NCBI GenBank assembly: GCA_016182655.1
Contig: JACPGB010000056.1
Coordinates: 82,572-134,763, forward strand
DNA: 52,192 nt
Origin: Deltaproteobacteria bacterium
GTDB lineage: Bacteria; Desulfobacterota; GWC2-55-46
Direction: 5' to 3'
Made by a program: the position numbers and the translations under genes. The notes under the pieces were generated by a model. That model ran no database searches. It was not told where the DNA came from and worked only from the letters and a program-made list of their open reading frames with translations. The first letter of the stretch is position 1; every line of letters begins with the position of its first letter. Shown here piece by piece: positions 1 through 52,192 of the stretch.

Positions 1-1139
1 TCCCTGGTGTCGGCTATGAGGTCAACGAGCGTCCCATTGCCCGGCTCAATGCAGATGTTACTCATCCTTATTATCGGGAGCCCTCCCCAGCCCTCGCCCC
101 TCATCGAGCCGTTTGAGGAGCCTCCAATGGAAGGGGCCGTCTCGCGCGAGGTGAGGTAACCCGTAAAGACGCCGCCCCTGACGAGGTCGACCCTTTGCGC
201 CCTCACCCCCTCGTCGTCATACCTGTAGCTCCCGGCGCCGCCGGGCTCGTTAGGGTCCGCGTATATGTTCACTACCGGGGAGCCGTATTTGAACGAGCCG
301 AGCTTGTCGATTGTCAGGAAGCTCCCGCCGGCGAAGCCGAGCTCGGCGCCGAGCACACGGTCGAGCTCGGCGGGGTGGCCGCACGACTCGTGTATCTGGA
401 GCGCGAGCTGAGGGCCGTCTATTATTATGTCCCTCGCGCCTGACGGGCATTCGCGCGCGGATACGAGGGAGCGGGCCTCGTCAAGCACCCTCGGGAGGTT
501 GCCCATGAAGTCGAGCTCGTCTATGAGTTCGTAGCCTCTGGTGGCGAAGAGCCCGTGGTGGCCGTCCGGGTACGAGCGGACTTGAGCGTCGTTGCCGTCC
601 CCGGCTATCACATGATAGCCGCCGCCGCTCGTCAATATCGTCTGCGCGATGATGGCCCCCTCGGTACTGCAGAACTCCTTTTCCGCCTTCGAGAACTCAA
701 GAAAGGCCTCGGCCGAGGAAATACCTTTTTCCTTCAACGCCGCGCCGGTGACCCCGGCGATAAGAGATATTTTCTTCTCCGGCGGGACGTTGAATGGGTC
801 GATCTTGTAAGGTGTCGAATAACACTCGACGAACGGCTCGGTCTCGGATAAGCGGACCTTATCCGTGTTCACGGAGGAGAAGGTCTTTGCGATTGCGAGC
901 GCCTCTTCGGCGGCCTTCATCGCGAGCGCCTCGTTCACGGCGTTCGTCGCGGCAAATCCCCAGGCACCCTTATATAAGACCCTTATGCCTACCCCGGCGG
1001 AGGTATCCGTAGAGAAGCCTTCGACCTCTCCGTCGAGTGAGAGAAGCGACTCGGTCGTTATCCGCTCGTGTCTTATGTCGGCATAGTCCGCGCCGAGCCT
1101 TTTAAGGCGCGCGAGTACGGAGACGAAGAGCCCCTTCAT
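1..1139 (-). CDS. tldD: TldD-family metalloprotease (3' end cut by window)
   Basis: About 379 codons are present; the C-terminus runs off the left edge. The N-terminal domain is typical of TldD/PmbA proteins. The zinc-protease signature HESCGH lies at about residues 250-255 (nt 375-392), matching the HExxxH motif of TldD, while PmbA/TldE lacks it. In this family TldD and TldE form a heterodimeric protease that degrades unfolded peptides and, in some bacteria, matures ribosomally made peptides. The ATG at 1139 overlaps the stop of the upstream ATP-grasp gene (ATGA), so the two are translationally coupled. A tldE partner is not in the window and would have to lie beyond base 1 or elsewhere. Confidence 0.9.
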   Translation of the reverse strand, partial: MKGLFVSVLARLKRLGADYADIRHERITTESLLSLDGEVEGFSTDTSAGVGIRVLYKGAWGFAATNAVNEALAMKAAEEALAIAKTFSSVNTDKVRLSETEPFVECYSTPYKIDPFNVPPEKKISLIAGVTGAALKEKGISSAEAFLEFSKAEKEFCSTEGAIIAQTILTSGGGYHVIAGDGNDAQVRSYPDGHHGLFATRGYELIDELDFMGNLPRVLDEARSLVSARECPSGARDIIIDGPQLALQIHESCGHPAELDRVLGAELGFAGGSFLTIDKLGSFKYGSPVVNIYADPNEPGGAGSYRYDDEGVRAQRVDLVRGGVFTGYLTSRETAPSIGGSSNGSMRGEGWGGLPIIRMSNICIEPGNGTLVDLIADTR

Positions 1140-2746
1140 GCCCTTGCCCCGGCCCCGACCGCGGGCCCTTTGGCCTTAAGGCCGTCATCGACGAGCCTCA
1201 AGACCGGCATGAGGCCGCCCTGCTGCGCGACGTTCACGACACCCTCCCTCGATACCCTGCCGAGCACGCCCGTGCCGTCCGGGGTGGCTGAAAGCCCGTA
1301 GACGATATTATGGTCCTCGAAACTCAAGACACCGTTCTCAAGCACCGGGAACTTCGCTGTCTCGGGCAACGAGTATTCCTGCACGACCCAGTCACCGCGA
1401 AGCGCCTCGTCGATCGTCCTGTCCCATTCCGAAGGGGCCATGTTCTTCCCGATGGCCACGCCGTAGCCGCCGCAGAGGCGGTCGGGCTTCAATACAAGAG
1501 ATTCCCGCGCGCTCCTTAACAGGCGGACGAGGTCGGCCTCGCGCCCGTCCGGGCCGAGCGTCTTTCTCTCTGCCACGACCCTCGTCCACGGGAGGTGTTT
1601 TTTGAATATGGCGGCGTCCGTCGGGTTGAAATACGCGTCGAACTCTCCGGAGGCCAGGACCTCCCACATCGCCTTGTGGTCGAAGTCTCCGGTAAGGGAC
1701 GAGATGACCTGATTCCTCTCGAAGGCGAGCCTTATGCCTTTTGTATCATCGCCTTCCCGTTCCATCTCGATTATCTCCCTCGCCTCGAAGTTCCTGTAGA
1801 CGATGTCAACCGGCGTGTCCCTGTACCAGACCCCGTCCCTCTTTATATATAACTCCCTCGGGTCGGCGATAAGCGCGTTCACACCTATCGATTTGAGGTA
1901 CTCTACGATGTAGGGCCCCTCGGTGATACCCTCCTCGGCGATCGTGTCCTCCGAGAATATGAAGTTGAGCGTGGGCCGCCCGATGGCGCGCGCGTGTCGC
2001 GCGGCGAGCATATGGAGGAGGTCTCTTGCGTCCGGGCCCCTTGCGACGCGCGGCAACACGCCGAGCCTCTCCTTCAAAAACGGGACTATCACCTCGAGAA
2101 AGAGCCTCTCGGCGGTCGGGCCGTAATGGATGCCGCCGACGGCGCAGGCGTTTATCTCGAATATCGAGATGCGCTCCCGCCAGCCGGGCGCGTCCATGTC
2201 GAGGTGCGCGTCAAGCCTGTACCAGAGCGGGTCGGGCGAGCCGGGGTCTTTCCTTACGGACCTTATCCAGGCCCCTTCCTCCTCCTCGAAGGGAAGGATC
2301 TTTTGAAGCCTGTCGTCCTTGCCCCACGCCCTGCTTATGTATTCCATGCCCCGGTGGAGGGCGTCTGCGGCTCTGCTTAAATACGCCGTCTGTTCATTGG
2401 TGAATACCGACGGGACGAGCATGAGGTGTATAGCCTCGATTACGCCGCCGGTCCGCTGGTAGGTGAAGCCGCGCGCAAGCGACTCGCTTTTAATGATATC
2501 GAATAGCGAGGAGACGGCGGGAGCGCCAAGCGCTGAGACGGCCTCGTTCAGCTTAAGGCGGTAATCATGGGCAAACGCGGGAAGGCTCACGAGGCCCTCC
2601 TTGAAAAACGGGGTCTCGCGCCGGACGACCGAGCCGGGCAAAACAGATATGTCGAGGGGGTCCCGAGGCTCTCCTTCAGGCACATGGTTATCAACTATCA
2701 CAAAGGGGGCCGGGTAGTCAAACCATAAGGGCCGGGAGTTTGACAA
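1136..2746 (-). CDS. circularly permuted ATP-grasp protein (glutathionylspermidine synthase-like fold)
   Basis: The 536-aa protein is cytosolic, with no signal peptide or membrane segment. Residues 417-430 (LVLKPDRLCGGYGV) and the following WVVQEY segment look like the nucleotide-binding lysine and glycine-rich loop of circularly permuted ATP-grasp enzymes. EINACAVGG near residue 197 is another conserved-looking patch. This family ligates a carboxylate to an amine or thiol using ATP, and its substrates are often unknown. The only start I find is a TTG at 2746, because an in-frame stop lies five codons upstream; no strong ribosome site is visible. Its stop overlaps the tldD start, so a peptide-bond-making enzyme is coupled to a peptidase. 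The function is inferred only at fold level. Confidence 0.7.
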   Translation of the reverse strand: MSNSRPLWFDYPAPFVIVDNHVPEGEPRDPLDISVLPGSVVRRETPFFKEGLVSLPAFAHDYRLKLNEAVSALGAPAVSSLFDIIKSESLARGFTYQRTGGVIEAIHLMLVPSVFTNEQTAYLSRAADALHRGMEYISRAWGKDDRLQKILPFEEEEGAWIRSVRKDPGSPDPLWYRLDAHLDMDAPGWRERISIFEINACAVGGIHYGPTAERLFLEVIVPFLKERLGVLPRVARGPDARDLLHMLAARHARAIGRPTLNFIFSEDTIAEEGITEGPYIVEYLKSIGVNALIADPRELYIKRDGVWYRDTPVDIVYRNFEAREIIEMEREGDDTKGIRLAFERNQVISSLTGDFDHKAMWEVLASGEFDAYFNPTDAAIFKKHLPWTRVVAERKTLGPDGREADLVRLLRSARESLVLKPDRLCGGYGVAIGKNMAPSEWDRTIDEALRGDWVVQEYSLPETAKFPVLENGVLSFEDHNIVYGLSATPDGTGVLGRVSREGVVNVAQQGGLMPVLRLVDDGLKAKGPAVGAGARA

Positions 2747-2827
2747 AAGGGACTTCTGTGTTTAACTTGAAGTAGGCTTTTGGGATACGGACGGACCTGG
2801 CGCGGTTTCAAGGAAGGAGGTAAAAGG

Positions 2828-3208
2828 ATGGAATACCAGAAGTTTTTAAGCGACGTGGAGAACCTCGGCTACTTCGACGACCTCGAGACCGCGGACGCGG
2901 CGGTAAAGGCGGTCCTCGGGATACTGGCGAGCTCCATGGAAGAGGAACAGGCGAAAAGGCTCATCGAACGGCTCCCCGAGCCTCTGAGCTACGAGAGGCT
3001 CCGCGGCCACCAGGCGCGCCCCATAGACATCACGATGGAAGAGTATATTTCCGAAATAGGCGCGGAGTTCAACCTGAACGACGACAACGCGAGGGAGCTC
3101 GTCGACACCGTCTTTCACACGACCAAGGAGGCGGTAGGCGAAGACGCCATTACCGAGCTCGAGCTTGACATGCCCTCGGACGTAGCCGAAGAGCTGGAGA
3201 ACGCGTAA
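2828..3208 (+). CDS. DUF2267 family protein
   Basis: The 126-aa acidic, all-helical soluble protein resembles DUF2267, with the characteristic pattern of two related helical halves (a 'LxRLPEPL' segment in the middle, then a second helical bundle). The family has no established biochemical role. The start is set by a strong Shine-Dalgarno AAGGAGG at 2813-2819, nine bases before the ATG; an in-frame ATG-like start 48 bases earlier is less convincing. It is transcribed alone on the plus strand, divergent from the ATP-grasp gene, and followed by a clear hairpin terminator. Confidence 0.8.
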   Translation: MEYQKFLSDVENLGYFDDLETADAAVKAVLGILASSMEEEQAKRLIERLPEPLSYERLRGHQARPIDITMEEYISEIGAEFNLNDDNARELVDTVFHTTKEAVGEDAITELELDMPSDVAEELENA

Positions 3209-3214
3209 AATAAA

Positions 3215-3243
3215 AAAAGGCCTCCCTCGGGAGGCCTTTTTGA
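3215..3243. terminator. intrinsic terminator after the DUF2267 gene, bidirectional
   Basis: GGCCTCCC (3219-3226) pairs with GGGAGGCC (3229-3236). The hairpin is flanked by an A-run on the left and a T-run on the right, so it can stop transcription from either strand, including the long gsp operon coming from the right. Confidence 0.9.
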
Positions 3244-3248
3244 TTTGT

Positions 3249-3257
3249 CCCTTCCTT
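3249..3257 (+). repeat. left 9-bp target-site duplication CCCTTCCTT
   Basis: This 9-mer directly abuts the left 13-bp inverted repeat and is identical to 3789-3797, which abuts the right one. Confidence 0.75.
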
Positions 3258-3788
3258 CACATCTGTCCAAGTAACTTTTTGCAGAGATGAATCCCGTATA
3301 ATTCATAACTCGAAATGGTGCTCGTCCGGCTTATTCGTACCCTCTGCCTGAAGCCTTTTTCAGATCAGCGTACGCATGCGATTTTGTCCGGTGTACTGTG
3401 CCTTTTTCTTTTTTGCCCTGCCGGGCTTTTTTTCGGCATGGGGCTTAGCTCCCTCCGTCCTCCCCCTCCCCGCTCGGCGCGGGGCCAGAGTTCTTCGGAA
3501 GCTATTGAGGTTAGGGTACGAATCGCCTTCGATACTAACTTTGCCAGTCCGGCGAGGACCGCTCGCCACGCCTGAGCGCTTCGCGCGTCTATCCTGCCTC
3601 CGGCTCGCGCGTCACTGCCTCCCTTAAGGTCGCTCACCCCATGCCTGGGGGTTTTGAAAAACAAAAAAGGATTTGGACAGCATATGGACATATTGACAAC
3701 CTCGTTTTTAGATATTTTGAGATTGTCTGTAAAATCAAGAAGTCAACCTGTCCAAAAGCGGGTTTTGGAATTGTTTTGGACAGATGTG
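3258..3788. mobile_element. 531-bp MITE-like insertion with terminal inverted repeats
   Basis: The left end CACATCTGTCCAA (3258-3270) is the exact reverse complement of the right end TTGGACAGATGTG (3776-3788). Both ends are flanked by the same direct 9-mer CCCTTCCTT (3249-3257 and 3789-3797), as expected for a target-site duplication. Extra copies of TTGGACA/TGTCCAA lie inside (about 3674 and 3749). No transposase or convincing gene lies inside; open frames there lack ribosome sites and have low-complexity translations. The right duplication overlaps the stop codon of gspD, so the element landed at the very end of the secretion operon. Confidence 0.8.
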
Positions 3789-3797
3789 CCCTTCCTT
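3789..3797 (+). repeat. right 9-bp target-site duplication CCCTTCCTT
   Basis: This is identical to 3249-3257. It overlaps two bases of the gspD stop codon (3796-3798). Confidence 0.75.
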
Positions 3798-6003
3798 ACT
3801 TCCCTCCGTCCCTTTTCCCGAGCAATTTCTTGAGCCCCTCCAGCCTCTCCGTCACCTCGTTCGTCGCGGTCATCCCGTCCTCTGGGTTCGAGATTATCCT
3901 CGGCGTAAGGAGTATCACGAGCTCCGTCTTGGACGAATTCCTGGAGGTGTACCTGAAAAGCGCGCCCAAAAGAGGTATCTTGCTCAAAAGCGGTATGCCG
4001 GAGGACGAGTCGTCGTTCTTCTCCTGTATGAGCCCGGCTATGACGAGCGTCTCCCTGTCCTTTGCCACGACCGAGGTCTCGGCCTCCCTCTTCGTAAAGG
4101 ACGGATATACGGCGTTGCCGACGGTCCTGTCTGTCGACTTGTCGCTCACCTCCTGCCTTATGGTCATGGCGACCATCCCGCCCTCGGTTATCTGCGGGAT
4201 GACCGTGAGTATGACGCCGGTCTTCCTGTATTCGATGTTCTGGACGACCCCGGCGGTGCCGGTGACCTCGGTCTGCGTGGATTGCGTTGCGACGGGCTCG
4301 TCGCTTCCGACGTTCATCGTCGCCCGCTCGTAGTTCTTTACCACTATGTGCGGGTTGCTGAGCACGTCTACGTCGCCTTCGGAGGCAAGAGCCTGGATGA
4401 CCGAGAAGAAACGGGACGCGTCGGTCGTAAATATCGAGAGGCCCGACGGCGCGGCCACTCCGGCGGGTGTTGAGATGCCGCCGTCCTTGGCCTCCAATAC
4501 CGATGAGACTATGCCCGTCGACTGCTGGACGTTGGTGTTGCCCGAGAGTATCGACCACTGTATGCCGTACTTGGTCGATTCATCGAGTTTCACTTCCGCT
4601 ATGAGCGCGTCGATGAGGACCTGCTTGGGGGGTCTATCAAGCTCCTGTATGGTCGGGAGTATCTCAAGGTACTCCCTCCTCGACGACTGTATGATGAGGG
4701 CGTTGGTCGATTCGTAGATATAGATACGCAACCCATCCCCAACCGGCTCGCCACCCTTCGCAGGGACCGGGGAATCGGCCTTTCCGACATTGACGGCGAT
4801 CCCGCCCGGCGAGGCCGCGACCTGCGTCGGCGCGGAGACCGGTACGGACCTCCTGCCGCCTCCGTACAGGTCCTCGATGAGCCCTTTTATGTTCGAGGCC
4901 TTGTCGTTCTTTACGTAATAGATGTGTATTGAAGAGCCCTCGGTCTCGGTTGCCTTATCGAGCCTCTCTATCCATTCCTTCGCGCCTGTCATAAGCTCGG
5001 GGGTCGAGGACAGGACTATGAGGCTGTTCAGGCGCTCTATCGGCACTATCGCGAGCTGGGGGGTCTCCTTGCCCAATCCCACGGCGGAGAATATCTCGGA
5101 GAGCTCCTTCTTTAAAGTCTTCACGTCCACGCTTTTCACAGGGACGAAGGCGACCTCCATCCTGGCGAAGGCGTCGGAGTCGAGCTCGTTTATAAGGTTA
5201 AGGTGCCCCTTTATGTTGAAGGCCGTGTCTGTCACGAGGAGTGTGTTCGACCTCTGAAGGACCGTCACCGACCCGGCGGGCGAAAGCAGCGGCTTCAATA
5301 CCTGGGAGAGGTCGGAGGCCGGGATGAACTCCACGGGGACGACGAGGTTCATCACCCTGTCGCCCGCCGGTATCTCCTCGGGGTCCCTCCCGGAGTATAT
5401 GTCGAGCGGCCTCTGCCGGGCGCTCTCGGCCCTGACGATTTTATAATATTGACCGGCCTTGACAGCGGCCAGGCCGTTCGCCTCGAGTATCGATTCAAAA
5501 ACCTGGAAGACGTCCTTCCTCTGTATCGGCTTCGACGTCTGTACCGATATCCTCGCGTTTATGCCGGGAGAGATGATGAAGCTCTCGCCCGTAAGCTCGG
5601 TTATGGTGCGGAGGATATCGCGGAGCCCGGCGTCCGAAAAATTAAGGACCGCGGTCCCCTGGACGTCTCCCGGGTTATTATACCGCCCCTGTCTCGGCGC
5701 GTAAGGCTGAAAGAAGGGCCTCTCGGGCGGCTTCACCTGCTCTTCAGCCGCCCCCTCCGGCGTCAAAACCTGCACACCGGCGGGGTTGTCAGCCTCGGTG
5801 ACACTCCCGGCTGTGTTTTGAGGTATCTCGGCCTCCGTCTGTTTCTCCGGGGCTACATCCTCGCCGAGATTGCCCACGGCGTTGTCCTGAACGACGGCTT
5901 CCGCGTCCTCGCCTGCGAGCGCGTAAGTGAAGAACGGGCCTGAAATTAAAATTTGCGCCAGCAACGCTACTGAAAGAAGTCCTGAAAACGGCCTCTGCCT
6001 CAC
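3796..6003 (-). CDS. gspD: type II secretion secretin GspD
   Basis: The 735-aa protein has a signal peptide (about residues 1-30), a low-complexity linker, and periplasmic N-domains from about residue 115 (VLNFSDAGLRDILRTI). The C-terminal secretin domain contains VLIDALIAEVKLDE, a conserved VVKNYERATMNVG patch and the terminal VILLTPRII block. Secretins form the outer-membrane gated channel through which folded proteins leave the periplasm. It is the last gene of a continuous gspE-D series, 32 nt downstream of gspC. The length fits GspD (about 650-750 aa). No pilotin-binding S-domain is obvious. A MITE-like element follows the stop directly. Confidence 0.95.
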   Translation of the reverse strand: MRQRPFSGLLSVALLAQILISGPFFTYALAGEDAEAVVQDNAVGNLGEDVAPEKQTEAEIPQNTAGSVTEADNPAGVQVLTPEGAAEEQVKPPERPFFQPYAPRQGRYNNPGDVQGTAVLNFSDAGLRDILRTITELTGESFIISPGINARISVQTSKPIQRKDVFQVFESILEANGLAAVKAGQYYKIVRAESARQRPLDIYSGRDPEEIPAGDRVMNLVVPVEFIPASDLSQVLKPLLSPAGSVTVLQRSNTLLVTDTAFNIKGHLNLINELDSDAFARMEVAFVPVKSVDVKTLKKELSEIFSAVGLGKETPQLAIVPIERLNSLIVLSSTPELMTGAKEWIERLDKATETEGSSIHIYYVKNDKASNIKGLIEDLYGGGRRSVPVSAPTQVAASPGGIAVNVGKADSPVPAKGGEPVGDGLRIYIYESTNALIIQSSRREYLEILPTIQELDRPPKQVLIDALIAEVKLDESTKYGIQWSILSGNTNVQQSTGIVSSVLEAKDGGISTPAGVAAPSGLSIFTTDASRFFSVIQALASEGDVDVLSNPHIVVKNYERATMNVGSDEPVATQSTQTEVTGTAGVVQNIEYRKTGVILTVIPQITEGGMVAMTIRQEVSDKSTDRTVGNAVYPSFTKREAETSVVAKDRETLVIAGLIQEKNDDSSSGIPLLSKIPLLGALFRYTSRNSSKTELVILLTPRIISNPEDGMTATNEVTERLEGLKKLLGKRDGGK

Positions 6004-6035
6004 ATTTCGACCATCTTAGCCTTTCTCGCGTATTT

Positions 6036-6644
6036 TTATCTGCGCGCCGGCAGAAGCCCGGCGGGTATGTCCCTCGGCTGGTCGTTCCGGCCCGTCCCCC
6101 TCTCGCCGCCGGTCTGCGACCCGCTCATAGTCACCTTCAGCGTCTCGCCGTCCCTTTCAAGCGAGACTCCGCCCTTGCCTATCTCGCGGACGACGAAGCC
6201 CTCTATCGCGTCCCCTACCCTGTAATAGCCGGGTGACTGGTTCGAGTTCGCGAACTCGATGAGCGCGGCCTCTCCGTCGTTAAGGAGCACCGTCCCTGCG
6301 AGTTTGAGCCTCGGCGGAGGCGGCTTCGGAGGGGGAGGAGGGGGCGGCGGCGGCTCCGCCTTCGCCATTTTCGGGGCCTCATACCTCTTTCTGGCGGGGC
6401 TGAAGAGGTCTTTCTCAGCTATAACGTCAAACTCGGCGCGCGATACAGCCTTCATCGCGCCCTCTACCCGGCGGGGGGCTGTTTTTACCCGGGCCTCCCG
6501 GAACTCAAGGGGTTTGGACCATACCGAGTAGATGAAGACCATGGACGCCAAGGACGCGACAACAAGCGCCGGCTTAAGGAGCATGCGTGCCTTGCCGGCC
6601 AACTCCGCGTGGGAAAGGTCAATCGTCCGCTTCAACTTTATCAC
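6036..6644 (-). CDS. gspC: type II secretion inner-membrane coupler GspC
   Basis: The 202-aa protein has a short cytosolic N-terminus, one membrane helix (about residues 26-44) and a conserved EFDVIAEKDLFSP motif. A proline-rich linker (nine consecutive Pro, then KPPPP) leads into the homology-region domain (LKLAGTVLLNDGEAALIE). GspC links the inner-membrane platform to the secretin. It lacks a PDZ or coiled-coil domain at the C-terminus, which instead ends in a basic/polar tail. The start overlaps gspM by 26 nt. Here gspC sits next to gspD but after gspM rather than at the head of the operon, an order seen in some deltaproteobacterial-type systems. Confidence 0.85.
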   Translation of the reverse strand: MIKLKRTIDLSHAELAGKARMLLKPALVVASLASMVFIYSVWSKPLEFREARVKTAPRRVEGAMKAVSRAEFDVIAEKDLFSPARKRYEAPKMAKAEPPPPPPPPPKPPPPRLKLAGTVLLNDGEAALIEFANSNQSPGYYRVGDAIEGFVVREIGKGGVSLERDGETLKVTMSGSQTGGERGTGRNDQPRDIPAGLLPARR

Positions 6645-7194
6645 CCGCCTTGATCATCCCGTCGACGATAAAGACCGCGTCGATCGTCCCACGGTCGTCG
6701 ATTCGCCTTATCTTTATAGAGCTTACGCCCGACATCTCCTTGGATGCGTAGATGTCGTAGAGGAGGTCCTTTAAAACGCCGGTCCTCCCGCGCGCCTGGA
6801 ACTCTATCGGCACGCGGACGTATCCGTTCTCAGGGACCGAAGGCAGACGCCTCTTCGAGACGAGCTCGACACCCCTCTTTGAGGCCGCCTCCCGGAACGA
6901 CCCTTCGATGAGGGAGGCCGCCTTGGCGGCGGAGGAAGACCTTACAAGCCCCTTTTCCAGCTCGTCGAACCTCGCCCTTACTTCGCTCTCCCGGCCCTGC
7001 AGTCCCGCGCTCTTTTCCAAAAGGACGGCGGCATCCGAATATTCCCGCATTCTTTCTCCTATCCTGCCTTCGATGTATTTATGGTATTTGTAGAGGTAAA
7101 ATGACGCTATGACGGCCAGGACCGCAACGAGCGGCCTTATCCGCATTGAAGAGATACGCGGCATCAGATCCCGGATACCCGTCATCGCTTTCAT
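6619..7194 (-). CDS. gspM: GspM/PilO-like type II secretion assembly protein
   Basis: The 191-aa protein has one N-terminal membrane helix (about residues 22-38), a coiled-coil stretch (about 45-80) and a small alpha/beta periplasmic domain. GspM/PilO proteins have this arrangement and partner with GspL in the inner-membrane platform. Sequence similarity within the family is low, so the assignment rests on architecture and on its place directly after gspL, with which it overlaps by 4 nt (ATGA). It also overlaps gspC. Confidence 0.75.
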   Translation of the reverse strand: MKAMTGIRDLMPRISSMRIRPLVAVLAVIASFYLYKYHKYIEGRIGERMREYSDAAVLLEKSAGLQGRESEVRARFDELEKGLVRSSSAAKAASLIEGSFREAASKRGVELVSKRRLPSVPENGYVRVPIEFQARGRTGVLKDLLYDIYASKEMSGVSSIKIRRIDDRGTIDAVFIVDGMIKAGDKVEADD

Positions 7195-8468
7195 CTGTTT
7201 TCCTTCGCGTTGCGGTAGGCAACGGCCTTTGCCCTCATCCTGAAGCGCTCCGTTCCTTCGGACCTCGTTACAGGGCCGGTGAACTCGAGCCCTTCCACCA
7301 GGCCGCTCCCTTCGAGCTTAAGGAAAAAACCCGAGGCGTCCCTGGATAGGCCTTCGATTGCGACTTCTCCGGTTGCGCGCGATTCAAACGAGGTGATATG
7401 CGTTTCCGCCGGTGCGGCCTCGGTCAGCGCCTTCAATAGTTCGAGCTGGACGAGCGTGGAGCCCTTTACCCGCTCAAGCGCAAGGACCGCGCCGCCCATC
7501 TCTTTAAGCCGCGCCACGCCGGGTTTTTGCGACTCTCTCTCGCCGGAGAGGGCCGAGACGTTTCTTCCGACCCTCCAGAGGTCGAAGTGGTCCTTAAGCG
7601 GGACCGATATGACCGAGAGCGCGAGGAGAGCGGCCGCCGCGTACCCGAGCCCCGCGCCCGAACGGGGCGAGCCCCGCCTTCTGAAAAAAAGGGCGCGCCC
7701 GTCTTTCAAGACAGACTCTGCCGCGCCGTAGGCGACGAGGCGGGGCGTGTCGGCCCCTCCCTCGGTTGTCCTTACAGGGATGCCCGGCGACGGGACCTCA
7801 GCCGAACCGCACGACAAAAGGCTCTCCGTAGCCCTCCCCTTGCGGCGCGAACGGTCCGCGACCGCCGTCTCTATTGCCGTAGCCAAATCCCTTCCATTCC
7901 GCACCGAGATCGATGAGTACGGAAAACCGCCCTCGAAGAAATCGACATGCCCTCTCTCTCCTCCGCTTACGACGCAGGCGTTGACCGTGCTCTCGTTATG
8001 AGACCGGAGCGCCGCGCTTAAGGCTACCGCCCTCGGGAGCACTGAGACCTCTCCGCACCCGGCCTCCCTGAATACTTGCTCGGTCTCTTCTATAACGCTT
8101 TTTCGCGCTACCGCGATGAGCACCGAGAAGACCCCCTTTTTCCTCTCCGTTACCATCCAGCAATACGCCGCCTCATCCGGCGCGCACGGCAGATGGCGCT
8201 CTATCTCGAAACCGACGGCCGATTCAAGGGCCGCGTCACTGCCCGCCGGGACCTCCATGACCCTTAACGCCACATCCTGTATGGAGACGGCGAGCGGGCA
8301 TTGACCGAGCCGTTTGCCGCTGATGTAATCCCTTACGCGCTCCGCTTTCTCGTGGACGGCCCCTTCGCTTATCGTGAAGCTCCCCGCGACACGCGCCTTC
8401 GATAGAGAAGTCTTAAGATGCACGACCTCCCAGCGGGCGTTCCCCATGTCGATGCCGATAGCGTCCAT
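7191..8468 (-). CDS. gspL: GspL/PilM-like actin-fold platform protein
   Basis: The 425-aa protein begins with an actin/PilM-type fold (DAIGIDMGNARWEVVHL; later AVSIQDVALRVMEVP and IERHLP). A single membrane helix follows near residues 270-290 (GLGYAAAALLALSVISVPL), then a periplasmic ferredoxin-like domain. GspL anchors the GspE ATPase to the membrane and pairs with GspM. The ATG shares one base with the gspK stop, and the stop overlaps gspM. Family similarity is modest but gene order is decisive. Confidence 0.85.
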   Translation of the reverse strand: MDAIGIDMGNARWEVVHLKTSLSKARVAGSFTISEGAVHEKAERVRDYISGKRLGQCPLAVSIQDVALRVMEVPAGSDAALESAVGFEIERHLPCAPDEAAYCWMVTERKKGVFSVLIAVARKSVIEETEQVFREAGCGEVSVLPRAVALSAALRSHNESTVNACVVSGGERGHVDFFEGGFPYSSISVRNGRDLATAIETAVADRSRRKGRATESLLSCGSAEVPSPGIPVRTTEGGADTPRLVAYGAAESVLKDGRALFFRRRGSPRSGAGLGYAAAALLALSVISVPLKDHFDLWRVGRNVSALSGERESQKPGVARLKEMGGAVLALERVKGSTLVQLELLKALTEAAPAETHITSFESRATGEVAIEGLSRDASGFFLKLEGSGLVEGLEFTGPVTRSEGTERFRMRAKAVAYRNAKENR

Positions 8469-9382
8469 CAGGAACGCGGCCCCGGCTTGAAAGAGAGCAC
8501 CACTGCCCTGTCCCCGCGCTTTTCGACTATGGCTGAGAGCGCCGCCTCAAGCCCGCGCACCGTCCCCCTGGACGTTATGGAGAAAACTCCGGACGTTACC
8601 TCTCCGCCGTGGACAGGCGTTTCGAAGTAACCGGTCGCCCTCCTTGAGAGTATCTCTGCCGCGGCGCCCGCGCCGAGCGCGGCGATGAGCACCTTTTCGT
8701 CAGCCGTGTTGACGTTCACCTTGCCGTCTCCGTAAGCGGTAAGAAAGGCCCCTGCGCCCGGCGTATCATCCGTCCCGTGGAAGACCTCTTTTGTCATGCC
8801 CTTTACGAGCGCCGCCTCGCCCGTCGTATCGAAAGAGTCGTCCTTGGCCCCGTAGGGATTTGCGACGGACGAGTAGTAATCGTCCTCGGCTCCGGTAAAA
8901 CCCGCGTCGTGGTCCTCGTCCCTCCAGTCGATTATCGCGTCGGCTATGGTCCCGCTATCCGGGCCGTCGACGCCCAGGAGCCTCATGAGCTCCAAGAGCG
9001 TCTCTTTTTTGGCGGTGTTCAGGTTTATTTTGCCCCGCTCGTCCCCTATTGAATACGAGACGGCCCCGTCCCCGAGGTCGAACTCCCTCGTACTCCGGAG
9101 TATCGAATACCCCTCGTCGTTCTTCACGGCGAAGAGGGCGGAGCCGTCTTCCGCGCGGACGACGAGGGCGAAGTCGCCGCTTATCTCGGCTATCGCCCTG
9201 TTTAGCCCGGCTACGGCCAGGTAATACGCCTGGGTCTCGTCCTTGAAGTTGTTCATCGCGGAGGCCTCCGCCCTTACCCTGTACGCGAGCCCCCCGGCTA
9301 TGGTCATGAGGAGCACGATAAAAAAGAGGGATATGACGAACGAGAACCCGCGCTCGGTCCTCCATGAGGGCATCCTATTCAT
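8468..9382 (-). CDS. gspK: minor pseudopilin GspK
   Basis: The 304-aa protein has a type IV prepilin-like leader ending in ERG, cleaved before FSFVISLFFIVLLMTI. It lacks the usual Glu at mature position 5, as expected for GspK, which caps the pseudopilus tip. The large globular domain contains two helix-hairpin-helix-like IN(L/V)NTA patches (KINLNTAKKETL and KVNVNTADEKVL) and acidic residues (DEDHD) that could bind calcium. It overlaps the end of gspJ by 8 nt. Confidence 0.92.
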   Translation of the reverse strand: MNRMPSWRTERGFSFVISLFFIVLLMTIAGGLAYRVRAEASAMNNFKDETQAYYLAVAGLNRAIAEISGDFALVVRAEDGSALFAVKNDEGYSILRSTREFDLGDGAVSYSIGDERGKINLNTAKKETLLELMRLLGVDGPDSGTIADAIIDWRDEDHDAGFTGAEDDYYSSVANPYGAKDDSFDTTGEAALVKGMTKEVFHGTDDTPGAGAFLTAYGDGKVNVNTADEKVLIAALGAGAAAEILSRRATGYFETPVHGGEVTSGVFSITSRGTVRGLEAALSAIVEKRGDRAVVLSFKPGPRS

Positions 9383-9989
9383 TCGTCCCCTTGTCCTTGC
9401 CAGCGTCTTGAGCGCGCGCCTTAACCGACGCGCGGAGCAATATGGTGAATACGGTCTTTTGCCCGTCCTTGAAGGAGACCCTCGCCCTTACCGCCTCCGG
9501 GAGGGCGGATTCATTCGCCGCGTCCCAGCCGCCGCGCCAGGGATCGCCGCCCAGGTACTCGAATGTGAGGTCCTCGACCTCTTCGTAGACCGATGTTATC
9601 GCGGGGACCGCACCCGGCGCCGGAGGCAGAGTCATGGCGCTCACTACAAGCCCGCGAGCGGTAGAGTCGAACGCTACGAGCTTTGTCCCTCCGCATGTCA
9701 CGGGCTCGACCTCCCCGCACGCGGTCTCGAGGCTTAGATCCCTCGCCCCTCCCCTGAATACGAACGCGGCTTCATCGCCGTACCGTTCCCGGTATGGCGT
9801 AGCCGAGCCTATCCCGGACTCCAGGGACTTAACGATGAACCTCTTCTCGGACTCCATCTCGACCGCGGAACTCCCTTTCCTGAACGAATCGAGGCCGACC
9901 CTCATCGAGGCCGCGAATATCGCGACGAGGGCCGCCGAGATGAATATGGCGGCGAGAGCTTCGATCAGCGTAAAGCCGCGCTCGCCCAT
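9375..9989 (-). CDS. gspJ: minor pseudopilin GspJ
   Basis: The start is the ATG at 9989 because it gives a minimal prepilin leader MGERG before FTLIEALAAIF; the frame stays open 153 nt further upstream but that part would be basic nonsense. The protein is 204 aa. The N-terminal methylation motif with Glu5 is present, then a hydrophobic helix and a globular domain. GspJ joins GspI and GspK in the pseudopilus tip. The gap after gspI is 16 nt. Confidence 0.9.
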   Translation of the reverse strand: MGERGFTLIEALAAIFISAALVAIFAASMRVGLDSFRKGSSAVEMESEKRFIVKSLESGIGSATPYRERYGDEAAFVFRGGARDLSLETACGEVEPVTCGGTKLVAFDSTARGLVVSAMTLPPAPGAVPAITSVYEEVEDLTFEYLGGDPWRGGWDAANESALPEAVRARVSFKDGQKTVFTILLRASVKARAQDAGKDKGTNE

Positions 9990-10005
9990 CAATGCCGCGT
10001 AAGGT

Positions 10006-10380
10006 TTAAGCCGCCTCTTTCGCCGGGGGCGATGCCTTAAGGGTAGTAAGCGTATAACTCCTCCGTCCATCCGTGACACGCACCTCGATACTGATGAAGC
10101 CATCATTGCCTTCCGCGTTGTTACCACCCTTGACCGAGGCATGCCACTCGACGCCGTCCTCGGTGACTCCGCCTGCCTCCCCCTCTACGAGAGAGTCGTC
10201 GAGCAGAAGCGAGTTCATCCGCTCCCTCGCCTCCATGACGAGCCCGGAGTAGGCGTTGAGCCCGCTCGCGAGCGCGAGGGAGCCGGAAAGCAGCCGGATG
10301 ATCACGAGGAGCGCTATCCCCATTACGGAGAGAGAGGCGAGGACCTCGATGAGAGTAAAACCCCTGTCTTTATCGATCAC
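10006..10380 (-). CDS. gspI: minor pseudopilin GspI
   Basis: The 124-aa protein has the prepilin motif KDRG before FTLIEVLASLSVMGIALL, and its length and pattern (EARERMNSLLLDDSL) are those of GspI. The ATG overlaps the gspH stop (ATGA). It is part of the tip complex of the pseudopilus. Confidence 0.9.
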   Translation of the reverse strand: MIDKDRGFTLIEVLASLSVMGIALLVIIRLLSGSLALASGLNAYSGLVMEARERMNSLLLDDSLVEGEAGGVTEDGVEWHASVKGGNNAEGNDGFISIEVRVTDGRRSYTLTTLKASPPAKEAA

Positions 10381-10802
10381 GGGCCGACCCCGCTCCTGAT
10401 CCTGCCGGTCGTCTCCACCTCTATCGAGTAGACCGAGCCGTTCTTCTTATCCAGCAGATCGATACGCCCGCCGTTAGAGCCGCCTGTCCTGAAAAAGACG
10501 ATGCTCGCGGACGCGACGGCCTCTATCGACCCGGCCCAGTTTATATCTCCAGGCGCGACGACCGGGTCGAAAGACGCGCCTTCGGAGGTTATCTCGGCGA
10601 GGTGGTCCTTTCGCTCGCGGAGCGCCTTTTCTCTCGCGAGCACGAGCGCGGAATGGAGCTTCCTTACATGCGCCTTCGCCCTCATCGACTCGATGCTCGA
10701 CGCTATCCTCGGAGAGACGAGCGCCGCCGAGACCGAGAGTATTACGAGCACAAGGAGCAGTTCGAGGAGCGTGAACCCCGCGTGAGAGAGCGCGGAGCGC
10801 AT
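10377..10802 (-). CDS. gspH: minor pseudopilin GspH
   Basis: The start is the ATG at 10802, sharing one base with the gspG stop (TGATG). This gives a short leader ending in HAG before FTLLELLLVLVILS. The protein is 141 aa. LRERKDH and the following beta-rich region fit GspH/FimT-type pseudopilins. The open frame continues upstream through gspG in another phase; that extension is an arginine-rich artefact. Confidence 0.9.
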   Translation of the reverse strand: MRSALSHAGFTLLELLLVLVILSVSAALVSPRIASSIESMRAKAHVRKLHSALVLAREKALRERKDHLAEITSEGASFDPVVAPGDINWAGSIEAVASASIVFFRTGGSNGGRIDLLDKKNGSVYSIEVETTGRIRSGVGP

Positions 10803-11239
10803 CAGTCGAGACCTTTCCAGCTTACGATGTCCCTGGCCTCTGCCTCTCCGCCTTCCTTGCCGTCGGCCCCGTAAGAGACGATGTCGTAGTCTCCGTGCTC
10901 GCCCGGAGACCTGTATGAAAAATCCCTGCCCCACGGGTCTTTCGGGAGGTCCTTTTTGAGGTACGGGCCTGCCCAGTTGTCGATACCCGCGCCGTTCGCG
11001 ACGAGCGTCGACAACCCCTCGTCGGTCGCCGGATAGCGTCCGGTATCGAGCCTGAGTTGGTCGAGGGCGGCCCCGAGGAGTTCTATCTGCGCCTCCGCCG
11101 CTTTTTGCCTCGACATCTCGACCTTGCCGAAGAGCCTCGGCGCGACGAGCCCGGCCAGAAGCCCGATGATCATCACGACCACGATGAGCTCGATCAGCGT
11201 AAACCCCCTGCTGTCGCGCAAACGATCGCCAAGCCGCAT
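10802..11239 (-). CDS. gspG: major pseudopilin GspG
   Basis: The 145-aa protein has leader RDSRG, then FTLIELIVVVMIIGLLAGLV. The body shows the hallmark GspG pattern: LDTGRYPATDEGL, then DPWGRDFSYRSPGEHGDYDI with calcium-site residues, and YGADGKEGG. It polymerises into the pseudopilus that pushes substrates through the secretin. It lies 10 nt after gspF. Confidence 0.97.
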   Translation of the reverse strand: MRLGDRLRDSRGFTLIELIVVVMIIGLLAGLVAPRLFGKVEMSRQKAAEAQIELLGAALDQLRLDTGRYPATDEGLSTLVANGAGIDNWAGPYLKKDLPKDPWGRDFSYRSPGEHGDYDIVSYGADGKEGGEAEARDIVSWKGLD

Positions 11240-11249
11240 GTGGACCTCC

Positions 11250-12458
11250 CTAAAACGGCATCTCGTTCATGCTCAAGACCGCGAGCAGGAGCGAGACGAC
11301 CATGAACCCGATTATCAGCGCCATGACCAGTATGATCGCCGGTTCCATCAGGGCGACGGTCCTTTTTATGGAGGAGCCGACGTCCCTTTCGAGCATCTCG
11401 GAGAGCCTCTCCGAGAGATCGTCGAGCCTGCCTGTCTCCTCTCCTACGGTTATCATGTGAAGGGCTATATCCGGGAGGACCTTCCTTTCGGCGAGCGAAG
11501 CGGCTATGCCTTTGCCCCTTTTAAGGCCGTCGATCGCGGGCCCTATCTCTTTTTCCATCGAGGCGTTTCCAAACGCCCCCCCGGCTATCTTCATCGCCTC
11601 AAGGATGGGGAGGCCTCCCTTAAGGAGCGCGGAGAGAGTCCGCGCGAACCGGGCCGTCGCGGCGCGCCGGACTATGTCACCGATGACCGGAGACCTTAAT
11701 TTAAGCGCGTCGAGCTTCAAGCGCCCCGGAGCCGTGCCTAACTTGAGATACCCAGTTACGACGCCCGCCGCGATCGGCAGGACGAACGCCCACCAGTAAG
11801 AAAGCGCCGTATCGCTCGCGAACAGGAGCATTTTTGCCGGGAGCGGCAGGGCCGTTCTGTCATCGAGCACCACGGCGAACTTGGGCACGACGTAAAAGAG
11901 CATGAGCGAAAGCGACATAACGCTGGTCGCCGCGAGCACGCACGGGTACATGAGCGCGGACCTTATCTCGTCCTTTAGCCTCTCGGTATCCTCAAGGAGT
12001 CTTCCGAGCCTCTCTAAAGCCGCGTCGAGCGCGCCGGAGGCCTCTCCAGCCCTGACCGTGTTCGAGTACAGGCCGGTGAATATACCGGGGTGCTTCTCAA
12101 GGCGCGAGGCGAGTGTGTCGCCTCCCTGTATGCCTTTTCTCACGTCCCCGAGGACCGCCTTCAACGCGGGGTTCCTTTCGAGGTCGCCGAGTATGGTGAT
12201 CGCCCTGTCGAGCTGTACCCCTGCCTTAAGGAGGGATGAGAGCGCGTATGTGAACCCCGCCACTTCCCGCGTGGAGACCTTATTGAGGAAAGAAAGGCCC
12301 GGCCGCTTTTGCGCCTGGGACGCGGCCTCCTTTATCGAGACCGGGAAGAGACCTTTTGATTGCAGTTCGTCGACGAGGGCGGGGACGCTTCGCGCTTCTA
12401 TCGTCCCCTTTATCGCGCGGCCCGACGAATCGGTTGCCTGATAATTGAAGAGGGCCAT
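11250..12458 (-). CDS. gspF: type II secretion inner-membrane protein GspF
   Basis: The 402-aa protein has two cytosolic GspF domains, each followed by membrane helices (about residues 168-190, 215-235 and 373-395). Typical patches are KVSTREVAGFTYALSSLLKAGVQLDRAI and LSALLKGGLPILEAM. GspF is the polytopic core of the assembly platform and contacts GspE. It starts 4 nt after the gspE stop. Confidence 0.96.
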   Translation of the reverse strand: MALFNYQATDSSGRAIKGTIEARSVPALVDELQSKGLFPVSIKEAASQAQKRPGLSFLNKVSTREVAGFTYALSSLLKAGVQLDRAITILGDLERNPALKAVLGDVRKGIQGGDTLASRLEKHPGIFTGLYSNTVRAGEASGALDAALERLGRLLEDTERLKDEIRSALMYPCVLAATSVMSLSLMLFYVVPKFAVVLDDRTALPLPAKMLLFASDTALSYWWAFVLPIAAGVVTGYLKLGTAPGRLKLDALKLRSPVIGDIVRRAATARFARTLSALLKGGLPILEAMKIAGGAFGNASMEKEIGPAIDGLKRGKGIAASLAERKVLPDIALHMITVGEETGRLDDLSERLSEMLERDVGSSIKRTVALMEPAIILVMALIIGFMVVSLLLAVLSMNEMPF

Positions 12459-12462
12459 GGGT

Positions 12463-14133
12463 TCACTGGTCGAGGGTAACCCTCGCCACCTCTTCGAGGG
12501 TCGTTATGCCTTCGCTTGCCTTCCGCAGTCCGTCCTCTTTAAGGGTAGTCATCCCTTCCTCCCGCGCCTTTCTTGCGATCTCACCTGCCCCGTGCTTGCC
12601 GGATATAAGCGACCTGATGCCGTCGGAGACGGGCATGAGCTCCGATATGACCGTCCTCCCCCTGTACCCGGTCTGTCCGCAGAGCTCGCACCCGGCACCC
12701 CTTTGGGCGGGAAGCCTCTCCACCGCCAAAGCGGAGGCGTTCCCGGCATGGATCATGTTTGCCGTGCCACTAACGGAGCAACCGCCGCAGACGACCCTTA
12801 CGAGCCTCTGCGCCAGCACCCCCAAAAGGCACGACGAGATGAGGTAGCCTTCGACGCCCATGTCAAGCAGGCGCGTTATCGCCCCCGCGGCGTCGTTCGT
12901 GTGCATGGTGGAGAGTATCAGGTGCCCGGTAAGGGCCGAGTGTATTGCTATCTCTGCGGTCTCGGCGTCCCTTATCTCGCCGACCATGATGACGTCCGGG
13001 TCCTGTCTGACTATCGAGCGCAGCCCGTTTGCGAACGTAAAGCCTATCTTCGGCTTCACCTGTATCTGGTTTATCCCGGTCATGTTGTACTCGACCGGGT
13101 CTTCGATCGTTATCACCTTTTTTTCAGACGAATCTATCCGGGAGAGCGCCGCGTAAAGGGTCGTCGTCTTGCCGGAGCCGGTGGGGCCGGTCGCAAGTAT
13201 CATACCGTGCGGCTGTCTTATGAGGTTCTCTATCGACCTCCTCGTCCCCGGGGAAAAACCTATCGCCTCAAGCGAGATTATCCCCGTGGGGTCGAGGAGC
13301 CTCAATACCACGGATTCACCGTGGAGCGTCGGCACGGTAGATACCCTGACGTCCATCTCCCTGCCCGAGGCCTTCACCTTGAACCTGCCGTCCTGCGGGA
13401 GCCTCCTCTCGGCGATGTTGAGGCGCGCCATTATCTTTATCCTCGACGTTATCGCGGCCTTGAGCCCCGAAGGGAGAGACTCGGCCGGATATAGCACCCC
13501 GTCTATCCTGTACCTCACCTGGAGCCCGCCTTCGAACGGCTCCATGTGTATGTCGCTCGCCCTCCTCTCGACGGCCTTTTCGATGAGGAGGTTCACAAGG
13601 TTTATTACCGGCGCGCCCGAGGCCGCGGCCTTGAGATGCTGGACCTCCTCCTCGGCTCCGCCCTCCCCGTGCTCCCCCATGCCCTCGATTATCTTCTCGA
13701 CCGTCTCGGCTCCGCCGTACCACGCGTCTATTGCCGAGAGCACGGAGCGCCCTGACGCGATGACCGGATCGACCTCGAAGCCGGTAAAGACCTTCAGCGC
13801 CTCGAGCGCGTATGGCTCCACCGGAAATTCCGCGGCTATCGTAAGCACGTTGTGGTCGAGCCTTATCGGAGCGACCCTGTAGTGCTTTAAAAATTTTATC
13901 GGGAGCCCGTCTATCCCCGGAGGGGTCTCGGGGAACTCGTCGTCCTTGATGCGCGGGACCCCGTACTGCGCCGAGAGCGCCTCCAAAAGCGCGCCTTCCG
14001 AAAGGAGCCCGAGCCTTACGAGAGCCTCGCCGATCCGCTCGCCCTCGTTTTTTCCGGCAAGCGCCGAAGCGAGCCCCTCATGCCCGAGCGCGCCGGTCTC
14101 AACGAGTATCTCCCCCAGCAATCCCTTTCTCAT
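12463..14133 (-). CDS. gspE: type II secretion ATPase GspE
   Basis: The 556-aa protein has an N1E/MshEN-like domain (residues 1-140) and a C-terminal secretion ATPase. Walker A GPTGSGKT is near residues 316-323, Walker B VIMVGEIRD near 381-389, and a His box HLILSTMHTND follows. A zinc-binding tetracysteine (C449, C452, C482, C485) is also present. GspE drives pseudopilus assembly. The start is the ATG at 14133, which overlaps the stop of the subtilase gene (ATGA); the longer frame upstream lies inside that gene and gives an unrelated basic tail. This overlap ties the secretion machine to the cargo genes upstream. Confidence 0.97.
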   Translation of the reverse strand: MRKGLLGEILVETGALGHEGLASALAGKNEGERIGEALVRLGLLSEGALLEALSAQYGVPRIKDDEFPETPPGIDGLPIKFLKHYRVAPIRLDHNVLTIAAEFPVEPYALEALKVFTGFEVDPVIASGRSVLSAIDAWYGGAETVEKIIEGMGEHGEGGAEEEVQHLKAAASGAPVINLVNLLIEKAVERRASDIHMEPFEGGLQVRYRIDGVLYPAESLPSGLKAAITSRIKIMARLNIAERRLPQDGRFKVKASGREMDVRVSTVPTLHGESVVLRLLDPTGIISLEAIGFSPGTRRSIENLIRQPHGMILATGPTGSGKTTTLYAALSRIDSSEKKVITIEDPVEYNMTGINQIQVKPKIGFTFANGLRSIVRQDPDVIMVGEIRDAETAEIAIHSALTGHLILSTMHTNDAAGAITRLLDMGVEGYLISSCLLGVLAQRLVRVVCGGCSVSGTANMIHAGNASALAVERLPAQRGAGCELCGQTGYRGRTVISELMPVSDGIRSLISGKHGAGEIARKAREEGMTTLKEDGLRKASEGITTLEEVARVTLDQ

Positions 14134-15869
14134 CTCGTCGCTTTGACTGTCGAGGTCTCGCGTCCTTCCACGCCCTCGACCGTAACGGACCCGGGGTTCC
14201 CGCCGGCGCGTTTTATCGTCTTTGTCCAGACCGACCTCGACGAGACCCATGTCATAGCCCCGTAGCCGGTGAGGCTTAAGGCCGCGCCTGATTTAAGGGA
14301 GCTCGACGCCTCGACGGTGAGCGTGTCCGTTCTTTTTGAATAGACCGCTTTTTTTATATCGATGGTGAGGTCGTATCCGTTGCAGTCCTGGTCGACGCCG
14401 TCGAGCTTGATTTCCGTTCCGCCGGGGTATATGGACGGCGCGTTGTCATTACAGTCCTCGGGCTCGGCGTATCCGTCTCCATCGGCGTCAACGATCGCCG
14501 GAGGCGATTGAGAGAGGAGGGTGTACGCGCCGTCCACCCTTATCATCCCGCGCCCGTAGGAATTGTCGGGGCCTGTTGCGCCCAGGTCTGTCGCTCCGTC
14601 GACAAGGGCCGCCTCGATATCGGCGCGCGCGGCAGTCGGAAAGGCCGACGATAAGAGCGCTATCGCGCCCGATAAGTGCGGGGCCGCAAAGGACGTCCCC
14701 GAGACATACGAGTACGAATCGGGATACATGCCGCCGTTAGTAAGCCCGGCTGATTTTATCGATTCGCCCGGCGCAATAATATCCGGGAAGACCCCGTTGT
14801 CGCATGCCGAAGGCCCCCTGGAGCTGAAGTCCGACACGACCCCGGACGGGCCCAAAGACCCGGCAGACAGGCCCTCTGCGTAATTCGCGGGGCTTAAACT
14901 TGTGGACGCCAGAGGGCCGGAGTTGCCTCCGGCGAATACGGCGGAGATCCCGGCGGCCTCAAGCGCATCGATGTCCGATGCGAATTCGCTGTCGCATACC
15001 CCGGCGTTATCGAGTCCCCATGAGTTATTGACGACGTCCGGCGCGTCGTCGGTATCCGGGTTGCTGTCCGGGTCGAGCGCCCACTGGAGCGCGCCGTGTA
15101 TGCCGCTTAAGTACGCATACCCCCTGTCGTTGAAGATCTTCGCCGCTATCCATACGGAGTCCGGGGCTACCCCTATGGCGGAGCCTGATGCGGCCCCACC
15201 GGCCATGACGCCCATAACAGCCGTCCCGTGGCCGGAGGCGTCGTAGGGCTCCGCATGCTCTCCGTTAGGGTCGAACCAACTCCCCGCGCCGAGTCTCCGC
15301 TTGTCTTTCAGGTCCGGGTGATTGGCGTCTACACCTGTATCGAGCGCGGCGACCGTCGCACCCCGGCCCGTAAACCCCCTTGCCCAGACCTCTTCAACGC
15401 CTATGTACGAGAGGTTCCATTCTGGGGCCGCCTCGACCGTTACGACCGGGGGCGCAAGGACCGTCGCGTCGAATCTTACGGACTCGATCGCCGGATGTCT
15501 CGCAAGCTCCCGGATGAGCCCGGGCGTGGCTGAAAGGGCAACGGAGTTTATTATCCAGAGCCCCTCTGCCCTCTTCCCGCTTTCTTCGAGGAGAGGGCGG
15601 ATATCTTCCGCCGACCTCTCGCCCGTCCTTCTAAGCTCCTTTATTATCCACGCGCGCCTCTCTCCCCTGTCCCTTATCCGCATGGAGGGGGTGAGGTCGG
15701 CCCTTCCCTTGAACTGGACGATCACCCGGGCCTCTTCGGACTCCGCGAGGGTCTTGAGCATTGATTCCAACCCAGGCGCTATCTCGCCGTTTACAACGGA
15801 CGGCGTGGATAAGAGCGCGGAGATGCACAGGGCGGACAGGATGAGTTTTCTATCGGCGGTTCTGTTCAT
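14130..15869 (-). CDS. secreted subtilisin-like serine protease (S8) with MopE-like motif
   Basis: The 579-aa protein has a signal peptide (about residues 1-28), an inhibitor-type prodomain (to about 140), and an S8 domain with Asp177 (ALDTGVDANHPDL), His214 (SGHGTAVMG), Asn316 (AGGNSG) and Ser393 (GTSFAAPHLSG). Behind it at about 458-500 is DADGDGYAEPEDCNDN...GVDQDCNG, the repeat of the MopE-type putative metal-binding motif, then a small beta domain. All catalytic residues are present. It overlaps gspE by 4 nt and the lipoprotein gene by 4 nt. It is probably exported by the adjacent type II system and may process the co-encoded cupredoxin or beta-helix proteins; the substrate is inferred only. 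Confidence 0.92.
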   Translation of the reverse strand: MNRTADRKLILSALCISALLSTPSVVNGEIAPGLESMLKTLAESEEARVIVQFKGRADLTPSMRIRDRGERRAWIIKELRRTGERSAEDIRPLLEESGKRAEGLWIINSVALSATPGLIRELARHPAIESVRFDATVLAPPVVTVEAAPEWNLSYIGVEEVWARGFTGRGATVAALDTGVDANHPDLKDKRRLGAGSWFDPNGEHAEPYDASGHGTAVMGVMAGGAASGSAIGVAPDSVWIAAKIFNDRGYAYLSGIHGALQWALDPDSNPDTDDAPDVVNNSWGLDNAGVCDSEFASDIDALEAAGISAVFAGGNSGPLASTSLSPANYAEGLSAGSLGPSGVVSDFSSRGPSACDNGVFPDIIAPGESIKSAGLTNGGMYPDSYSYVSGTSFAAPHLSGAIALLSSAFPTAARADIEAALVDGATDLGATGPDNSYGRGMIRVDGAYTLLSQSPPAIVDADGDGYAEPEDCNDNAPSIYPGGTEIKLDGVDQDCNGYDLTIDIKKAVYSKRTDTLTVEASSSLKSGAALSLTGYGAMTWVSSRSVWTKTIKRAGGNPGSVTVEGVEGRETSTVKATR

Positions 15870-16327
15870 TCTATGATGAGCCCCTCCGCTCTGAAGCCGC
15901 CTATGACTATCGAGGCAGTAGCGCCCTTCTTCATCGCCCGGCCCGGGTTGGCGAAGATTATCGAATAGGTCTTTCCCACCACCGGAGGGGAGTTGAAGGC
16001 CGCCTGCCTGAGCTCGCCGACCTTCGCCGGACGCGGCACGACGAACGCCCTCCCGGTCGCCTCGTCTATAAGGTAAGCCCTCTCTCTCTTATCCTGCAAA
16101 GGGGCCGCCTTTTCCGGGTCGAGGACCCTGTACCTGAAGTCCACCATGTACCCGGCGGCCACGAGCCGGAGCCCCTCGACTTTTACGCCCAGCCTCCCCT
16201 CGATAAGTCCCGTTGCCGCCTTTGGGTCTCCCTTACCTTCGATCGCTTTTGGACCGCACCCGCCTGCGAGAAGACAGGCGAGCGCTAACGCCGTCAGGAG
16301 ATAATATGCCCTCGGCTTACCTGACAT
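15866..16327 (-). CDS. small lipoprotein of unknown function
   Basis: The 153-aa protein has a lipoprotein signal (ALACLLAGGC, cysteine at about residue 24). The mature domain is compact and beta-rich, with no motif I recognise. It overlaps the cupredoxin gene upstream by 11 nt and the subtilase downstream by 4 nt, so it is translated with them. Possibilities are a pilotin-like helper for GspD, a metallochaperone or an assembly factor. No Cys/His/Met cluster for metal binding is obvious in the mature part, so a chaperone for copper is not supported directly. Confidence 0.75.
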   Translation of the reverse strand: MSGKPRAYYLLTALALACLLAGGCGPKAIEGKGDPKAATGLIEGRLGVKVEGLRLVAAGYMVDFRYRVLDPEKAAPLQDKRERAYLIDEATGRAFVVPRPAKVGELRQAAFNSPPVVGKTYSIIFANPGRAMKKGATASIVIGGFRAEGLIIE

Positions 16328-18158
16328 TTACCCTCACAGTCGCGGCATTCGATATCGCGCCGTTCGTGTCTTTTACCGTGTAGGTAAAGACGTCCGTGCC
16401 CCTGAAGCCCCTTTTAGGCGTAAATACGACGGTCCCGCCGGCGTTGACGGATGCGGTCCCGCCCCTCGTGGGCGCGGTCACTATCTGGACGGTAGAAGGC
16501 GAGAGCGCGCCGTCCGGGTCGTAGTCGTTCGAAAGCACGTTTATGGTCACGGCGGCGTTCCTACGCGTCGAGGCAGAGTCGTCCACGGCCACAGGCGGCT
16601 GGTTCACGGGCTGGTTTATGGTGACGGTTACTGTCGCGGGGTCGCTCACAAGCGCTCCGTCGGTCGCCGTATAGGAGAACGTATCAATGCCGGTAGCGCC
16701 CGCGTTAGGGGTATAGACGAGGGTGCCGGAGCCGGGAGCGACCGAGCCCTTTGTCCCGTTCGTGTAGGAGCTTATGGAGAGCGCGTCACCGTCTACGTCG
16801 GTGTCGTTCGCGAGCACGTTTATGTCAGCCGCCACCCCGGCGTTGGCCTCTGCGGAGTCAGGGGCCGCGACGGGCCTGTCGTTCACCGGGTTTACCGTTA
16901 GCGTGACCGTCGCGATATTGCCGGTGCGCGTTCCGTCAGAGGCCCTGTAGGTGAAAAAGTCCGCGCCGTTAAAATTCGTGGACGGCGTATATGCAAAAGA
17001 GCCGTTGGAGTCAAGGGTCAGAGCGCCGCTCTTTACCGTCTCATCGAGCGTTGCGGTCAACGGCAGAGAGAGCGGGCTCGAATCGTTCGCGAGCACGCCC
17101 GGAGCGGCAATAGAGAGTGCCGCGTCCTCGTTCACGGAATAGGCGTCGCCGGACGATACCGGGAGGCCGGATGAGGCGGAGACTTCAAGATAGGCGAGCA
17201 TCCCACCGGGGGAGGCCTCCTTGTTCGTCATGAAGAGCCTCCTGTCATAGACCGGGTACGTGCCGGCGACGTCCGTAACCATTATGGCGTCCGCGGTCGA
17301 GCCCGCCGGGACAAGGGCGGTGTATTGTCTCTTCTTGTGACTGTAGGCCTTCCCGTTTTCGGCGACTACGTCGAAGTATTGTCCCTGCAAAAGGGGCGCG
17401 TGCGCCTCCATCCCGGCGTTAAGCATCCTCAGCAGCACCTTTTCGTTCACCGCACCCGCGTAGATGTGCGCGTCCGCCGGGGAATAGGGTTTGCCGTTTA
17501 CGAGGAAGTACCTCGGCTTGTAACCGGCTACTCCGGGATAGACGTTCGTCCCGTACTGGCCAGTCGAGACCGCCTCATGGAGGAGCGGGTCGATCTCGCT
17601 TAAAAAGAGCGAGACCTCCCTGTCAAAGGCGACGCCATCGTAGGCGCTGGACGCGGACGCGTTCTTCTTAACACCTCCGTACAAGCCCATCTGGACCTGC
17701 ACCGCCGGGTGCGTGCCGCTCTGATACATGTATGTGCCGGGGTTTACATTGGCCCATGTATAGGTCCGGGCAGCGCCAGGCGCGGTTTCAGTTGTGAACG
17801 ACTGGACGCGGCTCCTTCCGCTTCCGTCAGTGAACCTGACCGGAGAAAGCGGAGCGTAAAGCCCCGGTATGACGATAGAGACCGGGACCGTAAGGTCGTT
17901 CCGCAGATGTATGTTCAGCGTAGTATCGTTCGGCGGGACCGTTAAGAAAGGCCCTGGCGAGGATGGCGTTTCTCCTCCGATCGTCGAGAGGTTGCCGTCG
18001 GCGTCGGATGCGAACCCCCACATCGGGACAGACGCGCCGTCCGGCATGGTCGCGGTAAAGGACCTCGCGGCGAGATACACGTCCGCCGCCGTCGCCCGGG
18101 GGGCTGAAAGTATAGACAACATCAGAAGCGCCAGGACCGTCGTTCCTATCCTCTTCAT
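16317..18158 (-). CDS. degenerate multicopper-oxidase-like protein with cadherin-like repeats
   Basis: The 613-aa protein has a signal peptide (1-24), then two cupredoxin-like domains (about 25-330). Three tandem Ig/cadherin-like repeats of the 'VLANDTD.DGD' type follow (about 335-613). In the cupredoxin part the positions that normally carry HxHG read PVSIVIPG, and the HSH-type motif reads YQSGTH. The later HPxHxHG position reads MEAHAPLLQG, and no HCH block exists. It therefore should not bind a multicopper cluster by itself and is probably structural or adhesive. A good ribosome site (AAGGAG) precedes the ATG at 18158. It is a paralogue of the next two genes upstream; note the shared PGTYxY(H/Q)SGT segment. 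Confidence 0.85.
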   Translation of the reverse strand: MKRIGTTVLALLMLSILSAPRATAADVYLAARSFTATMPDGASVPMWGFASDADGNLSTIGGETPSSPGPFLTVPPNDTTLNIHLRNDLTVPVSIVIPGLYAPLSPVRFTDGSGRSRVQSFTTETAPGAARTYTWANVNPGTYMYQSGTHPAVQVQMGLYGGVKKNASASSAYDGVAFDREVSLFLSEIDPLLHEAVSTGQYGTNVYPGVAGYKPRYFLVNGKPYSPADAHIYAGAVNEKVLLRMLNAGMEAHAPLLQGQYFDVVAENGKAYSHKKRQYTALVPAGSTADAIMVTDVAGTYPVYDRRLFMTNKEASPGGMLAYLEVSASSGLPVSSGDAYSVNEDAALSIAAPGVLANDSSPLSLPLTATLDETVKSGALTLDSNGSFAYTPSTNFNGADFFTYRASDGTRTGNIATVTLTVNPVNDRPVAAPDSAEANAGVAADINVLANDTDVDGDALSISSYTNGTKGSVAPGSGTLVYTPNAGATGIDTFSYTATDGALVSDPATVTVTINQPVNQPPVAVDDSASTRRNAAVTINVLSNDYDPDGALSPSTVQIVTAPTRGGTASVNAGGTVVFTPKRGFRGTDVFTYTVKDTNGAISNAATVRVNVR

Positions 18159-18168
18159 TCGAGGCTCC

Positions 18169-19470
18169 TTATTCGATAGCCGCGCCGGGGGGCTCGATGA
18201 TGAGCATCGTCATCATGCCGCCCGGGAAGATATCGTAGTTGGTCATTTCCTTTTCGGTATGCGAGTGCCACATGTAGACGTACCCGGCGTTCGGGTTCAA
18301 CCCGCCCTCGCCCGGAGGCAGGGACCCGAGGGTGCCGAGAAATGGGCTCCCTCCGTAGAAACCGCCTATCAGCGTATCGAGCGTATCGGGCAACGTGACC
18401 GGGAAGGGCTTGCCGTGGTCGGCGCAGTACTCGTGCGTCGCTTCGTCAAAGCCGTCGCCGTTCGTATCAGTGCATCCGTGCTCGTAACCCGCGCCCGTGC
18501 CGTATATGTCCCAGCCGAGCCCCTTTCCGGTCCATTCGAATATGGCGTCGACCGTCTCCCCCGGCACCGACTGTATCGTGAAGACCTTCGTCCCGATGTC
18601 GGGGCCCGCGCCGGCGGAGCTCTCAAGCAGACTGCCGTCCCTCGCTATCACGGTCGAGTGGTTCCCGTGGTGGTGGAACGGGTGGAGGTCGCGCCCGGCG
18701 TTCACGACCCTCATGAGCATCTTCTCGCCGGGGTGCATCCTCGGCATGGAGTCATAGGGCTGACTGGGGAGCCACGGCGCGTATGCCGGGGCCATCGTGT
18801 CCGGCGCGTTCCTCCCGTTTATGAACCAATAATAAGGAGAGTAGCCCGAAAGTAGCCCGGTGGCATTGAGCCCGGCCATACCTTGCGTCTCGACTATCTC
18901 GTGGATGCGAGGGTCCATTTCCGTCAAAAGAAAGAGCGTCTCCCTGTCGTACGCCGTCCCATCGTGGTCGTACGCGCGGGGAGAAGCCTCGCTGAAGCCC
19001 ACGGGCCTTACGATTATGGCCCCGACGAGCCCCATCTCCACCTGGACCTCGGGTCTCGTGCCGCTATGATAGAGATATGTGCCGGGGCGGGATGCGGTGA
19101 ACCTGTAGGCGACCGTGCCTCCCGGGGCGGCCTCGTTCGCAAGAAGCCCCGGGCTTCCGCCCGTGGCCGTGACATTTGTCTGGCCGGGAAAGACGATGGA
19201 CGAGGCGTAGGGGAGGTTGTTGGTGAAACTGACGTCGACCGTCGCCCCCTCCTCGACTATCATGGTGACGCCGGGGTACTGCATCGGCCCGGTGCCGTTG
19301 GCGTAGCCCCAGGAGTATACGCTCCCGCCGTCGGCGGTGCTTATGCGCCCGGCCTTCGCGGTCAGGCTGAAGGAGCTTCCCATGACGCCGTCTATCATCG
19401 CAAGGGCGGCCTGGGGTAAAGTCAACAGGACGAGCAGGACCATGAACGGCAAATATGCTTTTATCCTCAT
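18169..19470 (-). CDS. multicopper-oxidase-like cupredoxin protein lacking the type 1 Cys
   Basis: The 433-aa protein has a signal peptide (1-24). The first cupredoxin domain has lost the HxHG motif (PYASSIVFPG) and keeps only YHSGT (H135). The second domain carries a full LHPFHHHG motif (H263, H266-H268) and a terminal WHSH (H402, H404), where canonical oxidases have HCH; Ser403 replaces the type 1 copper Cys. So half of a trinuclear ligand set is present without a type 1 site. A Met-rich tail (FPGGMMTM) follows. SD GGGGAGAG precedes the ATG. Co-transcribed with two paralogues, it is likely secreted. The ligand set is complementary to that of the 19486-20712 product. Confidence 0.85.
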   Translation of the reverse strand: MRIKAYLPFMVLLVLLTLPQAALAMIDGVMGSSFSLTAKAGRISTADGGSVYSWGYANGTGPMQYPGVTMIVEEGATVDVSFTNNLPYASSIVFPGQTNVTATGGSPGLLANEAAPGGTVAYRFTASRPGTYLYHSGTRPEVQVEMGLVGAIIVRPVGFSEASPRAYDHDGTAYDRETLFLLTEMDPRIHEIVETQGMAGLNATGLLSGYSPYYWFINGRNAPDTMAPAYAPWLPSQPYDSMPRMHPGEKMLMRVVNAGRDLHPFHHHGNHSTVIARDGSLLESSAGAGPDIGTKVFTIQSVPGETVDAIFEWTGKGLGWDIYGTGAGYEHGCTDTNGDGFDEATHEYCADHGKPFPVTLPDTLDTLIGGFYGGSPFLGTLGSLPPGEGGLNPNAGYVYMWHSHTEKEMTNYDIFPGGMMTMLIIEPPGAAIE

Positions 19471-19485
19471 CTCTCTCCCCTTCTC

Positions 19486-20712
19486 TTACGCCGGGTTGAC
19501 GACTATCTCGGTCATGATGCCTCCGAAGTCCTCATCATTGTTCCCGAGGAACTGCATATTGGTCGTGTACAGGAAGTAGGTGCCGGGCGCGGCCCCGGCG
19601 GTATTGACGATGACGTCCGCCGACTCCCCGCCGCCGAGGGTAAGGGTATTCGTATCGTAGTAGAGGTTCTCGCCCGACGGGCTTCTTAACTGTCTCGCGT
19701 CCTTGCCCACGACCTTCATGGAAAGGCCGGTGGTGGCTACGGTAAAAAACCTCGTGACGCTCAGATTCGATATCCGGAGGAGCACCTTCTGCCCCTGCTT
19801 CGCCGTCACGAGCGAGCTTATCTTCTGCGACGGAGAGCCGTTGCCGCCTTCGGTCGGCGGCAGTTCCCCGGGGTTTACGGTATCCGGGTAGCCCCTGCCG
19901 TTAAGCATCCCGTAGTCGTCCTGCATGAGCGCGAAGGGGAGCGGCTGGACATTGACGCTCGCCTCATGGAAGGCGCTGTCGAATGAGCTTATCTGCAACG
20001 GGTACTCGACGTCGTAATATGTCGTGCCGTCGTTGTCGTTGTAGACGTACTTGTTGCCTGACCGGTGCGTGAAGCCGTTGAGGTTCGTCCCTGCCGGGAG
20101 CTTGTTCTGCGCGGGCCTCACGTAGAAGTTGCCGAGCATCCCCATCTGCATGTGCTCGGTCGCCTCCACGTGGCAGTGGTACATGTACGTGCCCGGGTCG
20201 AGCGCCTTGTAGAAGTAAGTGAGGCTCGCGCCCATGTTGACAGTAAGAGAGGCCTCCGGAACGCCGTCGAAGACCGGGGCGGCCTCGGCAAAGCCGTGCC
20301 AGTGGACGCTATGGGCGTCGAAGAGATCGGGCCTCATCGACATCCCGACGTTCGTAAGCGTAAGATAGAACCTGTCGTTCTCATCCACGAATATCGTCGG
20401 GGCCGAAAAATTCGCGCCGAGCATCCCGGTCCCCATTACTCCGTCCGCGTTCACGCCCGTCACGTCCGAAAAACCGAACGTGTAGAGCGGCCTTCCGTCT
20501 GCCATGGTGACGAACCCGTCGCCGGCCGCGAGGTGCCTGCATTTTACTCCGGGGTCGTACGCGGGGTTCGGCGCGCCGTTCAGGACCGAGTCAGGCACCG
20601 CGTCGTTGTCCGCGTCCCCCGGACACTGTATGGCGACGCCCGCGTATGCTACCGCCGTCTGCGCAAGAAGCGCCATGATAACTGCCGTGTAAAGGAAAGA
20701 CCTGTGTCCCAT
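19486..20712 (-). CDS. multicopper-oxidase-like cupredoxin protein with type 1 site in the first domain
   Basis: The 408-aa protein has a signal peptide (1-24) and a short Ca-loop-like N-terminus (DADNDAVPD). The first cupredoxin domain has HSVHWHG (H134, H137, H139) and HCHVEATEHMQMGM (H179, C180, H181, H187, M-rich), i.e. a type 1 copper site plus half of a trinuclear ligand set. The second cupredoxin domain (about 290-408) has no HxH pairs and ends in NNDEDFGGIMTEIVV. Alone it cannot complete a trinuclear centre unless it oligomerises with a partner giving the other four His. Strong SD AGGAGG precedes the ATG at 20712. It is co-transcribed with the giant beta-helix protein and two paralogues. 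Confidence 0.88.
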   Translation of the reverse strand: MGHRSFLYTAVIMALLAQTAVAYAGVAIQCPGDADNDAVPDSVLNGAPNPAYDPGVKCRHLAAGDGFVTMADGRPLYTFGFSDVTGVNADGVMGTGMLGANFSAPTIFVDENDRFYLTLTNVGMSMRPDLFDAHSVHWHGFAEAAPVFDGVPEASLTVNMGASLTYFYKALDPGTYMYHCHVEATEHMQMGMLGNFYVRPAQNKLPAGTNLNGFTHRSGNKYVYNDNDGTTYYDVEYPLQISSFDSAFHEASVNVQPLPFALMQDDYGMLNGRGYPDTVNPGELPPTEGGNGSPSQKISSLVTAKQGQKVLLRISNLSVTRFFTVATTGLSMKVVGKDARQLRSPSGENLYYDTNTLTLGGGESADVIVNTAGAAPGTYFLYTTNMQFLGNNDEDFGGIMTEIVVNPA

Positions 20713-20748
20713 CTCTCCTCCTTTATGTTGGTACAGCGATTTTTGCGG

Positions 20749-23700
20749 CTATTTTTCGTCTGCGCCTATATCGGCCTGGGTCCCGTTGGGCCTCCTCGCG
20801 CCGTCAAAGTCTCTCCGAAGGTCCGTAAGACCCGAATTGAGCGTCATGGAGCCCCTGTTTATCGCAGGCGACCCCGTGAGAATATGGTAGTCCCCGGTGA
20901 TGCCGAGCGGGCCGAACCTTACGTCGATGAAGTTCCCTCCCTCGTCGAAGGCGGGCTGGGCCTGGATGGCGGTAGTTACCTCAGGGACGATCACCTGATT
21001 GGACGCGCCGTTAAAATATGCGTCCGAGAGCATCGGGTCCGCCTGCTGGTTCGTGGACGCGTACCCGGCCGTGCTCGTAAGTATCGAGTACTGAGGGTTC
21101 AGGTACCTCTGCGTGGCGGTCCCCGTGACCCAGAGGTCCCAGTATATGGGCGCCGCGCCGTTCGTGAGGTCAGGCACGAGCCCGTAGAACGGCGGGTCCT
21201 GCGTTGCGTCGGCGATGAAGTAGAACGACCTGTTCTGCCAGATGATGTTGTTCCCGAGCTTGGGGTTCGAGAACTCGTTGTAGTCCCTGACCTGCGCAGA
21301 CGCGCCGAATGCGGCCTTTAGCCCCGCGCTGTGCGCGCGAGAGACTATACCGGCGGGCTGGGGGGTCGACTGCGAGGGCGAGCCCGGCGCGAAGGCCTCT
21401 CCGGCGGTCGCGGTCGAGTCGTTGTGGACTATGGTGTTATGGAGGATATTGACCCTCGCCGCGTCCTGCATCGAGATCGCCCCTCCTGCGAGCCCAGCGG
21501 CGTTATTCACTATCATGTTGTTGAAAATATCGACCCTGTTCCAGCGCTCGGGCCTGTTCCGGTTGTCCTGGACGTCCTGCCCGGTCGTCTGCAGGAGCCT
21601 TATGCCGCCGCCGTCTCCCGCCCCGGCGAGGTTGCCCTGTATGAGGTTCGTGTTCACCTCGACGTCGCCGGAGCCCGGGGAAAGACCGGCGTTCAGGCCC
21701 GGTTCGCCGCCGATGAAGACGCCGCCGCCGGAGACCGAGAGCCCCTGGTTGAACGACTGGTTGAAGGCGATGGTGTTATTGTAGATGAGGCCGTTGTCGC
21801 TAAAGCCCTGATGCCCGACCCCTCCGCCCTCGCCCATGGTGAAGTTGCCGCAGACGAAGTTCTCGTTCACCCTGTAGTTGTCCGCGCCGGTGTAAAGGGC
21901 TATCCCGCCCCCGACGCCGCCGAGCCCGCCGTTCTGCGTCACATGGTTATTGTGGATGAATATGTTGTTATTCCCGGCGTCCTGATATTCGAGCCCGTCG
22001 TTTGTCTCGAGGACAAGCCCCGGGTGCCCGACCCTTATGCCGCCGCCAAAGGTCCCCTGGTTGCTGATTATCCTGTTGTTCGCTATCTCGAGGTAACGGG
22101 CGTACCCGTTTACAAAGACCCCGCCGCCCATATCCGATCCGGTTATCGTAAAGCCGTCTATCCTCGCGTTAGGCGACTGGCCGAAGCCTCCGCCGCCCGT
22201 ATTCGCGTTCTTCGCAAGGACCAATACGCCGGGGGCCTCTTCGGCGAAGGCCGCCGCGCCGTTCTGTGCCTGGAGAAGCGTCACGGAATTGCTTGAGATA
22301 AGAGACGCTATCTTGTCCCGCCAGGCCTGGAGCTTTTCGGCCGGGGTCTTTACGGCGTTTATCGTGGTCGAGCCCGGGCCCCAGCCCTGTAACTGGACAG
22401 GCTTCCACATGATGACGAGCTCGTTATATGTTCCGGGAGGGACAAGCACGAGGTCCCCGGCCTTGGCGACGTCGATGGCCCCCTGGATCGAACCGCCCGG
22501 GGCTACGGATATCACGGAGCCCGTGATCGGGCCGATGGTGACCCTGACGGATTCGACAGTCGCCTTGCCGTTGTCTCCCCTTACGACCTTAAGCTCTCCA
22601 GAGGGCGTGCCTGTCGGGACATTGGCGGAGATGGACCCTTCGCTCCAGCCCGTTACCGTGAGGAGACGGTCCCCAATGTAAACGCTCCCCGCAACCGTGC
22701 CGAAGCCGTAGTCGCGCTCAATTGTCTTCTGGCTGACACTTCCGGGCCCTTCATAGAGCGGGTTCGGCACGGAGACGCGCCCCTGGGAGACTATCGTAAG
22801 GGACCGGTTCGTCCCGCTCACATAGGGGCCGCCGGTTGCGCCGCTCGCCGAATATATCTTCGGGGTGCCGTCCGCGAACTCGCAGTCGAGCGGGTATTGC
22901 CCGGCCCCGGAGAACGCGGCCACGGGCACTACAGGTGTATCGAGATACGTAGTCGTCCCGGGCATGAACTGCATCGTGTAGCAGAACTGGCTGTACTGCC
23001 TGTTGAAGTACGGGTCCGTGATGAACTGCCCGGGATGAGCGGGGTCCGGTATCGGGCCGGGGTCGTTCATGCAAAGGGTCGCCATCTGCGGGGACGCGCC
23101 GCTCGGCATCGGGATGTTCATGGTGTAGGTCGAGGGCAGGAGCCCGTTGTACACGCCCCATTCGTCGGAATAGATGCGCGATATTTCTCTCCCCGTCCAG
23201 TCCCTGACGGATATAGGGAGCCAGGGCGGGGCGTACTTTTCGCCGAACTGAGGCGAATTAGGGTCAAACTCGTTTGAGGCGTCGTCGAGTATGAAGCCGG
23301 TAAAGTGCGCGGCTATGGGCACTTCTGTCATGAAGGAAAAATCCGCCGCGGCGTTAATGCCATCGGAGAGGGTTATCTGCTTCCTGTCGCAAAGCGGCCT
23401 GTACTTTCCGGCATATGCCGAGGCTACACCAGGGAAGAGAGCAAGCTCGGCCGGAACAAGGTGCCCCTGCCCGTTGTTCTCGTCGTAGTTGACGCAGGCG
23501 GGCGGGAGGAGGAGGGTGCCCTGCGTGAGCTCGTCGCCGAAGTCCACGTTCTTGTCCTCTTCCCTGATTATGTGATACGTCTCGCCTGTTGCGGAGCGGG
23601 GTGTGGTAGCCTCGACGATGTAAGTGGCCGCCGGGATGCCGTTAAAGGCGTAGCCGCCGTCGAAGACGCCGGGACGGACCTGATTGAAGTTCCTTAAGCC

Positions 23701-25842
23701 GTCGTAACAGTCCCTCGCGAGCCCGTGCGAATAGAAGACCTCGCCCTGGCAGCCGGTCGGCACGCTGTCGTCCCAGCTGTCGGTCGTGACTATTGCTACT
23801 GAGTCACCGGAATCGAATGCGCCGTCCGAGTCCCTGTCGACGTCCTCAAGTCCCTTGGGCCCAGAGCCGTCCCTCCAGCCGAAGGGATAGTTGTCGACGT
23901 CGGCGAGTGTTACAACCCCGTCGCCGTTTACATCGTCTATGGTCTTGTCAGGCGCGTCAAATACCCCGTCGTCGTCCCTGTCCAGGTCCTCGGCGCCCTT
24001 GGTGCCGGTGCCGTCCCGCCAGCCGTAAGGTGAGTTGTCGACGTCGCCGTCGGCATAGAGGTTCACCTGGACGCGCGGTATCCCCGGCTCCCATTCCTCG
24101 GCTACCGCGGTCGCCGGGTCGTTCTCGGCGCGCGTGACCGCGTACCGGACTATGCCGGAGATGCCGCCGTTCTCGCCCTCTCCGTAGGCGGATTTGCCCC
24201 ACTCTATCCTGCTCGTCTGGCCGATGAAGCCCTGAAAGGCCTCAAGGAGCACTACCCCGGTCTCGGTCTTTGAGAGGTTGTTCCCGGTGTTCGGGTTTAT
24301 TACCGGGTTCCCGCCCGAGTCGAACTGAGGCTGTGGCGTGAGCACGCCTCCTGAAGGATAATCCCAGCCCTGGTCGGGGTCTATGGGGCCGCCGGCGTCC
24401 ACGATGACGGTCGCGCCCGTGGCCTTCAGCCTCGCGTAGTCGATCTCGGCGATCATCCAGTTGAAGAACGGGAATACCTCGTCGAACGGCGCCGACCCCT
24501 CGCCGTCGGTCGGCATGGACGTGTAGAGCGAGCCGTCGCGGAAGCGGAGGTTGACCGCTACCTCGGGTATGCCTATGTCGTCAACGGACGGGTCGTTGCA
24601 GGTGAGCGTGGCGCAGTCCCTGAAGCCGTTGCCGTTCCTGTCGTTAAAGACGAAGGACTCGAGCCTCGTGAACCACTGAAAGACCGGGACGTCTCCAAGC
24701 GCCACCTCGCCCCCGCCCGGTGGCACCGTGACGCCGAGAAAGGCGATGATAAGGTCGAGGTTGTCGTCCCACACCACGAGCTGGTAGTCGCCGGGCGGTA
24801 CGTCGGGTATCGAGAATGTCCCGTCGGCGTTGGCTTTCCTCGCGAATATGCCCTTGCCCGCGCCTGCCGCGAGCGAGTTCAGCCCTATCCACGGAGTAGT
24901 GTGCTCAAACGGCCCGCCGTCATAGAAGGCATAGTCGGGAGGACGGGACAGATGCATGTTTACGACCTGCCCGGTAAGCGAACTGCCTCCGGTCAGGGCG
25001 GCCGTATCCTGCAATGGCTTGACGAAACCGGCGAAGACGTGCCAGCCAGGCGGGCCGAACTCCATGAAATACGCGGGCTCGTTCGCCTTGACCCACGCGT
25101 CTATCGTCTTGGTCCCCTCTATGGTCGACGTCTGTACCCACCCCTGGCCAGAGGGCGGAGCGATGACGACCCCGTACTTGCCGGGCGGGAGATATTTTAT
25201 GGCCGCTGTTCCGTCGGCGTCGGTCTTTATGACGCCGCTACCTATGGTCGCCACGGACCCGTCCGCGTTATAGGCCGTGCCGAGCGGGTTCCCGAAGGCG
25301 TCCTTCGAGACCTGGCCTCCTGCCTGTCCGTACCTTCCTGCCGCGTCGTGGATGAGAATCGAGAAGCCCTCGAGCCCGCGTTCAGCCGGAAGGTCCGGAG
25401 CGTTGTTTATAGGGGAGTCATCCTCGAATACGAAGACCGTTATCTGGGCCGTGGGGATGGGGTGCTTGTTGACCGTAATGGTCACGGAAGACTGGCCCGG
25501 AGCGATGGAAGCGCCGCCCATGCCGTAGCCGGCATCAGGCAGTACAGACAAATAGTGATACTTCGAGCCGTCGAGCGCTACACTCGCTGAGCCCCCCCCG
25601 TGGCCCTGGGCGACTACAGGCATGTAGCTTGAGTGGAATTTAACCGCAAGCGTCTCGGGGTCTGCCACACCGGGGTCGACCCGGTACGTAGCGTCCTCCT
25701 CCACGAGCCATCTGAAGCCGTTCACGTCCTCTCCGTCGGGCCCCTTGACCCTTATGTCGAGCGCGTAGGCATGGGAGGCCGCGAGCAGTGCCAGAAGGGA
25801 GAGAAACAAAAGGTGCGGCAAAAGATTTTTCTGAAGTCTCAT
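20749..25842 (-). CDS. giant extracellular multidomain protein: B-type repeats, Ca-binding repeats, beta-helix
   Basis: The 1,697-aa protein has a signal peptide (MRLQKNLLPHLLFLSLLALL...SHAYA). In order it shows several prealbumin-like/SdrD-B-type domains with EF-hand-like calcium loops (DRNGNGFRD, then DRDDDGVFD and DVNGDGVVTLADVD), an IPT/TIG-like domain, and a C-terminal right-handed parallel beta-helix. The helix starts at GDLVLVPPGTYNELVI, with many NNxI turns, and ends in DFDGARRPNGTQADIGADEK, as in choice-of-anchor Q proteins. Such proteins are surface or matrix scaffolds. The start at 25842 has SD GGAGG; the longer frame adds a basic non-signal tail. It heads the gsp operon and is a likely secretion substrate. 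Confidence 0.9.
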   Translation of the reverse strand: MRLQKNLLPHLLFLSLLALLAASHAYALDIRVKGPDGEDVNGFRWLVEEDATYRVDPGVADPETLAVKFHSSYMPVVAQGHGGGSASVALDGSKYHYLSVLPDAGYGMGGASIAPGQSSVTITVNKHPIPTAQITVFVFEDDSPINNAPDLPAERGLEGFSILIHDAAGRYGQAGGQVSKDAFGNPLGTAYNADGSVATIGSGVIKTDADGTAAIKYLPPGKYGVVIAPPSGQGWVQTSTIEGTKTIDAWVKANEPAYFMEFGPPGWHVFAGFVKPLQDTAALTGGSSLTGQVVNMHLSRPPDYAFYDGGPFEHTTPWIGLNSLAAGAGKGIFARKANADGTFSIPDVPPGDYQLVVWDDNLDLIIAFLGVTVPPGGGEVALGDVPVFQWFTRLESFVFNDRNGNGFRDCATLTCNDPSVDDIGIPEVAVNLRFRDGSLYTSMPTDGEGSAPFDEVFPFFNWMIAEIDYARLKATGATVIVDAGGPIDPDQGWDYPSGGVLTPQPQFDSGGNPVINPNTGNNLSKTETGVVLLEAFQGFIGQTSRIEWGKSAYGEGENGGISGIVRYAVTRAENDPATAVAEEWEPGIPRVQVNLYADGDVDNSPYGWRDGTGTKGAEDLDRDDDGVFDAPDKTIDDVNGDGVVTLADVDNYPFGWRDGSGPKGLEDVDRDSDGAFDSGDSVAIVTTDSWDDSVPTGCQGEVFYSHGLARDCYDGLRNFNQVRPGVFDGGYAFNGIPAATYIVEATTPRSATGETYHIIREEDKNVDFGDELTQGTLLLPPACVNYDENNGQGHLVPAELALFPGVASAYAGKYRPLCDRKQITLSDGINAAADFSFMTEVPIAAHFTGFILDDASNEFDPNSPQFGEKYAPPWLPISVRDWTGREISRIYSDEWGVYNGLLPSTYTMNIPMPSGASPQMATLCMNDPGPIPDPAHPGQFITDPYFNRQYSQFCYTMQFMPGTTTYLDTPVVPVAAFSGAGQYPLDCEFADGTPKIYSASGATGGPYVSGTNRSLTIVSQGRVSVPNPLYEGPGSVSQKTIERDYGFGTVAGSVYIGDRLLTVTGWSEGSISANVPTGTPSGELKVVRGDNGKATVESVRVTIGPITGSVISVAPGGSIQGAIDVAKAGDLVLVPPGTYNELVIMWKPVQLQGWGPGSTTINAVKTPAEKLQAWRDKIASLISSNSVTLLQAQNGAAAFAEEAPGVLVLAKNANTGGGGFGQSPNARIDGFTITGSDMGGGVFVNGYARYLEIANNRIISNQGTFGGGIRVGHPGLVLETNDGLEYQDAGNNNIFIHNNHVTQNGGLGGVGGGIALYTGADNYRVNENFVCGNFTMGEGGGVGHQGFSDNGLIYNNTIAFNQSFNQGLSVSGGGVFIGGEPGLNAGLSPGSGDVEVNTNLIQGNLAGAGDGGGIRLLQTTGQDVQDNRNRPERWNRVDIFNNMIVNNAAGLAGGAISMQDAARVNILHNTIVHNDSTATAGEAFAPGSPSQSTPQPAGIVSRAHSAGLKAAFGASAQVRDYNEFSNPKLGNNIIWQNRSFYFIADATQDPPFYGLVPDLTNGAAPIYWDLWVTGTATQRYLNPQYSILTSTAGYASTNQQADPMLSDAYFNGASNQVIVPEVTTAIQAQPAFDEGGNFIDVRFGPLGITGDYHILTGSPAINRGSMTLNSGLTDLRRDFDGARRPNGTQADIGADEK

Positions 25843-25993
25843 TTTCGTCCTCCGTGGCCTGTAAAGATCCTTTACTCCAAAGACAAACGTATCCCGCGAG
25901 AAGGCTGGCGGCTCCCTCTCCATATCCGGAACTGAAATAAAAAAAGCACAAGGCGTACGGCTTACTGAAGGGTTGGGGTTCGGAATCGTATGT

Positions 25994-26036
25994 AGATGGT
26001 GAGAGTCTATATCTCATTTTCCGGATGTCAACGCCG
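25994..26036 (-). promoter_or_regulatory. candidate promoter of the beta-helix/cupredoxin/gsp operon
   Basis: On the minus strand there is a perfect -35 TTGACA (26031-26026) and a -10-like TAGACT after a 16-nt gap. It lies about 160 nt before the ATG at 25842. A CRP/FNR-like palindrome sits just upstream. The -10 match is only moderate. Confidence 0.45.
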
Positions 26037-26052
26037 TGTGACCTAAGTCATG
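26037..26052. promoter_or_regulatory. candidate CRP/FNR-type operator, TGTGA-N6-TCATG
   Basis: The left half matches TGTGA exactly and the right half TCATG is partial; the core TGACCTAAGTCA is a palindrome. It abuts the -35 element of the minus-strand operon, a position suited to an activator. Confidence 0.4.
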
Positions 26053-26078
26053 CGCCTGCAAAAAAAAATAACGTAAAA

Positions 26079-26094
26079 TGTATGAGCGTTTACA
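26079..26094. promoter_or_regulatory. candidate CRP/FNR-type operator, TGTAT-N6-TTACA
   Basis: Nine of ten half-site bases match the TGTAA-N6-TTACA palindrome found upstream of the cytochrome b gene at 33989-34004. It lies in the divergent region, 12 nt before the TTG at 26107. Confidence 0.45.
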
Positions 26095-26106
26095 CTCATC
26101 CGGGGT

Positions 26107-27486
26107 TTGAAAAATTTTTTCAAAACCGCGGGACAGCTGTCCGCGGAATATTCCAAATACAATAGTCCCATACCGGAGCCTTCACAATTGTCCTACGTCA
26201 TCTCAGCCGCGCTCATAGTGTTCGTCATCGCCCTGTACCTCAGGGCAGGCTCGAAAAAAACGAAGAAGGTAAAGGAAAAGATCGCTCGCGCCGAGGAATA
26301 CGGGTTTCGGGAACCTACGACGATCCACCCGAAAATAGACCCGGCCAGATGCATCGGGAGCGGCGCGTGCGTAAGAGCCTGCCCTGAAAAGGACATAATA
26401 GGCCTCATCGGCGGCAAGGGCGCGCTCATAAACGCCTCTCACTGCGTTGGCCACGGCGCATGCGCCGAGGCCTGTCCGGTGGGGGCGATAAAGCTCGTCT
26501 TCGGCACCGAGACGCGCGGGGTCGACATACCCTATGTGACCCCCGACTTCGAGACGAACATAAAGGGCATATTCATAGCGGGGGAGCTCGGAGGCATGGG
26601 GCTCATAAAGAACGCGATCACGCAGGGGAGACAAGCCGTAGAGTATATCTCGTGCAGGCTCGGGTCGGACAGGGGGCAAGGCGGCATATACGACGCGGTA
26701 ATAGTCGGCGCCGGGCCCGCCGGTATCGGCGCCTCTCTCATGGCCGCGAAAAAGGGCCTCAAGTTCGTGACCCTGGACCAGGGCGATATCGGCGGCACGG
26801 TCTTCAACTACCCTCGCCACAAGATAGTGATGACCTCCCCCGTGGACCTCCCCCTTTACGGGAACGTGAGGCTCCGCGAGACGACGAAGGAATCCCTTCT
26901 CGACCTCTGGATGTCCGTCATCAAAAAGACCTCTCTTGAGATAAGGACAGGCGAGAAGATGACCGGGCTTGCAAGGGAGGCCGAGGGCTTCAGGGTCGTC
27001 ACGTCAAAGGGCGAGTATCCGGCGAGGAACGTCGTACTTGCCATTGGCAGGCGCGGCACGCCCCGGAAGCTCGGCGTGCCGGGTGAACAACTGCCAAAAG
27101 TCACTTACAGCCTGCTCGACCCGGAACAGCACAGGGACCATAGCCTGCTTGTGGTCGGCGGTGGGGACAGCGCGGTGGAGGCGGCCATCGCCCTTGCGAA
27201 GCAGTCCGGGAACAATGTCACCCTTTCATATCGCGGGGAGTCCTTCAAGCGCATAAAACCGATGAACAAGACGCGCCTTGACGAGGCGATATCGAAAAAA
27301 TCCGTCAGCGTGGCCCTCAACTCAAATGTCCTGGAGATACGCGAGAATGACGTAAGGATCGAGACGGAAGGCAAAGAGACGGTTATCAAGAACGATTACG
27401 TCTATATCCTCATAGGCGGAGAGCTCCCGAACGAGTTCCTGCACTCCATAGGCATAAAGATAGAAAAGAAGTTCGGGACCGCTTAA
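26107..27486 (+). CDS. membrane-anchored 2x[4Fe-4S] ferredoxin-FAD pyridine nucleotide oxidoreductase
   Basis: The 459-aa protein has one membrane helix (about residues 29-46, LSYVISAALIVFVIALYL). A two-cluster ferredoxin domain follows (CIGSGACVRACP and CVGHGACAEACP), then a thioredoxin-reductase-like flavin domain with FAD motif VIVGAGPAGIGAS and NAD(P)H motif LVVGGGDSAVEAA. It has no CxxC redox disulfide of thioredoxin reductase. It probably moves electrons between ferredoxin or NAD(P)H and a membrane partner. The start is unclear: TTG 26107 (no ATG in frame), or TTG 26188 with GGAG upstream, which would begin right at the membrane helix. It is divergent from the secretion operon and beside the cytochrome genes. 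Confidence 0.85.
   Translation: MKNFFKTAGQLSAEYSKYNSPIPEPSQLSYVISAALIVFVIALYLRAGSKKTKKVKEKIARAEEYGFREPTTIHPKIDPARCIGSGACVRACPEKDIIGLIGGKGALINASHCVGHGACAEACPVGAIKLVFGTETRGVDIPYVTPDFETNIKGIFIAGELGGMGLIKNAITQGRQAVEYISCRLGSDRGQGGIYDAVIVGAGPAGIGASLMAAKKGLKFVTLDQGDIGGTVFNYPRHKIVMTSPVDLPLYGNVRLRETTKESLLDLWMSVIKKTSLEIRTGEKMTGLAREAEGFRVVTSKGEYPARNVVLAIGRRGTPRKLGVPGEQLPKVTYSLLDPEQHRDHSLLVVGGGDSAVEAAIALAKQSGNNVTLSYRGESFKRIKPMNKTRLDEAISKKSVSVALNSNVLEIRENDVRIETEGKETVIKNDYVYILIGGELPNEFLHSIGIKIEKKFGTA
26108..26126. repeat. AT-rich palindrome TTGAAAAATTTTTTCAA
   Basis: The palindrome TTTGAAAAA-T-TTTTTCAAA falls exactly at the TTG start at 26107. It could be an operator or a hairpin covering the start codon; the function is unknown. 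Confidence 0.5.
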
Positions 27487-27602
27487 ACACCCTTCAAAAA
27501 AAGCCTGCCTGTATTCCTTTCAACGCCTGATCAAAATCGAAGATAGCCATCAGGGTTTGTCCGGGGCTCAAATAAGCGCCGGATGAGGGACGTTGACGGA
27601 GG

Positions 27603-27635
27603 AACGAGGCGTACTTTTCATATGTACGCCTCGTT
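27603..27635. terminator. hairpin between convergent genes
   Basis: AACGAGGCGTAC (27603-27614) pairs perfectly with GTACGCCTCGTT (27624-27635) around a 9-nt loop. It sits between the convergent oxidoreductase and barrel genes, where a shared terminator is expected, but no long T-run follows on either strand. Confidence 0.55.
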
Positions 27636-27679
27636 CAGAGCTTTGATGCCAGGGGTCGGACGGGCTTGGGAGCGGCCTG

Positions 27680-28918
27680 TCAGAACTTGAGCGTAAGCCG
27701 CGTTAGCAGGCTGTTGGTAGTGTAGTCCTCGGCGGACTCCCCGTTGTACGAAAGGGAGAAGGTCCACTTCTTGGACATATAGAGGTAGCCCGAGAGGCCG
27801 TATGTCCATATCCTCGTCGTGTCCGAGGTCGTGTAACGGCTCATGTTGTACGAGCCGTTCATGACGAGCTGGAACACTTCCCTGAAGACCCTCGATATCT
27901 CGATATCGTAGGAGTTGTGGGTTGCGCCGAACCCGTCGCTCAAGGATGTCCCGAGGTTCAGGTTCACGCCGGTCCGGAGGATGCTGTCGATGTTCACGCC
28001 TGTCTTGTATACCATCCCGTCCTTGTAATCGTCCTCAACGCTCGTGTAATCGCGGTTTTGCTTTTCGATCCTGGCGAAGAGGTTGTACTTGTCCTTAAGG
28101 CGGTAGTTGCCGGCCAGATAATACGAGCGCTCGGAGCCGGGGTCGACCTCCTCGTCCGTCGAGGCGTAGAGCTGGACCGACTTGAACTGGTTGTATCCGA
28201 CGCTTACGCCCTTTTTGGCGTCCTTGACCGAGACCTCGAGGAGGCCGTTCGTGAGCGCGAGGGCCTTCGTCCTCTGGTTGATGTCCGCGGTTATGAGACC
28301 GAGGAGCGATATCTTGTCTTTCACATAGGTCGTCTGGCTGTAAAGGTACTGCCTGTCTATCGCGCCCTTGTACATGGTGTGCGTGAACGCGGCGTTCGAC
28401 GAGAGAGAGTCCGACTTGTAGTACGCGTACGCGCCTCCGGATACGAAATCCAGCGTGAACATCTCGGAGTACGGGTCCGGGCGTAGCCCGAAGAACGAGC
28501 CGACCCCGAACTTCTCCCACTGGTAGACGGCGTTCACGCCGTCCACGCGCTCGGTCGAGAGCTCCTTGGGCCAGACCCTGCCGAAGGCTATGTAGAGCTT
28601 TTTCCCGGAATAATCGAAGTTGAGGACATCTATGCGGGCGTCCTCGCTCGAGCTCTCGTATGTGCCGAGGTTAAGGCGCTCCCTGCCGTCGAAGTGCATG
28701 GCCCAGAGCCCGGACTTGTCCAGCTTCGTCATGTCGAGCTTAAGGCGCGTTGTGAAGAGGTGCTGATACCCGTCGGCGGAGGAGTCCTTGAGGTAGTAGT
28801 CCTCTATGGAGAGGTTGCCTTTGGTCTCGGACGCGAGCGCAGGCGAGCTTGCGAGCATGAAAAGCGCGGCTAAGAACGCGGCGCGGCCCAGTTTTTCGAA
28901 ACCTGTTCTTTTCTTCAT
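27680..28918 (-). CDS. predicted outer-membrane beta-barrel protein of the cytochrome cluster
   Basis: The 412-aa protein has a signal peptide (MKKRTGFEKLGRAAFLAAL...PALA). The rest is alternating amphipathic strands rich in aromatic residues (YYLAGNYRL, TYGLSGYLY, WTFSLSYNG) and ends in LTLKF with a terminal Phe, the outer-membrane barrel signature. The start at 28918 (SD GGGGAAG) is chosen over a longer frame that lacks a signal peptide at its N-terminus. It lies 8 nt after the 57-heme cytochrome gene, so it probably forms the pore through which that cytochrome crosses the outer membrane, by analogy with porin-cytochrome conduits. It is not an obvious MtrB or OmbB homologue; a porin with another cargo is possible. 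Confidence 0.8.
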   Translation of the reverse strand: MKKRTGFEKLGRAAFLAALFMLASSPALASETKGNLSIEDYYLKDSSADGYQHLFTTRLKLDMTKLDKSGLWAMHFDGRERLNLGTYESSSEDARIDVLNFDYSGKKLYIAFGRVWPKELSTERVDGVNAVYQWEKFGVGSFFGLRPDPYSEMFTLDFVSGGAYAYYKSDSLSSNAAFTHTMYKGAIDRQYLYSQTTYVKDKISLLGLITADINQRTKALALTNGLLEVSVKDAKKGVSVGYNQFKSVQLYASTDEEVDPGSERSYYLAGNYRLKDKYNLFARIEKQNRDYTSVEDDYKDGMVYKTGVNIDSILRTGVNLNLGTSLSDGFGATHNSYDIEISRVFREVFQLVMNGSYNMSRYTTSDTTRIWTYGLSGYLYMSKKWTFSLSYNGESAEDYTTNSLLTRLTLKF

Positions 28919-28926
28919 CGCTTCCC

Positions 28927-31900
28927 CTACTTGGTCCCCTTCGGATGGCAGTTGAGGCATACCGAGTCCGAAGTCGTCTTGTGCACCTTGGCACCTACGG
29001 AGTTATGGCAATTGATGCAGTTGCCGGTCGAGTAGTTCATCGACGGGTGGCAGTCCGAGCACTGGGAGTACCCCTTGTGGGTGGACGGGAAGGTCGTGAG
29101 AGACGAGTGGCTGATCTTGGTAGAGGTCCAGGTCGGATATGTATGGCAGTTCTCGCAAGTGGAGCCGAAGGCGCTCGAGTAGGTCGTGTGCGCCGAGGGC
29201 GCGTCGGTCGTGTGGCAACTCGAGCAGTTGGTAGTGGCCGAGTGCGACCACACCCATGAGGGGTACTTGTGGCAGTTCTCGCAGGTCGTCGGGTACTTCG
29301 AGGTGTTCGAAGTGTGCGTGGACGGTCTGTCGCTCAAGTGGCATGACGAGCAGTTCGTCGTCGCCGAATGCGTGGTCGTCGCCCACGACGGGTACTTGTG
29401 GCAATTTTCGCAGGTCGTCGAGTAGGCCGACGGGTTTGATGTATGCGTTGACGGCCTTTGGTTCACATGGCAGGACGAACAGCCGGTCGTCGGCGTGTGC
29501 GACCATGTCCATGCAGGGTACTTGTGGCAGGTCTCACAGGTGGTCGAATACTTCGTCGTGTTCGACGAATGCGTCGAGGGCCTCTCGCTCAAGTGGCACG
29601 ACGAGCAGTTGGTGGTGGATGAGTGCGTGGTAGTCGTCCACGACGGGTACTTGTGGCAGTTCTCGCAGGTCGTCGAGTACTTTGAGGTGTTGGAAGTGTG
29701 CGTCGACGGCCTCTGGTTCACATGGCAGGACGAACACCCCGTCGTCGGCGTATGCGACCATGTCCATGTGGGGTACTTGTGGCAGTTCTCGCAAGTGGTC
29801 GAGTACTTCGTCGTGTTCGACGAGTGCGTCGAGGGCCTCTCGCTCAAGTGGCAAGACGAGCAGTTGGTGGTGGACGAGTGCGTGGTAGTCGTCCACGACG
29901 GGTACTTGTGGCAGTTCTCGCATGTGGTCGAGTACTTGGTCGTGTTCGCGGTGTGGGTCGAGGGCCTCTCGCTTAAATGGCACGACGAGCAATTGGTCGT
30001 CGTCGAGTGCGACCATGTCCATGCCGGGTACTTGTGGCAGTTCTCGCAGGTCGTCGAGTACTTGGAGGTGTTCGAGGTGTGCGTGGAGGGCCTCTCGCTC
30101 AAGTGGCAAGACGAGCAGTTGTTCGTGGCCGAGTGCGAATATGACCACGACGGGTACTTGTGGCAGTTCTCGCATGTCGTCGAGTACTTGGAGGTGTTCG
30201 ACGAATGCGTCGAAGGCCTGTCGTTCACGTGGCAAGTAGAGCAACCCGTAGTCGAGGAGGTGTGCTTGTGCTCGCTCCATGAGGCGGTGGAGGAATGGCA
30301 TAGCTCGCAAGTCGTCGAGTACTTCGACGTGTTCGACGAGTGAGAGCCGGGCCTCTCGCTCAAGTGGCACGACGAGCACCCGGTAGAGGTCGAGACATGC
30401 TTGTTCACGGACCACGAGGTCGTCGATGTGTGGCAGTTCTCGCATGTGGTCGAGTATTTAGTGGGGTTCGAGGTGTGCGACGCGGGCCTCGAGTTCAGGT
30501 GGCACGAAGAGCAGCCTCCGGTTACGGAGGAATGCTGGCTCGTCGTCCATGTAGTTGTGGACGAATGGCATTGCTCGCATGTCGTCGGGTAGGACGACGG
30601 GTCCGATGTATGCGAGGACGGCCTGTCGTTCAAGTGGCACGAAGAGCACCCGGATGACGCGCTCACATGTTTGAAGACCCATGATATGTAGTTGGAGGCG
30701 TGGCACTGGGTGCATTCCCGGCTGTAGCTCTTGGAGAGATGGTACGGCGCGCTCGAATAGGACGAGAGGTGGCAGTTGACGCAGACCTTCGATGTGGCGC
30801 GGTACTGGCGGTTCCTGTGGCACTCCAGGCACTCGGCGGACCTGTGCCTGCCGGAGAGCGGGTACGAGGTCGAGGAGTGCTTGAACTTATTGAGCGTCCA
30901 GGAGCTCTGGGTGTGGCACTCGGCGCACTCCGAGCCGAACTGGTTCCCGTGCGGGTCGGCGTGGCACTGGTTGCAGTAACGCGAGAGGAACCTGTATTCG
31001 TCCTTTTTTTTGTGGCAGGCGGAGCAGACGAGGTCGTTATGCACGCCCGAGAGGGCGAAAGACGCCTTCTTCGCGTGGTCGAAGGCCCTCGGCCTCCAGT
31101 CGACCTGGGTGTGGCAGGAGCTGCACTCCTCCTTGAACTTGCCCTTGTGGACATCCTTGTGGCAGTCGATGCACTTCTCCGCTTTTGTCTTGTAGGTCTT
31201 GTTCCTGTGGCACTTGTCGCACGGCGTCGTCTTGTGCGCGCCGACGAGCGGAAACTTCGTCTTCGCGTTGTGGTCGAGCGTTATCTTCTTCCAGTCAAGG
31301 GCCGTGTGGCACTTCTTGCAAGTGGAGCCGAGCTCGTCCTTGTGCGTGTCGTCCTTCCTGTGGCAGTCGATGCACTCGGCGGGCAAAGGCTTGTACTTGC
31401 CCTTTATGTGGCATTTGGCGCAGAGGACCTTGCTGTGCTTGCCCTCGAGCCTGTAGCCGGTGTAGGTCGGCGCATTGTGGTCGAACGAGGTCGCCTTCCA
31501 GTCCCTGACCGTATGGCACTCTTCGCACTTCTGCTTCGGGAACTGGCCGTTGTGCTCGTCCTTGTGGCAGTCGATGCACTGCTTATACGGAAGCGGCTTG
31601 TACTTGCCCTGCACATGGCACTTGTCGCATTTTGTCTTCAGGTGTTTTCCTTCGAGCCTGTAGCCGTTGTACGACGGCGCGTTGTGCTCGAAGGCCGTCA
31701 GCTTCCAGTCCCTGACCGTGTGGCACGACTCGCATGTCCTGCCCTTGAACTGGTCCTTGTGCTCGTCCTTGTGGCAGTCGATGCACTTCTTGTACTGGAG
31801 CGGCTTGTATTTGCCGTCCACATGGCACTTGGAGCACTCGACCTTCATGTGCTTGCCTTCGAGCCTGTATCCGGCGTACGTCGGCGCGTTGTGGTCGAAT

Positions 31901-32844
31901 GCCGTCGTCTTCCAGCCCTTGACGTTGTGGCAGGACTCGCAGGTCTTGCCCGGGAACTGCTTCTTGTGCGGGTCCTTGTGGCAGTCGAGGCACCTGGCAG
32001 ACGCTATCGGCTTGTACCTGCCTTTCACATGGCACTTGTCGCACTGGGTCGTAAGGTGCTTGCCCTCGAGCCTGTAGCCCTTGTACGATGGCGCGTTGTG
32101 CTCGAACGAGGTCTGCTTCCAGTCCCTGACCGTGTGGCACGATTCGCATGTCCTGCCCGTGAACTGCCCCCTGTGCGTGTCCTTGTGGCAGTCGAGGCAC
32201 TTTTTGTGCTCAATGGGCTTGTACTTTCCTGACTCGTGGCATTTGACGCACTTTACGTCCGAGTGCTTGCCTTCGAGCGGGTAGACTGAGCCGGTCTTGT
32301 GGTTGAAGAGCGTTATATCCTTCCAGCCCTTTATGTTGTGGCACTTCGAGCAGTCAGAGGAGAGCTGTTTTTTGTGTTCGTCCTTGTGGCAGGAGACGCA
32401 CTCGGTCGTCTCCACCGTGTAGACGCCGGTCTTTTTGTGGCATTTGGCGCAACTCACGGATGCGTGCTTGTCCTTAAGCGGATATTCGGTCTTTGCGTGA
32501 TCGAATTTGTTACTTTCAAAAACGACCATCTTGTACGACCTGCCCTTGTGGTCGCCGTGGCACTTGATGCACGGGTCCTTTAACTTCGCGTGAAGGCCCT
32601 TGCCCCCTTTCATCCTCGCCGAGAGCTTGTCGTGGCAGTCAAGGCACTTGGAGTCCGGTATGCCGCCGGCCATCCTGTGGCACTTGGTGCAGTTGGTTAT
32701 GCCCTCGTATTTGGCGTGCGCCGAAGCGAGGTCGCCCGGGCTTATGAGGGAGTCCGCCCCGCCGTCCTTGGCGAGGGCGGTCCCCGCTGAGACGAGGAGC
32801 ATAAACGCGAAAAGCAGGATATAAGGGATTTTTATTTTTTTCAA
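28927..32844 (-). CDS. 57-heme cytochrome c with two repeat architectures
   Basis: The 1,305-aa protein has a signal peptide (about 1-25, cleaved after TALA). I count 57 CXXCH heme motifs, one per about 23 residues. The first part (about 52-715) holds 30, mainly in repeating three-heme units of about 67 residues (CDKCH...CIDCHKDEH...CESCH...DW...EHNAPSY.GYRLEGKH). The second part (733-1234) is Ser/Thr-rich with twelve two-heme units (CSSCH...RPSTHTSNTSKYSTTCENCH). Three more hemes end the protein. Extra His in each unit could be distal ligands. The start is a TTG at 32844 with GGAAAG upstream. It lies between a cytochrome b and a barrel gene, pointing to trans-envelope electron transfer. Confidence 0.95.
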   Translation of the reverse strand: MKKIKIPYILLFAFMLLVSAGTALAKDGGADSLISPGDLASAHAKYEGITNCTKCHRMAGGIPDSKCLDCHDKLSARMKGGKGLHAKLKDPCIKCHGDHKGRSYKMVVFESNKFDHAKTEYPLKDKHASVSCAKCHKKTGVYTVETTECVSCHKDEHKKQLSSDCSKCHNIKGWKDITLFNHKTGSVYPLEGKHSDVKCVKCHESGKYKPIEHKKCLDCHKDTHRGQFTGRTCESCHTVRDWKQTSFEHNAPSYKGYRLEGKHLTTQCDKCHVKGRYKPIASARCLDCHKDPHKKQFPGKTCESCHNVKGWKTTAFDHNAPTYAGYRLEGKHMKVECSKCHVDGKYKPLQYKKCIDCHKDEHKDQFKGRTCESCHTVRDWKLTAFEHNAPSYNGYRLEGKHLKTKCDKCHVQGKYKPLPYKQCIDCHKDEHNGQFPKQKCEECHTVRDWKATSFDHNAPTYTGYRLEGKHSKVLCAKCHIKGKYKPLPAECIDCHRKDDTHKDELGSTCKKCHTALDWKKITLDHNAKTKFPLVGAHKTTPCDKCHRNKTYKTKAEKCIDCHKDVHKGKFKEECSSCHTQVDWRPRAFDHAKKASFALSGVHNDLVCSACHKKKDEYRFLSRYCNQCHADPHGNQFGSECAECHTQSSWTLNKFKHSSTSYPLSGRHRSAECLECHRNRQYRATSKVCVNCHLSSYSSAPYHLSKSYSRECTQCHASNYISWVFKHVSASSGCSSCHLNDRPSSHTSDPSSYPTTCEQCHSSTTTWTTSQHSSVTGGCSSCHLNSRPASHTSNPTKYSTTCENCHTSTTSWSVNKHVSTSTGCSSCHLSERPGSHSSNTSKYSTTCELCHSSTASWSEHKHTSSTTGCSTCHVNDRPSTHSSNTSKYSTTCENCHKYPSWSYSHSATNNCSSCHLSERPSTHTSNTSKYSTTCENCHKYPAWTWSHSTTTNCSSCHLSERPSTHTANTTKYSTTCENCHKYPSWTTTTHSSTTNCSSCHLSERPSTHSSNTTKYSTTCENCHKYPTWTWSHTPTTGCSSCHVNQRPSTHTSNTSKYSTTCENCHKYPSWTTTTHSSTTNCSSCHLSERPSTHSSNTTKYSTTCETCHKYPAWTWSHTPTTGCSSCHVNQRPSTHTSNPSAYSTTCENCHKYPSWATTTHSATTNCSSCHLSDRPSTHTSNTSKYPTTCENCHKYPSWVWSHSATTNCSSCHTTDAPSAHTTYSSAFGSTCENCHTYPTWTSTKISHSSLTTFPSTHKGYSQCSDCHPSMNYSTGNCINCHNSVGAKVHKTTSDSVCLNCHPKGTK
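29143..30648 (-). repeat. tandem coding repeats of about 125 bp, twelve two-heme units
   Basis: The repeats encode residues 733-1234 of the cytochrome. Units of 42-45 residues recur with near-identical DNA (for example 29535-29700, 29770-29940 and 30020-30190), suggesting recent unequal duplication or selection on a fixed heme spacing. Confidence 0.85.
30769..32451 (-). repeat. coding repeats of about 200 bp, three-heme units
   Basis: The repeats encode residues about 132-692. The best conserved copies are hemes 7 to 21 (residues 199-513), each spacing the CXXCH motifs 12, 12 and 30 residues apart. Confidence 0.8.
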
Positions 32845-32922
32845 TTTTACTTTCCGTCAGGACCCGGGATGAGCGGCGGAAATGGCGTTAAGGCCGGGGG
32901 CGCGTTAACGCCGGGGAGAGAG

Positions 32923-33951
32923 CTAAACGGGCCTGAACATGTAGTAGACGGCTATGTGAACGAACATGATGAGAAACATGACTATCGCAAGCGGGATGTG
33001 CAGGACGTGCCAGTAATGAAGGAGCTTCTGCGAGGTCGACAGGAAGTTCCGTTTCCTTATGAGCGCGGATTTTCTCCCGAGGAGCGCGCCGAGCGGCGCC
33101 CTCACCCTCGGGGAGATGCCGTAACGGTCCTTAAGCTCTTTCTTGATCCTTCTCACTTTAAGCCTGTTGACCGTGTCGTTCCACATCATGTAAAGGAGCG
33201 CGCTTAACGGGCGCATCGATTGGGCCTTTACAGGAGCGGAGATCTCGGAGAGGAACGCGGATGCCTTCAACCCCTTTGAGCGGAGCTCTATCTCGGCTTC
33301 TAACCCCGTTATAAGGAGCTCTATGTCCTTTTCCTTCAGTTCCGCGCCGGTTATCGACCTCGGTATCTGCAGATATATGTATCGCCCGAGGACGCCGAAG
33401 ACTGCGGTGACGACCATGCACCAGAAGCTCGTCCCTATGATGCCGTTGAACTTGAACGTCGTGTGAAAGACGATAAAGACCGGCCCCATGACCCCGAGGA
33501 ACATGTGCGCGTTCAGCCATACCCGCATCGTCCCGAGCCTCTCGCCGAGCCTCCCTACGGCCCCTCCGCGCTTTCTAAGCGTATAGAGCATCATAAGCAC
33601 CATCATACCGGTCCCAAGCCAACCGAAGAGGAGCCAGAGCCCCCTGGACGGCTGGTACTCTACGGATATGTACGTTAAATACCCGCTCGCGTGCGCGAGG
33701 CCCAGGAGGCTCATGTGCTTGAGCGAGGCCTGGGTCATCGACTCGTAGATGAGAACGGCGGTTACGAAGAGGACGGATATGACGAGGAACGGCTCGAAGG
33801 CCCTCCTCTTCGGGGCTTTAGCCATTGGGGCGGCAGGGGCAACGCGCTCCTCGGTTACGGGCGCTTCGCCCCTGACGGACGGCATGGGGACCGCTTCCAG
33901 CGTGAAGTGGCGAGTCCTCGGTTCTTCCTTTCTGAGCGCGGAGGTCTTCAT
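32923..33951 (-). CDS. diheme b-type membrane cytochrome
   Basis: The 342-aa protein has five predicted membrane helices. Helix 3 and helix 5 each hold two His separated by 13 residues (H149/H163 in NAHMFLGVMGPVFIVFH; H318/H332 in LHIPLAIVMFLIMFVH), the classic geometry for two stacked b hemes. A roughly 110-residue charged loop separates helices 4 and 5. The start is uncertain: ATG 33951 has a poor ribosome site, ATG 33885 (GGAAG upstream) would remove 22 residues of charged N-terminus. It is the first gene before the 57-heme cytochrome (78 nt gap), so it probably passes quinol electrons to it. Confidence 0.82.
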   Translation of the reverse strand: MKTSALRKEEPRTRHFTLEAVPMPSVRGEAPVTEERVAPAAPMAKAPKRRAFEPFLVISVLFVTAVLIYESMTQASLKHMSLLGLAHASGYLTYISVEYQPSRGLWLLFGWLGTGMMVLMMLYTLRKRGGAVGRLGERLGTMRVWLNAHMFLGVMGPVFIVFHTTFKFNGIIGTSFWCMVVTAVFGVLGRYIYLQIPRSITGAELKEKDIELLITGLEAEIELRSKGLKASAFLSEISAPVKAQSMRPLSALLYMMWNDTVNRLKVRRIKKELKDRYGISPRVRAPLGALLGRKSALIRKRNFLSTSQKLLHYWHVLHIPLAIVMFLIMFVHIAVYYMFRPV

Positions 33952-33961
33952 ACTTTCGAGC

Positions 33962-34004
33962 AATATATAAAAACCCGCGCAGGATGAATGTAACCTGGAT
34001 TACA
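33962..34004 (-). promoter_or_regulatory. candidate CRP/FNR-dependent promoter of the cytochrome operon
   Basis: A palindrome TGTAA-CCTGGA-TTACA lies at 33989-34004 and a -10-like TATATT at 33967-33962. A start site at about 33955 would put the palindrome centre at -41.5, the class II activator position, and would favour a translation start downstream of 33951. Confidence 0.5.
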
Positions 34005-34253
34005 TTTTATTCAGTTATTCCGGACGATTTCGTTCAAGGCGGGTTAGCGGCTTTTTGAAAGTCTTTTGAGCGGGTTTAAAACGCGGGGTCCGAGAGAGGG
34101 TCCGAAGCGTGATATCAAGCCGGGTGTTTAGCGCCGGATGGAATTGGTCAAAATTGGCGGCCGCGGCTCAAAATAACGCGGCTTGGTGATTTCGGCCCGG
34201 TTTTGAGGAAAAGCTCCCTTATCGCGCGTCTGGTTTGCGCGTTGATACAAAAA
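34005..34253. other. gene-free spacer
   Basis: No ribosome site with a plausible protein, no RNA gene and no strong hairpin is seen here. The stretch separates the tRNA-Cys terminator from the cytochrome promoter. Confidence 0.6.
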
Positions 34254-34276
34254 GGCCCGCAGGGTACCTGCGGGCC
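34254..34276 (-). terminator. terminator of tRNA-Cys
   Basis: GGCCCGCAGG pairs with CCTGCGGGCC around a 3-nt loop; the minus strand then reads TTTTTG. It lies 72 nt after the tRNA 3' end. Confidence 0.8.
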
Positions 34277-34347
34277 TCGTGTTCCCGGACGGATATCTTT
34301 GTGGAGAATTTCCCGTCTATGACGCCATCTGCGAAAGGAGGGAAAAA

Positions 34348-34422
34348 TGGAGGCGGCGAGCGGATTCGAACCGCTGGATGGCAGTTTTGCAGACTGCTCC
34401 CTTGCCACTTGGGTACGCCGCC
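34348..34422 (-). tRNA. tRNA-Cys (anticodon GCA)
   Basis: The minus-strand cloverleaf has acceptor stem GGCGGCG/CGCCGCC, anticodon loop CTGCAAA (GCA), T-arm GCGGTTCGAATCCGC, discriminator U and an encoded CCA end. It has its own promoter and terminator. Confidence 0.96.
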
Positions 34423-34432
34423 CTGAGAGTAT

Positions 34433-34462
34433 ACTATAATAAGCCGGGGTCGAGTTTGTCAA
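34433..34462 (-). promoter_or_regulatory. sigma-70-type promoter of tRNA-Cys
   Basis: The minus strand has TTGACA (34462-34457), an 18-nt gap, and TATAGT (34438-34433). The -10 ends 11 nt before the mature tRNA 5' end. Confidence 0.75.
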
Positions 34463-34515
34463 GATAAAACGGCCTCGCAAGGGCTTTTAAGCCTCAAACG
34501 CCGGACACGGCCGCC

Positions 34516-35004
34516 TCATCGGCCGTCCACGGGGCCGTTTTTGGCGTAGCCCCATATGCCAAGGCCTTCCGCGCGCGCGGAATCCTCAGCGGCCTTGAAC
34601 TTTGTGGCGAACATCGTACCGCAGGGCGGTATGGGGAGCCTCCTCGCGAGCCCCTCCCTCAAGAGGACCTCGTTCACGAAGACGCCATCGGCGTATACCC
34701 AGGCCAGCAGCCTGCCGTATTTGTCCCGCCTCTCCTTATCGCAAAAGACGAGCGTGACCTTCTTGCCCTTTACGAGAGAGCTGTTTCTTTTTCTCGCCTC
34801 GCCGTAGAAGGGTTCGCCCCGCTCAGGCGTGTCTATCCCGATGTACCTTACGCTCTCCCGGCCCGGTACGGTTATCGTGTCGCCGTCGATGACATATTTT
34901 ACGAAGGTATCCTTCTCTGAAGCCTCTGAAACGCAGGGGACCGTCGAGAGGATCATGAAAAAAACAAGGAGGGCTTTAAAGCGGCCGGCCACGGCGGAAT
35001 TCAC
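34516..35004 (-). CDS. secreted thermonuclease-like (SNase) protein
   Basis: The 162-aa protein has a signal peptide or N-terminal membrane anchor (about residues 8-28) and a staphylococcal-nuclease fold: VIDGDTITV, RYIGIDTPERGEP (Asp, Glu, Arg of the active site), DKYGRLLAWVYADG and VNEVLLREGLA. These nucleases cut DNA or RNA with calcium. The start is a GTG at 35004, directly next to the stop of the upstream gene, so translation is probably coupled. Confidence 0.9.
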   Translation of the reverse strand: MNSAVAGRFKALLVFFMILSTVPCVSEASEKDTFVKYVIDGDTITVPGRESVRYIGIDTPERGEPFYGEARKRNSSLVKGKKVTLVFCDKERRDKYGRLLAWVYADGVFVNEVLLREGLARRLPIPPCGTMFATKFKAAEDSARAEGLGIWGYAKNGPVDGR

Positions 35005-35556
35005 TCATCGTTTTTCCCTGAACTTTTTCATCTCTGCCTGAAGGGCCTGTATCTCCTGCTGTATCATGGAGCAGTCGGCATCAGAGCCCTTCGCTATCTC
35101 CCTGGTGACGTCGTCGAGCCTTTTTGAGACAGAGGCGTGCAGTTGGTCGTAGCCCTGTTTCGCGTCCTCGCACCTGCAGACGAAGCCGTTCACATACTTC
35201 ACGAAGTTCTTTATATGGAGGTCGTCCTTGGCCCTCAGGCTGAGACGCTTCGAGACATTGCCCTGGGCTATCATCTTCATCTCGTACTCGAGCCTTACGA
35301 ACGGGCCTATGAGCCTGTGCGTATAGAAGACCGCGAGGAGGACGACTATTGAGATATAGCCTATGATGAGGAGTATGCCGAGCACCGGCGTATCGACGCC
35401 GTAATACTGGCTGAGGAGTGACGAGATCGCCTGGAGGAATACCCCGCCGAGAAGCGCGAGGACTATGAGGAGCGCGATCGAGAACTGAAGCTCCTTCGCG
35501 CAGAAGTACCGTTGCCTGATATGACGCCCGGATTTTAAAGAGTCTTCCTTCTGCAT
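35005..35556 (-). CDS. two-helix membrane protein with HAMP-like linker
   Basis: The 183-aa protein has two membrane helices (about 24-48 and 60-80) enclosing a very short periplasmic loop. A HAMP-like segment follows (about 81-128, HRLIGPFVRLE...GNVSKRL), then a C-terminal coiled coil (135-183). It has no kinase, cyclase or methyl-accepting domain, so it is a stand-alone HAMP protein of unknown partner. It lies immediately before the nuclease gene. Confidence 0.75.
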   Translation of the reverse strand: MQKEDSLKSGRHIRQRYFCAKELQFSIALLIVLALLGGVFLQAISSLLSQYYGVDTPVLGILLIIGYISIVVLLAVFYTHRLIGPFVRLEYEMKMIAQGNVSKRLSLRAKDDLHIKNFVKYVNGFVCRCEDAKQGYDQLHASVSKRLDDVTREIAKGSDADCSMIQQEIQALQAEMKKFREKR

Positions 35557-35593
35557 CTTTGGGCCCTAAAAAAAAGGTGCTTACGCTTTAAAA

Positions 35594-35622
35594 TATAATA
35601 CACCTTGGAGTATAATTGTCAA
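35594..35622 (-). promoter_or_regulatory. sigma-70-type promoter of the HAMP-nuclease pair
   Basis: The minus strand has TTGACA (35622-35617), a 17-nt gap, and ATTATA. The plus strand here also reads TATAAT twice, so weak divergent activity is possible. Confidence 0.65.
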
Positions 35623-35744
35623 GGTTCGACGCTGGGAGAAGTCCTTATGCCGGTTCATTTTCTGTTTTATCGAAAGGACCCCGGAGGCTTGAAACGCCCG
35701 TTTGTTTCTTAAACCGTTCCTGCGCTAAAAAACCATGAATTACC

Positions 35745-35773
35745 TTGACTACTCGCCTCCGTGAACTTAATAT
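35745..35773 (+). promoter_or_regulatory. sigma-70-type promoter of the AbrB-cupin pair
   Basis: TTGACT (35745-35750), a 17-nt gap, and TAATAT (35768-35773), about 85 nt before the ATG. Confidence 0.65.
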
Positions 35774-35857
35774 AATAAATGCGCGGCGCGTTCCGCCGTG
35801 CTTTAAGCTACGTAAGACGCGGCAAGGGGCAGGCAAAAGACGCAAAGGGGGAAGACC

Positions 35858-36058
35858 ATGAAAGAGAAAATAGTGCGAATAGAGAAAGGCAAGGAGGGTG
35901 TTGCCCTCCCGGAGGACTACCTCCGTTTCCTCGAGCTCATCCCCGGCGCCGAGGTCGAGGTAAGGCTTGACAAAAAAAGGAAGTGGATAATAATCAGGCC
36001 CATGCACGGCGAGGACTTCATCGAGCACTTCAAAGACACGATGGAAACGATGGCATGA
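35858..36058 (+). CDS. AbrB/MazE-like small DNA-binding-type protein
   Basis: The 66-aa protein has a SpoVT/AbrB-like swapped-hairpin pattern (VRIEKGKEGVALPEDYLRFLELIPGAEVEVRLD...WIIIRP), as in antitoxins and transition-state regulators. It has a strong SD (AAGGGGGAAG). It overlaps the following cupin gene by ATGA. No toxin partner of a known family is present, since the partner is a cupin. Confidence 0.75.
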   Translation: MKEKIVRIEKGKEGVALPEDYLRFLELIPGAEVEVRLDKKRKWIIIRPMHGEDFIEHFKDTMETMA

Positions 36059-36519
36059 AGATATACAAGCTCCCCCAGCTCGCTGAACTCAGTCCGAACA
36101 ACGAATACTCCCTCGGCCCCGGCGAACTCGGCGGCTCCGTTTACCTCACCTACGGCAGGCTCCGCCCCAATGAGACCTCGAAGAGGCTCACTCCCGGCGA
36201 AGGCAGGGAGGAGATCATATGCATCCTCAAGGGGTCGATCCGCGTAAAGAGCGGAAAGACCTCGTTCACGGTCGGCGCCGGAGAGGCGTTCCATTCGAAA
36301 GACGCGCAGGTATTCCTCCTCGACAACCTCGGCGACGAGGAGGCGGTCTACATAGCCGCAGGCGGCGTCTCGCCGGCGGCTTTGACGCCCGATGCCGACA
36401 AGCCTGAGGCCAAGACCGAAGAGGCCGAAACAGCCGCCGTGCAGGTCGACGACGAAGAGTACGAGATAACGATGGACGACTCGCCGGATGACGGGGACGA
36501 AGAGGAAAAGGCGAGCTGA
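36055..36519 (+). CDS. cupin-domain protein with acidic C-terminal tail
   Basis: The 154-aa protein has a single cupin barrel (residues about 25-105: EEIICILKGSIRVKSG, then FTVGAGEAFHSK). It keeps a partial metal motif (GREEII... and H in AFHSK) but lacks the full HxH of metal-binding cupins. A long acidic tail follows (VDDEEYEITMDDSPDDGDEEE). It is coupled to the AbrB-like gene by a 4-nt overlap, suggesting a regulator pair. The ligand is unknown. Confidence 0.8.
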   Translation: MKIYKLPQLAELSPNNEYSLGPGELGGSVYLTYGRLRPNETSKRLTPGEGREEIICILKGSIRVKSGKTSFTVGAGEAFHSKDAQVFLLDNLGDEEAVYIAAGGVSPAALTPDADKPEAKTEEAETAAVQVDDEEYEITMDDSPDDGDEEEKAS

Positions 36520-36583
36520 ACACTTAAAAAACCGTTCAGCAACAAACTACCACGTGCAAAGCTACCGGTATCTCCTTATACTT

Positions 36584-36604
36584 CCCCTCCCTTGACGGGA
36601 GGGG
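36584..36604. repeat. CCCCTCCC/GGGAGGGG hairpin repeat
   Basis: CCCCTCCC-ttgac-GGGAGGGG. The flanking GGGGAGGGTGAAATC is also found at about 51937-51951, so this is a dispersed repeat family in the window. Confidence 0.7.
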
Positions 36605-36698
36605 ATTGAGGGGAGGGTGAAATCTTTCTTCACCCCCGCCAAAATCGTAGGGGAGAGATTTAGAATGCCGCGGAAAGCCGCAGGGTATTAGACTAAAA

Positions 36699-36729
36699 AA
36701 AACGCCGGACGCGAAAGCGTCCGGCGTTT
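36699..36729 (-). terminator. terminator of the purine/metF operon
   Basis: AACGCCGGACGC (36701-36712), GAAA tetraloop, GCGTCCGGCGTT. The minus strand then has a run of eight T. It sits about 100 nt after the metF stop. Confidence 0.88.
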
Positions 36730-36802
36730 GGCATTTCAGAGGCTAAATTTTTTCAGATAAACAACTTGAGTCAGGCGACGGGTTTAAGCCCCTCACCCTC
36801 CG

Positions 36803-36825
36803 CCCTCTCCCACAAGGGGAGAGGG
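36803..36825. repeat. CCCTCTCCC/GGGAGAGGG hairpin repeat
   Basis: A perfect 9-bp stem with a 5-nt loop, next to the metF stop codon. It is related in style to the other C-rich hairpins. Confidence 0.6.
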
Positions 36826-36830
36826 AACTA

Positions 36831-37691
36831 TTACGCCCCCTCGATTATCTTCACAACGCTCTCTTCCTGGCCTATGGCCATGATGTGCGCGCCGTGGCAG
36901 AACTTTTTGAGCTCCCTCACCTGCCTTGAGGCTATCTCGATGCCTTTCTCAAGCTGGTCCTTGGCCCCTTCAAGCTCGTCGATGAGCTCTTGCGGCACAT
37001 TGACGCCGGGTACGTTCGCGTTAAGGTAGTTGGCCATCTTCGCGGATTTGAGAAGCAGTATGCCGCCGAGTATCGACGCCCCTGACTTTGACGCCCCGTC
37101 GAAGAACCTCTTGAACTTGTCCATATTGAAGATCGCCTGGGTCTGGAAGAACCTCGCCCCTGCCGCGACCTTCTTCTCGAACTTTATCTCCTCAGGCTCC
37201 CAGGGGTTCGCCTCGGGTGCGACGACCGCGCCTATAAAGAAGTCGGTGCCACCCCTGAGTTCGACCCCGTTCATGTTCCTGCCGGAATTCAAGGTGCTTA
37301 TCATGGAGACGAGCTGGACGGAGTCGAGGTCGAATACAGCCTTGGCCTCCCTGTGGTCTCCGGCAGAAACATGGTCGCCGGTAAGGGCGAGTATGTTCCT
37401 TACGCCCAAGACCCACGCGCCCAAGAGGTCCGACTGCAGGGCGAGCCTGTTCCTGTCCCTGCAAGTCATCTGAAAGACAGGCTCAAGCCCTTCCTTCAGT
37501 AGGAGCATCGAGCATGCGAGAGACGAGAGGCGCATGACCGCCCGCTGGTTGTCGGTGACATTCGCGGCCGATATCCTGCCTTTAAGGAGCCGCGCCTTCT
37601 CTATGAACGAAGCCGCCTCTGTCCCTCTCGGCGGACATATCTCGGCTGTTATGACGAACTTTCCGGATCTGAGATCTTCCTTGAACCCCAT
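36831..37691 (-). CDS. metF: methylenetetrahydrofolate reductase
   Basis: The 286-aa protein is a MetF-type flavoprotein barrel: VITAEICPPRGT at the start, NVTDNQRAVMRLSSLA, and NILALTGDH, the FAD/folate signature. The enzyme reduces methylene-THF to methyl-THF for methionine synthesis or C1 metabolism. SD GGGGCGGAAG precedes the ATG. It follows purQ by 10 nt and is the last gene of the operon, which groups folate-dependent and purine steps. Confidence 0.93.
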   Translation of the reverse strand: MGFKEDLRSGKFVITAEICPPRGTEAASFIEKARLLKGRISAANVTDNQRAVMRLSSLACSMLLLKEGLEPVFQMTCRDRNRLALQSDLLGAWVLGVRNILALTGDHVSAGDHREAKAVFDLDSVQLVSMISTLNSGRNMNGVELRGGTDFFIGAVVAPEANPWEPEEIKFEKKVAAGARFFQTQAIFNMDKFKRFFDGASKSGASILGGILLLKSAKMANYLNANVPGVNVPQELIDELEGAKDQLEKGIEIASRQVRELKKFCHGAHIMAIGQEESVVKIIEGA

Positions 37692-37701
37692 CTTCCGCCC
37701 C

Positions 37702-38391
37702 TTAAGCCAATGTGCTTATAATCGATTCGAATACGCCCCTGCCGCCCCTTGAGCCGAGCTCTGTCTCGCTCGCCCTCTCGGGGTGCGGCATCATGCCGAG
37801 CACATTCCCTTTCTCGCTCACTATCCCCGCTATATTGAGTAACGCGCCGTTCGGGTTGGCCTCGCCGGTAGCCTCGCCCCCGGGGGTCGAGTACCTGAAA
37901 GCAATACTCCCCGAGTCTTCGAGCCTCTTTATCGTGTCCGCGTCGGCGAAGTAGTTGCCGTCGGCGTGCGCTATAGGCATGTCGACGACTTCATTCTTCC
38001 CGTACTTCGCGGTAAAAGGTGTCGAGTTATTGTCGACTCGCACAGGCACATGAGAGCAGATGAACTTGAGCCCCCTGTTCCTCATGAGCGCGCCGGGCAG
38101 TAACCCGGCTTCCGTCAATATCTGAAAGCCGTTGCAGATGCCGAGGACGAGCCCGCCCTTTTTGGCAAAAGCCACGACCTCGTTCATCACCGGCGAGGAG
38201 CTCGCTATAGCCCCGGTCCGGAGATAATCCCCGTAGGAGAACCCTCCCGGGAGTATCACGCAGTCGTATCCTTTCAAGGATGTATCCTTGTGCCAGATGT
38301 ACCCGGCGTCTTTATTGAAAACGTGCTTGACCACGTGGTAACAGTCGTGGTCGCAGTTTGAACCCGGAAAAACAACGATTCCGAACTTCAC
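37702..38391 (-). CDS. purQ: phosphoribosylformylglycinamidine synthase glutaminase subunit
   Basis: The 229-aa class I amidotransferase has nucleophile Cys in [12 protein letters not shown] and His/Glu near the C-terminus ([11 protein letters not shown]). It supplies ammonia to PurL with PurS. The start is a GTG at 38391 with AAGGAG 8 nt upstream; this ribosome site survives just beside a repeat insertion that separates purQ from purS. No purL is in the window. Confidence 0.95.
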
Positions 38392-38415
38392 GGAAAAATC
38401 TCCTTTGGCATCTCT

Positions 38416-38628
38416 CTAAAAATCAGATATTTTTTCTGAAATCAAGGAAGGGCGGGAATAAAAAGCGCAGCATATAATGACAATATGTGAGCATTTTTAT
38501 TTCCGACCTGACGCAGTCCTGGCCGGACTGGCAAATCCGTATCGAACGGGCAGGGAATTGATTCATCGAAAAGACTCCGAGTGATTTTGGCCCTGCGCCG
38601 AGCAGTCAGGAAAAATAGCAATTTTTAG
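38416..38628 (+). mobile_element. 213-bp inverted-repeat element, copy 1
   Basis: The ends CTAAAAAT and ATTTTTAG form an imperfect inverted repeat of about 25 bp. The interior matches copy 2 at 45131-45355 over most of its length (GGAATAAAAAGCGCAGCATA, CCGACCTGACGCAGTCC, CCCTGCGCCGAGCAGTCAGG). No coding capacity is shared between copies. It sits one base beyond the purS stop and before the purQ ribosome site. Confidence 0.8.
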
Positions 38629-38629
38629 C

Positions 38630-38869
38630 TTATTCTATCTCTATCCTGTAATTCTCTATGACGGTGTTGGCCAGAAGCCGCTCGCACATGTCCTTGATGC
38701 GAGCCTCCTCTTTCTCAATCGAGGAGCCGTCTATCTCGAGCTCCATGAACTTGCCGATCCTCACATCCCTGACCTCGTCGAAGGACATGGTCTTCAATGC
38801 GCCCATGACGGCCTTTCCCTGCGGGTCGAGGACGCCCTTTTTAAGCGTTACATAGACTTTGGCCTTCAT
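38630..38869 (-). CDS. purS: phosphoribosylformylglycinamidine synthase subunit PurS
   Basis: The 79-aa protein is a typical PurS: KVYVTLKKGVLDPQGKAV, then VRDVRIGKFMEL and LLANTVIENYRIEI. It bridges PurL and PurQ. The ATG at 38869 shares a base with the purC stop; the frame extending upstream inside purC is spurious. A repeat element begins right after its stop. Confidence 0.95.
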   Translation of the reverse strand: MKAKVYVTLKKGVLDPQGKAVMGALKTMSFDEVRDVRIGKFMELEIDGSSIEKEEARIKDMCERLLANTVIENYRIEIE

Positions 38870-39573
38870 CACTCCATCACCTTTCTCAAGACTTCCTGGT
38901 ACGCCTCTTCGACTTTGCCGAGGTCGCGCCTGAACCTGTCCTTGTCCATCTTCTCGCGGGTTGTCTTGTCCCAGAGCCTGCACCCGTCCGGGGTTATCTC
39001 GTCGCCGAGGAGTATCTCGCCCTTGTGGATGCCGAACTCGAGCTTGAAGTCCACGAGTATTATACCGCGCTCGTCGAAAAATTCCGAAAGGTATTTGTTG
39101 ACCTTCAGCGCCTCGGCCTCGATCCGCCGGAGCTCGTCGGCCCCGGCAAGGCCGAACGCCTTTACATGGTACTCGTTTATCATCGGGTCGCCTAATGGAT
39201 CGCTCTTATAATAGAGCTCGAGTATCGTCTCCTTAAGCGGCGTGCCTTCCTCGACCCCCATCCTCTTGGAAAGGGAGCCCGCCGCGATGTTCCGGACGAC
39301 GACCTCTATGGGGACGATCTTAAGCCTTTTGACGACCATCTCGCGCTCAGAGGGCATCTCCACGAAGTGCGTCTTTATGCCCTTGGACTCGAGGTACTTG
39401 AATATCCGGGAGGATATCTTGTTGTTGAGTATCCCCTTTGACTCTATTATCCCCTTCTTCTTGCCGTCAAACGCCGTCGCCTCGTCCTTGAAGTATTGTA
39501 CGAGGAGGTCCGGGTTGTCGGTCGAATAGAGGACCTTTGCCTTGCCTTCGTAAAGCTTCTCAAGTCTCTGCAT
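38869..39573 (-). CDS. purC: SAICAR synthetase
   Basis: The 234-aa protein is PurC-type: KLYEGKAKVLYSTDNPDLLVQYFKD at the start, IVPIEVVVRNIAAGS, and ILVDFKLEFG. It joins aspartate to CAIR with ATP. The ATG at 39573 is chosen, with GGAGG nine bases upstream; a TTG two codons earlier is possible. Confidence 0.96.
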   Translation of the reverse strand: MQRLEKLYEGKAKVLYSTDNPDLLVQYFKDEATAFDGKKKGIIESKGILNNKISSRIFKYLESKGIKTHFVEMPSEREMVVKRLKIVPIEVVVRNIAAGSLSKRMGVEEGTPLKETILELYYKSDPLGDPMINEYHVKAFGLAGADELRRIEAEALKVNKYLSEFFDERGIILVDFKLEFGIHKGEILLGDEITPDGCRLWDKTTREKMDKDRFRRDLGKVEEAYQEVLRKVME

Positions 39574-39591
39574 CTTCAAAACCCTCCGGGT

Positions 39592-40890
39592 CTACTTTTT
39601 TCCGAATGTCCTTTTGAATATGTAATCGACGTTCCTGAGGTACGGCCTCACATCAAAGCAGGCGATTACCTCCTTCTCCGTCAGATAGTTCATCACTTCA
39701 TTGTCCTCGAGGAGGAGCGACTTGAAATCCCCGAGGCCCTCCCAGACCTTCATGGCGTTCCTTTGGACTATAGCGTACGCCTCCTCGCGGGTCGTGCCCT
39801 TCTCGACGAGCTTAAGGAGGACCTTCTGGGAGAAGACGACACCCTTCAGCCTCTCCATGTTCTCCTTCATGTTCTCCGGGTACACGACGAGGTCGCGTAT
39901 AAGGTTGGTCGCGCGGACAAGCATGAAGTCCATGAGTATAGTCGCGTCCGGCGCGATGACCCTTTCGACCGACGAATGCGATATGTCGCGCTCGTGCCAG
40001 AGGGCGACGTTTTCCAAAGCGCTCATTGCGTACCCCCGCATGAGGCGGGAAAGGCCCGTGAGGTTCTCGGACAGTATCGGGTTCCTCTTGTGCGGCATGG
40101 CTGAAGAGCCCTTCTGCCCCTTTGTAAACGGCTCCTCCGCCTCAAGGACCTCCGTCCTTTGAAGGTGCCTTATCTCGACCGCGAATTTTTCTATGGAAGA
40201 CGCTATGACCGCAAGTGTCGCGAAAAACTCGGCGTGCCTGTCCCTGTGCACGACCTGGGTCGCCACAAGCTCGGGCTTGAGACCGAGCTTTTTAAGGACA
40301 TGTCTCTCTATCGCCGGGTCTATGGATGAGAAAGTCCCGACCGCGCCCGAGAGCTTGCCGCAGGAGATTACCTCCCTCGCCCTCTCCATGCGCTCAAGGT
40401 TCCGGCTCATCTCGTCGTACCAGAGCGCCATCTTAAGACCGAAGGTCATGGGCTCGGCGTGTATGCCGTGGGAGCGGCCCATCATCGCCGTGTCCTTGTG
40501 CTCGTAGGCCTTTTTCTTAAGCACTGCAAGCATGGCCTTGATGTCGTCTATAATTAAATCCGAAGCCTCCCTTAAAAGAAGCGCGAGAGAGGTGTCGAGT
40601 ATGTCCGAGGAAGTGAGCCCCATGTGTATGTAGCGCGAGTCCGGCCCCACGAACTCGGCAACGGATGTCAGAAACGCTATAACGTCGTGCTTTACGGTCC
40701 TCTCTATCTCGTCGATGCGCTCGATGTTGAAGGACGCCTTGCTTTTTATAGTCTTTAAGGCAGAAGCCGGGACCTTGCCGAGCTTCGCCCAAGCCTCGCA
40801 CGCGGCTATCTCCACGTCGAGCCACTTTTGGAACCGGTTCCCGGGCTCCCAGATGCGGGCCATCTCTTTTCTCGAATAACGCTCTATCAC
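39592..40890 (-). CDS. purB: adenylosuccinate lyase
   Basis: The 432-aa protein belongs to the fumarase/aspartase superfamily. The signature GSSAMPHKRNP, TSSDILDTS and GRSHGIHAEP are present. It catalyses two purine steps (SAICAR and adenylosuccinate cleavage). The start is a GTG at 40890 with AGGAG seven bases upstream. First gene of purB-C-S-Q-metF. Confidence 0.96.
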   Translation of the reverse strand: MIERYSRKEMARIWEPGNRFQKWLDVEIAACEAWAKLGKVPASALKTIKSKASFNIERIDEIERTVKHDVIAFLTSVAEFVGPDSRYIHMGLTSSDILDTSLALLLREASDLIIDDIKAMLAVLKKKAYEHKDTAMMGRSHGIHAEPMTFGLKMALWYDEMSRNLERMERAREVISCGKLSGAVGTFSSIDPAIERHVLKKLGLKPELVATQVVHRDRHAEFFATLAVIASSIEKFAVEIRHLQRTEVLEAEEPFTKGQKGSSAMPHKRNPILSENLTGLSRLMRGYAMSALENVALWHERDISHSSVERVIAPDATILMDFMLVRATNLIRDLVVYPENMKENMERLKGVVFSQKVLLKLVEKGTTREEAYAIVQRNAMKVWEGLGDFKSLLLEDNEVMNYLTEKEVIACFDVRPYLRNVDYIFKRTFGKK

Positions 40891-40944
40891 ACAGATACTC
40901 CTGGAATTTTACTTCGATTCAACCGGGAAGGCCCCGAATACAAA

Positions 40945-40974
40945 AATATACCAGAATGGGGAGTGCCAATACAA
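40945..40974 (-). promoter_or_regulatory. candidate promoter of the purine operon
   Basis: TTGTAT (40974-40969), an 18-nt gap, and TATATT (40950-40945) on the minus strand, about 55 nt before the GTG. Confidence 0.4.
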
Positions 40975-41020
40975 GAGGGATGTTTGGGGGGAATTCAGGG
41001 GTTGACAGGGGTGGTTTTTA

Positions 41021-41040
41021 GCGGGACTGGAAAGTCCCGC
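41021..41040. repeat. GGGACT-ggaa-AGTCCC hairpin repeat
   Basis: GCGGGACT pairs with AGTCCCGC around a 4-nt loop. The reverse complement of the same motif occurs at 50235-50256, so it is a dispersed REP-like element. Confidence 0.75.
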
Positions 41041-41104
41041 CTATAGGAATATATTTTAAAATCCGGGGCTAACGGTCCGATAAGGCGCGCTCGCGAGCAA
41101 TTTC

Positions 41105-41189
41105 TCCCCTCCTTACCAAGGAGGGGCGGGGGGAGGTCGTATTTGCATTCAAATCACCCCTCCCAACCTCCCCTTGAAAAAAGGGGAGG
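41105..41189. repeat. paired C/G-rich hairpins
   Basis: CCCCTCCTT-acc-AAGGAGGGG (41107-41127) and CCTCCCCTT-loop-AAGGGGAGG (41167-41189) lie about 40 bp apart. The linking CACCCCTCCCAACCTCCCC resembles 52032-52046. They follow the atpD stop and may stop or protect its transcript. Confidence 0.65.
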
Positions 41190-41265
41190 AGATTTTGCCC
41201 CCTGCGCCAGAGCGCGAAAAGGCTTTGGGCAGAATATCCGAACAGCCCGTACAAGCGCCTGCCTG

Positions 41266-41913
41266 CTACTCCCGCGCCCTCTCCCTCCTCTCCAGCTCCT
41301 GCCTCTTTGCCTTGTTTCTCTTCAGCCTGAATATCTCCTCCCGCTCCCGTTCTTCCAGCATCCTCGTAATATATTTTACGCGCCTTGAGAGCGACGGCAG
41401 TATGACCTCCGATATCGCGTTCACCTTCCTCGTGTCTGACCTTATCATCTCTCCGAGCCTCGTGAGCCTTATCTCCCTCGACGCTATGCGGACGATAAGA
41501 TCGGCGGCGTTCTCGAACTGCCTCGCGGTCTCTATGACCTGGGCCCTCTCTCCTACGGGCGAGATGTCGCGGGCCTCAAGCGTGCGCACAAGCGCGGTCT
41601 CCTCTATCTCGGGGACGAATACCCCCCAGATGTTCTTGACCTTTATGGCGAGAGAGACCTCCCTCCTTGCGGCTGTTGCGAAAGACTCGACCTCCGCGCC
41701 CGCAATGGCGCGCGCAAGTTGCAGGTCGCGCTCGGCCTTGGTGAGGAGCCCGGTTAAGTCGTTCCTCATGCCGATCGACTCCTCGACTATGCCGAAGAAC
41801 TCCTTCATGAGCGCCTCCCGCTTGGACTTAAGCAAATCGAGCCCCTTCTTTATCACCTCGTGCTGGCGCTTAAGCGAAAGGAGCTGTTCCCTTGTCGGCG
41901 CTACCTTCTCCAT
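41266..41913 (-). CDS. atpD: V/A-type ATPase subunit D
   Basis: The 215-aa protein is the central-stalk coiled coil: VAPTREQLLSLKRQHEVIKKGLDLLKSKREALMKEF at the start and a long C-terminal helix (VKYITRMLEERE...). It rotates inside the A3B3 head. The ATG shares a base with the atpB stop; last gene of the ATPase operon. Confidence 0.94.
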   Translation of the reverse strand: MEKVAPTREQLLSLKRQHEVIKKGLDLLKSKREALMKEFFGIVEESIGMRNDLTGLLTKAERDLQLARAIAGAEVESFATAARREVSLAIKVKNIWGVFVPEIEETALVRTLEARDISPVGERAQVIETARQFENAADLIVRIASREIRLTRLGEMIRSDTRKVNAISEVILPSLSRRVKYITRMLEEREREEIFRLKRNKAKRQELERRERARE

Positions 41914-43265
41914 CAGCCCTTCCTCGTTGTCGGAATAAGCTCCCTTTCAGGGACGGTATTGAGGAGCTCGACTCCGAGGTCGAGTGTGGCATCAATCGAC
42001 CTCTCCTCCAGCCCCTGCCCTATGAAGCGGCGCTCGAACTCGTCGGAAAAGGCGAGGTACTTCCTGTCGAGCTCGGTCAACCCCTCCTCGCCTACGATGG
42101 TCACGAGCCTCCTTACATCTATCCCGCGCGCATAGGCGGAGTACAACGCGTCGGCAAGCTTTCTGTGGCCATCGCGCGTCTTGCCCTTGCCGATGCCGAG
42201 GTTCATGAGGCGGGACAGGCACGGCAGAACATCTATCGGAGGGTATATGCCTTTCCTGTTGAGCGACCGGCTCAAGACTATCTGCCCCTCGGTTATGTAG
42301 CCGGATAAATCGGGTATGGGGTGCGTTATGTCGTCGTCGGGCATGGTGAGTATGGGCATGAGGGTAATGGAGCCCGTACCGCCCTTGAGCCTCCCGGCGC
42401 GCTCATAGATTGAAGCAAGGTCCGTGTACATGTAACCCGGGTAGCTCCTCCTTCCTGGTATCTCCTCGCGCGCGCTACCTATCTCGCGGAGCGAATCGCA
42501 GTACGCGGTCATGTCGGTCAAAACCACCATGACATGATAGCCCTTGTCGAAGGCGAGGTACTCGGCTGTGGTGAGCGCGATACGGGGCGTAAAGAGCCTC
42601 TCTATGGCCGGGTCGCTCACCTCGTTTATGAAGGCGATGGTCCTCTCCATCGCGCCGGTTTCCTTGAGCGCGCGTCTAAAAAAGAACGCCTCCCTCGATG
42701 TTATGCCCATTGCGCCGAGTATGACGGCGAAGCTCTCGGCCTCCGCGACCTTCGCCTGCCTCACTATCTGCAACGCAAGCTCGTTCGCCGGCAGGCCCGC
42801 GCCCGAGAATATCGGGAGCTTCTGGCCCCTTACGAGCGTATTCAGGCCGTCTATGGCGGAGATCCCGGTCTGGATGAAGAAGTCCGGCTTCTGTCTCGAG
42901 GCCGGGTTCATGGGCAGCCCCGTAAGCTCCATGTACCTTGCCGGGATTATATGCGGGAGAGAGTCTATCGGCTCGCCGAACCCGTTAAAGACCCTGCCGA
43001 AGGCGTCTGTAGAGACGCCGATCTTCGCGGTCTCTCCGGTGGGGACGACCGATGCCGCGTCCGAGTCTATCCCCGAGGTCCCCTGAAGGACCTGGACGAT
43101 CGCGTAGTCTCCCATGAGCTGGAGTATCTGCCCGGTTCTCTTTTTACCGCCGGGGACATTGATGACGCACATCTCTCCGAGCGAGCCGCCCGAGATCTTT
43201 CCGGCGAAGAGGAGCGGGCCCGAGAGCGTCGTTACCGTCCTGTACTCCCTTGTTATGAGGTCCAT
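41913..43265 (-). CDS. atpB: V/A-type ATPase subunit B
   Basis: The 450-aa non-catalytic subunit has [25 protein letters not shown] in place of a Walker A, and the [16 protein letters not shown] and [19 protein letters not shown] blocks typical of B subunits. It alternates with A in the head. It starts 1 nt after the atpA stop. Confidence 0.96.
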
Positions 43266-43266
43266 C

Positions 43267-45021
43267 TCATTTTTCCTCTATCATGCTGAACTCGTTCTCT
43301 ATGGCGGCTATGAGCTCCTCGGCGGCCTTCGGGTATCCTTCGTTCGGGGTGTTCTGCATCTTGATGATGCGCGTCCGGAGCGGGCTCTCAAGGAGCGTCT
43401 CGATGAATACCCCGCGCTTTAAGGCGGAAGCCGCCGCGTCCATGAACGAGAATATGGTTTTCAACATCCAGTACTGCTTCTCGTAGGTATTGAATGCGTC
43501 GGATTCGTTAAATACGCTCTGTTTCAGAAACGACTCTCTGGCCATGTTGGCGACTTCAAGCGTTAATCTATCGGATTCCTGCAGGGCCTCTACCCCTATT
43601 ATCTGTATTATGTCCTTTAGCTCGGTCTGCCTCTGGAGGAGCGAATAAAGCCTCCCCCGGAGGTCCATCATGTCAGGGGCTATCTCGTCCCTGAACCAGC
43701 CTGAGAGCTCGGAGTGATAGAGGCTGAAGCTCGCGAGCCAATTTACGGCCGGGAAGTGCCTCCTGTAGGCGAGGTCCGGGTCGAGCGCCCAGAGAGACCC
43801 GGCAAAACGCAAGGACGCCTGCGTCACGGGCTCGGAAAAGTCCCCTCCCGGCGGCGAGACCGCGCTTATGACGGTAATAGAGCCGGTCCTCTCACCGTCG
43901 CCGAGGCATTTTACTCGGCCCGACCTCTCGTAGAAGCCCCCGAGGTTGGTAGCAAGATACGGCGGAAAGCCCTCCTCTCCGGGCATTTCTTCTAAACGAG
44001 AAGATATCTCGCGCAGAGCCTCGGCCCATCTCGAGATGGAGTCCGCAAGAAGGGCGACGCTATAGCCCATGTCCCTGTAATACTCGGCAATGGTTATGCC
44101 GGTGAAAATGGAGGCCTCTCGCGCGGCGACCGGCATGTTGGAGGTGTTGACGACGATAACGGTCCGGAGGCTCAAAGGGAGGTTAGTCGAGGGGTCTTTC
44201 AATTCCGGAAAATCGGTGAGTATCTCGGACATCTCGTTTCCGCGCTCGCCGCACCCTACATATATGACGATGTCGCAGGTCGCGTACTTGGCTATCGTCT
44301 GCTCTACGACGGTCTTGCCGGTGCCGAAGCCGCCGGGGACTATCGCCGTGCCGCCCTCGGCCACGGGGAGAAGCGTATCGAATACCCTCTGCCCTGTCTT
44401 GAACGGGACCTCGGGCGGGAGCTTGTACTGGAAAGGCCTCGGCATCCGGACCGGCCAATCCTGATAGAGGTCGATGCCCGTTCCGTCCTCAAGCACGCAG
44501 ACGGGCTCGCTCCCTGATACGCCGTCTCCTTTTATCTCCTTTATTACGCCGCTTACGCCGGGCGGGACCATAATCTTCAGCGCTATACGGGCTGTCTCCT
44601 GCACGACGCCGAGCACATCGCCGGGCGAAACGCTCTCCCCGGCTTTTTTAAGAGGCTCGAACCCCCAGACGCGCTCCAGATCGAGCGCCGGGGTCTTCAC
44701 GCCCTTTGAGATAAAGCCGCCAGTCAACTCCCTTATTTTCCGTAGGGGCCGCTGTATGCCGTCGAATATGTTGGTCAAGAGCCCGGGGCCGAGCTTTACG
44801 CTCAAGGGTAGCGCGTGGCTTACGACCTCCTCGTTGAGAGAGAGCCCGCCGGTGTCTTCATAGACCTGAAGTGTCACGAGCTCGTCCTTTATCCGGATTA
44901 TCTCGCCGAGGAGCCCGTCCTTGCCTACGAGGCAGACGGTATTCATCGTCGGCCCCTCCATGCCCTTGACGACGACGGTCGGGCCCGCGACCCCGTATAT
45001 CCTTCCCCTTATCTCTTTCAT
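43267..45021 (-). CDS. atpA: V/A-type ATPase catalytic subunit A
   Basis: The 584-aa protein has Walker A GGFGTGKT at residues 230-237, the A-type insert (about 100-200), and [15 protein letters not shown] and [18 protein letters not shown]. All catalytic features are present. The gap before it (340 nt) holds two repeats, unlike the rest of the operon. SD GGAGAG precedes the ATG. Confidence 0.97.
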
Positions 45022-45091
45022 CTTCTCTCCGGGTTAAGCACATCCCGCTTGCGTTTGAATTTCGAGAGCGCACCAAAACGCTCACCCTCCC

Positions 45092-45124
45092 CTTCTTCCC
45101 CTCCCATCAAGGGAGGGGAAGAAG
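45092..45124. repeat. CTTCTTCCCCTCCC/GGGAGGGGAAGAAG hairpin
   Basis: A perfect 14-bp stem with loop ATCAA between atpF and atpA. It is another member of the C-rich hairpin family in this window. Confidence 0.75.
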
Positions 45125-45130
45125 GTAAAG

Positions 45131-45355
45131 GCTGCCTCTAAAAATTAGGAATTTTTTCTGAGGTCAAGGAAGGGCGGAAATAAAAAGCGCAGCATATATG
45201 GTAATATGCGAGCACTTTCATTTCCGACCTGACGCAGTCCTTGCCGGACGGGCAAATTCGTATCAAACGGCTGAACATATGGTTCCCCAGGGGCTCCGTT
45301 CGATATCTGGCCCTGCGCCGAGCAGTCAGGAAAAATAACAATTTTTAGAGGTAGC
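45131..45355 (+). mobile_element. 225-bp inverted-repeat element, copy 2
   Basis: The ends GGCTGCCTCTAAAAATT and AATTTTTAGAGGTAGCC are inverted repeats with one mismatch in 17. The interior matches copy 1 at 38416-38628. It lies 6 nt beyond the atpF stop, in the same orientation relative to its host gene as copy 1. A 67-codon frame inside (minus strand) is not preserved in copy 1, so the element is not coding. Confidence 0.82.
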
Positions 45356-45361
45356 CTAAAT

Positions 45362-45691
45362 TCATTTTCTCAATTTTATCTGATAGCCTATCGCCCTTCT
45401 TATGAGACGGACGACGGGGGATTCTCCGTACTCGGCCTCTCCCCATTTGCCGGGGATGTTCACCGGGATGATTATGGGGAGCCCCTTTTTCCGTATCCTC
45501 TTCATTACATTCTCAGGGACCTTCTCCAGGAACCTCTCCTCTACGACGACGAGCCCGTACCTTCCCGAGGCCTGTATGCCGGAGAGTATCTCGGGGATGC
45601 TCTCGTCCTCACCGGCCTCCCTGCACTCAAGCCCCGCGCACCTGAAGCCGAGCGACGCGCCCTTTCCTGTCAATACGAGTATGCCTGCCAT
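45362..45691 (-). CDS. atpF: V/A-type ATPase subunit F
   Basis: The 109-aa Rossmann-like central-stalk subunit has ILVLTGKGASLGFRCAGLE, then YGLVVVEERFLEKVPE, then PIIIPVN. It regulates the D-F rotor shaft. It starts 7 nt after atpC. Confidence 0.9.
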   Translation of the reverse strand: MAGILVLTGKGASLGFRCAGLECREAGEDESIPEILSGIQASGRYGLVVVEERFLEKVPENVMKRIRKKGLPIIIPVNIPGKWGEAEYGESPVVRLIRRAIGYQIKLRK

Positions 45692-45698
45692 AGGAGCC

Positions 45699-46751
45699 CT
45701 ATATTGGATACTTTACGAGCCTCTTCAACTCCACTTCCGGTATGCCGAAGGCCTTGGAGCGCTCGATGAGCCTTAAGTTCCTTATCTCGCGCGCCTTCAT
45801 CTGCACGAAGGACGCGGCCGGCGCGATGGAGAGCGGCTCGACTACAGAGAGCCTTTTAAGCCTCCTTATTGAAGCGACCTCGAGCCTTTCCTCGAGGTCG
45901 TGGAGCGCGCCGGGCTCCGTAGCCGAAAGTATGGACCTCAACTCCTCGTCCTTTACCGCGATGACGAGGCCTTTCAGCGCCTCTTCCCTGTCCTTGGAGG
46001 ATGAAAGCCTCAGGAAATCCTTTCGCTTGAGCGCGCGCCCGCCCTCGATGAAGAACGACGCCGCGCCGTCAATCGAATAACCCTCGCCAGCGATCTTCAA
46101 TATCGTCGCTATATTCCTCGCGTCTATCCTTAGCGAAATGATCGATTCGAGAAGCCTGCCGTTCCGTCCTTCGTTCTTCAATATCCCGATGAGACGGCCG
46201 AAGGCGTGCAGGTCGAGGCGGAGCTCCATCTCGCCGGTCGAGCCGCGTTTCCCGTAGAGCTCCATCCCCTCTTTTAGCGGCGCGGCATAGGGGCTCCCCC
46301 ATGTATCGAGAAAGCCGACCACGCCCGGGATGTCCTCCGCGCTTAGAAGCATCCTCAAGGCGGAAGAGTCGAACTCCCCGGCCGGGATGAGGTCCCTCTG
46401 TATTTCTTCCCTTTTGACCGACCTCGATATGCCTCTGACAATGGACTTCAGGTCAAAAACCTCCCATTCGACGACGACGGCCTTAAGGAGCGGCCGCGCC
46501 TCGGGCGGGGCCTCTTCCCAGAGGGTCTTCAAGTCAGAGGAGAGGCCGTCGTTTACGGCGGACGAGAGTATCTCGTCCGTCCTTTCGAACCGCGCCGAGG
46601 CGGTCTCTATCCTCGCTCCGTAGGCAGAGGACCGAAGCCTGTCGATCAGCTCCGCAGGCCCTTCGGCCGCGAAGAGCGGCGCGTAGTCCGGCTCCCTCAA
46701 GAGCCTGCCCATGCGCCCCCTTACTCGGGCGTTGAAGTAGCTCAAATCCAT
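45699..46751 (-). CDS. atpC: V/A-type ATPase subunit C
   Basis: The 350-aa, mostly helical protein has YFNARVRGRMGRLL at the start, RLIGILKNE and IDARNIATILKIA, typical of the funnel-shaped subunit that links the central stalk to the membrane rotor. It starts 7 nt after atpE. Confidence 0.9.
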   Translation of the reverse strand: MDLSYFNARVRGRMGRLLREPDYAPLFAAEGPAELIDRLRSSAYGARIETASARFERTDEILSSAVNDGLSSDLKTLWEEAPPEARPLLKAVVVEWEVFDLKSIVRGISRSVKREEIQRDLIPAGEFDSSALRMLLSAEDIPGVVGFLDTWGSPYAAPLKEGMELYGKRGSTGEMELRLDLHAFGRLIGILKNEGRNGRLLESIISLRIDARNIATILKIAGEGYSIDGAASFFIEGGRALKRKDFLRLSSSKDREEALKGLVIAVKDEELRSILSATEPGALHDLEERLEVASIRRLKRLSVVEPLSIAPAASFVQMKAREIRNLRLIERSKAFGIPEVELKRLVKYPI

Positions 46752-46758
46752 TAGAGCC

Positions 46759-47328
46759 TCACCCGAATAGCATCTCGTCTATCAAAGGCACAAGCGCCCT
46801 CCGCGCCTTTTTTAGACGCGCCTCTATCGTGTTGTCGAATACTATTTCGCCGTCTTTCGAGACGAACCTGACCCCGAGCGGAACGCCAGGGTCGGCCTTC
46901 ACCTCGCCCCATCCGTCCTTTATCGCGCCGGCCTCCGTAGGGTTCACGAGTATGACCGGTCTTTCGTCCGAACGGAGCGACCAGTCGGCCTTGAGCTCTT
47001 CATAGAGCCGTGAAACGAGCGCGGACCTCTTTTCCTTCGGGAGCCCTTCGAGCCTTCTTTGCGCCTCGATAAATATGTCCTCTATGAGCGCTTCCCTCAC
47101 AGCGAGGGACTTGCCTCTGGCAATGGTGCGAGCGGAGTTGATCGTGGAGGCCCTTTTTTTCTCCGTCTCAACGGAAAGCGATCCAAGCCTTGCGTCCTTG
47201 AGGCCGGAGACCTCCCTTTCGACCGAACCTGCAGTCTCCCTCGCCGCGCCCTCGGCCTCCTCGATTATCCGGGCTGCCTGTACCGAGGCGTCCTCCTCTA
47301 TGGCCTTGAGTAAAGCGTCCTCCGGCAT
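46759..47328 (-). CDS. atpE: V/A-type ATPase subunit E
   Basis: The 189-aa peripheral-stalk subunit has an N-terminal coiled coil (AARIIEEAEGAARETAGSVE...) and a globular C-terminal domain ending FDNTIEARLKKARRALVPLIDEMLFG. SD GGGAGG precedes the ATG. Confidence 0.92.
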   Translation of the reverse strand: MPEDALLKAIEEDASVQAARIIEEAEGAARETAGSVEREVSGLKDARLGSLSVETEKKRASTINSARTIARGKSLAVREALIEDIFIEAQRRLEGLPKEKRSALVSRLYEELKADWSLRSDERPVILVNPTEAGAIKDGWGEVKADPGVPLGVRFVSKDGEIVFDNTIEARLKKARRALVPLIDEMLFG

Positions 47329-47338
47329 GGCGCCTCCC

Positions 47339-47548
47339 TCAGCTTATGATAAGGTACGCCACGACGAAGCCCAAAAGCACCATCGTCTCGGGTATGGCGA
47401 CGAGTATTATGACAGTGCCGGAGAGCTCGGGCCTCTCGGCGAGCGCCCCGCCTCCGGCCGCGCCTATCTTCGACTGCGCCCAGGCTGTCGCGAGCGCCGG
47501 TATGCCTATGGCTAGGGCCGCCGCTATCGCGATCAATCCTTTTTCCAT
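47339..47548 (-). CDS. atpK: V/A-type ATPase membrane rotor subunit K
   Basis: The 69-aa proteolipid has two membrane helices with a polar GAAGGGALAERPEL loop. The ion-carrying Glu is at residue 54 (AIPETMVLLG), followed by Thr, and Gln25 lies at the end of helix 1. Gln and a Glu-Thr pair are compatible with sodium coupling, but the Gln is not in the usual mid-membrane position, so the coupling ion is undecided. SD GGAGG precedes the ATG. Confidence 0.9.
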   Translation of the reverse strand: MEKGLIAIAAALAIGIPALATAWAQSKIGAAGGGALAERPELSGTVIILVAIPETMVLLGFVVAYLIIS

Positions 47549-47578
47549 ATAGACCTCCTCAAAAAATTTATAAGCCGC

Positions 47579-49456
47579 TTATCTCTTCCTGAAAGGCGAG
47601 TACTTTCTGCCCCCGCCCTCGTAGAACTTGCTGAAGAACTCGACATACTGGAGCCTCATCGACTGTATCGAGGGGCTCAGGACGCTTAAAAGGAGATTCA
47701 ATGCGTGGAGGAGCCCGGCGACGATTACGCCTACGACGAGGTTATCGGACAGAGACCCTATCCTGTTGGCCACAAGCGCCATGACGACCGACGCCGTGCC
47801 GACGGCCATGAGCCTCATGTAAGAGATGATATTGCCGAGCGCCTTTATGAACTCAAGCGGCCCGAGCACCCCTTCTATAACGGTAAGGGCTATGAAGGAC
47901 GCCGCGAGCACGGCGAGACCCGGCGTAAAGAGCCCTTTGGGGAGATAGCCGAAGACTATGCCCATGACCGCAAGGAATGAGACGACGGAGATGAAATAGA
48001 AGGCCTTGCCGGCGGCCTCCCGGGCATGCCCCCTCATCATCCTGTTCACGGCCCCGATGACGATGCCCAAAAGGACATGCCCAATGCCTATGCCGACTGT
48101 AAGCACCATCAGGGTCTTCAATGCCTTGATCCTGTCGAGGATCACAGGGTGCAGGATGCCGAGGCGTTCGCCGAGGTCGCCGAAGAACTCGCCGAAGAGA
48201 AACCCGAAGGCTATGGCAGGGAGACTGCTTATGACGAGGACAGAAGCGAGGTCGCGGAGCGTCGCCTTGTCCCTGAAGCGCCTTTTGAGGTACAGGCTTA
48301 CGAGCAGTATGACTAACCCGTACCCGATGTCCGCGACGATGAGCCCCCAGAAGGCAGGGAAGAAGACGGCCACATATATCGTCGGGTCGACCGAGCCGTA
48401 TCTCGGCGCGGGCAGAGCCCCGAGAAAGACCTCGAAGGGCCTGAGTATCCCGGGGTTTTTTATGCAGACCGGGACGAGGTCCATCTCCCTCTCCTCTATG
48501 TCGAGGACCCTTATCAGGACCTTCTCTCCGAAGAGCGCGGCGAACCTTTCTTTCAGGCCTTCGAACCCGCTTACCGGGACCCAGCCCTCTATGACAAAGG
48601 CGAACCGGGACTGGGAAGCGTAAGAGAGGACGCCTATCTCGTCGATGGCGTCGTCGACGGCGCGGGAGAGCCCCTGGAGCGTCCCGTACCACCTCCACGA
48701 GATGTCTCCCGATTCCCTTTCGACCTCCCTTATGAGAGCGGGGAGCTCGGCCTTTCTCCTCCCCATGCGTTTAAGGGCCGAGATGAGCGGGAGCTCGGCG
48801 TACTCATCCGGCAACTTCACCTCGCTTATGGCCTTGCCAGTAAGGAGGTATCTTACCTTCGACTCGAACTCGCGGGGGTATGTGAGGACTATGCCGATGG
48901 TCGATTCATCCAGCTCCCGCACATATATCTGGTACGCGCCTTCGGTGATGTTAGCGACCTCCGCATCCAGCAGGCGCGTGACATCCTCTCTGGTCTTCTC
49001 AATCGTCAAGCCCACGATATCGAAGTTCTTTAGCCCCCCGAGCCTCGATACTATCGGCGCGAAGCCCTTAAGGAGCCTCTCGTACCTGTTTACGGTCGAT
49101 GACTCATCGAGCAGTTCGTCGAGCCTTGCGTGGAGGACCCTGACCTTTTCTTCCACAGGGGCTATGTCGTCGAGGAGCTTCCGTATCTCCTCGTTGCCGA
49201 CGCGCACAGGCCTGTATGTCTCCGGGGGATTCAGGAGACTGATAAGGTTCCTGAGCCTCTCGGCGGCCTTGTCCAGAAACGCTCTCTCGCCGAGCTTCTC
49301 CTTCTCCATCGGGAGACGGGTAAGGAACTCCCTGCCCTGGGGGCCGGCCGCGCCGGTCTCTATGTGGACGACGGCGGCGGCGTGGAGCGCCCTCACGCAC
49401 TCGTCGAGATAATTTTTAGGCCCGATGATCTGGACCTTCCGCATCTTCTCGATCAA
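47579..49456 (-). CDS. atpI: V/A-type ATPase membrane subunit I
   Basis: The 625-aa protein has a long cytosolic N-terminal half with coiled coils and a C-terminal half of about seven to eight membrane helices. FFPAFWGLIVADIGYGLVI, NIISYMRLMAVGTASVVMA and HALNLLLSVLSPSIQSMRLQYVEFFSKFYEGGG are hallmark blocks. It is the stator that forms the ion path; the Arg of YMRLM is in place. The start is either TTG 49456 (overlapping the atpH stop) or ATG 49444. Confidence 0.95.
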   Translation of the reverse strand: MIEKMRKVQIIGPKNYLDECVRALHAAAVVHIETGAAGPQGREFLTRLPMEKEKLGERAFLDKAAERLRNLISLLNPPETYRPVRVGNEEIRKLLDDIAPVEEKVRVLHARLDELLDESSTVNRYERLLKGFAPIVSRLGGLKNFDIVGLTIEKTREDVTRLLDAEVANITEGAYQIYVRELDESTIGIVLTYPREFESKVRYLLTGKAISEVKLPDEYAELPLISALKRMGRRKAELPALIREVERESGDISWRWYGTLQGLSRAVDDAIDEIGVLSYASQSRFAFVIEGWVPVSGFEGLKERFAALFGEKVLIRVLDIEEREMDLVPVCIKNPGILRPFEVFLGALPAPRYGSVDPTIYVAVFFPAFWGLIVADIGYGLVILLVSLYLKRRFRDKATLRDLASVLVISSLPAIAFGFLFGEFFGDLGERLGILHPVILDRIKALKTLMVLTVGIGIGHVLLGIVIGAVNRMMRGHAREAAGKAFYFISVVSFLAVMGIVFGYLPKGLFTPGLAVLAASFIALTVIEGVLGPLEFIKALGNIISYMRLMAVGTASVVMALVANRIGSLSDNLVVGVIVAGLLHALNLLLSVLSPSIQSMRLQYVEFFSKFYEGGGRKYSPFRKR

Positions 49457-49773
49457 TAGCCGCCCCCGGTGAGGGTCCGCATCACCTCTTCTATCGCCTT
49501 TTCCCTGTTAGCCTCTCCCTTTTTTTTCAGCGCCTCCGCGTCCCTTTTTCCAGCCTCTTCTATCGATGATATCTCGTGTTTAAGCCCCTTCTCCGAGGCC
49601 TCGGAGAGTAAGCTCAACTCCGCCTCTATATCCTTTAGTTTCACGGCCTTGAGCTCTTTTGCGCTTTTTAGGGACGCCTCCCTTATGGCCGACGCCCGCT
49701 TTTTGGCGTCGTTTATAAGGGCCTCCATCGCCTCTTCCTTGCGCTTCAACTCTTCGAGTATGTCGACGGCCAT
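49453..49773 (-). CDS. atpH: V/A-type ATPase peripheral stalk subunit H/G
   Basis: The 106-aa protein is almost all coiled coil (DILEELKRKEEAMEALINDAKKRASAI...), matching the G/H peripheral-stalk subunit that pairs with E. It is the first gene of the ATPase set (H-I-K-E-C-F-A-B-D, the order usual in archaeal-type operons). Its stop overlaps the atpI start, and it follows the ComEA-like gene. Confidence 0.88.
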   Translation of the reverse strand: MAVDILEELKRKEEAMEALINDAKKRASAIREASLKSAKELKAVKLKDIEAELSLLSEASEKGLKHEISSIEEAGKRDAEALKKKGEANREKAIEEVMRTLTGGGY

Positions 49774-49774
49774 G

Positions 49775-50188
49775 TTACCTCTTCAGGGCGGCGTTGTCAG
49801 GGATTTGAGACAGAGGACGGACTACCGCGTACTTCCGGATCTTCCCTAATCTGACTTTACCAATCGATTTTACCTCTGTCAATTCATCGACTGAGCGGAA
49901 GCCGCCCATTTCAATCCTCTTTTCGATGATCTTTTCCGCGGTCTTCGGGCCGACGCCGGGGAGCAACATGAGCGCTTCTTTCGTAGCCGAGTTCAAGTCT
50001 ATCGGAAAACCGGGGAGAGCGGATGGACGCGAGGGAGATATTTCAGAAGACGGGCTTTGAGGAGCGGTCTGGAGACGGCTGTCTATCCTTGGGGCAGGCT
50101 TGCTTCTGAACGCATTTGAATGAAAGAAGGTTATGGCGATAAAGGCCAAAGAGAGGACTATGAACGCACCGTATCTGGCTCTGTCCAT
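49775..50188 (-). CDS. ComEA-like helix-hairpin-helix protein
   Basis: About 137 aa. An N-terminal membrane helix is followed by a Ser/Pro-rich linker and a C-terminal double HhH: IDLNSATKEALMLLPGVGPKTAEKIIEKRIEMGGF and a second hairpin. ComEA-type proteins bind DNA at the membrane during uptake, but HhH proteins also have other roles. ATG 50188 puts the membrane helix right at the N-terminus; ATG 50224 would add 12 residues. It lies 1 nt before atpH, so it is in the ATPase operon without an obvious functional link. Confidence 0.82.
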   Translation of the reverse strand: MDRARYGAFIVLSLAFIAITFFHSNAFRSKPAPRIDSRLQTAPQSPSSEISPSRPSALPGFPIDLNSATKEALMLLPGVGPKTAEKIIEKRIEMGGFRSVDELTEVKSIGKVRLGKIRKYAVVRPLSQIPDNAALKR

Positions 50189-50234
50189 GCTTGCGGGCTC
50201 GCTTGTAGCTGAATGACATGGCATATGGCCGATA

Positions 50235-50256
50235 GCCGGGACTTTCCAGTCCCGGC
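50235..50256. repeat. GGGACT-ttcc-AGTCCC hairpin repeat
   Basis: GCCGGGACT pairs perfectly with AGTCCCGGC. It is the same motif as at 41021-41040 in inverse orientation, placed between cimA and the ComEA-like gene. Confidence 0.75.
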
Positions 50257-50308
50257 TTTAAAGCATTTATCGGATAACATGACAGCGCCTATCGTTTACG
50301 CCGGGGTA

Positions 50309-51895
50309 TCAACCCTTCCGCCCCTTCTTCCTCTTCCTGTCCTTGAAGAGCTTGTATTCGAGCGAATCCACGAGGGCCTGCCAGCTCGCCTCTATGACAT
50401 TGTCGGATACGCCCACGGTCCCCCACTTATCCACCCCGTCGCCGGATTCGACCAGGACGCGGACCCTTGCGGCGGTACCCTGCACGCCCGCGAGCACCCT
50501 GACCTTGAAGTCGAGGAGCTTTACTTCCCTCAAATTCGGGTAGAACCTCTCGAGGGCCTTTCGGAGCGCGGCGTCGAGCGCGTTTACCGGGCCGCTCCCT
50601 TCCGCCGCCGTGTGCTCGATATCGCCGTCCACCTCGAGCTTTATCGTGGCCTCGGCAAAGGGCGGCTCGTCCTCCCTCTTCTTCTCGTCTATGACGCGAA
50701 AACCGAGGAGCCTGAAGTACCGCTCCTTTTTCTTCAAGGCCTTCTGCATGAGGAGCTCGAAGGAGGCCTCCGCGCCCTCGTACTGGAAGCCCTGGTGCTC
50801 AAGGAGCTTGAGTTCCGCAAGCACGGCCTTTACGACATCCGATGAGCTCTCGATATCGACCCCGTATTCCCGGGCCTTGTAGACGATGTTGGATCTCCCC
50901 GACAGGTCGGATACCAGCACCCGCTGGTGGTTGCCGACGAGCTCGGGCCTTATGTGCTCGTATGTAAGCGGCGATTTTACGACCGCGCTCACATGGACCC
51001 CTCCCTTGTGGGCGAATGCGCTTTCGCCTACATATGGCTGGTGCTTGAGATGCGGGAGGTTCGCAAGCTCGTAGATGAGACGCGCGGTGTCGCGGAGCTT
51101 CTTCAATTGCTCGGCGCTTATGCAGTCTATACCCATCTTGAGCTTCAGGGCCGGGATGATCGAGCAGAGGTTGGCGTTCCCGCACCTCTCTCCGAAGCCG
51201 TTAAGCGTGCCCTGCACCATAGTCGCCCCGGCCTTGACGGCCGTAAGAGAGTTGGCGACGGCCGTTTCGGAGTCGTTGTGGGCGTGTATGCCGAGCGGCG
51301 CGGCAACAGCCATCTTTACGGCCTCCATGATATCGGCGACCTCGAAAGGAAGAGTCCCGCCGTTGGTGTCGCAAAGGACTATATAGTCCGCACCGGCATC
51401 GAAGGCGGCTTCAAGCGTTTTGAGCGCGTACTCGGGGTCGTCCTTGTAGCCGTCGAAGAAGTGCTCGGCGTCGTAGAAGACTTCATTCGTCCGTTTCTTG
51501 AGGTACGCAACCGAATCGAAGATCATCTCGAGGTTCTCGGAGAGCGAGACCCGAAGGGCCTTCACGACATGGAGCTTCCACGATTTTCCGAATACGGTTA
51601 TGGCAGGGGAGCGTGAGTCCAGCAGGGCTTTAAGGTTGGCGTCATTCTTTGCCTTAACGCCCGACCTCCTTGTAGAGCCGAAGGAGACGAGGGTCGAGGC
51701 AGTGAGCTTCTGGGCCCGCATGGCCTTGAAGAACTCGATGTCGCGCGGGTTCGAGCCGGGCCAGCCGCCCTCGATGTAATGGACGCCGAGGTCGTCGAGC
51801 CTCTCCGCAATACGGACCTTGTCCTCGACCGAGAACGAGATGTCCTCTGCCTGGGTGCCGTCCCTGAGTGTTGTGTCGTAGAGCTTCAATGTCAT
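50309..51895 (-). CDS. cimA: (R)-citramalate synthase, 2-isopropylmalate-synthase-like
   Basis: The 528-aa protein has the HMGL-like barrel with [14 protein letters not shown] at the start and [16 protein letters not shown] (metal ligands His-x-His). [23 protein letters not shown] and a C-terminal LeuA allosteric domain complete it. In this family it condenses pyruvate with acetyl-CoA to start a threonine-independent isoleucine route. The start is ATG 51895; the longer upstream frame runs through a repeat. The length (528) fits the CimA subgroup. Confidence 0.93.
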
Positions 51896-51910
51896 CCTAT
51901 TTCCATTTAC

Positions 51911-52048
51911 CTCCCCTCCCTCGATGGGAGGGGATGGAGGGGAGGGTGAAATCGCCGCCACCCCGCCTCATGTTACCATTCTTTATTTCCCCCTTTTCTA
52001 AAGGGGGACTGAGGGGGATTATAAAACGACCCCTCCCAACCTCCCCTT
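51911..52048. repeat. cluster of C/G-rich hairpin repeats
   Basis: CCCCTCCC-tcgat-GGGAGGGG (51913-51933), followed by GGAGGGGAGGGTGAAATC shared with the repeat at 36584. CCCCCTTT-tct-AAAGGGGG (51989-52007) and a CCCCTCCCAACCTCCCC block shared with 41155-41173 follow. It lies in the leader region of cimA. Confidence 0.65.
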
Positions 52049-52081
52049 GTAAAGGAGACCTTTGCATAACTCTCTTTAAAG

Positions 52082-52100
52082 AAGATTCGATTCGAATCTT
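52082..52100. promoter_or_regulatory. 19-bp perfect palindrome AAGATTCGATTCGAATCTT
   Basis: Two 9-bp arms around one base, about 190 nt upstream of the cimA ATG. It is a candidate operator; no T-run follows, so it is not a terminator. No known regulator motif matches with certainty. Confidence 0.45.
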
Positions 52101-52192
52101 AAGCGAATAAGGGCTTGGAAGTTATCGAAGCAAGACATTCCGATAATGAGCGTTATGTGCTCCGTTTCTCAAGTCCTGTTTTGGGTATGTCC
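52101..52192. other. no gene seen at the right edge
   Basis: The last 92 bases hold no frame with a ribosome site and no recognisable RNA. Confidence 0.5.

What the first reader, a model, noticed from the sequence alone, without database searches (positions are those of the whole stretch)
28927..32844. Cytochrome with 57 heme-binding motifs built from two different repeat types
Fifty-seven CXXCH motifs in 1,305 residues is far above the usual 4-30 of multiheme cytochromes. The protein joins a Lys/His-rich half of three-heme units to a Ser/Thr-rich half of two-heme units with fixed 18- and 14-15-residue spacings. This suggests a long heme chain, perhaps a filament-like wire, with one half in the periplasm and one outside or glycosylated.
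Basis: seen in the sequence. Interest (0 to 1): 0.85.

Follow-up and report, generated by a model that had tools for sequence, protein, structure and literature searches.

The report
Fused periplasm-to-outside heme-wire protein
One bacterial protein that probably carries 57 hemes looks like two cytochromes, usually separate and placed inside and outside the outer membrane, fused into a single electron wire encoded beside its membrane channel and inner-membrane partner; it is a new variant of a known but functionally untested electron-transfer system.

Summary
In detail: the 1,305-residue protein at 28927-32844 (-) has 57 CXXCH motifs, a signal peptide and 59 further histidines, at least one spare per heme. 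57 is not a record; 85 are reported in a related protein.

The gene sits in a five-gene cluster resembling "PCC3": a five-helix inner-membrane protein with two WX3HX13H motifs, the cytochrome, a 22-strand barrel, and a membrane-anchored ferredoxin/flavoprotein absent from the PCC3 descriptions I read. In Bacteroidota (including a sequenced Emticicia plasmid) and an acidobacterium the cytochrome is two overlapping genes, periplasmic-type (20-23 hemes) and exported, each with its own leader. Here they are fused. Profile matches put the junction at heme 23/24, not at the Lys-rich/Ser-Thr-rich boundary near heme 30.

In ten complete fused relatives the first segment holds 30 hemes (27 or 33 in two) while the C-terminal tail varies from 9 to 37, as expected if the first part spans periplasm plus outer membrane and the tail projects outside.

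The half-inside, half-outside idea is supported; a filament is not; glycosylation is untested. The cytochrome's structure prediction failed. Electron direction is unresolved; export is slightly favoured.

The parts
28927..32844 (-). Fused multiheme cytochrome, 1,305 aa, 57 CXXCH
32770..32844 (-). Signal peptide, residues 1-25 (ends in AXA-type site)
   Evidence: read from the translation
31150..32769 (-). Periplasmic-type domain, residues 26 to about 565, hemes 1-23, Lys-rich three-heme units
   Evidence: N-cap profile of split periplasmic cytochromes matches hemes 1-3 at 96 bits, next register 12
30700..31149 (-). Head of the exported-type domain, residues about 566-715, hemes 24-30; proposed to lie in the barrel (inferred)
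   Evidence: profile of split exported cytochromes matches hemes 24-30 at 98 bits, next register 72
28930..30699 (-). Ser/Thr-rich tail, residues 716-1305, hemes 31-57, two-heme units; number varies between relatives; proposed to be outside the cell (inferred)
27680..28960 (-). Outer-membrane barrel (porin), 22 predicted strands; the true start is probably Met15 at 28918, just after the cytochrome stop
   Evidence: model pLDDT 85.9; barrel folds; conserved next to the cytochrome
32923..33963 (-). Inner-membrane protein, 5 helices, WX3HX13H at W149 (helix 3) and W318 (helix 5); probably binds two b hemes (inferred)
26107..27486 (+). Membrane-anchored ferredoxin plus FAD/NAD(P) flavoprotein, conserved in fused and split clusters

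Best explanation
The protein is a fusion of the periplasmic and the exported multiheme cytochromes of a PCC3-like porin-cytochrome conduit. Shown here: two-domain homology, gene context, motifs of the inner-membrane partner, a predicted 22-strand barrel, a constant first segment and a variable tail. Inferred: hemes 1-23 cross the periplasm from the b-heme inner-membrane protein, hemes 24-30 pass through the barrel, and the Ser/Thr-rich tail of 27 hemes projects outside as a conductor or electron store, so that one chain links the inner membrane to an extracellular redox partner. The cytoplasmic end is probably served by the membrane-anchored ferredoxin/flavoprotein, which with the ferric-reductase-like inner-membrane protein suggests an NADPH-oxidase-like step. 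Direction is not settled: about 55% for export of electrons, 45% for uptake, for example from Fe(II).
For: Two separate overlapping genes, each with its own leader, in Bacteroidota and Acidobacteriota. Profiles place the periplasmic cap at hemes 1-3 and the exported head at hemes 24-30 in the fused protein. Order IMP-cytochrome-porin conserved and equal to IMP-pMHC-eMHC-porin of Sideroxydans ES-1 Slit_1446-1449 (PMC12016527). IMP motifs as defined in PMC5566968. Barrel. First part 30 hemes in 8 of 10 complete relatives, tail 9-37. One spare His per heme. Flavoprotein conserved with the cluster.
Against: No direct evidence on location or heme loading. The structure prediction of the cytochrome failed. 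How a folded, heme-loaded tail would cross the barrel is unexplained. No homology test against the original PCC3 proteins was possible. The relatives are not phylogenetically independent. PCC3 function is untested in any organism (PMC12442390).
Confidence: 0.75

Rival explanations
1. The whole protein is exported to the cell surface, for example by the type II secretion system encoded in the same window, and acts as an extracellular wire or capacitor, while another cytochrome bridges the outer membrane.
For: A secretin gene and type II secretion-type genes lie at 3796-14250; the tail is Ser/Thr-rich like reported extracellular PCC3 cytochromes (PMC5566968).
Against: The N-terminal 23 hemes match a periplasmic-type cytochrome, whose stand-alone paralogue in the same genome lies in a locus without a porin. 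The constant 30-heme first part has no reason in this model.
Confidence: 0.1
2. The whole protein stays in the periplasm as an electron store, and the porin serves another purpose.
For: No lipobox or other outer-membrane anchor was seen; the second locus of the genome has a cytochrome of this type with no porin.
Against: The porin directly follows the cytochrome in every fused locus whose flank reaches it; the tail of up to 37 hemes would need more room than the periplasm offers if extended (inference).
Confidence: 0.1
3. The protein polymerises into a filament like OmcS, OmcE or OmcZ.
For: High heme density, 22.9 residues per heme, and repeated units.
Against: No match to any solved chain by sequence at E 0.001; the context is a porin conduit. 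Known filament subunits are far smaller (own knowledge).
Confidence: 0.03

Closest known systems
PCC3 porin-cytochrome clusters (He et al. 2017, PMC5566968; Sideroxydans ES-1 Slit_1446-1449 in PMC12016527)
   Same: Gene order IMP, periplasmic cytochrome, exported cytochrome, porin; heme numbers (reported medians 21 and 34; here 23 and 34); residues per heme (22.9, reported 22-39); IMP with five helices and two WX3HX13H motifs; variable outer part.
   Different: The two cytochromes are one polypeptide; FGVLG in place of SGXXG on helix 4; a conserved ferredoxin/flavoprotein gene; a barrel of 22 strands, where many PCC3 porins are predicted to be larger.
Split five-gene cluster on Emticicia oligotrophica plasmid pEMTOL02 (NC_018749.1, L082)
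   Same: Homologous IMP, flavoprotein, porin and both cytochromes.
   Different: Periplasmic (23 hemes) and exported (40 hemes) cytochromes are separate overlapping genes; another order of the flavoprotein gene.
MtrCAB / MtoAB
   Same: Works alike: a multiheme cytochrome in a barrel across the outer membrane.
   Different: Ten hemes per cytochrome; the DmsE/MtrA-type model scores 41 bits against a cut-off of 192; the barrel showed no MtrB-type Pfam or NCBIfam match.
Porin clusters with 24- and 49-heme cytochromes in Burkholderiales MAGs (PMC7399161)
   Same: Two very dense cytochromes before a porin; the larger one varies in heme number between close relatives.
   Different: Two separate genes.

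Membership tests
PCC3 | Porin-type outer-membrane barrel encoded in the cluster | tested here: met
   22-strand barrel, pLDDT 85.9; conserved
PCC3 | Periplasmic cytochrome with about 21 hemes | tested here: met
   Met as a domain of 23 hemes with the N-cap of split periplasmic cytochromes
PCC3 | Separate extracellular cytochrome | tested here: not met
   Fused to the periplasmic domain; junction at heme 23/24
PCC3 | Inner-membrane protein with five helices and two WX3HX13H motifs on helices 3 and 5 | tested here: met
   W149/H153/H167 and W318/H322/H336
PCC3 | SGXXG motif on helix 4 of the inner-membrane protein | tested here: not met
   FGVLG in the window and F-G-x-x-G in most fused relatives; SGxxG in split clusters
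PCC3 | Gene order IMP, periplasmic, extracellular, porin (as in ES-1) | tested here: met
   IMP, fused cytochrome, porin on one strand; ES-1 order from PMC12016527
PCC3 | Sequence homology to the original PCC3 proteins | not testable with these tools
   No Sideroxydans or Leptothrix record was available
MtrA/MtoA (DmsE-type decaheme) | Match over the family cut-off | tested here: not met
   TIGR03508: 41 bits, cut-off 192.2
Filament-forming cytochromes (OmcS, OmcE, OmcZ) | Homology to solved filament subunits | tested here: inconclusive
   No PDB sequence matched at E 0.001; no usable model for a fold search

The most novel reading that the evidence does not exclude
A single polypeptide of 39-67 hemes runs from the inner-membrane side through a 22-strand barrel to well outside the cell, and is fed or drained at the cytoplasmic end by an NADPH-oxidase-like pair (ferredoxin/flavoprotein plus b-heme membrane protein). 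The fusion would mean that the outer cytochrome reaches the surface through its own barrel and not by separate secretion, and that the first 30 hemes act as a fixed ruler for the envelope.
Probability: 0.45. Interest if true: 0.72.

Novelty: new variant of a known kind. Interest (0 to 1): 0.55.

Why it matters
PCC3 is widespread, but no function has been tested and the places of its cytochromes are only predicted. The fusion, if the topology is right, ties the two cytochromes into one path and fixes their order. The constant 30-heme first part against the 9-37-heme tail gives a simple, testable prediction of which part lies within the envelope. The extra ferredoxin/flavoprotein gene offers a candidate cytoplasmic partner, which the published four-gene model lacks, and bears on the direction of electron flow.

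Tried and rejected
AlphaFold2 on residues 26-1225 of the cytochrome with 18 relatives: mean pLDDT 37, not used. A profile of the C-terminal end of split periplasmic cytochromes and one of the C-terminal cap of split exported cytochromes gave ambiguous registers and were dropped. The porin alignment against solved-structure sequences gave only a chance hit. The VIA-align list for the barrel shows TonB-receptor, OprD-type and usher barrels; MtrB was not among the rows shown, which proves nothing. The inner-membrane-protein tree sets the split forms apart from the fused ones, but deep support is weak, so one origin of the fusion is not shown. Assembly artefact: considered and rejected (and independent relatives). 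RuBisCO was sought and not found; other carbon-fixation routes were not tested. No paper describing a fused PCC3 cytochrome was found, but the library lacks most subscription journals.

Full report
WHAT IS THERE. The ORF at 28927-32844 (-) encodes 1,305 residues with 57 CXXCH motifs. Shuffled versions of the same composition average 0.86 motifs, at most 6. A signal peptide with an AXA-type cleavage site is read from the sequence. There are 59 histidines outside the motifs, so each heme could have a second His ligand; the near parity recurs in relatives. Pfam sees cytochrome c7/c3-type repeats. The longest exact repeat is 47 bp, so collapse by short reads is unlikely to have changed the copy number grossly.

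THE FAMILY. Searches of related genomes and of the genome collection found the same architecture in many MAGs, mostly 'Deltaproteobacteria' from groundwater, plus two labelled Nitrospirae. Counting CX2-4CH, ten complete members hold 39-67 hemes. The nearest relatives found are in GWB2_55_19 (L022) and a groundwater MAG (L023); the inner-membrane protein of L022 is 81% identical to the window's. The host is therefore probably of GTDB class GWC2-55-46 (inference), a class reported to make ubiquinone (PMC13386864). In line with this, the genome has a proteobacterial-type UbiA over the curated cut-off, and four COX1-family matches over the cut-off, so it probably respires oxygen.

THE CYTOCHROME IS A FUSION. 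In three Bacteroidota MAGs, an acidobacterial MAG and the plasmid of Emticicia oligotrophica the same region is two overlapping genes, each with its own hydrophobic leader. The first has 20-23 hemes; the second has 28 and 40 where complete, 13 in one that is cut near its end. A profile of the first three hemes of the split periplasmic-type protein matches the fused proteins at hemes 1-3 with 91-107 bits, and no other register exceeds 13.2. A profile of the first seven hemes of the split exported protein matches best at hemes 24-30 of the window protein (98 against 72 bits), and at the corresponding last section before the tail in all ten complete fused proteins (first seen). The junction is therefore at about residues 560-575, between hemes 23 and 24.

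A FIXED PART AND A FREE PART. From the N-terminus to the seventh heme of the exported head the count is 30 in eight of ten complete fused proteins and 27 and 33 in the other two, that is, minus or plus one three-heme unit. The remaining tail has 9 to 37 hemes. Coefficients of variation are 0.045 and 0.455. These genomes are related, so the ten are not independent, but a similar pattern is reported for Gallionellaceae PCC3 (periplasmic 21-27, extracellular 10-35; PMC10734462). Taking roughly 10 angstrom per heme from MtrA (about 100 angstrom for ten hemes, PMC5566968), 30 hemes would reach about 30 nm, near periplasm plus outer membrane; this is an inference.

THE NEIGHBOURS. Upstream, on the same strand, is a five-helix protein with W149-H153-H167 on helix 3 and W318-H322-H336 on helix 5, the two WX3HX13H motifs described for PCC3/PCC4 inner-membrane proteins, where they recall ferric reductases and NADPH oxidases. 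Downstream is a barrel: 22 strands at mean pLDDT 85.9, most like the barrels of TonB-dependent receptors (Z about 20) but with no plug domain predicted. Both neighbours recur in the fused loci wherever the flanks reach. A fifth gene, convergent with the porin, encodes an N-terminal membrane anchor, a ferredoxin-like domain and a FAD/NAD(P) domain. It was found in 17 of the related loci, fused and split alike, and in the genome's second locus; in Emticicia it lies between the inner-membrane protein and the cytochromes. L028 shows no copy in the stretch held, and several other contigs end before it could be seen. The published PCC3 model has four genes and does not include it (PMC5566968, PMC12442390).

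A SECOND LOCUS. Contig C19 of the same genome has an inner-membrane protein, a 678-residue cytochrome (21 CXXCH plus five CX4CH) and the flavoprotein, with no porin and no second cytochrome in the 19 kb examined. The core unit can thus exist without its outer part.

HOW IT PROBABLY WORKS. Electrons pass between the b hemes of the inner-membrane protein and hemes 1-23 in the periplasm, through hemes 24-30 inside the barrel, to the tail outside. The homologies, context and length pattern are shown; the topology, electron path and direction are inferred. The flavoprotein and the ferric-reductase-like membrane protein favour export from NAD(P)H or ferredoxin, because moving electrons inward to NAD(P)+ would run against the membrane potential (established bioenergetics, own knowledge). 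Against this, PCC3 is known from Fe(II) oxidisers, and this host seems to have oxidases and ubiquinone. I put 55% on export.

WHAT IT IS CALLED. It works like PCC3 and keeps its gene order, heme numbers and main inner-membrane motifs, but two features tested are not met: the outer cytochrome is not a separate protein, and SGXXG reads FGVLG. I therefore call it a fused, PCC3-like variant and do not file it as PCC3. Five literature searches gave no description of such a fusion; the library is open-access only. High heme number by itself is not new: 85 in Agromonas oligotrophica (PMC5566968) and 49 in a Burkholderiales MAG (PMC7399161).

Noticed in passing
window 16317-20712 (-): Three adjacent exported proteins with multicopper-oxidase domains, one of them with cadherin/Ig-like repeats. 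They may be extracellular metal oxidases; a link to the cytochrome cluster is unproven.
   Followed up: partly
window 20749-25923 (-): A 1,724-residue surface-type protein with SdrD_B and choice-of-anchor Q domains between the oxidases and the cytochrome cluster; a homologue follows the porin in L028 at 11290-15069.
   Followed up: partly
window 3796-14250 (-): A type II secretion-type gene cluster with a secretin at 3796-6003; a possible export route for the surface proteins.
   Followed up: no
window 14130-15869 (-): A subtilase-family protease with a MopE-type copper-binding motif.
   Followed up: no
window 26107-27486 (+): Both ferredoxin motifs lack the second Cys: C-x2-S-x2-C-x3-CP and C-x2-H-x2-C-x3-CP. 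The His is kept in nearly all relatives with the region, including split clusters; the acidobacterial one has Cys in the first motif. This could mean unusual Fe-S ligation.
   Followed up: partly
L084:7528-11766: A second locus in the same genome: inner-membrane protein, a stand-alone cytochrome with 21 CXXCH and five CX4CH, and the flavoprotein, with no porin.
   Followed up: yes
L036:5164-6939: Before a fused cluster lies a further pair: a short inner-membrane protein with both WX3HX13H motifs (SGLVG on helix 4) and a 13-heme cytochrome.
   Followed up: no
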